NCBI GenBank assembly: GCA_028275705.1 | Contig: JAPWUD010000008.1 | Location: 1-59,466 of the forward strand | Reading direction: 5' to 3' | DNA from: Desulfurococcaceae archaeon | Lineage (GTDB): Archaea; Thermoproteota; Thermoprotei_A; Sulfolobales; Desulfurococcaceae | Length of the DNA stretch: 59,466 nt | In this document: one piece after another, positions 1-59,466 of the stretch | How the letters are laid out: each line of letters opens with the position of its first letter | Position numbering within the stretch: the first letter of the stretch is position 1 | Notes under the pieces: generated by a model | The model's database searches: none | What the model was told of the DNA's origin: nothing | Seen by the model: only the letters and a program-made list of their open reading frames with translations | Program-made: the position numbers and the translations under genes

Positions 1-354
1 AAGAAGTCTCTAATCCACAAGTTAATGTCTAGAGGGGCGAGTAGATCCTATATATCAAAGTGCCTCAATATATCTCCATCACTCATAACGAGGTATAGTA
101 GAGGCGAGAGAGGACTACACGACTTCACAGTAATAAGTGAAGTAGATAGAACACTCGATAAAATAGCAGATGAAGCAATTAAGGGTGAATTATGCGGATC
201 CAGGCTATACGTCGAGGTAGCGAAGTTAACCATGACTATCCTATCCAAGAAATACGCGTGTGGAATACACTACTTAGCAACTAGAGATGTAGACCCATCA
301 AAGTGCAATATATGTCCATCTATATTCAAAGCAGTCAACCCCGCAACCCTATAA
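1..354 (+). CDS. HTH DNA-binding protein, 5' end outside window (partial)
   Basis: The frame is open from base 1 through the first internal ATG at 25 to a stop at 352-354, so the visible 117 codons are the C-terminal part of a gene that begins upstream. A helix-turn-helix is visible around SRSYISKCLNISPSLITRY, the form used by archaeal XRE-like regulators to enter the DNA groove. A short C-terminal CNIC motif follows and may bind metal. The layout resembles small archaeal predicted regulators with an N-terminal HTH and a C-terminal cysteine pair. No partner gene is visible upstream. The HTH is seen in the sequence; the regulatory role is inferred and the target is unknown. Confidence 0.5.
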   Translation, partial: KKSLIHKLMSRGASRSYISKCLNISPSLITRYSRGERGLHDFTVISEVDRTLDKIADEAIKGELCGSRLYVEVAKLTMTILSKKYACGIHYLATRDVDPSKCNICPSIFKAVNPATL

Positions 355-750
355 TTCACAAAATACACAGTTATATCAACTAGAAGAAAATATATTTTGA
401 GTTAATGTACACCAGCTATCTACATCATTGATCGATCAAGATATGCTCGAGGATCAAGCCATTTGAATGCAGATTAATAATTGTAATTCCTCGCGAGACT
501 GAGTAGTAATTGCACCTACTCCTTAATGGACACTCAACGCACCTTGGTTCACCCCCACATATTCTAAAGCCCAAGTCCATTACTCCCAGGTTGAATTCAT
601 ATGCTTCCTCGGGGTCTCTTGGAACCAACTCCTCGAGTATACTCATTAATCCCTTATCTCTATATGGATTGTGCTTCGTGAGTTTATAGTTGAATAACCT
701 CTCGTAGACTCTCACAGTATTAGTGTCTAAGAGGGGTTCTGGCTGTTTAC

Positions 751-1027
751 AACCGAAAGCCCCGCCTTTTAAGGCGGGGATGGTGTAGAAAGGCTTATAA
801 GCTCTCTTATTTTGATTATTCCTTGGTGATGAGTTGAGTAAGTTGTGGTTGCCCCTAAGCCCATGTGGGATGCGGGGATTGCAACCACTAAGCAAATACA
901 CTATATGGGGGGATCTCTGACCACCCCGACTGCCCCGCAGATGACAGATGTAGACCCGAATAGATGCGGGGAACCAGTGAACCCCCTAAAGGGAACCCTC
1001 GCCCCTTTAGGGCGGGGAGGAGGTCAG
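751..1027 (+). mobile_element. IS200/IS605-type mini-element without tnpA/tnpB (E1)
   Basis: The left end begins after TTTAC (746-750) and has a subterminal hairpin at 760-779 (CCCCGCC...GGCGGGG). The right end has a second hairpin at 1000-1014 followed by GGAGGAGGTCAG, the layout of IS605-family right ends. There is no target duplication, as expected for this family. The interior keeps a stretch (about 845-1027) whose plus-strand translation, with TTPTAPQMTDVDPNRCGEP, resembles from memory the C-terminal tail of crenarchaeal TnpB; the rest of tnpB is deleted. The boundaries are supported by the host gene: removing exactly 277 bp restores its frame and length. The element lies opposite to the host gene and must depend on TnpA/TnpB supplied in trans. 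Confidence 0.75.
840..1027 (+). ncRNA. Candidate omega-RNA (TnpB guide) region of element E1
   Basis: In IS605-family elements the TnpB guide RNA is transcribed from the tnpB 3' end through the right end, with the guide formed by flanking DNA. That portion is what E1 retains: a GC-rich, hairpin-forming stretch ending at the right-end hairpin and GGAGGAGGTCAG. The adjoining flank starting at 1028 would be the guide. A TATA-like motif occurs near 794-799. This is inference from family architecture; no RNA evidence is available. Confidence 0.35.
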
Positions 1028-1518
1028 ATACTCTGAGGAGTATTACTGAGGCTGTGTAGTCTCCAATCCCTGGTAGTTTAATTAACTCGCTTCTACTACA
1101 TGGTATTTGCCCATTGTATTTCTCGATGAGGGCTTTCGCGAGCTCTACGAGTTGTTTTGCTCTAACTCTATGTAGTCCTATAGGCTTAATTAATTCTTCA
1201 ACATCCCCTATTCTCGCATAGGCTAAACTGGATGGATTCGGGTACTTAGCCAAGAGATCACTATACGCTCTCACAACTCTACTCCTCGCAGTAACGCGGA
1301 GTAGTATTGTAGCAACTAAGACACTCCAGGGATCACTCGTCTTCCTCCAGGGTAGGTCTCGATCACCATAGACTCTATACCAATCAATAACAACTCTCCT
1401 AACATACTCAATAAACTCCCTGTCAACACTCATGGGTATATCAGAACTCAATCTATCACTTCCACTTATATAAACCCCTAGCTAATCTAGATACACCGAA
1501 GAGATTATTAACAAGTCC

Positions 1519-1547
1519 CATGTAGATCGTGGAGGCGCCTCTACATG
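1519..1547. repeat. 8-bp inverted repeat around a GC palindrome
   Basis: CATGTAGA at 1519-1526 is mirrored exactly by TCTACATG at 1540-1547, and the centre contains the palindrome GAGGCGCCTC. It lies between two divergent promoters, so it could be an operator. It could also form an RNA hairpin. No protein partner is evident. Confidence 0.4.
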
Positions 1548-1756
1548 AGTGCGTGTACTACCTAGAGCTTTAATCAACTAGTAAACCTTCGATCTAGTCA
1601 GATTCTAAAATTCACTATGTGTGGTTTTATTAGCGAGTAGGTCTATCGATCTGGTTTTCTAATGCTTCCTCCTAGATGTTTTCGATTGTTTTATAGAGCT
1701 ACTCTTCCTGCCTGCATTCTTTAATCTCCCACATCTATGACTCTATTTATGTAAAG

Positions 1757-1767
1757 TATATATATTT
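1757..1767 (+). promoter_or_regulatory. TATA box of the TAXI-TRAP operon
   Basis: A long TATATATATTTA-like run lies about 25-30 bp before the GTG at 1789 and 40 bp before the ATG at 1801. This is the usual archaeal TATA-to-start spacing for a leaderless or short-leader transcript. Confidence 0.55.
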
Positions 1768-1800
1768 AAGTGGGAAAATTATTACTGGGTGAATTATAGT

Positions 1801-2814
1801 ATGAAGCTAATAGGCGTCTCTAAGCCCCTTATCATAGCAATCGCGGTAGTTGTAGTCGTTGTAATAGGCGTCTTGGTTTACTATACATCTACCCCTCCAG
1901 CACCACAGGCGCCATATAAAATCACAATATACACGGGTGGGACTGGCGGTGTATACTACCCTCTAGGCGTGAAGTTGTCTGAGTTATTGAATAAGTATGC
2001 TGGTGATAAAGTATCTGCATCTGCATCCACGAGTGGGGCTTCTGTAGCTAATGTAAAAGCACTAGCCACAGGCGACGCTAACTTAATATTCGTGCAGAAC
2101 GACATAGCATATTATGGCTATAAAGGCATATACATGTTTGAAAACCAAAGTGTTGCATTGATCAGGGGCATAGCTGTACTATACCCAGAGATCATTCAAA
2201 TCGTTGTAAGAGCTGACAGCGGAATAAAGAGTATAGGCGACTTAACAGGTAAGAGAGTGGCAGTTGGAGCCGCGGGCAGTGGTACAGCCGTAGAGGCTGA
2301 AATCATACTCAAAACAGCTGGTTTATGGGATAAAATAACACCACAATACCTAGACTTTAGGCAAGCAGCTGAAGCACTTAAACTAGGACAAGTAGATGCA
2401 GCATTCGTAGTTGCTGGAATACCAACATCGGCAGTCATGGAGCTCGCAGCTACAACACCAGTGAGCCTTGTTGAAGTATCCGACGATGTATACCAGTCCC
2501 TAATACAGAGTGGATATAGATTCTTCGTACGGGTTACTGTACCCAAAGACACGTATAGTGGCCTCGATAGAGACGTTAAAACACTAGCAGTTATGGCAAT
2601 GCTCGCTACAAGGAGCGATGTACCAGACTCGGTTGTTCAAACAATACTAAAGGTGATGTTTGATCACCTGGATGAACTACAGCAAGCACATGCGAGGGCT
2701 AAGGATATAAGTTTAAGTAAAGCACTGGAGGGAATGCCAATACCACTACACCCTGGAGCAGTAAAGTTCTACGAGGAGAAGGGCATTACAGTACCCTCAG
2801 AGCTAAAACCATAG
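1801..2814 (+). CDS. TAXI-family TRAP transporter solute receptor
   Basis: This is the extracytoplasmic substrate-binding protein of a TAXI-type TRAP transporter, a secondary importer usually linked to organic acids. A hydrophobic anchor (about residues 10-29) is followed by a TP-rich linker and then IYTGGTGGVYYPLG, the TAXI family signature near the mature N-terminus. Length (337 aa) fits the family. ATG 1801 has GGTG about 10 nt upstream; a GTG at 1789 in the same frame is an alternative that would be nearly leaderless. The DUF1850 protein and the fused permease follow on the same strand. The substrate cannot be read from the sequence. Confidence 0.88.
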   Translation: MKLIGVSKPLIIAIAVVVVVVIGVLVYYTSTPPAPQAPYKITIYTGGTGGVYYPLGVKLSELLNKYAGDKVSASASTSGASVANVKALATGDANLIFVQNDIAYYGYKGIYMFENQSVALIRGIAVLYPEIIQIVVRADSGIKSIGDLTGKRVAVGAAGSGTAVEAEIILKTAGLWDKITPQYLDFRQAAEALKLGQVDAAFVVAGIPTSAVMELAATTPVSLVEVSDDVYQSLIQSGYRFFVRVTVPKDTYSGLDRDVKTLAVMAMLATRSDVPDSVVQTILKVMFDHLDELQQAHARAKDISLSKALEGMPIPLHPGAVKFYEEKGITVPSELKP

Positions 2815-2831
2815 TCTATTAGACGATTAAA

Positions 2832-3314
2832 ATGGCTAAATATAAGAAGTATTTTTTACCCACACTCATAATTTCCATAATCCTAGTTATTACTCTATCA
2901 TATCCAGCCTACGTTGTTAATAAGATTGTAATTGACAATAGAGAATACCTTTTCGATACAAATACAAAAGTCAATATACACTTGGAGTATAAACACAGCG
3001 TTGAACTCACAAAGGTAATTGAAGAGTATGAGCTACGAGGATGCAGTATAGTATTGGAGAAATTTACATGGCCTGGTTATGGAGCAGGACTACCATCTAG
3101 GTATAATGATACAAGTATACAGGTATACACAAGTGAGGGATTTACAGTGACAAATAGGACTCTAGGCGTTAGTGTACTCCAAGTAGAGCTTAGATACATG
3201 GTTCAACCAAAACTACTCATTAACGGCTTAGAGGTTATGGGGGATAGATTAATCATCGAAGCCTGCACGAGGATTTCAATACTGGAACTATTACAATATA
3301 GGCTTTGGAGATGA
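2832..3314 (+). CDS. DUF1850-like TRAP-associated protein
   Basis: A 160-residue protein with an N-terminal hydrophobic segment (about residues 8-28) and then a beta-rich domain with LEYKHSVELTKVIEEYEL, which resembles the HSVE-containing core of DUF1850. DUF1850 proteins commonly sit between the receptor and the fused permease of TAXI-TRAP systems, as here (17 bp after the receptor). Its role is unknown; an exported accessory to the transporter is plausible. The family call comes from motif and context without a search. Confidence 0.65.
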   Translation: MAKYKKYFLPTLIISIILVITLSYPAYVVNKIVIDNREYLFDTNTKVNIHLEYKHSVELTKVIEEYELRGCSIVLEKFTWPGYGAGLPSRYNDTSIQVYTSEGFTVTNRTLGVSVLQVELRYMVQPKLLINGLEVMGDRLIIEACTRISILELLQYRLWR

Positions 3315-3391
3315 ATACCCCCTACGCTTGAGCGAAGTTTATATAGTCCAGGTTAATTAATAATAATACCATGTACTTTAAGGTGCTATGA

Positions 3392-5509
3392 GTGTCCGAA
3401 GTACTGGTCACAGAGAGAACTCTACCTAAGTACTTATTGAAGCTCATACTGGCCTTAGCATTTATATTTACAATCTATGAAGTCACCTTCGTAATGGGAC
3501 TCAACTTCGCACTCTACACTTTACTGAAAAATATAGGTCTAGACATTAAGCAACTCCTATATACACCGGACATACAGCAGAGTATGGCTTTTCTCCTCGG
3601 GCTACTTTTATTCTCATCTTATATCATATACCCTGTTAGGAAAAGAAAAGATATTGGGAAAGTCCCATTCTACGACTACATACTCGCCATAATTGCCTTC
3701 GCCTCTATGTTCTACCTAGTAGTAATATATCCCCGGGTTGTTCAAGTAGGCTATGTAGAGGCAACCTTACTAAATATAATAGTCCCCATGTTAGCCATAG
3801 CACTGCTATTAGAGGCCTCTAGGAGGATTCTTGGGCTAGCACTACCATTAATTACCCTCACAATACTAGCCCTTGGGCTTACATATGAGGAATTCAATAT
3901 TAGGAGATTTGTCAACCACATGTACTACGCGAGAGAGGGGGTATTCGCCATACCCCTCTTTGTCATGGTGTCCTATGTCTATGCATTCGTCCTCTTCGGC
4001 TCTATACTCGAGAAGATAGGGGTTGGAGAATACATTACAAAATTCACTATGTCTCTCGTAGGCCATAGATGGGGTGGACCCGCTAAAACAGCTGTGGTTG
4101 CAAGTGCACTTGTTGGGACAGTTTCAGGAAGCTCTGTAGCGAATGTACTGACAACAGGGACTTTCACTATCCCCTTAATGAAGAAAGCTGGTTATCCACC
4201 TGAGGTTGCAGGAGCTGTTGAGCCTGTTGCCTCGACTGGAGGTCAATTAATGCCACCAGTCATGGGGGCTGCTGCGTTTGTAATGGCACAGTTTCTCGGG
4301 AGACCTTATAGAGATATAATGATCGCCGCCGCGATCCCCGCAATACTCTACTTCACCTCTGTATACATCTACGTTGACAGAGTCACGAAAAAACTAGGCA
4401 TAAGACCTCTCCCACGAGAGCAACTCCCCAGGTTTAGAGAGCTACTCCCCGGAATCTACTTACTAAGCCCAATACCAGTAATAACCTGGCTACTACTCAT
4501 GGGTTTAGAGCCCCAGTACTCGGCTATTGCCGCTATTGGTGTAGCTATTATTTCTGCTATTCTCTACCAGAGAGGGGTGAGTTGGGGGACAAAGATCTCT
4601 GCTCCGTGTATACTAATCATAATCGGGATTGTGGCTTACCTACTTGGACTACCCGTTAGTGTCTCGCTATTCTTTGTAGGGTCTATTTCAATATTCATAG
4701 CGATAATCACAGGTATTCTACTTAGAGGTGTGCGTGGTATGAGTACTGCCTTAATTAGCGCTATTGAATCATCATTTAAGAATGTTGCAACTGTATTCTT
4801 TGCAGCTTCTTGTGCTGGGTTAATACAGGGTGTATTAACGATGACGGGGTGGGCTACTGATATAGGCTTTCGACTCGTTGACTTATCCGGTGGAAACGTA
4901 TTCATATTAATGCTTACAGCTATGTCTATAAGCCTCGTACTAGGCACTGGAGTGCCCACGACAGCCAACTATATTATAACATCAACAATTGTTGGTACCC
5001 CTATGGCGAGGGCAATATCTAGCATTACAGGCCTTGATCTAGAGGCAGCTAAACTAGTAGCGCACATGTTTGTATTCTACTTTGGAATAATTGCCGATAT
5101 AACACCACCAGTGGCTCTAGCATCCTACGCTGGCTCAATGCTAGCTAAATCCCACTTCTGGAGGACAGCGTTAAATGCAACAATATTTGGAACTGCGGGT
5201 TATCTCGTTCCATACATATTCGCACAAAACCCCACACTACTAATACTCCCCTCAGCCTCTAATACCCCCACAATAGTAATCTATAGACTAATAACTGGAG
5301 TCTCAAGCACAGTACTCACAATGCTGCTATTGAGCGCAGGGATTGTTGGGTGGCACTATACAAAAATAGGTAAAATACAGCGAGCAATACTAATAATACT
5401 AGGAGTTACGCTACTCACTCAAAACGAGTACATAGTACTAGTAGCACTAGCCACATACATAGGGCTCTATATGTACAATAAGAGAAGACAGAGGATAAAA
5501 TCCCACTAA
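3392..5509 (+). CDS. TRAP transporter fused permease (DctQ-DctM type)
   Basis: A 705-residue polytopic membrane protein. The N-terminal portion is the small DctQ-like unit, fused to a DctM-like unit from about residue 190. Hallmarks of the TAXI-TRAP permease are visible: GTVSGSSVANVLTTGTFTIP and further on STGGQLMPPVMGAAAF, with a second half-repeat carrying GTGVPTTANYIITS and DITPPVALASYAGS. It pairs with the receptor at 1801-2814 to drive ion-coupled uptake. The GTG start at 3392 follows AAGGTG by a few bases. Confidence 0.92.
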   Translation: MSEVLVTERTLPKYLLKLILALAFIFTIYEVTFVMGLNFALYTLLKNIGLDIKQLLYTPDIQQSMAFLLGLLLFSSYIIYPVRKRKDIGKVPFYDYILAIIAFASMFYLVVIYPRVVQVGYVEATLLNIIVPMLAIALLLEASRRILGLALPLITLTILALGLTYEEFNIRRFVNHMYYAREGVFAIPLFVMVSYVYAFVLFGSILEKIGVGEYITKFTMSLVGHRWGGPAKTAVVASALVGTVSGSSVANVLTTGTFTIPLMKKAGYPPEVAGAVEPVASTGGQLMPPVMGAAAFVMAQFLGRPYRDIMIAAAIPAILYFTSVYIYVDRVTKKLGIRPLPREQLPRFRELLPGIYLLSPIPVITWLLLMGLEPQYSAIAAIGVAIISAILYQRGVSWGTKISAPCILIIIGIVAYLLGLPVSVSLFFVGSISIFIAIITGILLRGVRGMSTALISAIESSFKNVATVFFAASCAGLIQGVLTMTGWATDIGFRLVDLSGGNVFILMLTAMSISLVLGTGVPTTANYIITSTIVGTPMARAISSITGLDLEAAKLVAHMFVFYFGIIADITPPVALASYAGSMLAKSHFWRTALNATIFGTAGYLVPYIFAQNPTLLILPSASNTPTIVIYRLITGVSSTVLTMLLLSAGIVGWHYTKIGKIQRAILIILGVTLLTQNEYIVLVALATYIGLYMYNKRRQRIKSH

Positions 5510-5718
5510 GTACCTTCTACACAATAGAGGTTTAAAGCATTCAAAAAGAGTTAATGCTACATAAAAGCATGTAGAAGTATTACACAAATAATTCGATATT
5601 AAATAATCTCAATCAACGCCACACACTTCTAGAATAATTCGAATAATTAAATCAAAGACTAAAATGCAGCGATATTTTTCCTACATGTATCGAATCCGAG
5701 CATATAAAATCCTTATAT

Positions 5719-6627
5719 TTGAGGGTCATTATTGTGTTTATTAGGGTGGAATACGTGTATAAAGAGTTCCTAGACTCAGCTAGGATCACTGTACTAGTGG
5801 AGAACTCTGTGTTGTATGCGAGCCAGTACTGGGGTGTTCACGGTTTATCCCTCCTTGTTGAGGTGTATAGAGGTGGCGTGAAGAGGAGTATACTCATGGA
5901 TGTTGGCCAGGATCCACAGGTTCTAATCCACAATATGAGTGTAGCTGGTGTTGACCCAGGGTCTATTGACGCCATTGTATTATCACACTGCCACTACGAC
6001 CACACGGGTGGAGTTGCCGAGGTTGTTAAGAGAATTGGTAGGAGAGAATTACCCGTGATTGCTCATCCAAGTATATTCCGAGTTAACCTAAAGACCGATC
6101 CATTCTTAAAGTACATTGGTGTTAGAAGTGGGGACTCGAGAGATTCAATTGAGAGGAGTGGGGGTAGACTAGTGCTCTCAAGAGACCCCGTGGAAATAAT
6201 GCCCGGTGTATTGACAACGGGTGAAGTTAAGAGAGTATTTGGTTTCGAGCGTGTAGAGGGATTTAAGACCACAACTGAGAGTGGGCAACTCGTAGATGAT
6301 GAAATGATGGATGACACCTCACTCATACTCACACTAAGAGATGGACTAGTAGTATTAACTGGATGCGCGCACGCGGGAATATGCAATATTATAAAGCACT
6401 CAATAGAATTAACCGGCATCAAGAAATTAAAGGCAGTGATAGGTGGACTCCACTTAGTAAACGCTGATGAGGATAGAATTAAGAGAACTATTGACTGCCT
6501 CGTGGAACACAACCCGGAGCTCATAGCTACAGGACACTGCACTGGGTTTAAAGCACAAGTTGAACTATACCTTAAATTCAGGGATAAATTCAAGCTACTA
6601 CAGACAGGGTTGTCTATTACGCTCTAA
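5719..6627 (+). CDS. MBL-fold hydrolase, COG1237-like (MJ0301-type)
   Basis: Metallo-beta-lactamase fold protein. The metal-binding motif HCHYDH lies at residues 90-95, followed by GCAH, GGLH and a C-terminal GHCTG, a set typical of COG1237. Some members are described as dihydropterin ribofuranosylaminobenzene phosphate synthases, but most have no proven substrate. Length (about 300 aa) fits. The TTG at 5719 is the longest start. A TATA-like CATATAAAAT at 5701-5710 would place transcription start near the GTG at 5734, so that may be the real start. The gene is monocistronic. Confidence 0.75.
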   Translation: MRVIIVFIRVEYVYKEFLDSARITVLVENSVLYASQYWGVHGLSLLVEVYRGGVKRSILMDVGQDPQVLIHNMSVAGVDPGSIDAIVLSHCHYDHTGGVAEVVKRIGRRELPVIAHPSIFRVNLKTDPFLKYIGVRSGDSRDSIERSGGRLVLSRDPVEIMPGVLTTGEVKRVFGFERVEGFKTTTESGQLVDDEMMDDTSLILTLRDGLVVLTGCAHAGICNIIKHSIELTGIKKLKAVIGGLHLVNADEDRIKRTIDCLVEHNPELIATGHCTGFKAQVELYLKFRDKFKLLQTGLSITL

Positions 6628-6657
6628 TCCACCCAGTGGGTTAGCAACGTGGAAAAC

Positions 6658-8166
6658 CTACATGAGCACTATGTAAATCAATGCACTTGGATCCTGCTTC
6701 TCAAGTCTAAATGAGACAATGTTCTTAAAGTCCCTTAATGGTATTTTATTAACCCCTGGTTTAACCTCGTAGACTACTTCACCCAGTCTACTTGGTGGTA
6801 GTCCAATATCATACTCTACAATCTCTAATTTATTCCCCAGACTCGCCTTAATCCTCAACTCTGGATCCCTATAACCTGTTAATGGTACTCCACCAAACGC
6901 GTTATTCCATATAGCGGAGCCATGTACCTTGAACACTATAGGCGGGCTCTGAGCCGTTAACAATACGTGTTCAAGTATCTCCACCAGCATCCTCGTCCCA
7001 GTGTCTATTGGTGAAGCATCTAGCCCTCCGAGATTCGGCTCTGTATTAGTGCCTAGTATAATACTGTTCTTCTTCTTAGTCATACTTGTTACTCTAGCAC
7101 CAAGAGCCATTACTATTCTCGCCGTTGGGGGTGTAATGTATAGTAGTACTGTTGGACCAGAGACCCAGTTACTAATACTAACTTTCTCCAACTCCTCTGG
7201 TGTTTTAAATGGTGGATGTAGGTATCCGTGAGTATATGAGTTGAAGACTACTAGTAATCCACCAGCGAGCTCCATTGGATTCGTCCTCAGGGGGCCGTAT
7301 GGTGTTTTACCGAAGTCAAGCAATCTCACGAAGACTGGTGAGTGTATGTCGGGCTCTATTGGGTTTCCAACGATTAATCCACCCCTGAAGAAGTGCCAGT
7401 ACCTTGTGTAAGCTGATAGTGCATACCCACTAGTCCTCATTTCTACTCCATATCCATCTACACTTATAGAAGCCCAGTTGTCTACCCTGTACTCTAGTAC
7501 TCTTCTACTATATGGATCAATGCATTGAACTCCATCAACACCACGCTGCCAATTAGGCTGAATATCGAAACATGGATACTCCTGGAATAAAGCCCCCTTT
7601 AAACCAGGAGTTGAGCTAACCTGCTCTGCTCTACCACTCGATCTACTCACTCGGTATACTCCCAGGTTTCTAGTTCCATCGGCTCTAGCCAATAATAATT
7701 CATCGTTTACTCTATCATAGATTATAGAGGAGACTTCACCAGCCCACTCATACTCATGGTGTATACTATCACTCCACAGTAACCTAACTCTATCCTCGTA
7801 TACACTATACTCGTGTAGGTGAGAGTACTTATTGCGGAAGTCGATCTCACCGATAAAACCCCTCTTACCCTTAAACACAGCTGGCGCGTGAACCCATCCA
7901 CCGAAGTAAATATACTCATCTACAGTCTCCACCGCATTATAAGTGTCTCCACCAGAGGCAGGTCCCGGGCCCACTAGCTCAAACCTATAAACCCTCTCAT
8001 AGCCATCATCCCTAGTAAAATGAGCCTCAGCCTCCATCGAGAGTGTATAGTACAGTACACCCTTGTGATAAGTCAGTCCAAAAACACCGCCACTACCCCA
8101 CTCAGGTCCATACCTCTGCCTATAAACCCAGTCCACTCGCAACCACCCTTCTTTATTAATCCACAA
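6658..8166 (-). CDS. Archaeal protein of unknown function, possibly DUF2139 (beta-propeller-like)
   Basis: A 502-residue soluble protein rich in aromatic and beta-forming segments with recurring Y-F-G-G-W and D-R-V patterns, which suggests a beta-propeller-like or repeated beta-sheet fold. There is no signal peptide and no recognised catalytic motif. In size and texture it resembles DUF2139, a family found in Thermoprotei, but this is recollection and not a search result. It is transcribed convergently with the MBL gene, with a 30-bp gap. Function is unknown. Confidence 0.6.
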   Translation of the reverse strand: MWINKEGWLRVDWVYRQRYGPEWGSGGVFGLTYHKGVLYYTLSMEAEAHFTRDDGYERVYRFELVGPGPASGGDTYNAVETVDEYIYFGGWVHAPAVFKGKRGFIGEIDFRNKYSHLHEYSVYEDRVRLLWSDSIHHEYEWAGEVSSIIYDRVNDELLLARADGTRNLGVYRVSRSSGRAEQVSSTPGLKGALFQEYPCFDIQPNWQRGVDGVQCIDPYSRRVLEYRVDNWASISVDGYGVEMRTSGYALSAYTRYWHFFRGGLIVGNPIEPDIHSPVFVRLLDFGKTPYGPLRTNPMELAGGLLVVFNSYTHGYLHPPFKTPEELEKVSISNWVSGPTVLLYITPPTARIVMALGARVTSMTKKKNSIILGTNTEPNLGGLDASPIDTGTRMLVEILEHVLLTAQSPPIVFKVHGSAIWNNAFGGVPLTGYRDPELRIKASLGNKLEIVEYDIGLPPSRLGEVVYEVKPGVNKIPLRDFKNIVSFRLEKQDPSALIYIVLM

Positions 8167-8273
8167 TACACCATGAGCCCTGAGTATTAATAAACTAAAT
8201 ACTATGTAGCTAAAAACGAAGAGATTCTCGAGGATTGTGGAGAAAAATAACAGAGTTGGAGATTGTTAAACAT

Positions 8274-8918
8274 TTATAGTGGTGGTTGAGGATACATTGC
8301 AGGAGCTGTTGGTGGGGCCCCAGTTGCTCTCCTAATACTATCTCCTAGTGCAACATATAGTAGTATCCAACCCACGAAACTAGCTATTCCAATGAATATC
8401 CCAATAATGAATAGTATAGCGGCTACTAGGTATAGTGTGTTTTTCTCAAGTTCATTTAGTTTAAATCCAAGTATTACTAGCCCTATATAGCCTATTAACA
8501 ACAATATAGCTGCAATTATTATTATAAAGACCCCTATGAGCACTATTAATGTTGCAGCGCCAACGATCAATAGTATAGTGCCCCAGAATAATCCAATTTT
8601 AATGAGAGTCCTAGATGTCCCAAACTCTGGGTTAATGGCGGCTAGTTTTTCAACACCTGGTATGAATTTACCCCACAAACCTATGAGTGTAATTACTCCA
8701 CCAATAATTAACAATACTATTAATGCTATAACTAGACCCAATACCGCTTCAAACCCCGCAAACGCGGCTGGAATAATACTAAAATACAGCAGTACTATAC
8801 CTACACCAACAAGCAGTGATGATATAATTAACAATAGTGCACCCTCCCTCATGAGTCTATATGCCTCAGCATAGGATGCCCCGCTTGGAGGCGGTGTTGG
8901 GGCTGGAGATGGCATCAT
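8274..8918 (-). CDS. DUF973-like membrane protein
   Basis: A proline-rich N-terminus (PSPAPTPPPSG) is followed by about five hydrophobic membrane segments and a C-terminal segment ending in GWILLYVALGDSIRR, the pattern of crenarchaeal DUF973 proteins. The function of the family is not known. ATG 8918 is preferred because GGTGA precedes it; the longer TTG at 8933 overlaps that site. A minus-strand TATA-like TTTATATA lies near 8955-8965. Confidence 0.6.
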   Translation of the reverse strand: MMPSPAPTPPPSGASYAEAYRLMREGALLLIISSLLVGVGIVLLYFSIIPAAFAGFEAVLGLVIALIVLLIIGGVITLIGLWGKFIPGVEKLAAINPEFGTSRTLIKIGLFWGTILLIVGAATLIVLIGVFIIIIAAILLLIGYIGLVILGFKLNELEKNTLYLVAAILFIIGIFIGIASFVGWILLYVALGDSIRRATGAPPTAPAMYPQPPL

Positions 8919-8933
8919 ATAGCTCTTCACCAA

Positions 8934-9249
8934 CTATTAATAGCAATAAACAAATATATAAACTTTATAAAGTAAAAGCATGAAGTTTTTGATTAAATAT
9001 AATAAATACATAAATTGTAAGTACTTGGGATCAAGTTAGCGTAATATAACGATAAATTAAAGCACCATGGTTTCTACCTTTAATTCTATCAATTACTTAT
9101 CCAGGATTAAACCTAGCCCTACCCTTATCCCGATGGGTTAGTATGGATCATTATCGCGTTCTCTGAGTCTTTCCCTCATTCACTTGTAGTCTTCTCTTGT
9201 AAGTGTAATTTCTAATTTCTCTCTAATTAAGTGCATTGTATTTCATAGA
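8934..9249. other. Intergenic region
   Basis: A 316-bp AT-rich stretch that holds the promoter of the DUF973 gene. On the minus strand at 9138-9236 a short frame reads MHLIREKLEITLTREDYK, then a stop, then MRERLRERDNDPY. It may be a decayed remnant of a small charged protein, but is too short to name. Nothing else was recognised. Confidence 0.4.
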
Positions 9250-10650
9250 CTAAGTCTTCGAGTACTTATATCCATATTCCTCGCTTACTTCTACTAATGC
9301 CTCTTCTAGGATATTTAAGGTTTCATCTAGTTCCTCCTTCTTAATAACGAGTGGTGGCCTAATCTTTATCACATTCCTCATTGAGACTTCATCTCCAATT
9401 ATATCCGGCATGTCTAGTGCGTAGAGTGCGCCCTTCTCAAAGGCTAATTTCACAACTTCCTCGGCTTCATCCGTCGCCGGCTCCTTTGTCTCCTTGTTCT
9501 TTACAAGATCTAGTCCCAGGTATAATCCACACCCTCTCACATCGCCTATTAGATCAAACCTACTCTTCATGTCATTAAGCCTCTTCAATGCATAATCACC
9601 CATAACTCTAGCTCTCTCAACGAGGTTCAACTTCTCAATAACGTATAGATTCACTAGTGCTGCAGCATATGGCACTGGGTTACCGCCAAAAGTGGTGTGC
9701 TCCTCTGGATAACTAAGCCCCTTAATCCCAGCTTTTGCAAGAGTTGCACCAATAGGGAATCCACCACCAAGACCCTTAGTCAAAGTCATCATGTCTGGCT
9801 TCAATCCATGAAGATGTGCAACACTCCAAGCCCCAACTCTCCCATTAGCTGTCTGGGCTTCATCAAAGACTATGTAGAATCCATACTTCTCACCTAGCTC
9901 TAAAACCCCCTTCAAGTAGTCTCTAGGCGCTGGTATAACGCCTCCAGGTCCCTGGATAGGCTCTATTATTAATCCAGCAATGGAGTTCACACCCCTCGTA
10001 GAGTACTTTATAGTCTTCTCGAGGAACTCTAGGCATGTTAAGCCGCAGTCAGGGTAGCTCATTTTGAATGGACACCTATAGCAGTATGGATATGGATACC
10101 TAACAAACCTCTCCTCCCCGAAAGGCCTAAACCTAATCAATCCTGGAAGCGGGTGTGATGCCGCTGTTAAGGCGAGGCTATTTCCGTGGAAACTCCTCCA
10201 TGCAACGAGGAAAGTGTCTGCGCCTGGCTTATTAACCATTGCTAGCTTCATAGCCACCTCAATAGCCCAGCCACCACCCTGAGTATTCAACGCCACTCTC
10301 TCATACCCGTAGATCTCTCGTATCTTAAGCATTAGCTTTAATCTAGGTATTGTTGGATAACCATACCTAACGTGGTTTAGTAAACTAGCTTGGAGTGCAG
10401 CAGCATATACAACATCTGGGTGTGAATAGCCAACATTTAGAGTCCAAGCCTGGGATGTCATATCTATTATTCTACGACCCTTCAAGTCATATACAGCGGC
10501 TCCACCAGGCTCACCCCTAGTGAGTATTGTCTCCTCGAGACTTGTAAGGCTTGTTTTTCTAGCCTCTCTAATTGATGCCTCATCAATACTCGTTAGGAGA
10601 GCTCTAATCTCTTCTTCACTCATGAGAATGGGTTTTAACTCTAACACCAA
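9250..10650 (-). CDS. Class III PLP aminotransferase / amino acid racemase-like
   Basis: A fold-type I PLP enzyme. DEAQT at 263-267 contacts the cofactor and K292 in LTKGLGGG forms the Schiff base. A four-cysteine insert (C190, C193, C202, C206; CYRCPF then C-x3-C) is like that recalled for archaeal class III enzymes including the broad-specificity amino acid racemases and omega-aminotransferases of Thermococcales. Transamination of an omega-amino acid and racemisation are both possible. The TTG start has GGTG six bases upstream. The gene stands alone beside the disrupted HTH-CBS gene; a second class III enzyme lies at 25.8 kb. Confidence 0.82.
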   Translation of the reverse strand: MVLELKPILMSEEEIRALLTSIDEASIREARKTSLTSLEETILTRGEPGGAAVYDLKGRRIIDMTSQAWTLNVGYSHPDVVYAAALQASLLNHVRYGYPTIPRLKLMLKIREIYGYERVALNTQGGGWAIEVAMKLAMVNKPGADTFLVAWRSFHGNSLALTAASHPLPGLIRFRPFGEERFVRYPYPYCYRCPFKMSYPDCGLTCLEFLEKTIKYSTRGVNSIAGLIIEPIQGPGGVIPAPRDYLKGVLELGEKYGFYIVFDEAQTANGRVGAWSVAHLHGLKPDMMTLTKGLGGGFPIGATLAKAGIKGLSYPEEHTTFGGNPVPYAAALVNLYVIEKLNLVERARVMGDYALKRLNDMKSRFDLIGDVRGCGLYLGLDLVKNKETKEPATDEAEEVVKLAFEKGALYALDMPDIIGDEVSMRNVIKIRPPLVIKKEELDETLNILEEALVEVSEEYGYKYSKT

Positions 10651-10714
10651 GATATCACCAGTATGAAGTAATATGAGCTAAACAAGTTATAGATTTGTAA
10701 TGATAATTAATTAA

Positions 10715-11730
10715 CTAAAACCTACAATAACCTATTTTCAAAAAACTCAACAACCTCTCGCTCCTGGGTATAGGTTTAAAGACATGCTCCACGGGAGTGT
10801 CTGGGTCTAAGCCACTACTAATAAGCTTCAATAGATAGTATAAACTAGCATATCCATCTACACGGCCACTCCTAACTAAAAGAGCACACTCAACATTCCT
10901 CCCAGTCATTAATGCAAGCAAATTCCTCACACTAACACCCTTCTCGCAGGTAATAGGCTTTCTCACTCTAACAACGCGTTTTACAAGAACAACCACCCTC
11001 CTACCCACTCTATCAGACTCCAACACTAAGCCATCGACAACATAGCGGCCGAGCTTCACAATAATCCTCCTACCACGCCTCCAGTATAGTCTTTTCCATA
11101 AATTCCTCAACTCCATGGTTAAACTCCTCCCTGTTAGACACAGGGTAATAGTAGTAGAGATCCTAGAAGGCCTCCCACCCAGGGTCATTAATGCCGCACT
11201 TAAATAATCTCTCTTAGTAAATACAATTAGTGCTTTCTCAGTTGGAGTGTATCCTCCATAAGGGTTTCCCCGAGACAATCATCTGTAGTTAGCTGTAAAT
11301 AGTTGTGAACGCTTTTTCTTGCCTCGGGGTTCCCGGGCTCCGTTCGGGTTTTCATCGCATCACTGCCCGGGCTATCAGGGCTCCACATAACCCAAAAGCC
11401 CCTCATCCGCATTGAAGACAATAACTCAAACCCCAAAACTCATCATCAACGAGTAAATACACGTAGGGAGGTTAATAAATTTAAACCAACTATTCATAGT
11501 TATCCACAACTAATCGCAAGTAATTATAGATCGGTCACAGGCCCTCTCCTAGACTCTATGAGACCTAGAACTTTGAGAGCTGAAATAGCGTTTCTCACGC
11601 TACCCGGGTGAATACCTAGGTAAGAAGCTACTTCATCACTTTTAACTGGCCTATCATAGATCTTACTTAAGTCAATTATGCCTTCAAGTATTCTCTCCTG
11701 GAGTCTATTTAAATAGCCCATAAATACCAC
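10715..11730 (-). pseudogene. HTH (DUF293-like) plus CBS-domain regulator, split by a mini-element
   Basis: The 5' part (11730 or ATG 11721 to about 11539) encodes a winged HTH ending in LGLIESRRGP. The 3' part (11260 to 10715) resumes at YGGYTPTEKALIVF and continues with a basic beta domain (KLGRYVVDGLVLESDRVGRR) and a CBS-like domain (GVSVRNLLALMTGRNVECAL). Archaeal HTH-CBS proteins read PGPKGGYxPT across this junction, so the two halves belong together. Removing 278 bp gives RRGPYGGYTPT in frame. The original protein was probably a ligand-sensing regulator, perhaps of the neighbouring aldolase or aminotransferase genes. As it stands, only an orphan HTH fragment would be made. Confidence 0.8.
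11261..11538 (-). mobile_element. IS200/IS605-type mini-element without tnpA/tnpB (E2)
   Basis: This 278-bp insert is almost the same length as E1 but differs in sequence. On the minus strand it starts after GGCCT with GTGACCGATCTATAATT and ends near CTCGGGGAAACC. The frame inside it ends with a tail containing SDAMKTRTEPGNPEARK, which from memory resembles a crenarchaeal TnpB C-terminus. An inverted repeat of CCCCGAG lies around 11269-11333. The ends are ambiguous by 3 bp because AGG occurs at 11261-11263 and at 11539-11541. The element runs in the same direction as the gene it interrupts. The family assignment is inferred; the insertion itself is well supported by the split gene. Confidence 0.65.
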
Positions 11731-11802
11731 TACTAAGCCAAGGAAATATAATTAAGGCTCGGGAAAAATACATGTAAATGTAGCTCTGCTAGAGGGATCT
11801 AC

Positions 11803-12444
11803 ATGTACTTGGATTTGAAGAGGAGAATAGTGGATGTTTTCAAGTATATGGATGAAAAGGGGTTAAATTACGGTAGATCCGGGAATATCAGCGTTAAAGT
11901 TGGAGATGACCGATTGTTGATCACGCCGAGCGGCGTTATTAAATCTGTCCTGTCCCCAGAAGATATTCTACTGGTATCTATAGATGGAGAAGTCATTGAA
12001 GGTAGGCACAATCCAAGCGTTGAAATGCCCCTCCACCTAGCCATATATAAGAGTTATAGCCACGTTGGAGCAATTATACATGCACACCCAGTATACACGA
12101 GTATACTAGCTGTTATTAGAGAGCCTCTCCCTCCAATAATCGAGGAGATGATGCTATATACTGGTGGTGAAGTTAGAGTAGCTGACTACGCTCCCTTCGG
12201 TACCGAGGAGCTAGCTGAGAATGCTGTGAAAGCACTTAAGGATAGATCCGCAGTTATACTTGCAAACCACGGTGTTGTAACCTGTGGTAGAAACCTAGAT
12301 GAAGCACTAGAGGTCCTAGTTGTCGTTGAGAGGGCTTCGCAAATATATGTACTTGCAAAACTAACTGGGAAAGTCCATAGTCTACCAGAAGAGATTGTTG
12401 ACTTCTATAAATCCCTATTCGCGAAAAAGATTATTGGGCAATAG
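11803..12444 (+). CDS. Class II aldolase (fuculose-phosphate aldolase / adducin family)
   Basis: A zinc-dependent class II aldolase-fold enzyme of 213 residues. Catalytic Glu is E74 (PSVEMPLH). Zinc ligands are H93 and H95 (HAHP) and H156 (ANHG). The family includes fuculose- and rhamnulose-phosphate aldolases, MtnB dehydratase, 3-oxo-tetronate-phosphate decarboxylases and 5-deoxyribulose-phosphate aldolase. It converges with the FGGY kinase-RLP operon with only 11 bp between stops, so it probably works on a phosphorylated product of that kinase. Specificity cannot be decided by sequence alone. Confidence 0.88.
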   Translation: MYLDLKRRIVDVFKYMDEKGLNYGRSGNISVKVGDDRLLITPSGVIKSVLSPEDILLVSIDGEVIEGRHNPSVEMPLHLAIYKSYSHVGAIIHAHPVYTSILAVIREPLPPIIEEMMLYTGGEVRVADYAPFGTEELAENAVKALKDRSAVILANHGVVTCGRNLDEALEVLVVVERASQIYVLAKLTGKVHSLPEEIVDFYKSLFAKKIIGQ

Positions 12445-12455
12445 AGAGTTTTACT

Positions 12456-14003
12456 CTATGACAACTTATTAAGGTATTTGTAGAGGCCTCTGTTACTCCT
12501 ATATGTTTTTATGAGTAACTTTAGCTTTCTCTCAAATACCTCCTCTAAGTTCCCCCTAGGCTTGAAGATTCTTTCAGGCTTAGCGATTTTCTTGGCATAG
12601 TTGAAATCCCCTAGTCCAAGACCCCTAACCCCTATTACCGCGGAGCCGATGGCGGAAGCCTCCCTCATGGTATTCATGCGCCAAACCTCAGCCCTCGAGG
12701 CGTCTGCAATGATCTGGCAGAGTGAGTTCCACATTGCTCCCCCACCTACAACGTATAGCCTTTGAACTCTCATACCTAGTAGTTTCTCAAAGTATACTTG
12801 AGCCCACTTAATATTCAATGCGATCCCCTCCATAACGGCTTCCAGCATATGGAATCTTGTGTCACTTAAACTTACATTGAATAGTGCGCCTCTTACAAAT
12901 GGATCATCTATTGGTACCCTCTCACCATAGAGCCATGGTAGGAACACTACTCTATTTGATGCAGGATCAACTTGTCCGATTCTCTCGTCAACTTCATCAT
13001 AGATCTTTTTATCTACCCCACCATATAGTAGCGAAATGATGTAATCCAACGCCACACAGCCACACTCTTGCTCAGCGATCAATAAGTACTTTCCAGGTAT
13101 TGCACTAACAAGTGTTCCAATAGCGTGGAAAATATCTAATTTCCTCACAGGGAGGTGTGCTGCAAGCCAGTCGCTAGTCCCTAGATATAAGTGTGTCTCG
13201 TAGTCTTCAACAGCTCCAGAACCTATTGCAGTTGCTGCCACGTCTCCAGAACCTATGACCACTCTAGTTTTCTCCGATAACCCCGTTTCCCTTGCAATTT
13301 CCTTCTTTAAATAACCCACAATTTCAATGGGTTTTTTAATTAATGGTAGTTTTTCAACATCTAGCTTAAGGTCTTTTATAAGTGCTCCACTCCACTCTAA
13401 ATCCCCCTTCCTCACATCTGCTAACCACGTTACATGTGCTTCATCAGCGTTGATTGCTGGTGCTCCCGTGAGCTTATATGCTATAAAGCCATTTACATTG
13501 AGGAATTTCCATGTATCTCTATAGATCTCCGGCATGTTTTTCATGATCCAAATAATCTTCGACAGTGGATCCTTACCTGTCTTACTTGGAGCACCACCAG
13601 TTATTCTAAGAAATTTTATTAGTCGGAATACATTGAAGCCGCTTATCTTTGGAAACCCTGAAAAGAGCTCTCTGGGCTCACCGGCTGATCTAACATCAAG
13701 CCACGTAATTAAATTATACAGCGGCTCTCCATCCCTCCCCACAGGGATTACTCCAAGCATTTGTGCATCCATAGATACTCCCGCAATTTCACCCGGATTA
13801 ATACTTGTTGAAGAAGCTAAATCGCTCATTACACCAATCACTTTCCTAAATAACTCACCTGGATCTTGCTCAGCCCAACCAGGCTTTGGGTAGTTAATAC
13901 TAAGAGGCTTAGTGGCTTTTGCAACAACCTCGGCTTTACCTACGTCTAGTAGAATCCCCTTAACAGAGCTTGTCCCAATATCTAGTGATATCAAGTACGT
14001 CAT
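12456..14003 (-). CDS. FGGY-family carbohydrate kinase, RLP-linked
   Basis: A 515-residue xylulokinase-like kinase. The N-terminal phosphate loop DIGTSS is at residues 8-13, the substrate contact MDAQ at 78-81, the catalytic Asp is D254 in GSGD, and VVGGGAMW near residue 418 belongs to the second ATPase lobe. It phosphorylates a sugar, polyol or sugar acid using ATP. It starts 39 bp after the RLP stop on the same strand and is probably co-transcribed, which points to a substrate whose phosphate ester is processed by the RLP. FGGY kinases vary widely, so the substrate is open. Confidence 0.9.
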   Translation of the reverse strand: MTYLISLDIGTSSVKGILLDVGKAEVVAKATKPLSINYPKPGWAEQDPGELFRKVIGVMSDLASSTSINPGEIAGVSMDAQMLGVIPVGRDGEPLYNLITWLDVRSAGEPRELFSGFPKISGFNVFRLIKFLRITGGAPSKTGKDPLSKIIWIMKNMPEIYRDTWKFLNVNGFIAYKLTGAPAINADEAHVTWLADVRKGDLEWSGALIKDLKLDVEKLPLIKKPIEIVGYLKKEIARETGLSEKTRVVIGSGDVAATAIGSGAVEDYETHLYLGTSDWLAAHLPVRKLDIFHAIGTLVSAIPGKYLLIAEQECGCVALDYIISLLYGGVDKKIYDEVDERIGQVDPASNRVVFLPWLYGERVPIDDPFVRGALFNVSLSDTRFHMLEAVMEGIALNIKWAQVYFEKLLGMRVQRLYVVGGGAMWNSLCQIIADASRAEVWRMNTMREASAIGSAVIGVRGLGLGDFNYAKKIAKPERIFKPRGNLEEVFERKLKLLIKTYRSNRGLYKYLNKLS

Positions 14004-14042
14004 TCAATACACACTCCAAGTGGTAATGAGTAAAAAAGTGCG

Positions 14043-15368
14043 TTACAAACCAAGCATTACAGCTAGTGCTCCCTTCTTATAAGCCTCTATAGCAGCCGCC
14101 AATTCAACTGCTTGCTTTGAATACTCCTCTAGAGGAATGCCCTTTAACGAGGCATCTATTGCCTGCCTAAAGGCTCTAGCCCCCGCTCTACTACCCATTG
14201 GGTGAGCATGTACCGCTCCACCTGCAGCGACCCCGACATCCACACCGAAGTCACTTATAAGTTTTGGTACTTCCAACTGTGTTATTCCACCAGAGGGGCA
14301 TGGTAGTGTCTGCTTCAACCCACTCATAGGCGCTCTAAGGTATTTTGCAACCCTCAAGTACTTCTCCCTTGTATAAGTTGGGACTTTACCATATGGAGCT
14401 GGATATATAACCATGTCCGCTCCTGCTAGTCTAACTAGTTTTCCATACAGTAGTATTGACGAAATACCTGAGTATGGTGAAACATATGACATCGAGCCAT
14501 AGTCTGGCGCGTGTGCTAGTATCGGGAGACCAATACTCGCGTCTTCAGCTAGTTGCTTAAATGCACCCAGCCCAACTGAGTATGCATTAACCATGAGGGC
14601 ATTACCACCAAGTTGTTTAACCCTCTCCGCTAGCTCAAAGAGCCTCGGTGGGTCGCTAGTGATATTGACTGTGTATAGCTTCCTCTCACCCGTCTCCTCA
14701 ACAGCTTTATCAAGCATCTCCATAAACTTCGAAACTCTCTCCTCAACTCTATTATAGCTTTGATTCGCCAACAACTCATCGTCTTTTATAACGTCTACAC
14801 CGCCAGCCCATGCTTCATAAGCTAGCTTAGCCCCTACATCTGGAGGTGTGTAAATGCAGGGCTTGATCATGGCGACTATCAACGGCCTCTCAGGTACCCC
14901 AAGTAGGCTCCTCAAGCCATCAATACCGAATCTCGGTCCTTTAAACAGTTTAAGATAGTCCTTGGGCATCCATATATCAACGAGCTTTATTCTACCGAAA
15001 GCCATTATATTCCCGGTGATCATAGAGAACATCGTCGATAAGTCATCCTCGAAGTTTATCCATGGAAATCCAATAGATATTATGAACCTCCTAAACCCCT
15101 CCTTCGGAGTCTCGATTTCGTAGTCCGGGATCTCGTATAATCCAACAACTTTCCCTCCGAGCATTCTCCTTGTTTCTGTGGTCTCAGCAGGGGTTCTAAT
15201 CCATGTACCAGTAGTTTGCTCCGCTGCAAATGCTCTAGCTACAATGTCTGGTGGGAACCCTGCAGGAATCTCTACTATGTAGTGCGCTACTACGTATTTT
15301 TCAATATCAATAGACTCAAATAAAACATCGAGAATGTCTTCATAGTCTACTCTAGGAACCTTCAACAT
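14043..15368 (-). CDS. RuBisCO-like protein (form IV RLP)
   Basis: A 441-residue large-subunit fold. Kept positions: E50, N120, K169 (equivalent to K175), the metal-binding K195-D197-E198 (K201, D203, E204 of RuBisCO), H286, loop-6 K328, S359 and the GG phosphate-binding motifs. Changed positions: C171 replaces K177, A287 replaces R295, and the H327 site is lost in IYPAPYGK. Carbamylation and Mg binding, hence enolisation, look possible, but CO2 fixation on RuBP is not expected. Known RLPs act as enolases, isomerases, or decarboxylases and transcarboxylases of oxo-sugar-acid phosphates. GGTGGG sits directly before the ATG. First gene of an operon with the FGGY kinase. Confidence 0.88.
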   Translation of the reverse strand: MLKVPRVDYEDILDVLFESIDIEKYVVAHYIVEIPAGFPPDIVARAFAAEQTTGTWIRTPAETTETRRMLGGKVVGLYEIPDYEIETPKEGFRRFIISIGFPWINFEDDLSTMFSMITGNIMAFGRIKLVDIWMPKDYLKLFKGPRFGIDGLRSLLGVPERPLIVAMIKPCIYTPPDVGAKLAYEAWAGGVDVIKDDELLANQSYNRVEERVSKFMEMLDKAVEETGERKLYTVNITSDPPRLFELAERVKQLGGNALMVNAYSVGLGAFKQLAEDASIGLPILAHAPDYGSMSYVSPYSGISSILLYGKLVRLAGADMVIYPAPYGKVPTYTREKYLRVAKYLRAPMSGLKQTLPCPSGGITQLEVPKLISDFGVDVGVAAGGAVHAHPMGSRAGARAFRQAIDASLKGIPLEEYSKQAVELAAAIEAYKKGALAVMLGL

Positions 15369-15469
15369 CCCACCAATAAAAGACTCAATGCAGATGCCTA
15401 ATATAGATTTGTAATGTTAAATCTATAAATCAATAAACAACATATAGAAGTATCAATGGGGTGACATAG
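15369..15469. promoter_or_regulatory. Divergent promoter region, RLP and small DUF6379-like gene
   Basis: This 101-bp gap holds TATA-like TTTATAGA on the minus strand near 15420-15430, which serves the RLP operon, and GGGGTGA just before the plus-strand TTG at 15470. A common regulator for both directions is plausible; the disrupted HTH-CBS gene 4 kb away is one candidate. Confidence 0.45.
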
Positions 15470-15832
15470 TTGGCTGTTCCAGCTATGATTCTCAGGAGGC
15501 TCTACGTTAAGAAGAGCTTAAAAAACACTAGTGAAGGCGTAGAATTCACATTGAAAAACATACTCGCAGATGCCACTATTACTAAGCCGCTGGAGATAAC
15601 AATAGACAATAACCCCGTTCCACTAGAGAAAGTGATTTTAGTCACAGAGAGTAAGACTATTCGAAACAATGAGATATCAAGTGAAAAACCACTAGACTTC
15701 TCACTAAATACAAGCATCATCATTAAAATTGAGGGGTTGAAACTAAACCCTGGACAACACAAAATCGCGATCTCTGGTGCTACAAAAGAATACGGTGACA
15801 TAAAGTTCGACGTATTGGATAAAATAGATTAG
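15470..15832 (+). CDS. Small beta-rich protein, possibly DUF6379 (C-deglycosidase beta-subunit-like)
   Basis: A 120-residue protein with RRLYVKKSLKNTSEGVEF at the N-terminus, a string of predicted beta strands, and LKLNPGQHKIAI near the end. From memory this resembles DUF6379, which includes the small beta subunit of C-glycoside deglycosidases, but that is a weak match without a search and no alpha subunit is next to it. The start is TTG with GGGGTGA about 6 bases upstream. It is divergent from the RLP gene, so it may belong to the same sugar pathway, perhaps as an accessory subunit. Confidence 0.45.
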   Translation: MAVPAMILRRLYVKKSLKNTSEGVEFTLKNILADATITKPLEITIDNNPVPLEKVILVTESKTIRNNEISSEKPLDFSLNTSIIIKIEGLKLNPGQHKIAISGATKEYGDIKFDVLDKID

Positions 15833-16180
15833 TTGGAATAAATGTATTGAATATAGTAAACACATATTGTTCACATATTTTTTATACCCATTCACCTATT
15901 CACGATATCCAAGTAATAATTCTACGTATTCCGCAAATAGAGGAGTTAATTAAACTAGAGGCTATTGGAACATTCTCTTCAATGTCTTGACACCAATATA
16001 TAAAGGGACCTACGTCCTCATCACATGGGGATCTAGAGATCACGACTATGGATCCCCGGGAAATATTCGGAGAACCCTAGTGTGGTGCTTAGCGTATTTG
16101 ATTAATGCAGGAACTGTATACGTTAATTATAAAAAGTGATACAGCAATGCCTGTGGTAAAAAGTTTTAAATTATGGATAC
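15833..16180. other. Intergenic region between convergent genes
   Basis: This 348-bp stretch holds a plausible TATA box (ATATATAAAGG near 15996-16006, plus strand) followed about 25-60 bp later by the inverted repeat GGGGATC/GATCCCC (16027-16059). Together these could mark a short untranslated RNA, but no known family was recognised and no open frame is present. Confidence 0.35.
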
Positions 16181-17293
16181 CTAAGTGGTAACACTTGTTT
16201 TCTCGCTTGTGCTTTGACTACTTGTTGGTGATTTTTCCCCTCCTGCTTCTCCCTCAACTTTGCTAATGATAGAGTTCACCTTGTTCTTGGGTAAACTATA
16301 CACTGGCTTCTCTGGGAGTAGTCCCTGCGGCCTGAACAATACTATTACTATTATTAGTAAGCCTATGAGTATGTATTCAAGCCACTCAGGGCTTATACCA
16401 ATTAATGTGCTTATAGCCCCCTTATACACTATGATTAAGAATCTTGCAATAGTGTATATTAATACACCTATGAAGATCCCTAAATTATTCCCAACACCTC
16501 CTAGCATCATAAACGCCCACGGCCAGAAAGTCCACTGAAGCCTAGTGTATGTTGAAGCCTTCATGCTCCCCGTGAAGAGTGCCCATATTGCACCTGCCAT
16601 TGCTGATATAGCCCCTCCAACAATCAATACTTGCTTCCTAGCTTTAACAACGTCTTTACCATACACAGCCGCAGCAACCTCAGAGTCTCTAATGGCCTTG
16701 AGCATTCTACCATAAGGAGACCTTGCAAGTAGCTCGGCATAGAAGTAGACTGCAAGAGCTACTATTAGAGCTGCAAGCGCCGCGATAGTGAATCTAAGCT
16801 GGGAGCCGACGAATGTGAAGGGATCTACTACGAATACCCCTGTTGTCCCACCGACGAGTGGGTCGTAGTTCCACGCTATTGTAACTGCTAAGTCCCCGAA
16901 GGCTAGTAGTGTAATGCCTAGTGTTTCTTTGAGTCTTAGCGCGGGGTATGCGCAGAGGAGGCCCATTAACCCCCCTATTAATGCAGCGATTATGAGTGTT
17001 AGAATGAATACTCCTATGGATAACCATGGATTACTAGCTAGTACTTTGTTAATCTCTGATACTATTTTGAAGTTGTGCATGTGGTCAGCATATTCAGCAC
17101 CCCAGGGGTAGCCAAGGATTGCTGCTAGTATTCTCCCAGGTACTGCTGCAGCTATGATGGCCCCCATGACAACAGATAGGAGTCTACCAAATTGCGGTAT
17201 ATTGAGGAATCCAACCTCGATATTCAGGCTTATAGTTATTATTAACCCAATGGCGAAGTTTATGATGATTAAGAGTAGTTCAGGGGGGATCAT
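16181..17293 (-). CDS. livM: Branched-chain-type ABC transporter permease LivM
   Basis: A 370-residue membrane protein with about nine hydrophobic segments and the LivM hallmark YGRMLKAIRDSEVAAAVYGKD, the cytoplasmic loop contacting the ATPases. The tail after LFRPQGLLPEK is hydrophilic and Ser/Thr-rich, longer than usual. It overlaps the LivH stop by about one base and is translationally coupled. With LivH it forms the channel of a HAAT-family importer; the substrate may be a branched-chain amino acid, amide, urea or an aromatic or sugar-derived acid. Confidence 0.9.
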   Translation of the reverse strand: MIPPELLLIIINFAIGLIITISLNIEVGFLNIPQFGRLLSVVMGAIIAAAVPGRILAAILGYPWGAEYADHMHNFKIVSEINKVLASNPWLSIGVFILTLIIAALIGGLMGLLCAYPALRLKETLGITLLAFGDLAVTIAWNYDPLVGGTTGVFVVDPFTFVGSQLRFTIAALAALIVALAVYFYAELLARSPYGRMLKAIRDSEVAAAVYGKDVVKARKQVLIVGGAISAMAGAIWALFTGSMKASTYTRLQWTFWPWAFMMLGGVGNNLGIFIGVLIYTIARFLIIVYKGAISTLIGISPEWLEYILIGLLIIVIVLFRPQGLLPEKPVYSLPKNKVNSIISKVEGEAGGEKSPTSSQSTSEKTSVTT

Positions 17294-18207
17294 TACTCTC
17301 TCACCTTGACGAAGAACCCCGCTAAGCCCTCAGGCTTTAGCAATAGTGTTATAGCCATGGCGGCTAGAGGTATTGCAGGTCTATATGCGTAAATCCACCC
17401 ACCCAGAACACTGCCCAATAGCGATATACCTAGAAACTCGCTGAGTCCAACGAGTAGTCCACCCAGTAAGCTACCGAATATAGAGAATAATCCACCCACA
17501 ATAGAGCCTGCAAAGAATGACACTATCATGGTCATTCCAGCAGCGGTGTATCCCGTAACGACGAGTGAAATTAGTAGTCCACTTAGAGTAGCTAGTGCTC
17601 CGCCAATAAGCCATGCAAGTGCATAGACTACGTCGGTGTTTATTCCACTAATACTAGCTAATGCAGGGTTTTCTATGGAAGCCCTCATTGCCACACCTAT
17701 CTTCGTCCTAGTTAAAAATATGTGGAGTGATACCACGATAGCCACTAGCACGAGGGGGGCAACTATACCTACAAGCCTTATGCTTGTATCTCCCACTTGG
17801 ATCATGATGTCCCTTGTCTCGAGCACGAAGAACTTAGCTGGGACTTTGTAAACCTGTATTAAGTAGTCTGATAGTACATTTAAAAATCCAAACATTACCA
17901 AGTCTACTCCAAGTGTTGACATCATTAAGTTTGTCTCTGAAGCTCTAGCTTTTAACAACCACTTATTCACTCCATAATAAGTGACAAGCCCTAGACCCCC
18001 ACCCACTAATATAGCTAGTGGAAGGGCATGGTATGGAGTGAAACCCAGTAGATACACCGCTATGAAGGCAACGTACATCCCATAGGAGACCATAGAGGCG
18101 TGGGCAAAGTTGAAGGTCCTAGTTGCATCATATATCATTGTTATTGATGCGGCTCCTATCCCAATACAGCTGGAGTACGCTATCGCCTTCACTATGAGGT
18201 CTATCAT
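17293..18207 (-). CDS. livH: Branched-chain-type ABC transporter permease LivH
   Basis: About 304 residues with eight or so membrane segments. FNFAHASMVSYGMYVAF is the conserved LivH N-terminal signature and TKIGVAMRASIENPALASISG is the coupling loop. ATG 18207 is preferred because GAGGGTG lies just upstream; a longer TTG at 18225 is in frame. First gene of the minus-strand half of the divergent liv cluster. Confidence 0.9.
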   Translation of the reverse strand: MIDLIVKAIAYSSCIGIGAASITMIYDATRTFNFAHASMVSYGMYVAFIAVYLLGFTPYHALPLAILVGGGLGLVTYYGVNKWLLKARASETNLMMSTLGVDLVMFGFLNVLSDYLIQVYKVPAKFFVLETRDIMIQVGDTSIRLVGIVAPLVLVAIVVSLHIFLTRTKIGVAMRASIENPALASISGINTDVVYALAWLIGGALATLSGLLISLVVTGYTAAGMTMIVSFFAGSIVGGLFSIFGSLLGGLLVGLSEFLGISLLGSVLGGWIYAYRPAIPLAAMAITLLLKPEGLAGFFVKVRE

Positions 18208-18225
18208 ACTATACACCCTCTGCAA

Positions 18226-18291
18226 ATAAAAGAGGAGGTGGTTAAAAAGGTTTATAAGCTATAGGGGGTCTTTATATAAAGGGGGGATATA
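18226..18291. promoter_or_regulatory. Divergent liv promoter region
   Basis: This 66-bp gap between livH and livK holds two TATA-like motifs, GTTTATAAGC near 18249-18257 and the palindromic CTTTATATAAAG near 18269-18280. The first gives suitable spacing for livK and, on the other strand, for livH. GGGGGG sits about 6 bases before the livK ATG. Overlapping promoters suggest joint control. Confidence 0.5.
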
Positions 18292-19593
18292 ATGTCCACT
18301 CCAGCTAAAGTAACTAAAACACCATACATAGTAGCCGTAATCCTCTTAATTGTAGGCATCGTAATTGGCTACGGTATTGGATCCGTTACCGCTCCAAAGC
18401 CTGCAGAGGTGACAGCTCCCGTTGGGTTAACTGGAGAAGTAAGAATTGGTGCACTACTACCTCTTACTGGTGTTCTTTCAACTTTTGGAGCTCAATATAA
18501 AGAAGTACTTGCACTAGCTGAGAGCGAGATTAATGACTACCTCGCCGCCGCTGGTAAGAATTGGAGAATAAAGTTTGTAGTAGAGGATACTGCTACTGAT
18601 CCAAAGACACACTACGATAAACTTGTAGCACTACACGGTACCGGTGTGAAGATATTTATTGGTGGGGCTTCGAGCGCTGAGCTCTCTGAGTCTTTAACCT
18701 ACTGTAACCAAAACGATCTATTGATATTCTCGCCTTCATCAACATCGCCGGCTCTAGCAATAAAGGATAATGGATTTAGGTACACGCCAAACGACATAGT
18801 TCAGGGTAAAGCTATTGCCAGAATTATGTGGCTGCGGGGCATTAGGTGGGTTATACCAGTGTGGAGAGGTGATACGTGGGGTGATGGATTAAAGAGGTAT
18901 ACTGTAGAACGCTTCAATGAAATCTGCAAAGCGAGTGGTGAGAGCTGTGGCGTACTTGAAGATTACGGTATAAGATACGACCCAGCTGCCAAAGAGTTCT
19001 CTGCAGAGGCAGCTGCATTAGCGAGCCATGTTAGCGACGCTGTGTCAAAGTATGGAAAGGACAAAGTAGGTGTATTATTGATATCCTTCGAGGAGGCAGC
19101 AGCATGGTTTGCCGCTATTAAAGCATACCCAGTACTACTAGAGGTACAGTGGGAGGGCTCTGATGGAACAGCTGCTATAGCCCCCTTGCTAGACCCGAGT
19201 GTCGCTGATGTAGCTATAACTGTAAAGTTCTATAACACTATGGCTTCACCTGGAGTATCTCCACATGGTGAGAAAATAAGGAAGTTGGTGAGAGAGAAGC
19301 TTGGATTAGACCCAATGGGCTATACTTACTTCGCGTATGATATAGCGTGGACAATAGCGCTTGCAATTGATGCTGCAGGAGCATATGATACTGCCAAGGT
19401 AAAGCAAGTACTCCCATATGTTCTAGAGAGATATCTAGGTGCATCAGGCTACATCAAGCTGGATGAAAATGGAGATAGAGCAATTGCAGACTACGACTTA
19501 TGGGCAGTTGTAAAAGTTGATGGAAAACCACAGTGGAAGGTTATCGGGCTATACCACGGATTAACAGATAGTGTCGAATGGTATACTAGCTAG
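18292..19593 (+). CDS. livK: Branched-chain-type ABC transporter substrate-binding protein LivK
   Basis: A 433-residue periplasmic-binding-protein type I fold. An N-terminal hydrophobic anchor (residues about 12-31) without a lipobox cysteine tethers it outside the membrane. EVRIGALLPLTGVLSTFG is the start of the Leu/Ile/Val-binding domain. Divergent from livHM and followed 58 bp later by livG. The sequence does not identify the ligand; given the aminotransferases and kinases around, an amino acid, amide or sugar acid are all possible. Confidence 0.9.
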   Translation: MSTPAKVTKTPYIVAVILLIVGIVIGYGIGSVTAPKPAEVTAPVGLTGEVRIGALLPLTGVLSTFGAQYKEVLALAESEINDYLAAAGKNWRIKFVVEDTATDPKTHYDKLVALHGTGVKIFIGGASSAELSESLTYCNQNDLLIFSPSSTSPALAIKDNGFRYTPNDIVQGKAIARIMWLRGIRWVIPVWRGDTWGDGLKRYTVERFNEICKASGESCGVLEDYGIRYDPAAKEFSAEAAALASHVSDAVSKYGKDKVGVLLISFEEAAAWFAAIKAYPVLLEVQWEGSDGTAAIAPLLDPSVADVAITVKFYNTMASPGVSPHGEKIRKLVREKLGLDPMGYTYFAYDIAWTIALAIDAAGAYDTAKVKQVLPYVLERYLGASGYIKLDENGDRAIADYDLWAVVKVDGKPQWKVIGLYHGLTDSVEWYTS

Positions 19594-19651
19594 TAGTTTT
19601 TTATTTTTATATACATCTCTTAATTCATTGTTTAAGGGTTGGTGACAGGGC

Positions 19652-20428
19652 TTGTCTTATATTCTCGAAACAGTAGATTTGACTAAGAGGTTTGGAGGAC
19701 TCGTAGCCGTTGACCACGTCAACATTAAAGCCACAAGAAACAAGATGACACTACTAATAGGCCCCAATGGAGCTGGCAAAACAACTGTTATTAATCTATG
19801 CACCGGCGTTAAGAAGCCCGATGAGGGAAAAGTCTACTTTAACCCAACAGGAGATAGGAAGATAGATATAACTGGTTGGCCTTCACACAAGATCTACAAA
19901 CTCGGCTTTGCAAGGTCTTTCCAAATACCACAACCCTTCCTAGCACTCACAGTATTGGAAAACGTCCTCGTAGCTATGAGGGGTTCTGGAGAAGACCCTG
20001 TCTCCCCACTACTACGGGGTAAGTGGACGAGAGAGGAGGAGGAGAGAGTTGAGAGAGCATATAGAATCCTCAAGTTAGTCGGCCTAGATAAGTTGTGGAA
20101 TTATGAGGCTTTTAGACTTGGTGCAGGGCAGTTGAAAATGCTTGAAGTTGCACGTGCACTCGCTGCAGACGCTAAACTAGTTGTACTGGACGAGCCTATT
20201 GGTGGAACAGATCCTAAGTACGCCCGCGATATATTCCTCAAGTTGAAGGAGCTCTTGACGAAGGTAGATGTAACTTTCCTCGTAATAGAGCATAGAATAG
20301 ACATTGCACTACCATATGCTGACTACGTCTACGTCATGGATAGGGGTAAAGTTATTGCTGAGGGCTCTCCAAACGATGTAATTAACAACCCTAGAGTGAT
20401 CGAGGTTTATATAGGTGAGAAGAAGTGA
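19652..20428 (+). CDS. livG: Branched-chain-type ABC transporter ATPase LivG
   Basis: A 258-residue ABC ATPase. Walker A is GPNGAGKTT (about residues 37-45) and Walker B is LVVLDEP. The signature reads LGAGQLKMLEVARAL where LSGGQ is usual; other core motifs are intact, including the switch His in VIEHRID. The TTG start has GGTGA seven bases upstream. It overlaps livF by four bases and the pair form the heterodimeric motor for LivHM. Confidence 0.92.
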   Translation: MSYILETVDLTKRFGGLVAVDHVNIKATRNKMTLLIGPNGAGKTTVINLCTGVKKPDEGKVYFNPTGDRKIDITGWPSHKIYKLGFARSFQIPQPFLALTVLENVLVAMRGSGEDPVSPLLRGKWTREEEERVERAYRILKLVGLDKLWNYEAFRLGAGQLKMLEVARALAADAKLVVLDEPIGGTDPKYARDIFLKLKELLTKVDVTFLVIEHRIDIALPYADYVYVMDRGKVIAEGSPNDVINNPRVIEVYIGEKK

Positions 20429-21132
20429 TCAAAGTAGCCAACCTCTACTCGGGTTACGGTAAGCTAAAGGTGCTCTTCGATGTAAGCACTGCTACAGAGC
20501 CTGGAAGAATAACGGCTGTGGTTGGTCCAAATGGAGCTGGGAAGACAACTCTCTTGAACAGTATAATGGGATTAGCGACAATATATAGTGGTAAGATTAT
20601 GCTTGAAGACAGGGACATCACTGGAATGCCAACACATAAAGTAGCTAGATTGGGTGTAGCCTACGTACCCCAGCTTTTCAGTGTATTTGCGAATTTACTC
20701 GTAGAGGAGAACTTGAAGATAGCAGCCTACATGCTACCCGAAGAGAGAATGAGAGATAGATTAGAGCTGGTCTACAGCTTGTTCCCCGTTCTAAAGGAGT
20801 TTAGGAATAGGAAAGCTGGAACACTCAGCGGTGGTGAGAGGAGAATGCTCGCTATAAGCATGGGTTTAATGAAGGAGCCTAAAATACTCCTCTTAGATGA
20901 GATAACAACAGACTTAGCACCAATAATGGCGAAGAAAGTACTTGAGAAAGTCGTGGAGTTAAGGGACACACTTAAACTCACTATACTCCTAGTAGAGCAG
21001 TACGCAGTGAGAGCTCTCGAAATAGCGGATAAAGCATACCTACTCGTAAGCGGGAGTATAAGGTATGAGGGAAACCCACAGGAGCTACTACAACACCCAG
21101 AGTTCTCAAAGCTATACCTAGGAGTAGCTTAA
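20425..21132 (+). CDS. livF: Branched-chain-type ABC transporter ATPase LivF
   Basis: A 235-residue ABC ATPase with Walker A GPNGAGKTT, canonical signature LSGGERRMLAI, and Walker B ILLLDEITTDLAP, where the usual DEPS is DEIT. It ends with VEQYAVRALEIADKAYLL, the typical LivF switch region. Start overlaps livG by four bases. Partner of LivG in the importer. Confidence 0.92.
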   Translation: MIKVANLYSGYGKLKVLFDVSTATEPGRITAVVGPNGAGKTTLLNSIMGLATIYSGKIMLEDRDITGMPTHKVARLGVAYVPQLFSVFANLLVEENLKIAAYMLPEERMRDRLELVYSLFPVLKEFRNRKAGTLSGGERRMLAISMGLMKEPKILLLDEITTDLAPIMAKKVLEKVVELRDTLKLTILLVEQYAVRALEIADKAYLLVSGSIRYEGNPQELLQHPEFSKLYLGVA

Positions 21133-21499
21133 ACAACTATATAAATCCTGTTATTTTTATAAGGCTCAATAACACTTCTGCAGGCAACATTACTTGATTA
21201 GCCCTATAAAAATACTGTATATTATCAACTTAAGATCACTCTACACTTATCGACATTCAAACAGGATCTAGTAATAAACAATAAATTCAATAACATTACG
21301 AACTACTCAAACTAGTGAACGAGTAAGCTAACACCACTTACTATTTGTAGTGGCCAACGTAAAAACTTTTAGCCCACGTATCACAATTAATTATAGAGAG
21401 ACAACAAACTCGCCGATATAGAGCAAGGAGTCGTGAAAGGATATCTTCAATCCAGTGTGATATTAAAAACTGATCCTTGCGTAGTGAGTAAACGCATAA
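21133..21499. other. Intergenic region between convergent genes
   Basis: A 367-bp AT-rich gap between livF and the LOG-like gene. T-rich runs just after livF (about 21150-21160) may end transcription. No open frame, RNA or repeat was recognised. Confidence 0.4.
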
Positions 21500-22057
21500 C
21501 TAATATTCAGTGCCGCTCTTTAAAGAAACACGTGTTTCCCCCACTCTACAAATAGCCTTTGCTAAATCCACCGGATCACTATACTTGAGTATTGGAGCTA
21601 GTCTTCTACTATCTAGATATGTAGGCCAGTTCTTCACCATATCCGTTGGGTATCCAGTATCTACGAGAACGTAAACCGGTTTCCTCTCGGTGTAGGCTGT
21701 AATAAGCTCTTGAATGCAGCCCGCTCCACCCCCCAGAACCACGAGAACGTCTACAGTCCTAGCTAGAAACACGCTTCTATTTCGGAAGGATACTCCAGTC
21801 TTCACGACAATGGCTTTCTCAGGGAATGAAACATCCTCGAGCTCCAGGGGTGGGAGAATAATTACGTTAAACCCGAGCTCGATCGCCTTATCTACAACAT
21901 ACTTCATCAACCCCCAGTATCCTCCAACAACTACTTTCACACCACTAGGACACTCACTCCTCATAGCCTCGAGAAGACTCTTCGTCTTCGCTACTAATAA
22001 TTCACCAGGCTCTTCGCTATGGGCTGCGAATCCAATATACATCCATACCGCCTCCAT
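21500..22057 (-). CDS. LOG/SLOG Rossmann-fold nucleotide-binding protein
   Basis: A 185-residue Rossmann-like protein. VLVVLGGGAGCIQELITAY matches the glycine-rich loop plus glutamate of the LOG/TIGR00725-type superfamily, whose known members bind or hydrolyse nucleotide-type ligands. An internal ATG reading MYIGFAAHSEE, five codons in, could be the true start. No partner gene is adjacent. The family is fairly clear; the ligand is unknown. Confidence 0.65.
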   Translation of the reverse strand: MEAVWMYIGFAAHSEEPGELLVAKTKSLLEAMRSECPSGVKVVVGGYWGLMKYVVDKAIELGFNVIILPPLELEDVSFPEKAIVVKTGVSFRNRSVFLARTVDVLVVLGGGAGCIQELITAYTERKPVYVLVDTGYPTDMVKNWPTYLDSRRLAPILKYSDPVDLAKAICRVGETRVSLKSGTEY

Positions 22058-22490
22058 TAAAACTAAATAAGAATAAACTAATTAAAACCGGAACCCATCC
22101 AAATAAGAATGCTCCACAATAAGCACCATCAATCCTGACTTTTCCCACCCGTAGTAACAAAGGGCATTCTTTCATACTGATTAAATTCCTCCTTGCATTC
22201 ACTCAGGGTTTTCACTATACTTCAAGCATTTGAAAGAACGCGGGTTCTCAGCCAAACACATTTAATAGCTCAATCCCTGCGTCCACAGTCTACGTGAGGA
22301 GTTAAACTCTCATAATTGTTCTGTAGTCATTGGGTTCCCCGAGGCAGAAATCAGGTATTCGTAACTAATTATAGACTGCTCACAGGCCTGCACAATTATC
22401 TAGTTGCTGTATTGAAAGTGCTTTATTTATTATTTGGTTGTTAATTAAGTTATTTGTACTATTTGTACTTGGATGGGTGGATTGATTCAC
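22058..22490. other. Intergenic region with decayed mobile-element sequence
   Basis: This gap of about 430 bp contains the E2-like end at 22325-22383. The stretch 22100-22320 has several short broken frames on the minus strand with cysteine and basic residues (for example ENPRSFKCLKYSENPE) that may be a degraded transposon protein. No intact gene was recognised. Confidence 0.35.
22325..22383. repeat. End fragment related to mini-element E2
   Basis: The plus strand carries GGGTTCCCCGAGGCAGAAA followed by TAACTAATTATAGACTGCTCAC and then AGGCC. The first part resembles the GGGAACCCCGAGGCAAGAAA of E2, and the second resembles the E2 end TAATTATAGATCGGTCAC, which is also followed by AGGCC. This looks like a third, partial copy of the same family. 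Orientation cannot be settled because the two ends of the family look alike. Confidence 0.4.
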
Positions 22491-23351
22491 ATGGCTATTT
22501 TTGAAGTAAACCCCGGTTCTATGTGGGTTTTAATATATATCATGATATTTCTAATACTACTTATAGTAACTCTTCTAGCTACTTGGAGGCATGCCCGTAG
22601 GGCTGTCAAAGCAAGGCAGTTGCTTACAGAGTTTTCAGCGGTGACAAGTGTATCAAGTAGTGAAGTCAAATTCCCCGAGCGCTTGGCTATCGCTAGGGGT
22701 TTCATATCATACACTAGGATTGAAACACCTAAGGGAGCTCTTCGAAGTGGCTTTGATTGGTATGGTGAGAGAAGAGAAGAGACTACATCTCTGCCTTTAA
22801 GAGACCTGTGTGCACAAACACCCCTCATAGTTAAATACGGGCCTGCAGTCAACGCTTTAACACCCGCAGTTAGAGTGTTAAAGGGTAGGTATAGAGACAT
22901 CATAATATCATGTGTAAATACAACTGACATTCACGTAGAGAGAAGACTTGAACTCCTCTATAGCGAGGGCTATGCAAGAAGCTACTTAAGCATTGAAAGC
23001 GGGAAAATTAAGGTGAAAACCGAATGGGTTCACTACCTCGTTGAGACCGAGGCTACGCGTACACCCGTGAGAACTCTACTGGAGGTGTGCTATGCAAAGT
23101 CTCCAGTCTATCGAAGACTAGAGTGTATGTCGCTAATGGAATCAACTAGAACTGGGACCATTGAGCAAACAATAAACTACCCTATTGTTAAGAGGGTTTT
23201 ATTTGGACACCTTAGTGGAGTTGGATTTGAAAATCTTGAGGAACTATTAGCGAAGTTTCCACATATTTTCGCAGTGAAAAACACTATTATCAGGTTAAGA
23301 GTAATGATGGGTAATGTTGTTCTAGGGGAGTCAACAACTCAATTGAGCTAG
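22491..23351 (+). CDS. Membrane-anchored protein of unknown function
   Basis: About 286 residues. A hydrophobic helix (residues about 8-30) is followed by basic WRHARRAVKAR, predicting a single-pass protein with a cytoplasmic C-terminal domain of about 240 residues. No catalytic motif was recognised. ATG 22491 is preferred because GGGTGG lies about 10 bases upstream; ATG 22473 is in frame. Alone on its strand before the second FGGY kinase, with a 150-bp gap. Confidence 0.55.
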   Translation: MAIFEVNPGSMWVLIYIMIFLILLIVTLLATWRHARRAVKARQLLTEFSAVTSVSSSEVKFPERLAIARGFISYTRIETPKGALRSGFDWYGERREETTSLPLRDLCAQTPLIVKYGPAVNALTPAVRVLKGRYRDIIISCVNTTDIHVERRLELLYSEGYARSYLSIESGKIKVKTEWVHYLVETEATRTPVRTLLEVCYAKSPVYRRLECMSLMESTRTGTIEQTINYPIVKRVLFGHLSGVGFENLEELLAKFPHIFAVKNTIIRLRVMMGNVVLGESTTQLS

Positions 23352-23503
23352 ATGCTTCTAACCACATAGAGACCATCGAGTCCAACATTATTAGTTTGAA
23401 ACCTATATTTCAAAGACAAAATATCGTTGCTGAGAGCATGTTTTTCAAGTACTAATTAAAAACTAATTACATAGACCAGCCTTATATAAATAGGTGGATT
23501 TCA

Positions 23504-24922
23504 TTGTTCTACGTAGGCGTAGACATTGGTACCTCATCCATTAAATTCATAGTCCTAAATGAAAAGCTTAATATTACTGAGACTATACAGCGTGAAGTAG
23601 ACTTGTCCATCAATAAAGATAACACCGTCCAATACAACCCCACACAAGTATACGAATTAATTAGAAAAGAGCTTGAAAAACTCTCCTCTAAGTATGGACA
23701 TATAAGCGTAGGACTCAGCTGCCACTCACCATCACTCGTGATCATGGATAAAGATGGAAACCCTCTTGAGACCATCATATGGTTAGATAAGCGGGCTGAG
23801 AGAGAAGTAAGCGACCTACTTGCTTTAATCAACGAGAGAGAGCTCTACTACAAGACGGGTCTAAGAGCATCCCCACTATTCTTTCCAGCTAAAATACTGT
23901 GGGTTAAGAAGAATAAACCATGGATACTGGATAAGGCAAAGTGGATTATTCAACTAAAAGACTACATATTCTACAAGCTCACGGGTGAACCCTACACAGA
24001 TTACTCAATGGCTTCTGAAACACAATTATTCAACATTAGAAAGAAGGACTACGATGATGAATTGCTGGGGATTCTTAATATTAGTAGGGACCAGCTCTTT
24101 AATCTTGAGCCTTCAATAGTTGCTTACAAGTCAAAGGAGATACAAAATACTGAAATAGCCCTTGGTGGAGTAGACTCCGTAGTAGCTGCAACGGGTGCTG
24201 GCGTGGTAGAAGAGTCATTTGCATCCATAGTTGCCGGTTCGTCAGCCTGCATAGACATACCAACACCTAGTCCAATACTGAACTATGAAAGTGGGTTTGA
24301 AACATACTTCCATGCAATACCAAACAAATACGTTCTCGAGGCTTGTCTACCCACAGCGGGACTAGCAGTTGACAAGATCCGAGAATTAACAAGTACTCAA
24401 CCCGATGAGTATTTAAGCGAGGAATCCGCTACTCTATCCATTAATTTACTATTCTTACCGTTTCTAATGGGTATTCGGAGTCCAGACTGGAAGCCTGATG
24501 TAAAGGGATTAATATATGGCTTAGACCTATCAACCCGTAGAAGCGACTTCTTGAGAGCAGTATACGAGGGTGTTGCCTACTGGATTCGAGAGGAGCTTGA
24601 AATAGCTGAGAAACTAGGCCTAAATATTCGAGAAATCATCGCCTCCGGTGGTATGACTCGCTCAACTCTATTTAGTAAATTACTCGCATTGATTACAAAG
24701 AGGAATGTGAGACTAGCTACAACACCCGAGGTTACTGGTTTAGGGGCAGCGTTAATTGCCGGGGTTTCATCGGGTTTGATTAATTGGAGTGAAATACCTA
24801 GAATAGCTTGGAGTAGTATAGTTTATAAGCCAGGCGAGGAATCTGCTTATTATGAAGATAGGTATATATTATATATTAGACTAAAGAAGTTCCTCATTGA
24901 GTTATCTCGTGGGAGCAGGTGA
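23504..24922 (+). CDS. FGGY-family carbohydrate kinase, second copy
   Basis: A 472-residue kinase, shorter than the copy at 12.5-14.0 kb. Phosphate loop DIGTSS (residues 7-12), catalytic D224 in GGVD, and IIASGGMTRSTLF in the second lobe are present. The substrate region reads LSCHSPS, unlike MDAQ in the other copy, so the two probably use different substrates. TATA-like CTTATATAAAT lies near 23481-23491. Its stop overlaps the PRTase regulator start by four bases (GTGA), so the two are co-translated. Confidence 0.88.
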   Translation: MFYVGVDIGTSSIKFIVLNEKLNITETIQREVDLSINKDNTVQYNPTQVYELIRKELEKLSSKYGHISVGLSCHSPSLVIMDKDGNPLETIIWLDKRAEREVSDLLALINERELYYKTGLRASPLFFPAKILWVKKNKPWILDKAKWIIQLKDYIFYKLTGEPYTDYSMASETQLFNIRKKDYDDELLGILNISRDQLFNLEPSIVAYKSKEIQNTEIALGGVDSVVAATGAGVVEESFASIVAGSSACIDIPTPSPILNYESGFETYFHAIPNKYVLEACLPTAGLAVDKIRELTSTQPDEYLSEESATLSINLLFLPFLMGIRSPDWKPDVKGLIYGLDLSTRRSDFLRAVYEGVAYWIREELEIAEKLGLNIREIIASGGMTRSTLFSKLLALITKRNVRLATTPEVTGLGAALIAGVSSGLINWSEIPRIAWSSIVYKPGEESAYYEDRYILYIRLKKFLIELSRGSR

Positions 24923-25686
24923 TAGGAGGTTTGAGTGTTGATAACTATATTCTCAGTGAGGAGTTCTACTGTAGATTGGGTATTGCTAGAAGCTCTATGA
25001 AGCTATATGACCTTGCAAAAATGCTGGGACTAGATAGCAGTGTGGTTAGTAAATATATTCATGGGGTGATAGAGCCCAGCAATAAAAAGAAGAGGATATT
25101 ACTAGATAAGCTAAGATCGTTTGACTACATACAGCCACTAAGTCAGTGTGTTTCTTCGAGTGTCTATCCATTTCCAGAAACTAATAATATACTCCATGGA
25201 TGCCCACACCTAATCCACTGCGTATTGTATGAGGCAATGGTGTTCATGAGGGAGCTAAACCCCGACATTATATTCACAATAGAGGGAGGAGGATTGTCTA
25301 TTGCATCTATACTACACTACTTAACAAAAGCCAAGGTGGTTTATGGATTGAGAGATGTTATAGTTAGTGGTGGACACAGTGTGTCGAGTAATGGAAGCTC
25401 GCTTGATACCTGGAACCCAAGAGTTAAGAGATACATTACTTTCCCAATGAGGAGCAAGATTATCGGTGAGAACGCGTTAATAATTGACGATATTGCATGG
25501 ACTGGCAGTACCTGTATTACTATCTACAAGTACATAAAGAAGAAATTCAATGTAAAGGGTGTATTCCTAATAGCTTCCTTTGAATCCGCATTGAAGAGGA
25601 TTTATAGTGAAGTAAACGCACCTGTAAAATCCATTATTGTGTTTCCAGACTCCTATAGAGTAAAACTCCAGTCTCTAGCGGAGTAG
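24919..25686 (+). CDS. HTH-phosphoribosyltransferase-fold regulator (GfcR/PurR-like)
   Basis: An N-terminal HTH (about residues 28-50, LYDLAKMLGLDSSVVSKYI) is fused to a type I phosphoribosyltransferase domain with the PRPP loop ALIIDDIAWTGST (186-198). This is the layout of archaeal PRTase-type regulators such as haloarchaeal GfcR, which control sugar-degradation genes. The GTG start is coupled to the upstream FGGY kinase by a four-base overlap. It probably senses PRPP or a phosphorylated sugar and regulates this operon; that role is inferred. Catalysis is possible but less likely. Confidence 0.75.
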   Translation: MIGGLSVDNYILSEEFYCRLGIARSSMKLYDLAKMLGLDSSVVSKYIHGVIEPSNKKKRILLDKLRSFDYIQPLSQCVSSSVYPFPETNNILHGCPHLIHCVLYEAMVFMRELNPDIIFTIEGGGLSIASILHYLTKAKVVYGLRDVIVSGGHSVSSNGSSLDTWNPRVKRYITFPMRSKIIGENALIIDDIAWTGSTCITIYKYIKKKFNVKGVFLIASFESALKRIYSEVNAPVKSIIVFPDSYRVKLQSLAE

Positions 25687-25760
25687 TTTTCACAATAGAT
25701 TTCAAGATGAAGCGATGGCTTTAATTCGATTCATTATAATTAACTCCATGTTATCTATAC

Positions 25761-27239
25761 ATGGCGTGCAACATGAAGATACTTGAGACTATAAATAGTA
25801 AGCTCAAGCACAGACCGAGTAAGGAAAAAATCATTGAGAACGCGGTAAAGTGGGGTTTAGGGCCGAAAACCATGGAGATGCTAGAGAGAGCAGTTAATGT
25901 TGAGGGTTTAGGTGCAATGCCCTTCACAATGTATGATGCACCTCCAATAATTGAGAAAGCCCTTGAAGATGATGCAATAGTGTACGATGTAGATGGTAGA
26001 GAGTACATTGACACAATGGCAGGATTCGCAGTGAGCAATATTGGACACCACAGGCGTGAGATCCTAGAGGTTATAGTAGATCAGTTTTCAAAGATAGTTC
26101 AATACTCCGAAATGCTGAGCGAAGTGAGAATTAAGCTAGGAGAGAAGCTTGTATCCATAACACCAGGCTCCTTCCCTAAAAAAGTGTATTATGGTGTGAC
26201 AGGGACCGATGCCAATGAAATAGCTATTAAAATGGCTAGATCATACACGGGTAGGCCAATAATCATTACCCAGTGGGGAGACTACCATGGGAGAAGCATT
26301 GGAACAATACCATTTACAACGAGTTTCTCAACCTGGAGTCAAAACTACCCAATTATGGGGGCTGATTTAAACGTTGTTAGGATACCATTTCCATACTGCT
26401 ATAGATGCCCATGTAATCCCAAAGCAGATTCTTGCGATGAATGCGATGAGAGCTGCTTAGAGTTTGTTGACTACATGCTTAGCCACTCTTACTATGGACT
26501 TAGAGACCCATCAACTGGTGAAACAAACGTAGCCGGCTTCCTCGTAGAGCCTTATCAAAGTGCAGCAGGCTATATACTACCCGGGGATAAGTGGATTCCA
26601 GGCCTCTATAAATTATCAAGAGAGTACGATATACTCTACCTCGCAGACGAGATACAGACTGGTTGGGCTAGAACGGGTAAATTGTGGGCTGTTGAACACT
26701 ACCCGAGAGTAGAGCCAGATGTCATTATGATAAGCAAGTCCATCGCTAATGGACTACCATTCTCTGTGGTTGTCGGGAGAGCTGAAATAGTAGATAGCCT
26801 TGGGCCGGGAGCTCACACAACAACATTTGCAGGCTATATGCTAGGCTGCGCTGTCGCGCTAAAGACTATAGAGATCATTGAGAAGGAGAATTTAGCGAGT
26901 GTAGCCAGAGTTAAGGGTGAGAAGCTAATTAATGCCCTCAAAGACCTCATGGAGCATCACCCAGTAATTGGATATGTTGAAGGCCGGGGACTATATATAG
27001 GCATCGAGTTTGTCAAAGACAGGAAAACAAAGAAGCCCGCAACCGAGGAGACAAAATGGATGACTATGAGGCTCATGCAAAAAGGGGTATTAGTTAAGAG
27101 AGCTGGATACCTCGGCAATAGATTCGCACTGTCACCACCATTCACGATAAAAGAGGCTACAATGAATAGGCTCATAGAGGTATTCGACGAAGTTTTCAGC
27201 GAAGCGGAGGATAAGTTCAGTATTAAAGGGAAGGATTAG
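25761..27239 (+). CDS. Class III PLP aminotransferase, cysteine-rich insert
   Basis: A 492-residue fold-type I enzyme with DEIQTG (296-301) and Schiff-base lysine K326 in ISKSIANG. The insert CYRCPC...C..C...C (C213, C216, C218, C225, C228, C232) has six cysteines, two more than the paralogue at 9.25 kb, and could bind a metal. Members of this group are aminotransferases for GABA, ornithine or 2-aminoisobutyrate-like substrates, or amino acid racemases. Same direction as the kinase-regulator pair with a 74-bp gap, followed by a phosphoesterase 32 bp on. Confidence 0.83.
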   Translation: MACNMKILETINSKLKHRPSKEKIIENAVKWGLGPKTMEMLERAVNVEGLGAMPFTMYDAPPIIEKALEDDAIVYDVDGREYIDTMAGFAVSNIGHHRREILEVIVDQFSKIVQYSEMLSEVRIKLGEKLVSITPGSFPKKVYYGVTGTDANEIAIKMARSYTGRPIIITQWGDYHGRSIGTIPFTTSFSTWSQNYPIMGADLNVVRIPFPYCYRCPCNPKADSCDECDESCLEFVDYMLSHSYYGLRDPSTGETNVAGFLVEPYQSAAGYILPGDKWIPGLYKLSREYDILYLADEIQTGWARTGKLWAVEHYPRVEPDVIMISKSIANGLPFSVVVGRAEIVDSLGPGAHTTTFAGYMLGCAVALKTIEIIEKENLASVARVKGEKLINALKDLMEHHPVIGYVEGRGLYIGIEFVKDRKTKKPATEETKWMTMRLMQKGVLVKRAGYLGNRFALSPPFTIKEATMNRLIEVFDEVFSEAEDKFSIKGKD

Positions 27240-27271
27240 CATAATTACGCCTAGCTAAAAGATGATGAAAA

Positions 27272-28225
27272 ATGCCCATGTTAAAAATACTCTACGCCAG
27301 CGACTTCCATGGGTCAACAATAGTCTTCAGGAAGTTCATAAATGCTGGTTTAATGTATAAAGCTGACATCCTCATCTATGGTGGAGACATATCGGGTAAG
27401 GCCTTAGTACCCATAGTGGAGTCGGATGCGGGAACATATGTTTTCGAGGTGATGGGGAGGAGATACGAGGTAAAACCAAGCGAGATAAATACTCACCTCG
27501 AGAGAATAGAGAATATAGGATACTACCCACTCATCGTGAGGAAAGAGGAAAGGAGTAGACTCGAGGATAATGCATACCTAAGTACCGTGTTCAAGGAGTC
27601 TATGAAGGATAGATTGAGGAAGTGGATTGAATTTGCAAAGAATAAGTTAAAGAACACTAGTATAAAGCTATATCTTCAACTAGGCAATGATGACGACCAA
27701 GAACTTGAGAGCGTACTCCGTGAAGCAGAAGACGATAAAGTAGTTCATGCCGAGAACAAAGTATTAGAGCTCCCACTAGGCTACTATATGATTAGCAATG
27801 GCTACGCTAATATAACCCCATGGCACTGCCCCAGAGACTTTGATGAAGACTTCATATATGGAAAACTCGAGGAATTAATATCGAGAATTAGCAATACAAG
27901 CCGCTTAATACTCAACACTCATTGCCCCCCATACAATACAAACATAGACTTAGCACCTAAGTTGGATAGAGACTTAAAACCCATTATTACTGGTGGAGGT
28001 GTAGTCATGGAGCATGTTGGCTGCATATCAGTGAGGAGAGTTATCGAGAAACATCAACCGCTCGTAGGACTACACGGTCACATACATGAATCTAGAGGTA
28101 TTGATAAAATCGGTAGAACACTCGTCTTAAACCCCGGGAGTGACTACAACGTTGGTGTATTGAGAGCTGCTTTTGTTGTTCTTGAAAAAGACAAGGTTAA
28201 GTCGTATTTATTGATATCCGGCTAA
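27272..28225 (+). CDS. Calcineurin-like metallophosphoesterase
   Basis: A 317-residue protein with the five metal motifs of this superfamily in order: DFHG (about 11-14), GGDISG (38-43), GNDD (138-141), an HCPPYNT histidine and GHIHES near the C-terminus. The Asn-Asp pair in GNDD replaces GNHE. It likely hydrolyses a phosphate ester or diester. It sits 32 bp after the aminotransferase and 91 bp before the permease, so it may serve the same pathway. Confidence 0.85.
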   Translation: MPMLKILYASDFHGSTIVFRKFINAGLMYKADILIYGGDISGKALVPIVESDAGTYVFEVMGRRYEVKPSEINTHLERIENIGYYPLIVRKEERSRLEDNAYLSTVFKESMKDRLRKWIEFAKNKLKNTSIKLYLQLGNDDDQELESVLREAEDDKVVHAENKVLELPLGYYMISNGYANITPWHCPRDFDEDFIYGKLEELISRISNTSRLILNTHCPPYNTNIDLAPKLDRDLKPIITGGGVVMEHVGCISVRRVIEKHQPLVGLHGHIHESRGIDKIGRTLVLNPGSDYNVGVLRAAFVVLEKDKVKSYLLISG

Positions 28226-28316
28226 ACTTGAATTCTATTTTTCAACCTTTAATTAATCCCACTCTAGTGGTATTTATTAGATTACACGAGTTGCTCTATA
28301 TATAAAAGGTGTAGAT

Positions 28317-29888
28317 ATGTCTTCTAAAGAACTATACGTTAGAAAAACCTCTGGTTTAATAAGATCAATGGGAGCCTTCGACGCCATGAACCTCAATGTA
28401 TCAATGTGTAGTCCACCTCAAGGAGTCCTATGGGCTTGGACATATGGACCGGCAATGGTTATGACTGTTCACCTTGCACTATCGTACTTCCTAGGCATAT
28501 GGGTTATCCTCATTAGCGGCGCACTAATGTATGCACTATGGATGATTGCTATTCCAAGATCTGGAGGAGACTACGTTTGGTTTAGTAGAGCTGCCTCACC
28601 ATACCTAGGATTCGCAATAAACTGGTTCTTTACATTCGTGTTCCTCAATTGGTACGCTATGAATCTCCAAACAATGGGTCCGTATTGGCTATCACCAATA
28701 TTCTACTCACTTGGCTGGAGCGGGCTAGCTGACTGGGCGTCCTCATGGATTGGCAGCGTTATAATTGGCACATTATTCAACATAGCATTTGCAATACTCT
28801 TAATATATGGAATAACACTATACTCGAAGGTTTGGAAATACCTCTTCTTCATCGTACTAGCTGGTTCAATAATATACGCTGCAATACTATACCTAACACC
28901 ACATGAGGTATTTGTTGCAAGATTCAATGCAGTATCATCGTTGAAATATGATGAAGTTGTTGAAGTCGCGAAGCAATTCAACTGGGTTCCTGGGTGGACT
29001 ATTGGAGCTGTTTTACTGGGACTAGTATTTCCACTGCAAAACTACAATTGGGCAGGGTTCCCAGCGTATGTTGCAGGAGAGGTTAGGCGCGTGGAGAGAT
29101 CTGCATGGATTGGAATAGCTGGTGGATTAATAGTTATGGGTCTCTGGTATACCCTTCTAGGTGGAAGCATATATGCACTAGCTGGAAGGGACTTCCACCA
29201 CGCCTTAGCGTGGTTGTTTAATAATGCACCAGATAAGTATCCACTCCCACTACCACCATACCCGCAGACATATCTATGGATACTATACCCTGAACTAGTA
29301 TGGCTCCAAGTCATTATGGGAGTCCTGTGGTTTCTGTCAAATGTATATCTAACACCACCCAATCTACTAATATCTTCAAGAAACATGTTTGCATGGGCAT
29401 TCGACCGCATACTACCCACAAGGTTGACTAAGGTGAATGAGAAAGGGGCGCCAGTATATACTGTGATATTATGCGCAATTATTGGGGAGTTAGTGATGTT
29501 GTTTGTTGCAACTGCGACCTACCAAGTCATGATCATGAACACCTTCATAGTAATGATGATTGTCCTAGGAATTGCTGGATTAACAAGCTTCATATTCCCA
29601 TTTGCAAAGAAGCACATGTACGAAATGTTCCCAGACCAGGCTAAAATAGAAGTAGCTGGCATACCACTACTAAGCATAGCTGGTCTAGCAACAGCCATTG
29701 TAGCATTCTGGGGTGCATACTCAATGGCCTCAGCGCCAGCCCTTGGGGCTTTAAGCACAGTATCATTGATATTTAATATAGCTATACTACTGGCATCAAT
29801 CCCCGTATATATTGCAGCCTACTGGTATAATAAAGCCAAGCTGGGAATAGACTTGAGCTTATTATTTAAGGAAATACCACCAGGCTGA
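28317..29888 (+). CDS. APC-superfamily amino acid permease
   Basis: A 523-residue polytopic protein with about 12 membrane helices. RSGGDYVWFSRAASP is the conserved APC motif in helix 1-2, and a long extracellular loop between helices 7 and 8 is visible. Predicted to import an amino acid or polyamine by ion symport. A TATA-like CTATATATAAAAGG and GGTG precede the ATG closely. Its place after the aminotransferase suggests uptake of that enzyme's substrate, though specificity is not visible. Confidence 0.87.
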   Translation: MSSKELYVRKTSGLIRSMGAFDAMNLNVSMCSPPQGVLWAWTYGPAMVMTVHLALSYFLGIWVILISGALMYALWMIAIPRSGGDYVWFSRAASPYLGFAINWFFTFVFLNWYAMNLQTMGPYWLSPIFYSLGWSGLADWASSWIGSVIIGTLFNIAFAILLIYGITLYSKVWKYLFFIVLAGSIIYAAILYLTPHEVFVARFNAVSSLKYDEVVEVAKQFNWVPGWTIGAVLLGLVFPLQNYNWAGFPAYVAGEVRRVERSAWIGIAGGLIVMGLWYTLLGGSIYALAGRDFHHALAWLFNNAPDKYPLPLPPYPQTYLWILYPELVWLQVIMGVLWFLSNVYLTPPNLLISSRNMFAWAFDRILPTRLTKVNEKGAPVYTVILCAIIGELVMLFVATATYQVMIMNTFIVMMIVLGIAGLTSFIFPFAKKHMYEMFPDQAKIEVAGIPLLSIAGLATAIVAFWGAYSMASAPALGALSTVSLIFNIAILLASIPVYIAAYWYNKAKLGIDLSLLFKEIPPG

Positions 29889-29966
29889 ACCCGCCTTAAA
29901 GCCAAGTTTTTTATATTCTTTTTCACTCATTAATTTCTATTGATTTGTGAAGGACTAGGTGTAACT

Positions 29967-30782
29967 ATGCCAACCCTTAGAGACGAGTTCATGGTTAGAA
30001 AAGCAGTGGAGATCGTGGAGAAAGCAAGGGAGAGAAACTTGGTTTTAAGAATCATTGGAGCTATTGCAGTATACCTCCATATACTAGATAATCCAATTGC
30101 TCTAGGCTTCTACACTAGTCAATCGAGACTCGGCTTAGCAGACATATTCACGGATATAGATTTGATCGCTTATAGTAAGCAGAAAAAGCAGTTAATGAAG
30201 TTTTTCGAGGAAGAGCTAAAACTACAGTCTAACCCAAGGCTAAACATTATATTTGGCGGTAAGAGGCTATTCTACGAGGATCCATCCATGAGTGTGAAAA
30301 TAGATGTGTTCTTCGATAAACTAGAGTTCAGCCACGATGTGTTCTTCGGTAAAGAGCCTTCAAAAGGTAGACTAGAGCTAGACTACCCGACAATTACCCC
30401 AACCGATCTACTACTAGAAAAACTACAAATCCACAGCATTAACTACAAGGATATTATCGACATAATGGCAATACTCATAGCACACGACGTTACACTAGGA
30501 GAAGTTAAAAACACCATTGACGCAAACTACATTGCACAAATACTCAGCGACGACTGGGGTTTCTGGTACGATGCAGTCAGCAACTTAAATAAAGTAGTTG
30601 AGGTATCCATGGATCTAGCCTCTAAAGAAAAGATCACAGAAGAAGCCAAAAACATTGTCACTGAGAGAGTTAGTAAATTATTGAAGACAATAAATGAAAC
30701 ACCAAAAACAAAGAACTGGGAGAAGAGGGCAAAGATAGGTACTAGTAAGCCATGGTATAGAGAAGTAGAAGAAGTCCTGTAG
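29967..30782 (+). CDS. Nucleotidyltransferase-fold protein
   Basis: Predicted nucleotidyltransferase superfamily member of about 271 residues. FTDIDLIAY gives a candidate Asp pair of the catalytic site and KIDVFFD a third acidic cluster; the layout is reminiscent of AbiEii-like transferases without a visible partner antitoxin gene. ATG 29967 is chosen because AGGTG lies 6-7 bases upstream; a longer in-frame start at 29940 is less likely. The target is unknown. Confidence 0.55.
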   Translation: MPTLRDEFMVRKAVEIVEKARERNLVLRIIGAIAVYLHILDNPIALGFYTSQSRLGLADIFTDIDLIAYSKQKKQLMKFFEEELKLQSNPRLNIIFGGKRLFYEDPSMSVKIDVFFDKLEFSHDVFFGKEPSKGRLELDYPTITPTDLLLEKLQIHSINYKDIIDIMAILIAHDVTLGEVKNTIDANYIAQILSDDWGFWYDAVSNLNKVVEVSMDLASKEKITEEAKNIVTERVSKLLKTINETPKTKNWEKRAKIGTSKPWYREVEEVL

Positions 30783-30865
30783 AAATTGTATAGTAAAAAG
30801 CCTTGTAGAGCCTCTACTCAGTCGGAGAGCGCATTGAGATCATTGATGTAGAGCAATAAGCATTC

Positions 30866-31777
30866 TTATAGTCTAAGTATTTCCATAATCTTCTCTCCTA
30901 TTGCGGGTGCAATACTTACTTTGCTAATGGGGCTTAGAACACTATTTGTACCTACAAGGTCTCTTAGGTTGAGTCTTAGAAGTTTTGCATAGGCGTTTCC
31001 AATTAGCAAGGGGTGCACTGTGGTTACATATATTTCCCTAACTCCAAGACCCCTTAATGCATTAACAGCCTCAACTATTGTTCCACCAGTACTTATAATG
31101 TCGTCAACTATGATCACGTTTTCCCCCTGTACATTTAAACCCTCAGCTACTACAGCCACTTTCTCAGCCGTTATCCTGGTCTTTTTAAGAACCCCGTATT
31201 CGAGGCCACCAAGATCCTCCGCCATTATTTTAGCCCATTGCTCAGCTTCTTCATCAGGCCCTATAACCACGGTGTTTTCAACACTATAGTTCCTCTTAAT
31301 GTATTTAGCTAGCTCCCTCACTCCTGTTATATTGTGGAAGTTTGCGCCGAATAAGCTACTAGGATCTGTTATTCTATGGAGATGCATATCTACTGTAACC
31401 AAGTGATCTAGCCTCATGGACTTGAATAACTTAGCAATAGTTTGCACACTAATAGCCTCACCGGGGTTAAACCTAGAGTCCTGCCTTGCGTAACTCATGT
31501 ATGGAATTACAGCAATGAGCCTTGCAGCACCGAGATCTCTGAGTGCGTCGAGTGTTAGTAGTGTTTCAATGAGTGACTCATTTGGAGATCTCTGAAGTGA
31601 GTTAATATAGACGACGTCTCTACCGCTTACATCACCCAAGATCCTCACATAAGTTTCTCCATCTGGAAACTTCTTAATCTCTACAGATACGAGCTCCAAT
31701 CCCATTAACTGTGAAAGCTCTATCGCCAAGTGCTCTCCATTAGATCCACCTATAACTAAGGGCTTCAAGCCAAACAC
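30866..31777 (-). CDS. prs: Ribose-phosphate pyrophosphokinase (PRPP synthetase)
   Basis: A 303-residue two-domain PRTase-like fold. It shows the N-terminal RRPP-type region FPDGETYVRI, the catalytic stretch HLHRI within VDMHLHRITDP, and the PRPP loop VIIVDDIISTGGT. It makes PRPP from ribose 5-phosphate and ATP for nucleotide synthesis. The start codon is GTG. Its product is the probable effector of the PRTase-type regulator at 24.9 kb. Confidence 0.95.
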   Translation of the reverse strand: MFGLKPLVIGGSNGEHLAIELSQLMGLELVSVEIKKFPDGETYVRILGDVSGRDVVYINSLQRSPNESLIETLLTLDALRDLGAARLIAVIPYMSYARQDSRFNPGEAISVQTIAKLFKSMRLDHLVTVDMHLHRITDPSSLFGANFHNITGVRELAKYIKRNYSVENTVVIGPDEEAEQWAKIMAEDLGGLEYGVLKKTRITAEKVAVVAEGLNVQGENVIIVDDIISTGGTIVEAVNALRGLGVREIYVTTVHPLLIGNAYAKLLRLNLRDLVGTNSVLSPISKVSIAPAIGEKIMEILRL

Positions 31778-31965
31778 CCTTCATAAAATGGACGTATCCA
31801 AGAATCTAATATATACTCGAATGCCCCACTAACACTATCCCTGGAAATCTATTAATCAAGAAATTGCAATTAGCACGAACAAGCTCTAGACACCTATGTA
31901 ACCACTTACACTGTGTTTTTAATACTGTATAGGGTAATTAAATTATAGTTGAGCCAGGTGTTATC

Positions 31966-32928
31966 GTGGCGAAGTGCATTATCCTAGCTCATGGAGATGG
32001 AGATGGAGTTTGCTCTGCAGCACTTCTATTGAGTTACCTATTGGATAAGTGCGATTCATCAGTGTACTTTACACACCCAGTAGGCATCCTAGGGGATTTA
32101 AAAGAGTTTACGCCACGTGGCTCTAGTGTATTCATCGCAGACATAGCTATTGACGAGATCCACGCTGAGCAATTGATCCGCTTACTCGAGGAGTATGCGA
32201 GAGAGGGAGGCGTCACCTACATAGATCACCACCCACTACCCGAGGGTTTTAAGCCACCGAGTGGTGTTGAATTCGTACATGATACATGTTGCTCAGCATC
32301 AGAGCTCACTTATAGGTACCTACATGAAAAGGGGCTTAGTAGTGACTATGCGAGAATAGCACTATACGGTGCAATAAGCGACTACCTTGATGAGACCCAA
32401 TGGGTTAAAGATGAGTTGTGGAGGTGGGATAAGAGAATGGTTTTCCTAGAGGCGGGAATTATATCGCAGGGTCTTGAAGGCTCTAGAAGAGACCACGTCT
32501 TCAAGAGGGCAGTTGTAGAGCACTTAGCTAAAAACAATCTCCCAAGTCAAATGCAGGAGCTAGTCTCGAGGAGTATTAAGCAAGCCGAGATGGATGAAAA
32601 ACTCAGGTTATGGGTTAGAGATAACCTAAGAATTAATGGACAAGTAGCGTATGTTCTAAACCCACCTGGTAGTGTTGGTAGAGCGGCTAACTACGCGAGG
32701 ATCTATAGTGGAGTGAGAGTTGGTGTTGCGGGGGAGGAGAGAGGTGAGTTATACATAATGAGCCTTAGAAGTGGTAGAGAGTGTGATTTAAATCAAACAC
32801 TGAGGAAGATTAGTAGAAGCCTCAATATACATGGTGGTGGACACCCATTTGCCGCGGGAGCTCGAGTACCCAAGTCTCTACTATCAGTATTTATAGATGA
32901 GTTAAATAAAGAACTTATTTGCCAGTAA
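31966..32928 (+). CDS. DHH-family phosphoesterase
   Basis: A 320-residue member with an N-terminal HGDGDGVCSAAL motif (the DHH-family DxD) and YIDHHPLP as the DHH motif III, plus a C-terminal DHHA1-type GGGHPFAAGAR. Family members hydrolyse oligoribonucleotides, cyclic dinucleotides or single-stranded DNA ends. Start is GTG. The amidohydrolase follows after 21 bp on the same strand. Confidence 0.88.
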   Translation: MAKCIILAHGDGDGVCSAALLLSYLLDKCDSSVYFTHPVGILGDLKEFTPRGSSVFIADIAIDEIHAEQLIRLLEEYAREGGVTYIDHHPLPEGFKPPSGVEFVHDTCCSASELTYRYLHEKGLSSDYARIALYGAISDYLDETQWVKDELWRWDKRMVFLEAGIISQGLEGSRRDHVFKRAVVEHLAKNNLPSQMQELVSRSIKQAEMDEKLRLWVRDNLRINGQVAYVLNPPGSVGRAANYARIYSGVRVGVAGEERGELYIMSLRSGRECDLNQTLRKISRSLNIHGGGHPFAAGARVPKSLLSVFIDELNKELICQ

Positions 32929-32949
32929 GTACGATTGTTGGTGGTTTAA

Positions 32950-34527
32950 TTGGAGGTTAAAGCATTCATTAATGGAAAGATCTACTCTTCATTTAAACCA
33001 TTGCGAGTAGAGAGCGGCTTTGTTGTATATAGAGACAGAGTCATCTACTCCGGCTCCTCGGAGAAAGCAGTAGAGATCGCGAGAGCCCTCAATGGCTTAA
33101 TCATAGACCTGGGAGGTAGAGTAGCAATGCCTGGATTCATAGACTCGCACCTCCACATCGACACACTTGGAATAGCACTAAATACACTGGATTTAAGGGG
33201 TGTGGGGAGCATTCGAGAACTAAAGGATAAACTCAAAGCATACTCATCTAAGTCTAGGTTTAAGTGGATCATGGGTCATGGATGGGATCATGAGTTATTC
33301 GAGGAGAAGCGTTGGCCTAATAGATGGGATCTAGATGAGGTTGTACCAGATAAACCAGTGCTCTTAACAAGGATATGCCTACACGCAGGTGTTGTTAATA
33401 CACGTGGATTGAAGGAGTCGAGAGTAATCGAGGAGAATATACCGGGTGTTCAAAGAGATGAAAGAGGCGAGCCCACTGGTGTTTTATTCGAGGCTGCATT
33501 AAAACACACTAGGGAGAAGATAAAAGCCGAGCTCTCCACTAGTGACTACGTAGATTTAATTAAAACAGCACAAGAACACCTGGTTTCACAGGGAGTAACC
33601 ACAGTAGGTGTTGCTGGCTGTAGTCTAAAAGTACTGAAGGCTCTCATGACTCTATGGGCTAGGGGAGAGTTGAAAATTAGGTTTAGAATATACCTCTACC
33701 CACGTGATGGTGAAGTAGATGTATTAGAGCTACTTGGGAGGATCGGTGTTAAGAAGGGGTTTGGAGATGAATACCTGAGGATCATGGGTGTTAAGTTGTT
33801 TGCAGATGGCTCTCTTGGCTCAAGAACCGCTTGGTTAACTAAACCATATAGTGATGATCCATCAACATGTGGAGAGCCATCCATGGATCCAGAGGAGTTG
33901 GGGAAGACTATTAAGAGAGCCCACGATCTAGGAGTACAGGTGGCAGTACACGCAATTGGTGATAGAGCTCTCGACACCATACTAGAGGCTTATAGTATTG
34001 TTAGAGTGGATAAAATGAGGCATAGAGTGGAGCATGCATCAGTTGTTAGAGATGATCAATTGGAGTTACTGAAGGAGATTAAGCCAGCTATATCTCTCCA
34101 ACCACACTTCATAATCACCGATTGGTGGGCTAAGAACAGGCTTGGCGTGGAGAGAATTAAGTGGCTATACCGCTTCAAAACGCTATTAGAATCAGGGTTG
34201 ACCATAAGCTTCTCCACAGATGCCCCAGTAGAGCCTACTAACCCCTGGGAGACAATATACGCTGCTGTAACGCGTGGTAAGTATGATGGAGTTCCATACT
34301 ATGAAGACACTAAAGGTGAGTCTTTAGGAGTAGTTGATGCACTACACGCGTATACCATGGGCTCAGCCTCGGTAATGTGGAGTGAGGGAGAGCTGGGTAC
34401 TCTAGAGCCTGGTAAACTAGCTGACTTCATTGTTGTCGATGTAGACCCATTAACTATTCCAGAGGGTGATTTACGGAGAGTGAGGGTTTTAGAAACCTAT
34501 GTGGGAGGAGTGAGGGTTTATCCATGA
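32950..34527 (+). CDS. YtcJ-like metal-dependent amidohydrolase
   Basis: A 525-residue TIM-barrel hydrolase. The metal ligands are in FIDSHLHID, the bridging region in VAVHAIGDRALD, HRVEHAS, and FSTDAPVEP holds the catalytic Asp. The C-terminal GTLEPGKLADFIVVD closes the beta sandwich. Known members cleave imides, formamides or N-acyl groups; substrate unknown here. The TTG start has GGTGG upstream and it is probably co-transcribed with the DHH gene. Confidence 0.86.
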   Translation: MEVKAFINGKIYSSFKPLRVESGFVVYRDRVIYSGSSEKAVEIARALNGLIIDLGGRVAMPGFIDSHLHIDTLGIALNTLDLRGVGSIRELKDKLKAYSSKSRFKWIMGHGWDHELFEEKRWPNRWDLDEVVPDKPVLLTRICLHAGVVNTRGLKESRVIEENIPGVQRDERGEPTGVLFEAALKHTREKIKAELSTSDYVDLIKTAQEHLVSQGVTTVGVAGCSLKVLKALMTLWARGELKIRFRIYLYPRDGEVDVLELLGRIGVKKGFGDEYLRIMGVKLFADGSLGSRTAWLTKPYSDDPSTCGEPSMDPEELGKTIKRAHDLGVQVAVHAIGDRALDTILEAYSIVRVDKMRHRVEHASVVRDDQLELLKEIKPAISLQPHFIITDWWAKNRLGVERIKWLYRFKTLLESGLTISFSTDAPVEPTNPWETIYAAVTRGKYDGVPYYEDTKGESLGVVDALHAYTMGSASVMWSEGELGTLEPGKLADFIVVDVDPLTIPEGDLRRVRVLETYVGGVRVYP

Positions 34528-34531
34528 AAAA

Positions 34532-35566
34532 CTACACTGGGCAATATGAGAATTTATAGTGGTATGGGCAGTGCGCGCAGTTCGGGCTATTACCCCAGCA
34601 GTCTATATCAGAGCTTATTGTGTAGCTACACCAATTTACTAATTCACAATCTATACAAGAGGGCATGTAGTTGAAGTAGAGTTTGAAGTACATCCCCATG
34701 TTCCTCCTCCAAATATCACTTAGTTTTTCCCTAAGTGCATCTCCAATAATGTGCTCTCTAATTTCCCTCCTTACACCACGTATTTTAGTCACCCAGTTAT
34801 AAGCCAGGTACATACATGGCGTTACTTTGCCATCACTCCTCACAAATAATGCTTTATTAGCTATAAATGGGCATAGTCTAGACGTATAGGAGGATAGATT
34901 AGGAGACCATATTCTAATAGGCATATTTATAGCTCTAATAGCGATTTTCTCGAGTTGTTCTTTGAGTTCTCTAATACAGTCTTCATCTTCACAACTAATA
35001 CCCTCCAACCCACCAAGGTATGGAATGTATAGGCTTAAGTATATTTCAATTATATTAGCCTCAACGGCGTAATCGAGGAGCTTCTGGATGTTGCCTAAAT
35101 TTAGCTTAGTAATAGTAAATATTGTCTTCACTATGGGCTTTCTACTATCTAGCTTCTTCTTGACTTCAAATAATATCTCTAATCCTTTAGACACCACTGA
35201 GAGATCTCCCAGTCTCCTTATTTTTTCATATAGATCAAGGTCTACGGCATCAATACTCACGTATAATTCATCTAAACCCATCTTTACGAGGTCGGGGGCT
35301 ATCTCCCGTAGTCTTACCCCATTAGTGTTCAATACTGTTGTTAGCCCCCTGGATTTAGCGTAGCTAAGCATGTCTAGAATAGACCTATTTACTGTGGGTT
35401 CACCCCATCCGGTGAAAACAACGCGTTTAACACCAGATTCGACTGCATTATCCACTATTTTCTTATACTCCTCGAATTCCATATCTATGTATCTAAAACC
35501 CCGAGCTCCATATCTAAAACAGTGGATACACTGGAGATTACACCTGGTCGATACCTCTAAAACCAT
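34532..35566 (-). CDS. Radical SAM/SPASM protein, likely tungsten-enzyme maturase
   Basis: A 344-residue radical SAM enzyme. C9-x3-C13-x2-C16 (CNLQCIHC) binds the [4Fe-4S] cluster and VVFTGWGEPTVN is the GGE-type SAM motif. The C-terminus carries a SPASM-like run of cysteines (CIDCELVNWC, CWGNSPNCAHC). It lies 122 bp after the AOR gene on the same strand; Pyrococcus aor is likewise next to a radical SAM gene (cmo), and a radical SAM maturase family is known for tungsten oxidoreductases. Role in cofactor or enzyme maturation is inferred from context. Confidence 0.75.
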   Translation of the reverse strand: MVLEVSTRCNLQCIHCFRYGARGFRYIDMEFEEYKKIVDNAVESGVKRVVFTGWGEPTVNRSILDMLSYAKSRGLTTVLNTNGVRLREIAPDLVKMGLDELYVSIDAVDLDLYEKIRRLGDLSVVSKGLEILFEVKKKLDSRKPIVKTIFTITKLNLGNIQKLLDYAVEANIIEIYLSLYIPYLGGLEGISCEDEDCIRELKEQLEKIAIRAINMPIRIWSPNLSSYTSRLCPFIANKALFVRSDGKVTPCMYLAYNWVTKIRGVRREIREHIIGDALREKLSDIWRRNMGMYFKLYFNYMPSCIDCELVNWCSYTISSDIDCWGNSPNCAHCPYHYKFSYCPV

Positions 35567-35688
35567 TTCCCTTGGAGTAAAGCTAGTATTAGGAGTTATT
35601 ATCCAATCGCCTAATCTAAGCTCCGTAATACCCCACCAATTAATTAATAGAGAGGATGAGAAAGAGTGGTAAAAAAGAGAGTTCTGGG

Positions 35689-37581
35689 TTACGCTGGTAG
35701 TAACCCCTCTTCTTCAAGTTTATCTGCAACCCACTTTAAGTCTAGTTCTTCTAGTTTTGCCCTTGTAGGCCTACCCCTAATCCAGCCTCTAGCTTCATAG
35801 TACTCTGGAAGCATCTCCTTTAATCTCACGACATGCCCCTTCGCCGGGCCCTCCGGCATTGGCTCTTCTAGTAGTCTCTTTGGTAAGGTATCGTAGTCTT
35901 CACCATCTCCAAATGACAATACGTTGAAAGCTCTTTCTGCATTGTATATTCTCTCCCCTATTCTATAGAACTCCCCTGGCGTAATATCCCAGCCTGTCAC
36001 TGCAGACACTTGCTCTGATAAGACCTCAACATAGTATGCAAAAGTCACAAACTTGCAGACAACCATACTGTCTATTGCTGCAAATGCATCCTGCATCTCC
36101 TTAGTCATTTTACCCTTACCCCTAGTCTCGAATCTATCTGCTTTTACCGGTATTCCAAGTACCTCTGGTGAAATCATGTATGCTCTTAGGTGGCAGCCAC
36201 CTCTATTACTCGTGGCGTATGCTAATCCATGACCCTGCACTCCACGAGGATCATAGGCCGGCAGCTCCTGTCCCCTGACAACCATTGCTAACTCGGGTGC
36301 ACCATACTTCCGGGCTAGTCTTAGAGCTCCTTCAGCGAGGTCGTCTCCAACACCAGATCTGTATGCAGTCCTCCATGCAAGCTCTACCAATGTCTCTCCA
36401 CTACCCCAATTCACCTTTAATCCACGGAGTTTCTCAGGTGGAATCTTCCCCTTCTCAACGAGCTCGAGGAAAGTCCCTATAACGTGTCCCATTGAAATAG
36501 TGTCTAAGCCGAGCTCATTGCATAAGTAATTTGCCTTTGAAACAGCTGCAAGGTCTCCTGTACCCGTCTGTGCACCAAGAGCCCATACAGTCTCGTATTC
36601 TGGCCCACCACCCTCACCAGTAAATGGGGGTTTAGTGATCCTCGTATACCTTGCACACCCTATTGGGCAGCCCCAGCAGATTTCCTCCCTATACTTCTCC
36701 CAGTCCATGATCTCCTTCGCTATTGTCTCACCGCTAATTTTCTCCGCCTCAGTGAATACACCAGTCTGAAAGTTCCTTGTTGGGAATATACCGTGGGCAT
36801 TAATTATATTCACTAAGATAGCTGTACCATATTTAGGTAGCCCCTCACTAGTAACCGGGGATTTCTTAATTAAATCCATAGATTTAACAACAACCTCCTT
36901 AAACCTAGCTTCATTCCCAATTGGTGGCTTAAAGTGGCCTCTAACAGCTATTGCTTTGAAATTCTTACTCCCCCAAACAGCTCCATGTCCACCACGACCA
37001 GCAGCCCTATTCTTATCGTTTATAATGCATGCGAATCTAACTAGTCTCTCCCCAGCGGGTCCTATACAAGCTACTTTAATGTGCTTAGCATCGTCGCGAC
37101 CAATAACAGGTGACTGCTCCTCTATAATAGTATCCGTTGTTGCATGAGTATCCTTACCCCACAAGTGCTTTGCATCTCTAAGCTCAGCTTTACCATCGTA
37201 AATCCATAAGTAGACAGGCTTCTCAGCCCTACCCTCTATTATGACGAGATCGTACCCAGCAAACTTCAATTCAGGGCCAAACTTACCACCACTCTGTGAA
37301 TCGTGAATAGTGTTTGTTAATGGTGCCTTAGTGACAGAACACCACCTACCAGCAGCAGGTATCCCTGCAACACCTGTAACTGGACCTGTGGCCACTATCG
37401 CCTTGTTCTCGGGGCTGAGTGGGTCTATTTTTGGATTAACCTCCTTCAACATATAATAGACTCCTAGTCCACGCCCACCAAGCCACTTCCTCAATACACC
37501 TTCAGGAGGTAGTGGCTCAACATATACCTTCTCACTCCACAAGTCAACTCTCAAAACTCTACCCATATATCCTCCAGGCAT
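35689..37581 (-). CDS. aor: Aldehyde:ferredoxin oxidoreductase (tungsten)
   Basis: A protein of about 630 residues. GGYMGRVLRVDL at the start and GPVTGVAGIPAAGRW match the AOR N-domain holding bis-pyranopterin tungsten. The [4Fe-4S] motif is CWGCPIGC with a fourth cysteine in MVVCKF. It oxidises aldehydes to acids, reducing ferredoxin. ATG 37581 is preferred over the far upstream start because a TATA box lies at about 37627-37637; ATG 37566 with GGAGG in front is another option. Divergent from MoaD and followed by the radical SAM gene. Confidence 0.93.
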   Translation of the reverse strand: MPGGYMGRVLRVDLWSEKVYVEPLPPEGVLRKWLGGRGLGVYYMLKEVNPKIDPLSPENKAIVATGPVTGVAGIPAAGRWCSVTKAPLTNTIHDSQSGGKFGPELKFAGYDLVIIEGRAEKPVYLWIYDGKAELRDAKHLWGKDTHATTDTIIEEQSPVIGRDDAKHIKVACIGPAGERLVRFACIINDKNRAAGRGGHGAVWGSKNFKAIAVRGHFKPPIGNEARFKEVVVKSMDLIKKSPVTSEGLPKYGTAILVNIINAHGIFPTRNFQTGVFTEAEKISGETIAKEIMDWEKYREEICWGCPIGCARYTRITKPPFTGEGGGPEYETVWALGAQTGTGDLAAVSKANYLCNELGLDTISMGHVIGTFLELVEKGKIPPEKLRGLKVNWGSGETLVELAWRTAYRSGVGDDLAEGALRLARKYGAPELAMVVRGQELPAYDPRGVQGHGLAYATSNRGGCHLRAYMISPEVLGIPVKADRFETRGKGKMTKEMQDAFAAIDSMVVCKFVTFAYYVEVLSEQVSAVTGWDITPGEFYRIGERIYNAERAFNVLSFGDGEDYDTLPKRLLEEPMPEGPAKGHVVRLKEMLPEYYEARGWIRGRPTRAKLEELDLKWVADKLEEEGLLPA

Positions 37582-37708
37582 TCCAGGACACACCTTTCTC
37601 ATATAAAGGTAATACGGCAAAGTATATAAGCTTTTCCACATTTGTGGGTAAATAAAACCTTTAATTATAAACCCTATTTTCAACTATAGAAAATAACGGG
37701 TGTATTGA
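37582..37708. promoter_or_regulatory. Divergent promoters for aor and moaD-like gene
   Basis: A minus-strand CTTATATACTT (about 37627-37637) lies about 50 bp before the aor start. On the plus strand, AATTATAAAC (about 37663-37672) lies 37-46 bp before the TTG of the moaD-like gene, which has CGGGTG upstream. Tungsten enzyme and pterin sulfur carrier are probably expressed together. Confidence 0.5.
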
Positions 37709-37945
37709 TTGAAGAGAGTTGTAGTTAAATTTGTATCAATATTTGCTGAGAAAATGGGGAGAGAGAAGATCTATGAACTACGTGATGACGCTACAATAGA
37801 GGACTTGGTAGAAGCAATCGCCAGTGAACTAGAAGAAGTAAAAACAAAGGGCATTGTATACGTTAACTATAGGTTTCCACAGGAAAAACAAATACTGCGA
37901 GAAGGGGATGAAGTACTAGTAATGCCGCTCTTCGCTGGAGGATAA
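37709..37945 (+). CDS. MoaD/ThiS-family sulfur carrier
   Basis: A 78-residue beta-grasp protein ending in the diglycine FAGG, which receives sulfur as a thiocarboxylate in pterin (molybdopterin or tungstopterin) synthesis. EGDEVLVMPLFAGG is the family C-terminus. Divergent from aor, so most likely the MoaD used for the tungsten cofactor. TTG start with GGGTG upstream. Confidence 0.88.
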   Translation: MKRVVVKFVSIFAEKMGREKIYELRDDATIEDLVEAIASELEEVKTKGIVYVNYRFPQEKQILREGDEVLVMPLFAGG

Positions 37946-38167
37946 CAAATACACAGTAATCAATAAATCCCAAGCATTCTTTAACATCTTAGATTTATAA
38001 ATTGTTATGAAGTCTTCTTCTCAACCTACCGCTACAAAGTTAGATTGTTTTTGTAGTATTACATTAGAGTATAGTAGTAAATACTATAAGTGTTCATGGA
38101 GATGTATTAAGGGAGATAATAATATGATCCTACATTGTTATTTTTAACCCTTTAACAAACAATATAT

Positions 38168-39151
38168 ATGTTGGAAGAAGTGTTTAAAATAGATCACGCG
38201 GGGAGATCATTGTCAGCTGAAGTCAAGACATACATCGTGAGCTATGCTACACCAGATGTTACACTTAAGCTTGTTTACTACGTTGGACACTTCCTCGACA
38301 GCTCCGGGGTTTTTGAAGTAGTGGATAGGGGTATGGATCAATATAGAGTAAGGTGGACTGTTTCGAGAACCGCAATTAGGAGAGTTGTCGAGTTACTAAC
38401 AATCCCAAGGCTGGGGAGGATAGTTGGCGAGAAAATTGTAGTACCGGGCTCATCCAGCTCATTTAACTTCACATTAGAGTTTAGCATTAGGCCAAATAGG
38501 GAAGTAGTGATCTTGGTTAGTGGAAAGTGTAGTGGAGACCTAGATAAGTGCAGGAGATTCGTGGACTTGTATCTAGCCGCACTATCAGCATATGTTAAAA
38601 ACCCACCATTAACAACACTAACAACAATACTAAATCTACCATTACCACAGATCACTAGAGCACCCCCAACACCTCCAACTCCACCGCCTACACCATCCAT
38701 GGAGAAACCTATAACACCAGCGCCAAAACCCGCTGAGACAGCGCCACCTACTCCACCACCAAGAAGCGAAGTGAAAATACCTGAAGTCAAAGCTCCACTC
38801 ATTGACCCATCAGAAGCCCTAGACGTTGTAAATTTAGCTACAGTTGTAATTAAGTCTCCAATAGTCTCCATGAATGTCTTCAAGCCAGGTTGGAGTATTG
38901 AAGATCTATTGTTCTACTTCACAAAAGAGTCCTCGAAGCTAAGGGACTACACATATGGAATTTCAACAGTGAAGAGTAATACAGATTTAGATCTATCGAT
39001 ATACCTTGATCAAGAGGGCAACATAGTTGCATGGCGTGGCTGGGTGAAGGGTAAAGAGTACGATATATCAAAACCATACCTACTACTAGAGCTATTAAAG
39101 GACTACTCCAATCGCGAGCTCAGAGTTAGAATTTATGGAGTTAAAAAGTAA
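38168..39151 (+). CDS. Two-domain protein with Pro-rich linker, unknown function
   Basis: A 327-residue protein in three parts: an N-terminal domain (1-160) with alternating strands, a Pro/Thr linker (about 175-215, with PPTPPTPPPTP), and a C-terminal domain (215-327) with an alpha/beta pattern ending in YSNRELRVRIYGVKK. No signal peptide or membrane segment is seen, and no family was recognised. The linker suggests two independently moving domains. Monocistronic, ahead of the palindromic element at 39.2 kb. Confidence 0.5.
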   Translation: MLEEVFKIDHAGRSLSAEVKTYIVSYATPDVTLKLVYYVGHFLDSSGVFEVVDRGMDQYRVRWTVSRTAIRRVVELLTIPRLGRIVGEKIVVPGSSSSFNFTLEFSIRPNREVVILVSGKCSGDLDKCRRFVDLYLAALSAYVKNPPLTTLTTILNLPLPQITRAPPTPPTPPPTPSMEKPITPAPKPAETAPPTPPPRSEVKIPEVKAPLIDPSEALDVVNLATVVIKSPIVSMNVFKPGWSIEDLLFYFTKESSKLRDYTYGISTVKSNTDLDLSIYLDQEGNIVAWRGWVKGKEYDISKPYLLLELLKDYSNRELRVRIYGVKK

Positions 39152-39168
39152 ACCCATCGCTACTTTAC

Positions 39169-39259
39169 AACTGAAAGCCTCGCCTTTCAAGACGGGGTTA
39201 AGATATAAAACTTATAAGCTCTTCTATCCATCTCCGCCTTAAAGGCGAAGCTTTCGGTT
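39169..39259. mobile_element. Palindromic mini-element built from E1-type left ends
   Basis: A 91-bp element with both ends matching the left end of E1: AACTGAAAGCCTCGCC on the plus strand and AACCGAAAGCTTCGCC on the minus strand. Each carries a GC-rich hairpin with a TTTA/TTCA core, and the shared CTTATAAGCTCT lies between them. The left flank TTTAC is identical to that of E1. It carries no coding sequence and sits harmlessly between genes. Confidence 0.6.
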
Positions 39260-39285
39260 GTTAAAAGTAGTAAGCACGTGGTGGT

Positions 39286-40074
39286 TTGAGATTGGTAGTT
39301 GTGAGTTCAAAACTCATTGATGAATTCCTATCGGCTAGTGAATTACTCAAAACAGTATATAATTACTTAGAGTCTGATCCGGAGGTTCAAGCATTATGGT
39401 ATATGGCTAATATAATGGCTGTTAATAGGTTAAAATACAATGACCACGGCCCAGTCCACGCGAGGATTACTTCTGGTGCTGCCTTATACCTCTACAAGTT
39501 GCTGAGGAGTAGTGGAGTAGAGTCTTCCCTCATCAAAGATGGCGTTGTATCTAGAGAGGAGTACACGTGGCTTGTCCCACTAATAGGTGGGTTACTACAC
39601 GATATTGGTAACAGTATCCACAGGGATCTACACGAGAAGCTTGGATCTGTACTGGCAGCACCTATAATAGAGAGAGCCCTGGAGAGAGTTATTAGTGATA
39701 CCTATGAAAGAGTGAAGCTGAGACAAGAGATTATGCATGCAATACACTGTACAAGCTATGATGTCGACTGCTTAACAATAGAGGCAGGATGCGTTAAAGT
39801 AGGTGATGGATTAGACATGGCTGAGGGGAGAGCAAGAGTACCCTATAAACTAGGCGGGGTCTCAATACACAGTGTCTCAGCACTAAGCATTAAAATGGTT
39901 GAGGTAACTGCATCAGACAAGCGACCAGTTAGAATAAATGTATACATGAATGAGAAAGCGGGGTTATTCCAAGTAGACAATGTATTAATGCCTAAACTCA
40001 ATACAACCCCGTTGAAAAACCACGTTGAGGTTTACGCAATAGTCAATAATACATACCTAAAATCCTATCCATGA
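39286..40074 (+). CDS. HD-domain metal-dependent phosphohydrolase
   Basis: A 262-residue protein with HD-domain ligands: a first His in NDHGPVH (52-58), the HD pair H105-D106 in GGLLHDIGN, and a downstream His/Asp pattern around HAIHCTSYD. HD enzymes cleave phosphate from nucleotides or act on phosphodiesters. The TTG start at 39286 directly follows GGTGG; a GTG at 39301 is in frame. First gene of a short plus-strand run ending with a radical SAM protein. Confidence 0.75.
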   Translation: MRLVVVSSKLIDEFLSASELLKTVYNYLESDPEVQALWYMANIMAVNRLKYNDHGPVHARITSGAALYLYKLLRSSGVESSLIKDGVVSREEYTWLVPLIGGLLHDIGNSIHRDLHEKLGSVLAAPIIERALERVISDTYERVKLRQEIMHAIHCTSYDVDCLTIEAGCVKVGDGLDMAEGRARVPYKLGGVSIHSVSALSIKMVEVTASDKRPVRINVYMNEKAGLFQVDNVLMPKLNTTPLKNHVEVYAIVNNTYLKSYP

Positions 40075-40200
40075 CGGAGAAACATATTTAAAGCAACGAT
40101 ACTCTATACAATCAAAGCCAACTTACTCACTATCGATCAATATATTGATAGTAGAATAACTAGTTTAAACCCGCATACTTTATTAAATAGTGGTGATTAC

Positions 40201-40818
40201 GTGGATATAGTCATCACGGGGTTTAACTACTATAGCTCCTACTGGAACAATCCTAGCGGGGAATTAGCGAGAACCCTAGATGGATCCATCATAAATGGCT
40301 ATAGAGTGAAGGGGTTTGTACTAGCTGTATCTCTAAAAAACGCGGTCTCAAAAATGAAAGAAATATTGTCCACCACAAAGCCAAAGCTAATTATAGGTAT
40401 GGGTTTAAATCCAGCCACTCGCTTCGTAGACATTGAATTAGTATCTGTAAATCAAACTTACTTCACACAACCAGATGTTGATGGAAATATAGTACGATTG
40501 CAGAAGATACTAGATACTGGTCCTCAAATTGCTTACACAACTCTCCCATTAGAAAAGATCATGCGTGAATGCAGTGAAAAGAAATCACTCCCCATAAAGC
40601 CAAGTGTATCTATTGGTTTATATTTATGGAATGTAGTGGCATACATGATCATGACGTATGGATTAGAGAAGAAAATACCAGCAGGCTTTATACACCTGCC
40701 TCCAACCACTATAAATCTCTTGAGGAGGGAGGCAGAGCATGGAATTCCATTTAGTGAAGTACTTGAAGCTGTAAAGTGCATAATTGAGGTTTCAACTAGT
40801 GGTATGTATGATCATTAG
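40201..40818 (+). CDS. Pyroglutamyl-peptidase I-like protein lacking the catalytic Cys
   Basis: A 205-residue protein with the C15 peptidase fold pattern. In active family members the triad is Glu, Cys, His. Here E79 (GLNPATRFVDIEL) and H165 (GFIHLPP) align, but the usual YLCN is YLWN, so W143 replaces the cysteine nucleophile. It is therefore predicted not to remove N-terminal pyroglutamate. Other positions are similar enough to recognise the family. It overlaps the start of the next gene by 11 bases and is co-transcribed with it. It could be a pseudoenzyme with a binding role. Confidence 0.65.
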   Translation: MDIVITGFNYYSSYWNNPSGELARTLDGSIINGYRVKGFVLAVSLKNAVSKMKEILSTTKPKLIIGMGLNPATRFVDIELVSVNQTYFTQPDVDGNIVRLQKILDTGPQIAYTTLPLEKIMRECSEKKSLPIKPSVSIGLYLWNVVAYMIMTYGLEKKIPAGFIHLPPTTINLLRREAEHGIPFSEVLEAVKCIIEVSTSGMYDH

Positions 40819-41683
40819 GGGGATACATTATGGTTTAACACTACTATACTCCTACCTCCTCCCACTATTTAAAATAGAGGAGACCTCTGGAGGCTTCACA
40901 TTCACCATTGATCTAGGGCCATTTAGGGGGCTGAAGTGTAGATTCAACGAGTTTACACTAGAGACTACTTGCGGCACAGACCCCGGCTTCATGGAGATTC
41001 ATATTGAGAGAATACTGGGGCTTGAGAAGCACTCGCTATTCAAGGATCTCTGTAAGTGGATTAATGTGGAGAAGTGTATTGTTGATCAAGTATCACTCAT
41101 ATATGAGCCAGCCTATAAGAACATAGTTGCCTACTCAGTCTACTTATCTAGAAACACAAATTACTACATTAACACAGTGAAGTGGGTTCGAGAAGCAATA
41201 GAGAGGGGTGTAGTAGATTCAAATTCATACATACCACGCGAGTTCAATAGAGTGAAGGGGGAAATAGACTATGTACTCTCAACCGGGCTAGACCCCATAA
41301 GTGAAGCACTAAGTCTAATGAGGATAAGAGGGTTTGGAGTTAAATCCGTAAATGCTTATCTACTACACGCTTATGGATTAACACGGTATGCACCTATCGA
41401 TAGACACTACGCGAGATTGATCAAGGCGTTAAAACCGCGATCTAAGTTAGCTTGCCTATTACATGGCAAACTACAGTGTAGCCAGTGCATTATACATTGC
41501 CCCTATAGACAAGCATACTCTAAATTCAGAGAGTTAAATGGAGTGATTCAGTCTCTAGCTTATATACATGGGAGATTAAAGAACCCTGTAAGGAGCAGAA
41601 TTGAAGAAATCTTAGTAAAAGACACGAGTCAATACCTTGACTCGCTTGAAAATCTACTACGTAGGTTAATCAACTGGGAGTAG
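40808..41683 (+). CDS. HhH-GPD-like Fe-S DNA glycosylase homologue
   Basis: About 291 residues. A helix-hairpin-helix (around 172-188, RGFGVKSVNAYLL) is followed by YAPIDRHY, where D198 matches the glycosylase Asp, then a C-x7-C-x2-C-x3-C cluster (216-231), which differs in spacing from endonuclease III. The N-terminal half is divergent and may form a beta-rich substrate domain, as in OGG/AlkA types. It overlaps the preceding gene by 11 bases. It may repair base damage and could back up the disrupted glycosylase at 425-1451. The call is from motif order only. Confidence 0.55.
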   Translation: MIIRGIHYGLTLLYSYLLPLFKIEETSGGFTFTIDLGPFRGLKCRFNEFTLETTCGTDPGFMEIHIERILGLEKHSLFKDLCKWINVEKCIVDQVSLIYEPAYKNIVAYSVYLSRNTNYYINTVKWVREAIERGVVDSNSYIPREFNRVKGEIDYVLSTGLDPISEALSLMRIRGFGVKSVNAYLLHAYGLTRYAPIDRHYARLIKALKPRSKLACLLHGKLQCSQCIIHCPYRQAYSKFRELNGVIQSLAYIHGRLKNPVRSRIEEILVKDTSQYLDSLENLLRRLINWE

Positions 41684-41844
41684 TATGAATTATTAGTATT
41701 AGTACCATTAGTAGTGTTGTTACAGATAGCGTGGAATGGTTAATATAATATTAAAGGTAAACGTATAGAGTGTTATTAGTTTATTAAGTGAGTATTCGCA
41801 AATTAGCTACGTAGTGTAGTGAATATACCTAATTGCTGGTTTTT

Positions 41845-42624
41845 ATGCCCGGCCTAGATCCATTTAAGCTAGCTGAGATCGTCGCTAAGCAGGTTACTAG
41901 GAGGAGGAATGGCGTATTGGAGAGAAGGTATTATAGATTCCGCGGTGGTAGATGGTATGGTGGAATAGCAACGGGAGATGTTGTTGGCTGTAATTTGAGG
42001 TGTAAGTTTTGCTGGAGCTGGAGGTATAGTTACTATGGTGATAAGGGTTGGTTCGAAACACCGAGAGGTGCTTTTGAGAGATTAGTCTCCATTGGCTCTA
42101 GTAGAGGGTATAAGTATCTTAGATTAAGTGGCGGTGAGCCCACTATTGGATTAGAGCATTTAACTAACTTACTTGATCTCGTGGAGGACACCAGGTTCTA
42201 CTTCATACTGGAGACAAACGGACTCTTAATTGGCAGATACCCGGAGTACGCTGCGAATCTCTCGAGATTTAGCAGGTTAATTATACGCGTTAGCTTCAAG
42301 GGATGTACACCCCTAGAGTTTGAATTACTGAGTGGTGCTGATAGGTCTTTCTATGAATACCAATTCAAAGCACTTGAAAACCTAATTGTACATGGATTTA
42401 AACCCTGCGAGGACTTCTACCCTGCCGTAATGTTGAGTTTTAGTAGTAGTGAATCGTATTCATTATTCAAGAAGAGGCTTACAGAAATACATCCATCCCT
42501 CGTGGACTGCATTGACGAGGAGTATGTAATACTTTACCAACACGTAAAGGAGTTATTGAAGAGGAATAAGCTAACTCCGCGGATAGCCTATGACCCTAGT
42601 GGTGTTCCAGAGTTCATGGTTTGA
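41845..42624 (+). CDS. Radical SAM protein of unknown specificity
   Basis: A radical SAM enzyme of about 259 residues. The cluster motif is CNLRCKFCW (C-x3-C-x2-C) followed by LRLSGGEPT, the SAM-binding GGE. The basic N-terminus VTRRRNGVLERRYYRF suggests contact with nucleic acid or a cofactor precursor. No auxiliary SPASM cysteines are seen. ATG 41845 is chosen; TTG 41833 is in frame. It lies 161 bp after the glycosylase-like gene. Confidence 0.75.
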   Translation: MPGLDPFKLAEIVAKQVTRRRNGVLERRYYRFRGGRWYGGIATGDVVGCNLRCKFCWSWRYSYYGDKGWFETPRGAFERLVSIGSSRGYKYLRLSGGEPTIGLEHLTNLLDLVEDTRFYFILETNGLLIGRYPEYAANLSRFSRLIIRVSFKGCTPLEFELLSGADRSFYEYQFKALENLIVHGFKPCEDFYPAVMLSFSSSESYSLFKKRLTEIHPSLVDCIDEEYVILYQHVKELLKRNKLTPRIAYDPSGVPEFMV

Positions 42625-42663
42625 CCTTCTATATTGATGACTACCCACAGTTTTAAATAAAAA

Positions 42664-42674
42664 GATTTATAAAG
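42664..42674 (+). promoter_or_regulatory. TATA box for the carbamate kinase gene
   Basis: GATTTATAAAG lies about 55 bp ahead of the ATG at 42727, which is preceded by AGGTGGTG a few bases upstream. The stretch between is AT-rich and could be the untranslated leader. Confidence 0.45.
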
Positions 42675-42726
42675 ACCACCAAGTTATTCACATCTAATTA
42701 AATAAAACAACTTACAGGTGGTGTAA

Positions 42727-43698
42727 ATGAATATAGGTAAAAATGGATTAGTAGTAGTTGCATTTGGTGGAAATGCTTTTCAAACCAAAGGCGATAAAGG
42801 AACAGTCGAAGACTATTGGAGAAACGCTTATACAGCTGCGGAAACAGTCATTAGGCTTGTCGAGGAGGGGTATAGAGTTGTAGTTACGCATGGTAATGGA
42901 CCACAGGCAGGCATACTCGCAGAGTTAATGATGCTTGGTTTAAAATACAAAAATATTCCACCAATGAGCCTAGATATAGCTGGCGCAATGACTCAGGGAT
43001 GGCTGGGTTATATTCTACAGCAAGCACTATACAATAAGTTATTAGAGAAGGGGTTGTTGGGGTCCAAGGTTAAAGGCGTAGTTACAGTTGTAACTCAAAC
43101 ACTAGTTAGGAAGGACGACCCAGACTTCAAGGACCCGAGTAAGTATGTTGGACCATGGTATGAGAAAGAAGAGGCTGAGAAGCTAGCTAGGGAGTTCGGG
43201 TGGATCTTTAAACCAGACCCTAGGGGAGGGTATAGGAGAGTTGTTCCATCGCCAGACCCAATTATACAAGTTGAAATAGAGGCAATTAAGACGCTGGCTG
43301 AGAATGGATTTATAGTAATAGCTGATGGTGGTGGTGGAGTACCTGTAATTAATGAGGATAGTAGATTAAAGGGTGTTGAAGCAGTTATAGATAAGGATCT
43401 TGGAGCTGAGAGAATGGCTTCTGCACTTAGAGCAGATGTACTATTGATCCTGACGGATGTAGACTACGCATACATAAACTATGGATCACCAAACGCTAAG
43501 CCAATAAGAGAGATCACGGTTAGTGAAGCACTAAAACTCTATAAAGAAGGACACTTTAAACCAGGCAGCATGGGGCCTAAGATACTGGCAGGCATTAGGT
43601 TCATACAAAACGGTGGAAAACTAGCTATAATAGCCCACTTAAAGAACGCCGCTGAGGCAGTACGCGGGGAGTCAGGTACTAGGATCATTCCAGGGTAG
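42727..43698 (+). CDS. arcC: Carbamate kinase
   Basis: A 323-residue amino acid kinase-fold enzyme. VVAFGGNAF at the N-terminus, THGNGPQAG, and the C-terminal GSMGPKILAGIRFI match the family. It makes ATP from carbamoyl phosphate or runs in reverse. No arginine deiminase or ornithine carbamoyltransferase is in the window, so it may supply carbamoyl phosphate or serve another route. A DMT transporter gene starts 4 bp after its stop. Confidence 0.95.
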   Translation: MNIGKNGLVVVAFGGNAFQTKGDKGTVEDYWRNAYTAAETVIRLVEEGYRVVVTHGNGPQAGILAELMMLGLKYKNIPPMSLDIAGAMTQGWLGYILQQALYNKLLEKGLLGSKVKGVVTVVTQTLVRKDDPDFKDPSKYVGPWYEKEEAEKLAREFGWIFKPDPRGGYRRVVPSPDPIIQVEIEAIKTLAENGFIVIADGGGGVPVINEDSRLKGVEAVIDKDLGAERMASALRADVLLILTDVDYAYINYGSPNAKPIREITVSEALKLYKEGHFKPGSMGPKILAGIRFIQNGGKLAIIAHLKNAAEAVRGESGTRIIPG

Positions 43699-43702
43699 CG
43701 TA

Positions 43703-44581
43703 TTGTATATTAAACAAAAGAGATGTAAAATACTGGGTTTTTTCTCTCTCGTATCCACTACTCTCCTATGGGGAACTAGTTTTGCATTCATAAAGCTATC
43801 TGTGGGCTTAATAAACCCACTCACGTACACGTTTACAAGAACAACCTTAGCATCCTTAATACTACTACCCATCATACTCTACAGGGTATTAGCTAGAGGA
43901 ATTGACTACAAGAGTCTTTGGTATGGATTCATTGTTGGATTAACTTATTCAACGGGACTGGCCCTTCAAGGGGCTGGAACCATATACATAGAGCCTTCTA
44001 TGAGTGCATTCATAACGGGGTTGGCGACAATACACGTCCACTTGTACTCAGCGTTAATTAAGAAGAAGTATTCTTGGCTTGATCTAGCTGCACTAGTCTC
44101 TGCTATTATTGGATTATATGTTTTAACATCGCCAAGCGGGGGCTTGGGCTTAGGGGGAGTACTGGTTTTCGCTGGATCAATAATGTGGGCTCTACAGGTA
44201 ATCCTGATCTCGAGGTATGGGTATTCAAGTATAATGGAATTCCTCTTCGGCACGTTCATCGCGGGTGTATTGTACGGCCCACCAGCGTTACTGGCAGGGC
44301 TTGATTTAACACGGGAAGCTTGGATCTACATTTCATACCTAGCAATTGTTTGCTCAATAGGGGCAACATTCTTCCAAGTATTGGGGCAAAGGTATATCTC
44401 AGAGTCCACTGCAGCTATAGTATTCCTACTAGAGCCAGTATTCGCCACTATATTCTCTATACTAATGGGCATTGAATACATTACAGTGTATAAAGTAGTA
44501 GGTGGGGGATTAATTCTACTCTCACTATACATTAGCACTATTGCAGAGTTAAAATCACATAGTGAAAAACACTCCAAATAA
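43703..44581 (+). CDS. EamA/DMT-superfamily transporter
   Basis: A 292-residue protein with about ten membrane helices in two EamA repeats. STTLLWGTSFAFIKLS marks the first and GQRYISESTAAIVFLLEPVFA the conserved end of the second. Likely exporter or importer of a metabolite. Starts 4 bp after the carbamate kinase stop at a TTG and is co-transcribed with it; that neighbour suggests a nitrogen compound, but this is only inference. Confidence 0.85.
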   Translation: MYIKQKRCKILGFFSLVSTTLLWGTSFAFIKLSVGLINPLTYTFTRTTLASLILLPIILYRVLARGIDYKSLWYGFIVGLTYSTGLALQGAGTIYIEPSMSAFITGLATIHVHLYSALIKKKYSWLDLAALVSAIIGLYVLTSPSGGLGLGGVLVFAGSIMWALQVILISRYGYSSIMEFLFGTFIAGVLYGPPALLAGLDLTREAWIYISYLAIVCSIGATFFQVLGQRYISESTAAIVFLLEPVFATIFSILMGIEYITVYKVVGGGLILLSLYISTIAELKSHSEKHSK

Positions 44582-44594
44582 AGACACGGTAAAG

Positions 44595-44668
44595 TGGGCC
44601 CGCGGGGATTTGAACCCCGGACCTCCGCCGTGTGAGGGCGGCGTCCTACCAGGCTAGACGACGGGCCC
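44595..44668 (-). tRNA. tRNA-Val (CAC)
   Basis: The minus strand folds into a complete cloverleaf: acceptor GGGCCCG/CGGGCCC, a D arm closed by GTC/GAC-like pairing, anticodon stem CCGCC/GGCGG with loop CTCACAC (anticodon CAC, reading GUG), and a T arm CGGGG/CCCCG around TTCAAAT. The discriminator is A and CCA is not encoded. No intron is seen. Confidence 0.95.
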
Positions 44669-45041
44669 CTGCTTCATAATGATTTTCCACATGGATTAAT
44701 AAGCCTTAATGCTCTTCACACCATGGTGCTTCATGATTTTGAACAATGCATATGAATAAAGTGTTGATGAGAAAAGCATTATAGGAGTTGTCTGAGTAAC
44801 AGAGTATTCGCTGAACTATCTCAAGGTAGTGAGGTACTCTGTGTATTCCTCCCCAATAGTCTCATTTGCGTTGCTTAAGTATTCAAGCGGGTAAACAAAA
44901 ACGTAGCTAAACGGGGTTTATTATATTACTGTTCTCTTCATCCTTGAATACAGTCACTTATTATTTGCGATAGTAATTATAATATTGCTATTGAATAGTT
45001 AGAGCGGACAAGCATTCATATATTTATATACATAATTGAAA
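44669..45041. other. Intergenic region beside tRNA-Val
   Basis: A 373-bp AT-rich gap upstream of the tRNA and after the end of the nuclease-like gene. It should hold the tRNA promoter. A weak C/D-box-like pattern (TGATGA, CTGA, CTGA at about 44764-44815) lacks a clear second C box. No open frame of note. Confidence 0.4.
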
Positions 45042-46028
45042 TCAATTGATAGCGTATTCAACAACACGACTAAGTAGTGTCTTGCATAGAGTGTAGTCTT
45101 TGTAATTACATTCATCTAGTACATAGTCATATTTCCCTGAGAGGTATTCGTAATCATCACTTGTAAGCTTATGATTTGTAACTAATACAATGATATTAGC
45201 GTACTTCCTATATCTCCCAGCTTGCTTAACGGCCTTAGACAACCATGTTTTTGGACCTCCTTGTTTACACTCAATTACTAATTGAATATTACTCGAAGAA
45301 AGTAGTATATCTGGCTGCGAGCCATTAATCATCCTCTCGAGTAATACGTAGAGTCTCTTTGAGTCACTAATATACGGCAACCTCACACCCCGCCAATCCA
45401 CGCTCTTCGAGTACTCTACTTCACTGCACTTTCCACGTATACACTCAAGACCCTCCAATGTGGGGTTAAAGCCTTTCTCCAGCAAGACACTGTGTATTAT
45501 TGAGTATATGAAAGCATTGTATTCACTAGCATACTCTAACCACGCCTCCTTAATTCTCCTAAATAAAGCATAATTTAGTGCATACCTCGCCTTGAGGAGT
45601 AAATCGTAGTTAAATAAAGACTGCTCGCGTGAACCGCACAAAACCCCACTCCATAAACCCCTATACGCAGAGATCTCACCAACCACTCTATCTACACGTG
45701 GAAACCCCGATGAAACTCTAATACTCCTAGGATCCACTCTAATCTCGTATAGTTCTGAATCCCCAAGTCTATAACACTGAACTCTAAACCCCGATAAATC
45801 AATGGTGAATCCATAAATCTCAAGCGGCTTTGAAACCTGGTTTAGTTTAAAAGAGTACTCTACAATTCCATGTTCAAATACAACTTCTAGTTTTAGAACT
45901 CTAGTCAAAGCTGAGGCATGGATTAAATCGCGTAGTTCTGGAGTTTTCACGAAGACTCTAACTACTCGATTATCTCTCTCCACTTCTCTAAGGACTATGG
46001 AGTCCCCCATTAACTCAATCCAATTCAT
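45042..46028 (-). CDS. PD-(D/E)XK-like nuclease, orphan
   Basis: A 328-residue protein whose C-terminal half holds the nuclease motif: D240 in QPDILL, then E253-x-K255 in LVIECKQG. The N-terminal domain (1-140) is beta-rich and unrecognised and may set target choice. The context resembles neither a restriction-modification nor a CRISPR locus, and no methyltransferase lies next to it. It might be a defence or repair enzyme. It is next to a tRNA gene, a common integration site, though no element boundary is seen. Confidence 0.6.
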   Translation of the reverse strand: MNWIELMGDSIVLREVERDNRVVRVFVKTPELRDLIHASALTRVLKLEVVFEHGIVEYSFKLNQVSKPLEIYGFTIDLSGFRVQCYRLGDSELYEIRVDPRSIRVSSGFPRVDRVVGEISAYRGLWSGVLCGSREQSLFNYDLLLKARYALNYALFRRIKEAWLEYASEYNAFIYSIIHSVLLEKGFNPTLEGLECIRGKCSEVEYSKSVDWRGVRLPYISDSKRLYVLLERMINGSQPDILLSSSNIQLVIECKQGGPKTWLSKAVKQAGRYRKYANIIVLVTNHKLTSDDYEYLSGKYDYVLDECNYKDYTLCKTLLSRVVEYAIN

Positions 46029-46309
46029 TTCATCCAGCTCGACACTGACTTCTTTTCAAGCACTATAACCTTATTGATTCAATTCACCTCTATTAATTTT
46101 GCTGGTTTATAGTAATTATTAAAGTGTTTCCCTGATTGAATAAATGACAGTATCTCGCCTCACATAATGTCTCATAAGCGCTAATATCTAATCATAATTC
46201 ATGCCAACTCACTTATCCAAGTAAACACGTTTATTAGGGTTTAATAATATACCAATGGTTGAGAACCAATAGTTATAAATAAAGGGTGTCATAGACGAGT
46301 AGGGGGAAG
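46029..46309. other. Intergenic region with promoter of a small gene
   Basis: A 281-bp gap between divergent genes. A TATA-like GTTATAAAT at about 46271-46279, about 30-40 bp before the small coding region at 46310, is the clearest signal. The part nearer 46029 should hold the promoter for the nuclease-like gene. No further feature was recognised. Confidence 0.4.
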
Positions 46310-46435
46310 ATGAGAAAGGGGGTTGAATTAGAACATGGCACTCATAAACCCCTCACTGCGTGGAAACCTAGTGAAAAAGAGAAACTCAGGAAGAAGCTTG
46401 TTGAGTATATTGAGAAAATAATTTCAGAGCAATAA
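46310..46435 (+). CDS. Small charged protein, 41 residues
   Basis: A short frame from ATG 46310 to TAA 46433-46435. It has GGGGGAAG directly before the start and a TATA-like box about 35 bp upstream, which makes it more credible than chance. The protein is basic and ends in a predicted amphipathic helix (SEKEKLRKKLVEYIEKI). No family was recognised. It is 80 bp before the RNA methyltransferase gene. Confidence 0.5.
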   Translation: MRKGVELEHGTHKPLTAWKPSEKEKLRKKLVEYIEKIISEQ

Positions 46436-46515
46436 GGCATGATTATAGGGAGTAGTTAAAGGATCATTATTTAAATACAGTATTGTCAATTCCTTCAATC
46501 GAGGGTTGTTAGAGA

Positions 46516-47763
46516 TTGGACCTGGATAGAGTAGTCTCCATACTTGCAACTACGCTGTACATTATTGAAAACGAGAAACTTAGCACAAGGCGTGCTTTTA
46601 GAGAAGCCTGTAGAATACATAAGTGTAGATTTCAATTAACGATGAGGGAGGAGCTTTATGAGTTGGTGCGGAGCTTTATATCTAGATACTATACGCTGAA
46701 ATATATTGTATTAAGTTCTGGGAGGAGGCTGAGTTATAGGTTACTAGCTCGCTTATTCCTCTATATTTACCATGATGAGAGAGGATTAAATCCAAGATCT
46801 ATTGTGAAGAAAACCACTCTAAGTAATCTTCCAGAGATTATAGAGAGTCTTGAATTCGCAGAGTTACATGTAAAATACTCTCTTCCAGAGTGGTTTTACA
46901 AAAGGCTAGCTCTCCTCCTACCAAGAAGTGATCTAGTTAATCTACTCTCATCAATAAATAAGAGGGTTTTGTGGCTAAGGATCAATACTCTTAAAGTAGA
47001 TGTAGATAAAGCTTTGAAGAATCTTGAGGAATGGGCTAGGGTAGAGGTTGATCCAGACATACCATACCTTGTGAAAGTATTTGCATCTAAAAGACCAATT
47101 AGATCGCTAGATTTAGTCAAGAATGGTGAAGTTATACCGCAGGATAAAGCCAGCGTATTAGCTGTAGAGGCATTGAAGCCTGATCCAGGCAGCGTAATCT
47201 ACGACTTCGCAGCTGCCCCGGGTATTAAGTCATCTCTAATAATGCAATTAACTGAGAACAGGGCTAGAATAGTTGCAATCGACAATTCTCCGCGTAGACT
47301 GTGGAAAACCACTTATTTACTGAAGCATTATGGAGTAGATTTGTCGCGAGTAGAAATAGTATTGGGTGATAGTAGGTACATTGCTCTCAGAGATAGAGGA
47401 GAATATGGATTAATAGATGCACCTTGCACTAGTAATGGCTCTATATCCAAAGATCCCGCAATCAAGATCTTTCTCGGGGACATGAGCCTAGTCTATAGGA
47501 TGAAACAACTACAGTTAGGGATTTTATACAATGCCCTCAAGCATGTTGAAAACGCTGTATACACCACGTGCTCACTCCTCCCAGAAGAGGGTGAGGAGGT
47601 GGTAAATGAAGTCTTAAATATGGGGGTAGAACACCATCCAGTAGAGCCGGGTATAAGGGCCTCAACGGGGTATTCAATATATAGATACTGGGATAGAGTA
47701 AAGAGAACTTTTCCACATATACATGAATGCGAAGGTTTCTTTATATCAAGACTGGAGAGATAG
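46516..47763 (+). CDS. NSUN/RsmB-type RNA m5C methyltransferase
   Basis: A 415-residue SAM enzyme. The N-terminal ~140 residues are helical, NusB-like. The catalytic domain has YDFAAAPGIKSS (SAM site), DAPCTSNGS (first Cys), and YTTCSLLPEEGEE (nucleophile Cys). It methylates cytosine C5 in tRNA or rRNA. TTG start. The stop is 3 bp from that of the convergent helicase gene. Confidence 0.9.
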   Translation: MDLDRVVSILATTLYIIENEKLSTRRAFREACRIHKCRFQLTMREELYELVRSFISRYYTLKYIVLSSGRRLSYRLLARLFLYIYHDERGLNPRSIVKKTTLSNLPEIIESLEFAELHVKYSLPEWFYKRLALLLPRSDLVNLLSSINKRVLWLRINTLKVDVDKALKNLEEWARVEVDPDIPYLVKVFASKRPIRSLDLVKNGEVIPQDKASVLAVEALKPDPGSVIYDFAAAPGIKSSLIMQLTENRARIVAIDNSPRRLWKTTYLLKHYGVDLSRVEIVLGDSRYIALRDRGEYGLIDAPCTSNGSISKDPAIKIFLGDMSLVYRMKQLQLGILYNALKHVENAVYTTCSLLPEEGEEVVNEVLNMGVEHHPVEPGIRASTGYSIYRYWDRVKRTFPHIHECEGFFISRLER

Positions 47764-47765
47764 TA

Positions 47766-50456
47766 TTAAGTAGCGGCGTAGGTCTCCGCTCTCGAATCCC
47801 TCGACTCCCTCGGTAGTAGTTTTAGTTCTTTAAGCCTCTCAACTACTAGGTCATGTAGCCTTGCTAGTAGTCTCCTCATATCCTCCATTAACACAACGTC
47901 TGTGTATCCATGAACTACAATACTGTGTGCAAATGGTGTGGGAATGTCTAGTGGTCCAATGCTCTTAACCTCTATTTCACCGTTTTTAACTGCCTTGAGT
48001 ATTTTCAGTGCTTCATCCACGTGCATGTAGTCCATTAATATCTCTCTATAAGTCTCCTTCAACACGGGGAAGTCTTTGATCTCCTCAACAGCCTTCAACA
48101 ACTCCTCCGCATTTAACTGTAGTTTTTGGATAGATCTCTCTACATCTCTATACCTCCTAAGTAGCATAAAGCTTCTAACTGCTACGTGCCTAAACCTCCT
48201 CTTCAAGAGATCTGTCCTCCTAATAACCCTCGTCAATATATCCCAAGCTTGATTCAACGGTATACTCTTAAATAACTCAACATAGTCTGCGTCAGGGTGG
48301 CCTGGAAGAGACAGCATAAATCCATTATCTGTAACAGTGATCTTTATGTTCACACCTAGCTTTGACCCAACCATGTAAGCGTAAAGCCTGGCAAGGGCGT
48401 CATTAGCTCTACGCCCAAATAAAGAGTGTACAATAATGTTCCTACGTGTATCTTCATCAAATATCTCTATTAATATGAGTTTATCTGAGGGAACAAGGTT
48501 GTTGGCGTACAGCTTCTGCTCGAGAATATACTCGCAAATAGACCTAGCAGAGTGCCTTTGCAACCTATACTCACGCGTCAATAAATCAATTGTTTTATCA
48601 AAACCCAATTTGTCCAGTAGCTCGGACACCTTCCTCCTAAACTTACCAACCTCAATAGCCGAGTCAAAGGATAGTGGAAGCATCTCACTAAACCACGAGG
48701 GAACAGTGGGTCTCTGCCCATCAGCAGGCCTTACAACAGCTACGAGGCCCCTTGATTGAATAAACTCATATACTCTACCACCTAGAATAAATAAATCACC
48801 AGGTGCAAGGTACTCTACAAAGCCCTCCTCGAGGTCACCAACATACTTCCTATCAGTAGTGAAAACCCTTACCTTGCTTTCATCTGGTATAACACCAATA
48901 TTCAAGTAGTATATCATCCTCGAAGTCCTCTTCCTGCCGAAAACCCCCTTCTCATCGTCAAGCCATATTTTAGAGTAAATACGCTGATACTCGTAGAAGT
49001 CACCGAGTCTGCCAGCCAAGTAGTACACTACACTCTGAAAGTCCTCAAAGCTTAAATCATGGAATGTATAAGTCCTCTTGACGAGTCTATATGCATCCTC
49101 AATTCTCCAATCCCCCTCCAAGGCTAATCCAACAATGTGTTGTGCTAGTACATCAAGCGTGTTCCTCGGTATTCTTATGTTGTCAATCCTCCTCTCCATG
49201 GCAAGCTTAGCTAGTACAGTGCACTCCACGAGATCATCTCTATCAACCACTATAACCCTACCCTTACTCACCTCTCTAATGTGGTGTCCACTCCTCCCAA
49301 CTCTCTGTAGTAGCCTAGTAGCACTCTTAGGGCTACTGAGTAGAATAACTAAGTCTATGTATCCAATATCAATGCCAAGCTCAAGAGAGGTAGAGCTGAC
49401 AACAACCCTTAACTCACCCTTCTTCAACTTCTCCTCAACTTCAAGCCTCACATCTCTACTTAGACTACTATGGTGTGCCTCTATTTCATCTATATCTAGT
49501 ATCTTCTCCCTCTCCATGAGCTTCCTTAATTTAAAAACCACTCTCTCAGTTGCACTCCTAGTATTAGTGAATATAAGCGTGGTCTTATGCTTCCTCACTA
49601 ACTCAATGATCTTCCTATATATAGCCTCATTGACAACCTCTGCAGGCGTATGCACGAGATCCTCAACTGGAGCAACAACTCTTATATCCACTGGTTTATC
49701 AAATCTAGCATCTACAATTACACAATCTCGCAACTCCCCATTATCCCCGTAGCCAACGAGGAACTTTGCAACCTCCTCTAATGGTGCAATAGTTGCACTC
49801 AACCCAACTCTCTGCACAGGAGATCCAACTAGATTCTCCAACCTCTCAATACTAACTGCAAGGTGGCTTCCCCTCTTACTAGATGCTAAATCATGTATTT
49901 CATCAACAACCACTACACGCGTGTTTCTAAGTAGTTGCCTAAACCTAGGTGCATTTAATGATAATGCAAGGCTCTCGGGGGTAGTTATGAGTATGTGTGG
50001 AGGGTTTCTAAGCATTTTCTGCTTCTCGTAGGGACTAGTATCACTAGTTCTAACAGCTATCCTTATCTCGGGTAGTTCATACCCCATCTCTCTAGCAACC
50101 TCAATTATCCCCTCAGCAGGGTCATATAGATTCTTCTTCATATCATTATTTAGAGCCCTCAATGGACTAACATATACTATGTATATACCACTCGGTAACT
50201 CACCATTTTTCTCATAGTACTCGTACATTCTATCTATTAATCCAAGGAAAACAGCTAGTGTTTTACCAGTACCAGTAGGGCTTGAAACAAGGACATTTAC
50301 ACCCTGCTTAATAAGTGGAATAGTCTTCCTCTGAACAGGAGTAAACTCACTATACTTCTTCTTAAACCAGGCTGAAACATATGGTCTAAGCAACCCATAG
50401 ACTTCCCCATCTGAGTAGTCTTTTTCAGCATATGTAAGCACAAAACCCCCCTCCAA
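47766..50456 (-). CDS. lhr: Lhr-like superfamily 2 helicase
   Basis: An 896-residue protein. Motif I SSPTGTGKT, the DEIH box in VVVDEIHDL, and QRVGRSGH in motif VI are present, followed by the winged-helix and Lhr-core C-terminal domains. Lhr helicases unwind DNA or RNA-DNA hybrids during repair. Length fits Lhr-core. The extreme N-terminus is uncertain; MEGGFVL could be replaced by a later start before TYAEKDYSD. Confidence 0.92.
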   Translation of the reverse strand: MEGGFVLTYAEKDYSDGEVYGLLRPYVSAWFKKKYSEFTPVQRKTIPLIKQGVNVLVSSPTGTGKTLAVFLGLIDRMYEYYEKNGELPSGIYIVYVSPLRALNNDMKKNLYDPAEGIIEVAREMGYELPEIRIAVRTSDTSPYEKQKMLRNPPHILITTPESLALSLNAPRFRQLLRNTRVVVVDEIHDLASSKRGSHLAVSIERLENLVGSPVQRVGLSATIAPLEEVAKFLVGYGDNGELRDCVIVDARFDKPVDIRVVAPVEDLVHTPAEVVNEAIYRKIIELVRKHKTTLIFTNTRSATERVVFKLRKLMEREKILDIDEIEAHHSSLSRDVRLEVEEKLKKGELRVVVSSTSLELGIDIGYIDLVILLSSPKSATRLLQRVGRSGHHIREVSKGRVIVVDRDDLVECTVLAKLAMERRIDNIRIPRNTLDVLAQHIVGLALEGDWRIEDAYRLVKRTYTFHDLSFEDFQSVVYYLAGRLGDFYEYQRIYSKIWLDDEKGVFGRKRTSRMIYYLNIGVIPDESKVRVFTTDRKYVGDLEEGFVEYLAPGDLFILGGRVYEFIQSRGLVAVVRPADGQRPTVPSWFSEMLPLSFDSAIEVGKFRRKVSELLDKLGFDKTIDLLTREYRLQRHSARSICEYILEQKLYANNLVPSDKLILIEIFDEDTRRNIIVHSLFGRRANDALARLYAYMVGSKLGVNIKITVTDNGFMLSLPGHPDADYVELFKSIPLNQAWDILTRVIRRTDLLKRRFRHVAVRSFMLLRRYRDVERSIQKLQLNAEELLKAVEEIKDFPVLKETYREILMDYMHVDEALKILKAVKNGEIEVKSIGPLDIPTPFAHSIVVHGYTDVVLMEDMRRLLARLHDLVVERLKELKLLPRESRDSRAETYAAT

Positions 50457-50498
50457 TAATCCAATAAAATAAGTGCTTAAAACCCAGGATTCAAAACA

Positions 50499-51908
50499 TT
50501 AACTATAAAAAACATCCCTTGGAAACCTATAGACGATGTACAAGTAGCCAATCGATGAAACCAAAAGCCAGATCCAACTAGTCCTCCACCCATTAAAAAG
50601 CCCCATTACCCCAGCACAAAGTAAGACTAGACCTAAAATCAACTCGAGTGGAGGCCTCAAGCCACCTCCAAGCCACTGAAACCTCCCCTTAGGAGTCCTC
50701 TTATACTCAACTCTAATCCTCAACAACGCCTTCAACGTATTGTAAGCTATGTATGGTGAAATAGCATTTGTTAAAGCAGCTAATCTCCCAGCCTGTACAA
50801 TAATCCACCATTTAGACAACTCCTCCCCGCCGCAATAATGCATAGTCAACGAGTATAGAGCTAGAGACAATAACCAAGTAGTGAATAATATTGTCAGCGA
50901 TTGCGGCTCACGCACTCCGAGAAAAGCTAGTATAGCTAGAAGAATTGTTCCTAGAAATACAAGTGATTGTAGAACATACTGTGTTGGATACAAAATAGCG
51001 TCGACCTTGACGCGGAGAGGGGTTTTGGAAGACAATATGTGCTTAAACCTAGCTATTGCAGCGTCTAGAGCTCCATAAGCCCACCTCGCCTGCTGTATTC
51101 TAAACCCCTTATATGTATCGGGGTTTTCCACTAGTATTGCTTGGTCATCCAAGTAAAATACTCTATACCCCGACTTAATAATCCTAGCACCTAGCTCTAC
51201 ATCATCCTGTATTCTCTCCTCATCCCACCCATTGAGAACACTCTTTAGAATCACTGCCTTGTAGAGAGTACCCGTCCCAAGCGGGTATGTGAATAATCCA
51301 CGATTAGACCTAGACTTATATAGAATCCTAGTCATAAACTTCAAGGCATATGCAAGTGCTTGGCTAACACGAGTATTTTGATTTAATGGCTCCCACCTAC
51401 CCACGACAGCTACAACATCATTGCCTTCCTTGAGAATCCCCACAGCTCTCTCGAAGAAACTCTTCTCGGGTCTACTATCAACATCTATTACGTAGACGTA
51501 GTCTCCTATTGATAGAAGTAATCCATCGTTTAATGCACCTGTTCTATATCCACGTGGAACACTACGCCAAATAATCCATGCATTAACACCCATGTCTCTG
51601 AGCTTTGAGACAAGCCTAAATAAATCATCCTTCTCCTCGGGGGGGTCATCAGACACTATGATCAATTCATAGCCAGGTATTCCAAGTTTGTGAACAAATG
51701 TAGCGGCTTCTTCAATATACTCTAACGGCTCCCTCCTAACTGGTAGTATGAATGAAATATTCTCAGCAGTATTAGCTTGTAAAGTACCGCTTGACTCTCG
51801 AATAGCTACTTTACACTTGGATGCGAGAATAGAGTGGTATATGTATAGAAACACTTGAGGTATATAGACTAGTATGCCTGCAATAACCATTAACACCTCA
51901 CTAATCAA
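50499..51908 (-). CDS. Family 2 glycosyltransferase, membrane bound
   Basis: A 469-residue protein with an N-terminal membrane helix, a GT-A domain with DVDSRPE as the DXD site, EERIQDDVELGARI and QQARWAYGA as the processive-synthase-like QxxRW motif, then four or five C-terminal helices. The QxxRW pattern resembles cellulose or hyaluronan-type synthases, so it may build a polysaccharide or glycolipid. No partner gene is next to it; the helicase follows 42 bp downstream. Confidence 0.88.
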   Translation of the reverse strand: MISEVLMVIAGILVYIPQVFLYIYHSILASKCKVAIRESSGTLQANTAENISFILPVRREPLEYIEEAATFVHKLGIPGYELIIVSDDPPEEKDDLFRLVSKLRDMGVNAWIIWRSVPRGYRTGALNDGLLLSIGDYVYVIDVDSRPEKSFFERAVGILKEGNDVVAVVGRWEPLNQNTRVSQALAYALKFMTRILYKSRSNRGLFTYPLGTGTLYKAVILKSVLNGWDEERIQDDVELGARIIKSGYRVFYLDDQAILVENPDTYKGFRIQQARWAYGALDAAIARFKHILSSKTPLRVKVDAILYPTQYVLQSLVFLGTILLAILAFLGVREPQSLTILFTTWLLSLALYSLTMHYCGGEELSKWWIIVQAGRLAALTNAISPYIAYNTLKALLRIRVEYKRTPKGRFQWLGGGLRPPLELILGLVLLCAGVMGLFNGWRTSWIWLLVSSIGYLYIVYRFPRDVFYS

Positions 51909-51977
51909 TGAGCAACACCAATTATTGATAAGTATATTTCCTACTCTTCAATATATTACTAAGCGGGGTGTGTATAA

Positions 51978-52616
51978 ATGCAGGTTTCCTGGCATGGACA
52001 CGCATGTGTATCCCTAAGTTTTGACAAATACGTAGTGGTATTTGACCCTCACGATGGTGCTAGTATAGGCTTGAAGAGACCAAGCGTGAAGGCAGATCTA
52101 GTGCTTGTATCACATGACCACTTCGACCACAACGCCACACAGGTTGTTTCAAAAGACAAAACACGTGTTTTGAAAATGCACTATGGAGAGACACTAGTAG
52201 ACAACATTAAAGTAACTGGCTTAAAGACCTATCACGACAAGCAAAGGGGGAGGAGGCGCGGTGAAAATGCTTTATACATTCTCGAAGTCAGAGGTCTGAG
52301 AATAGCTCATCTAGGAGATCTAGGTGAAATACCCGATCAACCAATAATAGAGAAACTCAAAGGAGTAAACTTACTAATAATCCCCGTTGGCGGAACATTC
52401 ACAATAGAGCCTATTGAAGCCTGGAGTATTGTAGAGAAAACACAACCCATAAATGTACTTCCAATACACTACTGGATACCAGGAGCAACACTACCATTGA
52501 AGCCCATTGATGAATTCCTAAAATACATCAAAGGCTATGAAGTCGCTAGACTAAATACAAACACATTTGAACTAGAGAAATACAGGAACAGCGTGATCGT
52601 GCCAACACCACCATAG
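51978..52616 (+). CDS. MBL-fold hydrolase, UPF0173/UlaG-like
   Basis: A 212-residue compact MBL protein. WHGHACV opens the family, HDHFDHN is the metal motif, and HLGDLGE and PIHYWIPG complete the site. Members include lactonases and proteins of unknown substrate. ATG start. Followed 22 bp later by the macro-domain gene. Confidence 0.83.
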   Translation: MQVSWHGHACVSLSFDKYVVVFDPHDGASIGLKRPSVKADLVLVSHDHFDHNATQVVSKDKTRVLKMHYGETLVDNIKVTGLKTYHDKQRGRRRGENALYILEVRGLRIAHLGDLGEIPDQPIIEKLKGVNLLIIPVGGTFTIEPIEAWSIVEKTQPINVLPIHYWIPGATLPLKPIDEFLKYIKGYEVARLNTNTFELEKYRNSVIVPTPP

Positions 52617-52638
52617 CTTCATTACTGGTGCTCATTAA

Positions 52639-53166
52639 TTGAAAATAGTGAAGAACAATATAATAGTGTACATTGAGCTAGGAGACATAACAGAGTTCAT
52701 GGGGGACGCCATTGTAAACCCCGCGAATACACTTATGATTATGGGTGGTGGAGTAGCTGGAGCTATAAAGAAGAGGGGAGGCCTCATAATAGAGGAGGCT
52801 AAGAAGCATGCACCAGTACCCATAGGGCAAGCTATAGCTACTACGGCTGGGGAACTCAGGGATAAGTATGTGATCCACGCACCAACCGTACAATACCCAG
52901 CTTTTCCATCCACAAGGGAATACGCATATCAAGCTACAAAAGCCGCTTTACTCAAAGCGAGAGAACTCAGTGTAGAGACAATTGCATTTCCACTAATGGG
53001 CGCTGGTGTGTATGGACTGAGCCCCGGGGAATCTATAGAGGAGATGTTAAGTGCGATTGTGGAATTCAGCGATGGCCTCGAAGTGCATGTATTTGTGAGG
53101 AGCAGAGATTTATTAGACAACGTATTGAAGCATATTGAGAGGAGTGGATGGATAGTAATTGATTAG
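52639..53166 (+). CDS. Macro-domain protein
   Basis: A 175-residue single-domain protein. GDITEFMGDAIVNPAN and MGGGVAGAIKKRGG are the ADP-ribose-binding loop and its Asn, and FPLMGAGVYGLSPGES is the phosphate loop. It probably removes ADP-ribose or hydrolyses O-acetyl-ADP-ribose. TTG start. Likely co-transcribed with the MBL protein. Confidence 0.92.
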   Translation: MKIVKNNIIVYIELGDITEFMGDAIVNPANTLMIMGGGVAGAIKKRGGLIIEEAKKHAPVPIGQAIATTAGELRDKYVIHAPTVQYPAFPSTREYAYQATKAALLKARELSVETIAFPLMGAGVYGLSPGESIEEMLSAIVEFSDGLEVHVFVRSRDLLDNVLKHIERSGWIVID

Positions 53167-53265
53167 CTACTCTAGTATATTAACCCCGTTGAGACCTATT
53201 ATTAGAGAGTGATGAATAGCTTTAGGCCTCTGATTGGTGAGGAGGGATCAACCGGCTGATTGGTC

Positions 53266-53550
53266 ATGGCGTATACATGGGAGCCTAAATGGGAGTTATT
53301 TATAGTGGAGATAGATGGGATTAGGTTTAGAACCTGCCGTGATCGAATCACGGGGTTAATTGCGTGTCCTGTATGTATTCACGCGGCATCTAAGTGCATG
53401 AATGAGCCACCGCCATTCAATTACCAGTATGAGAACTCATTCTTCTACACCGTGGAGGATTTAATTATACACATGAAAAATTACCATATTGGAGAGTATA
53501 GGAAGAAACTCGAAGATCTACAGATGAAGCTAAGCGAGGAGGAGTCTTGA
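53266..53550 (+). CDS. Small zinc-finger-like archaeal protein
   Basis: About 94 residues. C-P-V-C and a further Cys (IACPVCIHAASKC), followed about 45 residues on by MKNYH, suggest a zinc site. A C-terminal helix (YRKKLEDLQMKL) follows. ATG 53266 is taken; TTG 53260 is in frame. It overlaps the kinase gene by four bases, which suggests coupling. Function unknown. Confidence 0.55.
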   Translation: MAYTWEPKWELFIVEIDGIRFRTCRDRITGLIACPVCIHAASKCMNEPPPFNYQYENSFFYTVEDLIIHMKNYHIGEYRKKLEDLQMKLSEEES

Positions 53551-54407
53551 AGTACTGTGTTTATGGAAACCCCACAATAGATATTATCGAGTATGAAGAC
53601 GGCTTTAAAGTAGTCTCTTATGGTGGAGGATCATACTACTCGAGTCTACCCATAATATCTCGAGGTATACCAATAGAGGTTTACTCTGTGTACTCTCCAC
53701 TACTTTCAGGACACCCTATTGCACAATACATTGTTAAGAGGCAGTACTCTACAAGAACTAATTTATTCTACTTAAGGTACCGTGGCGGTGTACGTGAGTT
53801 AAAGATAATGGAGAAATCCCCTGAAATACTCAACTGGAATACCCACAGTGGATTATGCATAGTAATAGCAAACCCCGTGATCCATGAAATTGGGTACAAC
53901 TTATTGAAAACACTTAGATCAAAGTCGATTCTTTTAGCAATAGATATTCAGGGATTTATAAGGGAACAAGTAGACACCGACATATACCTTAAGCCAAGTA
54001 AAATAATTTACAGCGTTCTCGAGCTAGCCGATATTGTACACGCGGACATAAATGAATTTAAGTCAATTACAAGCATGGAGGGTATTCAAAGCAACTACCA
54101 TGAAATTAGAGAGATTATGAAGGGTGTAATTGTAGTAACCCAGAGGCCGGGTAAATTCATTTTATTAACAAAAGAGAGAGTTAAGTTCATAGAGATCTGG
54201 GAAGACTACATAGCAGACTACAAAACAGGAGCTGGGGATTATTATCTAGCATCATACACAATACACTACAGTGATACAAGAGACCCTGAGGAATCACTAT
54301 ACAGAGCACACAGAGACACAACAATATGGCTAAAGAACAGGGTTTATAGAGGGCCTCATTACACCCCCACCACTCAGCTCGAAGACCTCCTACACCGCTC
54401 TATCTAA
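53547..54407 (+). CDS. PfkB/ribokinase-family-like carbohydrate kinase
   Basis: A 286-residue protein. The N-terminal GNPTIDIIE and GGGSYYSS patterns match sugar binding, and YKTGAGDYYLAS has the catalytic Asp in the GAGD motif. It is short and divergent, with much of the lid region unlike ribokinase. It may phosphorylate a sugar or nucleoside. Its TTG start overlaps the small zinc-finger gene by four bases. Confidence 0.72.
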   Translation: MKYCVYGNPTIDIIEYEDGFKVVSYGGGSYYSSLPIISRGIPIEVYSVYSPLLSGHPIAQYIVKRQYSTRTNLFYLRYRGGVRELKIMEKSPEILNWNTHSGLCIVIANPVIHEIGYNLLKTLRSKSILLAIDIQGFIREQVDTDIYLKPSKIIYSVLELADIVHADINEFKSITSMEGIQSNYHEIREIMKGVIVVTQRPGKFILLTKERVKFIEIWEDYIADYKTGAGDYYLASYTIHYSDTRDPEESLYRAHRDTTIWLKNRVYRGPHYTPTTQLEDLLHRSI

Positions 54408-54570
54408 AAACACCCCTCCGGCATACTAGCGATACCCTGATGCTGTATAATCGTAATGTTTCTGTATTGCAAATTACTAATTGAACAACGCTATTACTCT
54501 GTAATACTCTCCTCACTGAGTGGTGGGGATGCTCGGCCATTAATTTATTTACGCAATTCCCCTTATATAT

Positions 54571-54939
54571 TTAATCACTAACCAAGGATACCTCGGGTAA
54601 TCCACCATCAAAACCCACTTTTGCATACACTTGCGTAGATGCCTCACTCTTCGCGGGTGGTAGTCCTACGTGTTCAATAATGGCTTTCACTACTTCACCT
54701 CTGGACGGGGCTTTACCGATAAACCTAAGTTTTCCATTGATGTATATTTTCGGTAAATCAGCTAGCTCTGCTTCAAGTGGATCCACAAACCAAACGTGAA
54801 CTGGGACTATCTCAACCCATAAATTATAGCGGTCTAAAAGCTCCTCGGCTACATTGAACAATAAGCGTAAAGCCTTATCACTCTCCTCACTAAAGTCTAG
54901 CTGAATCTCCACAATTACTTTAGTTACCTCCAACACCAA
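54571..54939 (-). CDS. Thioredoxin-fold-like protein without active-site cysteines
   Basis: A 122-residue protein. The pattern ELADLPKIYINGKLRFIGKAPSRGEVVKAI matches the cis-Pro and C-terminal half of a thioredoxin-like domain, but no cysteine is present, so it cannot do thiol exchange. It could be a binding or scaffold protein. TTG or GTG starts near 54939 are possible. Monocistronic. Confidence 0.5.
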   Translation of the reverse strand: MVLEVTKVIVEIQLDFSEESDKALRLLFNVAEELLDRYNLWVEIVPVHVWFVDPLEAELADLPKIYINGKLRFIGKAPSRGEVVKAIIEHVGLPPAKSEASTQVYAKVGFDGGLPEVSLVSD

Positions 54940-55088
54940 CCCCTAGACTAATACTCCTTCTTGAATAGGGTTTATAAGAGGAGGGGCAGTCTATAGTGGA
55001 CTAAAAGTGGATTTACTAATATATTTGAAAAAGGGATTGCGTATCTTTATATTATTATGATGTATGAGTTTTGGAATCGATGAGGAGA

Positions 55089-56468
55089 CTACCTACTTTC
55101 TCTCTTAAATGGGTGTATGTAGTCTTTTGGAGCTTTATCAAATACCTCGAGGTATTTCCGAAGAGATCTTGGTATAGTTACTGTTCCATCATCGTTTTGA
55201 AAGTTCTCGAGTATTGCTGTTATTGTCCTAGTGCTCGCTATTGCTGTGCTATTTAATGTATGTACATACTCCTTCACCATCCCCTTCCTCCTGACAAGCC
55301 TTATTCTCAATCTATAGCTCTGCCAATCAGTTGTATTACTACAACTAACCATTTCACGGTACAATCCCTGAGCAGGCATCCATGCTTCTAAATCATACTT
55401 CTTGGCTGCTGGAGCACCTAGATCACCACTCGCTATATTCACTACCCTATACGGTATCTCCAACCCCTTGAATAACTCCTCGGCGTTTGAAATCAACTCC
55501 TCCATTAAATCCCAGCTCTCCTCAGGCTTTGCATACACGTATTGCTCAACTTTGTGGAATTGATGCACTCTAAATATGCCCTTTAAATCCCTAGAACCTG
55601 CACCAGCCTCTTTCCTAAAACAAGGAGATATACCAGCATACTTTAAGGGTAGCTCCTCCTCAGGTATCTCCTCGCCTGCATGTAGTGCTGCCAGGGAGTG
55701 CTCTGCAGTCGCAATCAAGTATAGATCCTCACCCTCGACTTTGTATATAGCGTCTTCAAAGGACTTGAAGTCTATTACACCCATCATTACCTTGTATCGA
55801 AGCATGTAGGGTGGTAGTACTAGTGTGTATCCTCTCTTAGTTAAGTAGTCTATAGCATACATTAGTAGAGCCATGTCTAGGAATACTATATCGTTGAATA
55901 AGTAGTAGAATCTACTGCCAGCAACTTCACCAGCTTTAATTGTATTGCCGAGATTTAATATGTTCTCCAACATATCTGCGTGGCCAATAGGCCTCTTCTC
56001 AACGACTTCATAGTCTACTTTAAACCCATACTTCTCGGTCTGTTGCTTGAATTGCTCAATATACCCAACCCAGACCCTTGGCTTACCATAAAACCTTATT
56101 GGTACATTGTAGGAGTCGTCTGGACCTATTGGGACGGTTTCGTGAACTATGTTTGGGAGGTCTAGGAGAGCCTTCTCCCTCTCTTCTTCAATATGCTTTA
56201 ATTCAACTTCAAGTCTTTGAAGCTCCTCGAGAAGCCTCTTAGCCTCCTCAATTTTCCTCTGCCTCTCGGGCTCGGGGGTTTTAGACACTTCTCTACTTAA
56301 AACATTGTGTTTATGCCTAACTTCTTGAACTAAGGTTAGTAGCCTCCTCCACTCTAGATCTAGTTTATGGGCTTTCTCCACAATCCCTGGGTCCATGAAT
56401 CTCTTCTTAACATGCTCCTTCAGTAGATCAGGGTTCTCCCTTAGAAGCGTCAATATACTCCAACTCAA
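55089..56468 (-). CDS. serS: Seryl-tRNA synthetase
   Basis: A 459-residue class II synthetase. The N-terminal coiled coil (about residues 30-115) grips the tRNA, motif 2 is [20 protein letters not shown], and motif 3 lies near the end. It charges tRNA-Ser with serine. First identified housekeeping gene of the run that continues with the MIP18-like gene, 14 bp upstream. Confidence 0.96.
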
Positions 56469-56482
56469 CTCCTACACCCTAA

Positions 56483-56851
56483 TTATTTTTGCCCCTCAGT
56501 GGTCTGCTTATATAGCTCAACAATGTCATACCCAAATCTCTCTTTGAATAGAGCTCTTCCCTTCTCAGTCATTTTCAACGGCGTCCACGGAGGGTCGTAT
56601 ACTAAGTCTACATCTGCATCCAAATTTAGTTTCTCCTTGAGTTGGTCAATGATCATTAGGGGTAGATAAGTTGATAGAGGGCAGAAAGCAGATGTAAGAG
56701 TCATCTTAATCTTTACACTCCTATTATCGAGTAATTGAATGTCATATATTAACCCAAGATTAACTACATCAATTCCTATCTCGGGGTCAGCGATTGTTTC
56801 GAGAACCCTTAAGACCTCGCTCCTCAGTCTCTCTTTATCACTAACACTCAA
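56483..56851 (-). CDS. MIP18/DUF59-family protein, SufT-like
   Basis: A 122-residue protein. TIADPEIGIDVVNLGLIYDI and TSAFCPLSTYLP (with the family Cys) match the DUF59/MIP18 domain, and DPPWTPLKMTEKGR follows. Related proteins assist assembly of Fe-S clusters. It lies 14 bp before serS and probably shares its transcript. In this genome clients could include the AOR, radical SAM and Fe-S glycosylase proteins. Confidence 0.9.
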   Translation of the reverse strand: MSVSDKERLRSEVLRVLETIADPEIGIDVVNLGLIYDIQLLDNRSVKIKMTLTSAFCPLSTYLPLMIIDQLKEKLNLDADVDLVYDPPWTPLKMTEKGRALFKERFGYDIVELYKQTTEGQK

Positions 56852-56901
56852 AATCCACCACCATTAAACAATTTAATTAATAATGTTGAGGATTAAAAAC
56901 A

Positions 56902-57198
56902 CTAGTGTGGAATGTAATCCCTGCCATACATTCTATATAGAACCTCTGGCCTCATAGAGGAAATTCTCCTAGCTATTTTATACAACACCACTACCTCTTC
57001 ATCAGTTGCATAATCAATTGGTCTACCCACGTAGTTATTTCTCTCCCATCTCTTCATAACCTCCCCTAGTAGGCCTTGAACCTCTTGCTGGGAGTAAAAA
57101 GCGATCTTGTATATTATCTCCTGGTTGTTATCTATTAACCTAATAATTTCCTCCCTCATTTCACTTACACTAATTGTCTTGCGTGGTATGAGGGGCAT
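56902..57198 (-). CDS. Small helical archaeal protein, unknown function
   Basis: A 98-residue helical protein with many charged residues (EMREEIIRLID, EVMKRWERNN) and a C-terminal MRPEVLYRMYGRDYIP. No motif was recognised. It follows the isomerase-like gene with a 6-bp gap in the same direction, so it may be part of that operon. Confidence 0.5.
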   Translation of the reverse strand: MPLIPRKTISVSEMREEIIRLIDNNQEIIYKIAFYSQQEVQGLLGEVMKRWERNNYVGRPIDYATDEEVVVLYKIARRISSMRPEVLYRMYGRDYIPH

Positions 57199-57204
57199 AA
57201 ATCT

Positions 57205-58191
57205 CTACTCTATAATCTTCTCCAAGTTCTCCACAATGTTTTCAGAGTACTTTATACTTTCCAGCGTCCAGCCTAGTTTATCAATAAGTATTAGTATTGA
57301 GGCTTGTGGTGGTAGTACTCCATACTCGGTTATAATAGCGTCGATGTAGTCAGGTGGAGTAACGTCGAAAACGGGGTTTAAAACTCTCACACCAGGGTGT
57401 TTGTCGAGCCAATCCCTTGGTACAACCTCCTCCGGGTCTCTATACTCGATCTTCACTAACTCACCTATTAATGTGAGAGGTGAGAATTTATATGATTCAG
57501 CAGCAACATACACTCTGACTCTCGCCTCCTTAGCTACTAGAGCAACTTGACTCGTACCGATCTTATTGACTACCGCTCCATTACTCGTAATAGTGTCAGC
57601 ACCTACAACCACATAGTCTACTTCATGCATAATATACCTAACAGCACTATCAGGGATCTGGACTACGGGAACACCGTACTTTCTAAGATGAGTAAAGGTA
57701 ATCCTCCCCTGGAGGAACGGCCTTGTCTCAGTATTGTAGACTTTGACAACTCTCCCCTCACTATATGCTCTCGCAATAACCTCAACAGCTGTTGAGCTAT
57801 GGCAGTGAGTTAAGACAACCGAGCCCTCCTTAATTCTCTTTGCACCGTATTCACTAATCCTCTTCACAGCCTCCTCCGAGTTCTTAATGAAGGCATCCGC
57901 AGCTTTAACCACAGACTCCCTTGCCTCTTCATAATTCGACACCCCACGTAGATTCCTTAAAACAAATATTACAGCATTAGGTAGACTCACAGCTGTAGGT
58001 CTCGTCGATATTAGTAGCTTACCTGCTTCAACCATGTACTTTTTAAATTCAGATACTTCTCTCACACCACCATACTCTAGAGCAGCGTACTTCAATGCCT
58101 CGGCAGCAGACCTAGCTATTCTACCAGCACCCCTAATCTTCATAGTCTTAATTCCACTCGCTATCTGTAAAACACTATTAGGGAGCCCCAC
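57205..58191 (-). CDS. Ribose-1,5-bisphosphate isomerase (eIF2B-like)
   Basis: A 328-residue eIF2B/MtnA-fold isomerase. C130 in VVLTHCHSS and D199 in VVVGADTITSNG match Cys133 and Asp202 of the Thermococcus kodakarensis enzyme, which are needed for isomerisation. It converts ribose 1,5-bisphosphate to ribulose 1,5-bisphosphate in archaeal AMP/nucleoside salvage. Its GTG start shares one base with the stop of the paralogue upstream. No true form III RuBisCO is in the window; the RLP at 14 kb is not one. Confidence 0.82.
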   Translation of the reverse strand: MGLPNSVLQIASGIKTMKIRGAGRIARSAAEALKYAALEYGGVREVSEFKKYMVEAGKLLISTRPTAVSLPNAVIFVLRNLRGVSNYEEARESVVKAADAFIKNSEEAVKRISEYGAKRIKEGSVVLTHCHSSTAVEVIARAYSEGRVVKVYNTETRPFLQGRITFTHLRKYGVPVVQIPDSAVRYIMHEVDYVVVGADTITSNGAVVNKIGTSQVALVAKEARVRVYVAAESYKFSPLTLIGELVKIEYRDPEEVVPRDWLDKHPGVRVLNPVFDVTPPDYIDAIITEYGVLPPQASILILIDKLGWTLESIKYSENIVENLEKIIE

Positions 58192-59126
58192 TACTTCTTC
58201 ACCCCATACCTCTCGGTTAACACTTGGATTAAATATGGCAAAGGCTGGTAACTCGGTGGGTATTCACCATAAATACTCCTAAGTAGGAGTGGTATAGCCT
58301 GTGGAGCAATTAGGCCGTACTCGGTTGCAATGCCATCAATGTACTCTGGAGGTGCAACTTCATATAGTGGAACCCTCGCTGTAAACCCCTCCGGAGGCTC
58401 CTCTTCTCTCTCAACAATCAACTCTGCACCACCCTCCGGTAGCTTAAGCAACTCTCCATAGATTGTTTCATAGCTAAACTTCATGGTTGGAGCTATGACG
58501 AAAACCCTCTTCCTAGCCTCCTTAGCCACTAGAGACAACAACCCCGTCCCCACCTTCGCTACGAGTGCACCATTACTCGCAATCCCCTCAGCTCCAACAA
58601 CCACTTTATCTACATCCCTCACAAAGAAGCGTGCAGCAGAGTCCACAATAAGGGTGACCGGGTATCCAAGCGATTCAGCATACTCTGCGAGAACTAAACC
58701 CTCCCTCCCAGGCCTCGACTCAGTTACGTAGACCTCTAACTTCCTACCCATATCCCTCAATGTCTTCAAAAACCTCCTCACAGCGAGGCTATTACTAGTG
58801 GTCATAACTACTTCCCCATCTAATACCCTACGGGCAGCAACCTCGGCAGACCTCCACAGTGCTCTATCATACTCACTAGCCAAACTAGAAACGTATTTAT
58901 CTATCCCCGTAAACCCCTCATTAAGAAGCCTCTGAGCTACAAACCTCAATAAATTCAGTGAGGCGATCGAGGAAGGCCTATCGTGGACAATGTAATTGTA
59001 TAAATCTATTAGTTTCTCCACGAAAGCCTTCTCAACACCAGCCGCTGCAGACTCGATAAGCCTCCCAGCTACCTCAAAGAATAACTCAGAGCCGCTAAGC
59101 CTACTCTGAAGCTCCACAAAGACCAC
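58191..59126 (-). CDS. eIF2B-like paralogue without isomerase catalytic residues
   Basis: A 311-residue homologue of the next gene. The catalytic Cys site reads VVMTTSNS (S111 in place of Cys) and the Asp site VVVGAEGIASNG (E180 in place of Asp), as in eIF2B regulatory subunits. It is therefore predicted to lack isomerase activity and may bind the sugar phosphate or eIF2-like partners, or form mixed complexes with its neighbour. The one-base overlap makes balanced synthesis likely. Confidence 0.78.
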   Translation of the reverse strand: MVFVELQSRLSGSELFFEVAGRLIESAAAGVEKAFVEKLIDLYNYIVHDRPSSIASLNLLRFVAQRLLNEGFTGIDKYVSSLASEYDRALWRSAEVAARRVLDGEVVMTTSNSLAVRRFLKTLRDMGRKLEVYVTESRPGREGLVLAEYAESLGYPVTLIVDSAARFFVRDVDKVVVGAEGIASNGALVAKVGTGLLSLVAKEARKRVFVIAPTMKFSYETIYGELLKLPEGGAELIVEREEEPPEGFTARVPLYEVAPPEYIDGIATEYGLIAPQAIPLLLRSIYGEYPPSYQPLPYLIQVLTERYGVKK

Positions 59127-59200
59127 GCCTCCAGCGCATGTTATTTAAGACTTTTTATCTATCGGCTTCTTATATAGATTGAGCATTGTAGGGTGAATAT

Positions 59201-59466
59201 ATGGTGTATTCAAAGCTAATTGAGGGCTTTATACTGGTATTAATTGCAGCATCTATACTAAACCCCGCTTCAAGCCTAGTTGTTGGAGAGCAAGGATACA
59301 AAAACATATTGGTTTTCTTCATTCCAAGCGGGGATCCATACATATTACTAAACACCACTAATACATCTGCACAATTGAAAACGCTGCTTGTGAGGCTTGA
59401 AAATGATCAACATGCACCCCTAGACTACTACATCTCGTGGATCCTCACGGGTGTAAAACCAGAGTC
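59201..59466 (+). CDS. Exported protein, 3' end outside window (partial)
   Basis: A frame from ATG 59201 stays open to the last base (88 codons). It starts with MVYSKLIEGFILVLIAASIL, a signal peptide, followed by a beta-rich stretch (YKNILVFFIPSGDPYILL). A TATA-like CTTATATAG (about 59169-59177) and GGGTG five bases before the start support it. Function cannot be told from this part. Confidence 0.65.
   Translation, partial: MVYSKLIEGFILVLIAASILNPASSLVVGEQGYKNILVFFIPSGDPYILLNTTNTSAQLKTLLVRLENDQHAPLDYYISWILTGVKPE

Follow-up and report, generated by a model that had tools for sequence, protein, structure and literature searches.

Reactions are known for few RuBisCO-like proteins (RLPs), and the known functions are those of MtnW, methylthioribulose-1-phosphate isomerase, and apionate decarboxylase and transcarboxylase (PMC6302742). 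For RuBisCO itself, H294, R295, H327, and K334 have been named as key substrate-binding residues (PMC8698309). Two of the described proteins stand close to the RLP reported here: MtnW (2,3-diketo-5-methylthiopentyl-1-phosphate enolase, form IV), which is the nearest solved structure both by sequence (2oek) and by fold, and OiaX (3-oxo-isoapionate-4-phosphate decarboxylase), which likewise occurs together with a kinase of the sugar type and with a transporter. In the open-access literature, with most subscription papers lying outside the search, no paper was found that describes an archaeal RLP partnered by an FGGY kinase.

The window, that is, the whole stretch of DNA analyzed here, comprises 59,466 nucleotides of a Desulfurococcaceae archaeon (GCA_028275705.1, contig JAPWUD010000008.1, positions 1 to 59,466). 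A sequence-only reading of this DNA had placed an RLP-centered sugar-catabolic module at positions 14,043 to 15,832. This span holds the RLP gene and a small divergent gene, while the kinase and the aldolase that were counted to the module lie outside it (Table 1).

Table 1. Features of the RLP locus in the window
Feature	Coordinates	Strand	Remarks
Class III aminotransferase or racemase	9250..10650	-	Aminotran_3, 253 bits
Winged-helix/CBS regulator, C-terminal (CBS) part	10715..11278	-	tblastn with the intact G322 copy
Regulator, HTH part	about 11540-11722	-	Beyond the 262-bp insert
Class II aldolase, neighbor	11803..12444	+	Aldolase_II, 188 bits
FGGY carbohydrate kinase, XylB-like	12456..14003	-	515 aa; Pfam FGGY_N/FGGY_C; under every equivalog cutoff
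Direct repeat TATTTGTAG (9 bp), left boundary of the block absent from G321	12475..12483		Window/L082 alignment
RuBisCO-like protein (RLP)	14043..15368	-	441 aa; Pfam RuBisCO_large, active-site table, AlphaFold model, six-member clade
Small protein, PF25653	15470..15832	+	120 aa; divergent from RLP; predicted C-glycoside deglycosidase beta subunit fold
LivM-type ABC permease	16181..17293	-	Pfam BPD_transp_2, 103 bits
LivH-type ABC permease	17293..18225	-	ORF adjoins LivM; assigned by position and sequence
ABC substrate-binding protein	18292..19593	+	Pfam Peripla_BP_6 / ANF_receptor
LivG-type ABC ATPase	19652..20428	+	Pfam ABC_tran, BCA_ABC_TP_C
LivF-type ABC ATPase	20425..21132	+	Assigned by position and sequence
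Direct repeat TATTTGTAG (9 bp), right boundary of the block absent from G321	21342..21350		Window/L082 alignment

The RLP is a member of the RuBisCO superfamily, with significant matches to both large-chain domains: 170 bits (9e-50, far above chance) against a cutoff of 30.1 for Pfam RuBisCO_large (PF00016), and 37.6 bits against a cutoff of 20.7 for RuBisCO_large_N (PF02788). The assignment, which had been made by eye from motifs, is thus upheld by the Pfam score and by the active-site residues, which were read from an alignment with solved RuBisCOs and RLPs (spinach numbering for the references). The metal-binding K195, D197, and E198, together with K169 and the loop-6 K328, corresponding to spinach K201, D203, E204, K175, and K334, are all present, whereas K177 is replaced by C171, R295 by A287, and H327 by I321, and the alignment therefore agrees with what the sequence-only reading had claimed for both sets. 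H298 is also gone, while E60, T65, W66, N123, H294, S379, G380, G381, G403, and G404 are retained. The pattern extends to the five orthologs: throughout the six-member clade E60, T65, W66, N123, K175, K201, D203, E204, H294, K334, S379, G380, G381, G403, and G404 are kept, with the metal and P1-site residues invariant, and none of the six has K177 (which is C or D), H298, R295 (A, T, or S), or H327 (I). By what is established on RuBisCO structure, the retained residues serve to bind metal, P1 phosphate, and carboxylate, and the missing ones the second phosphate. Given that the P2-site residues are lost and the P1 site is kept, the RLP would be expected to act on a monophosphate. With K177, R295, and H327 lost in all six orthologs, these proteins are not bona fide RuBisCOs of forms I-III, and they classify by residue content as form IV RLPs in the broad sense of homologs without the essential carboxylase residues.

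Assignment to a described family is not reached by any of the NCBIfam models, given that all scores of the RLP lie under their cutoffs: 332 of 409 for MtnW, 286 of 513.6 for a second MtnW model, 267 of 497 for rubisco_III, and 185 of 700 for OiaX. In phmmer searches MtnW (2oek, 253 bits) ranked above the RLP of C. tepidum (216) and RLP2 of R. palustris (199), and the solved structures closest to the AlphaFold model (pLDDT 82) are MtnW and archaeal RuBisCO.

In a maximum likelihood tree of 72 proteins, built from references other than IV-Photo, IV-DeepYkr, and IV-GOS, the six RLPs form one clade (support 100/98), separate from form III, from the OiaX-like proteins, and from MtnW. This is the placement that the sequence-only reading had put forward as a check, and constraining the clade to group with form III was rejected (p-AU 8.6e-8), which together with the rubisco_III score places the RLP outside form III. 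Grouping with MtnW was rejected less strongly (p 0.013). A role as the methionine-salvage enolase was considered and rejected on this result and on the MtnW scores, and no mtn genes are found beside the RLP gene. The clade occurs in 6 of the 229 genomes of the class, at 66-84% identity, and is restricted to Desulfurococcaceae (the window genome, G322, which is the Desulfurococcaceae MAG KUA_Bin13, G238, G307, and G308) and one genome of a neighboring family (G424). A scan of genome contigs returned a single ortholog and, beyond it, four distantly related bacterial RLPs, and a search of phage records gave no matches. Just outside the clade, on a long branch (support 98/85), lies an RLP of G011, whose gene sits beside an OiaK-like 3-oxo-acid kinase (391 bits of a cutoff of 700) and a gene of the Asp/Glu-racemase family. 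With apparent glycosidase genes around them, they make up an archaeal cluster (L047 7116-10543) that resembles those for apionate. Another archaeal RLP type, with K177 replaced by N and with R295 and H327 kept, is found in G420 (L085 4627-11715), flanked by UPF0261 (Tm-1-like) and PEP-hydrolase-like genes, and G136 carries three different RuBisCO-family genes on contigs C45, C49, and C56.

The kinase gene lies 39 bp from the RLP gene, as had been described. Both FGGY domains are present (147 and 81.5 bits), and the protein belongs to the FGGY kinase family. Its best NCBIfam match is XylB, with 263 bits against an equivalog cutoff of 380 that would identify a xylulokinase; it scores far under the fuculokinase and rhamnulokinase cutoffs, and none of the FGGY subfamily models gives a substrate above cutoff. 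FGGY kinases usually act on ketoses or polyols, and less often on sugar acids. Orthologs of this kinase are found in exactly the RLP-carrying genomes of the family (5/40, p 1.5e-6), and in G424, outside the family, the kinase gene lies 2 kb from the RLP gene; the corresponding distance in G238 is about 9 kb. The kinase of G307 is the most divergent, with 36-38% identity. The kinase and RLP trees share the branching order G307 | ((G308,G424),(window,(G322,G238))), and both recover the G308/G424 pair, which spans two families, indicating that the two genes have travelled together. The link is strong, and the FGGY kinase is the regular partner of the RLP, in line with the sequence-only reading. 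The further claim that the known RLP pathways use other kinases holds for the apionate-type RLPs, whose neighboring kinases are of the four-carbon acid sugar kinase family and not FGGY. Elsewhere in the window (23504-24922, + strand) lies the gene of another FGGY kinase, with 27% identity to the first one. By eye, the genes that come after it appear to encode an HTH-phosphoribosyltransferase (24919-25686), another class III aminotransferase (25761-27239), and a permease of the amino-acid type (28317-29888).

What is observed is the family membership, the active-site residues, the co-occurrence and matching trees of the two genes, and the joint loss with a transporter described below. An RLP that has lost the residues for CO2 fixation and is co-inherited with a sugar-kinase gene in six related genomes suggests that some sugar-like molecule is broken down by a pathway not yet described. 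We give a probability of about one half to a two-step module in which the FGGY kinase acts first and the RLP acts on the resulting monophosphate. The kinase would phosphorylate a keto-sugar or keto-acid, probably imported through the adjoining ABC transporter, and the monophosphorylated keto compound would be bound by the RLP through its intact P1 pocket, the second phosphate pocket being gone, with a predicted carbamylated K195 and with D197 and E198 holding Mg. The likeliest reading of the residues is that the RLP would then enolize or decarboxylate this phosphorylated substrate. Decarboxylation of a beta-keto sugar-acid phosphate, as in OiaX, would be somewhat preferred to isomerization because the RLP retains K328, K169, and N120, the counterparts of the RuBisCO residues that bind the carboxylate, whereas K328 is changed in pure enolases and isomerases and N120 also in MtnW. 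The OiaK-like kinase beside the G011 RLP also argues for decarboxylation, a support that is weakened by the long branch of that protein. Against the explanation as a whole, R295 is present in OiaX but missing from the window clade, the RLP scores higher with the MtnW model than with that of OiaX and has its nearest solved folds in MtnW, FGGY kinases act on sugar acids less often than on ketoses or polyols, and the G307 kinase is divergent.

It is possible, if on balance doubtful, that the chemistry involves no carboxylate, the RLP enolizing or isomerizing a ketose-1-phosphate in the manner of MtnW and the methylthioribulose-1-phosphate isomerase, with the FGGY kinase acting at C1 like fuculokinase and rhamnulokinase. 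The top sequence and fold similarity to MtnW is as expected from this alternative, the P2 pocket is replaced in a similar manner in the two proteins (AHAPD...IYPAPYG in the RLP versus AHPAF...LFPSPYG in MtnW), and the neighboring aldolase is of the ketose-1-phosphate type. Nonetheless, the residue that is Lys at position 123 in MtnW is N in the RLP, K334, lost in MtnW, is kept, the grouping with MtnW was rejected, the kinase lies far from the fuculokinase and rhamnulokinase cutoffs, and the aldolase does not co-occur with the RLP.

This last point also bears on the proposal that the FGGY kinase, the RLP, and the class II aldolase form one obligate catabolic pathway. The kinase and aldolase genes converge, as had been reported, at a distance of 11 bp, and the convergent arrangement in G322 and G238 speaks for a functional trio. 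However, 16 of the 40 family genomes have aldolase orthologs (at least 55% identity), and this RLP is missing from 13 of these (p 0.31 for co-occurrence); G307 and G308 have only relatives of 33-34% identity, elsewhere in the genome; and no aldolase ortholog lies within the 20 kb around the RLP gene of G424. The aldolase of G143 lies near genes that by eye are amidohydrolase-like, and the sister genome G321 retains its aldolase after losing the cassette. With this distribution the aldolase was rejected as a fixed RLP partner, the link between the two is weak, and an obligate trio is unlikely. The search for the trio in other genomes, proposed in the sequence-only reading, thus recovered RLP and FGGY kinase together, with the aldolase left untied. 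The aldolase is probably an independent gene. Its best NCBIfam matches are ribulose-1-phosphate and fuculose-1-phosphate aldolase, and such an enzyme cleaves 5-deoxyribulose-1-phosphate in a salvage route (PMC6079011); by analogy, it probably serves salvage of 5-deoxyribulose- or methylthioribulose-1-phosphate rather than the RLP pathway. The small gene, and to a lesser degree the class III aminotransferase, track the RLP better than the aldolase does.

The small gene is indeed divergent from the RLP gene, as had been noted together with a likeness to DUF6379, which is visible in the predicted fold and not in the profile. The protein matches PF25653 with 92 bits, whereas the DUF6379/CGDB model gives 17 bits, under its cutoff of 27.6. 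For its AlphaFold model (pLDDT 79), the top 17 fold matches in the PDB are all C-glycoside deglycosidases (E 2e-7 to 3e-4, TM 0.6-0.7). It is thus like the CGDB proteins (DUF6379: DgpB, DfgB, CarB) in predicted fold and unlike them in profile score and in having no xylose-isomerase-like alpha-subunit gene beside it, the one PF01261 gene of the genome being on another contig, and it does not qualify as a CGDB member. The gene is present in four of the six RLP genomes (the window genome, G322, G238, and G307) and also in G420, beside MFS-like and GH1-like genes, and in G421, both of which lack the window-type RLP. In G307 it runs in the same direction as the RLP gene, 47 bp apart, and in the three others the two are divergent. 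The protein may serve the RLP or a glycoside-processing step. In C-glycoside deglycosidases the beta subunit aids substrate binding, with a lid domain that closes over the active site of the alpha subunit (PMC12141560). By analogy with this pair of TIM barrel and beta subunit, the small protein could conceivably, with low probability, be a lid-type subunit of the RLP in a new reaction on a phosphorylated keto-sugar, which would give a RuBisCO-like enzyme a new kind of small subunit.

In the alignment of the window with L082, the sister species G321 (about 95% identity) is missing the 8,867 bp between the two 9-bp repeats. This block contains the complete Liv-type ABC transporter, the RLP gene, the small gene, and nearly all of the FGGY gene; still present in G321 are the aminotransferase, a regulator remnant, the aldolase, and the downstream SLOG-family gene. 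Given that G321 retains the last FGGY codons, it is the genome that lost the block. These codons, and the FGGY-aldolase arrangement that G322 and G238 share, make one deletion in G321 a simpler account than horizontal insertion of the cassette into the window genome, which was rejected. The Liv-type transporter is the probable uptake system of the cassette. The other RLP loci carry different transporters (Opp in G307 and Ssu-type in G424, calls made partly by eye; in G238 an MFS transporter together with a GH1 glycosidase; and in G322 a Pot-like transporter, partly by eye, accompanied by NagA, SIS, and EIIA genes), which ties the transporter to the module only weakly. Since it is not conserved, its link rests on a single deletion, possibly a chance one. 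A TAXI-TRAP transporter (NMT1_3 binding protein, DctM permease) is encoded at 1789-5509 (+) of the window, an observation in an archaeon, and a truncated RLP gene, a decaying copy of which only the first ~170 residues align, adjoins an Opp transporter in G044 (L045 9436-10059), with a binding protein that resembles that of G307. The patchy distribution, the G321 deletion, and this truncated copy would all fit an RLP that is non-catalytic or decaying beside an ordinary pentulokinase. Nonetheless, such an RLP is very improbable with open frames in all six orthologs, metal and P1 residues unchanged over 66-84% identity, and a matching kinase tree.

Close orthologs of the class III aminotransferase (at least 73% identity) are found only in four of the RLP genomes (the window genome, G322, G238, and G307) and, as partial copies, in G321 (association p 3e-4). 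In G307 the aminotransferase, a HisC-like transaminase, and the FGGY kinase are encoded in a tight run, and in G308 and G424 the FGGY gene instead comes directly after a saccharopine-dehydrogenase-like gene. These genes hint at removal of an amino group, or an oxidation, ahead of the phosphorylation. Given that the aminotransferase persists in G321 without the cassette, a pathway for an amino compound is kept as a lead only. The regulator gene (10715-11722, - strand) is split by the insert at 11277-11538, which is missing from G321, and its HTH and CBS portions no longer share a reading frame; the intact homolog in G307 combines an HrcA-type HTH with CBS. Part of the insert, 28 nt long, is found again at 30680-30707 (89%). 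At 425-1451 (-), a gene for an HhH-GPD DNA glycosylase is broken into two overlapping ORFs (888-1451 and 425-901), and its counterpart in G322 is a single ORF of 254 aa (L041:16186-16950).

A second RuBisCO-family gene of the window genome (G000:C18:149779-151041(-), on another contig) has the full residue signature and groups with the form III RuBisCO of T. kodakarensis, and AMP phosphorylase is found above cutoff. The archaeal AMP pathway is therefore covered elsewhere in the genome, the RLP is something else, and its candidacy as the AMP-pathway RuBisCO was rejected. That it is still a RuBP carboxylase, as a divergent form III enzyme, is hardly credible beside this bona fide form III enzyme, the loss of K177, R295, and H327 in all six orthologs, and the rejected form III placement, even with the carbamate lysine, the metal ligands, N123, H294, and K334 kept.

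Compared with the known systems, the RLP shares with the T. kodakarensis form III RuBisCO (1geh) the fold, the carbamate lysine, N123, and K334, and differs from it in being without K177, R295, H298, and H327. The partner kinase shares both FGGY domains with the XylB-type pentulokinases and falls in its own clade tied to the RLP. With MtnW the RLP has the metal and P1 sites in common, and R295, H298, H327, and K177 are lost in both, whereas position 123 is Lys in MtnW and Asn in the RLP, and K334 is lost in MtnW (S) and kept in the RLP. The MtnRLP-like bacterial proteins have R at 334 where the RLP has K. OiaX and the RLP both keep K175, K201, D203, E204, H294, and K334 and lack K177; OiaX differs in keeping R295 and in its four-carbon acid sugar kinase partner, and the RLP, with its OiaX score far below cutoff and an FGGY partner, is not OiaX. 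The co-inherited kinase-RLP pair makes the function testable in vitro with two purified hyperthermophilic proteins, and, should the RLP be a decarboxylase or transcarboxylase, it would bear on the origin of RuBisCO CO2 chemistry in archaea. The residue pattern of the window clade matches none of MtnW, the MtnRLP-like proteins, and OiaX and is its own: the P2 site is lost as in MtnW, and the carboxylate-handling residues are kept as in RuBisCO. The kinase partner, too, comes from a different family than the kinases that neighbor the apionate RLPs.
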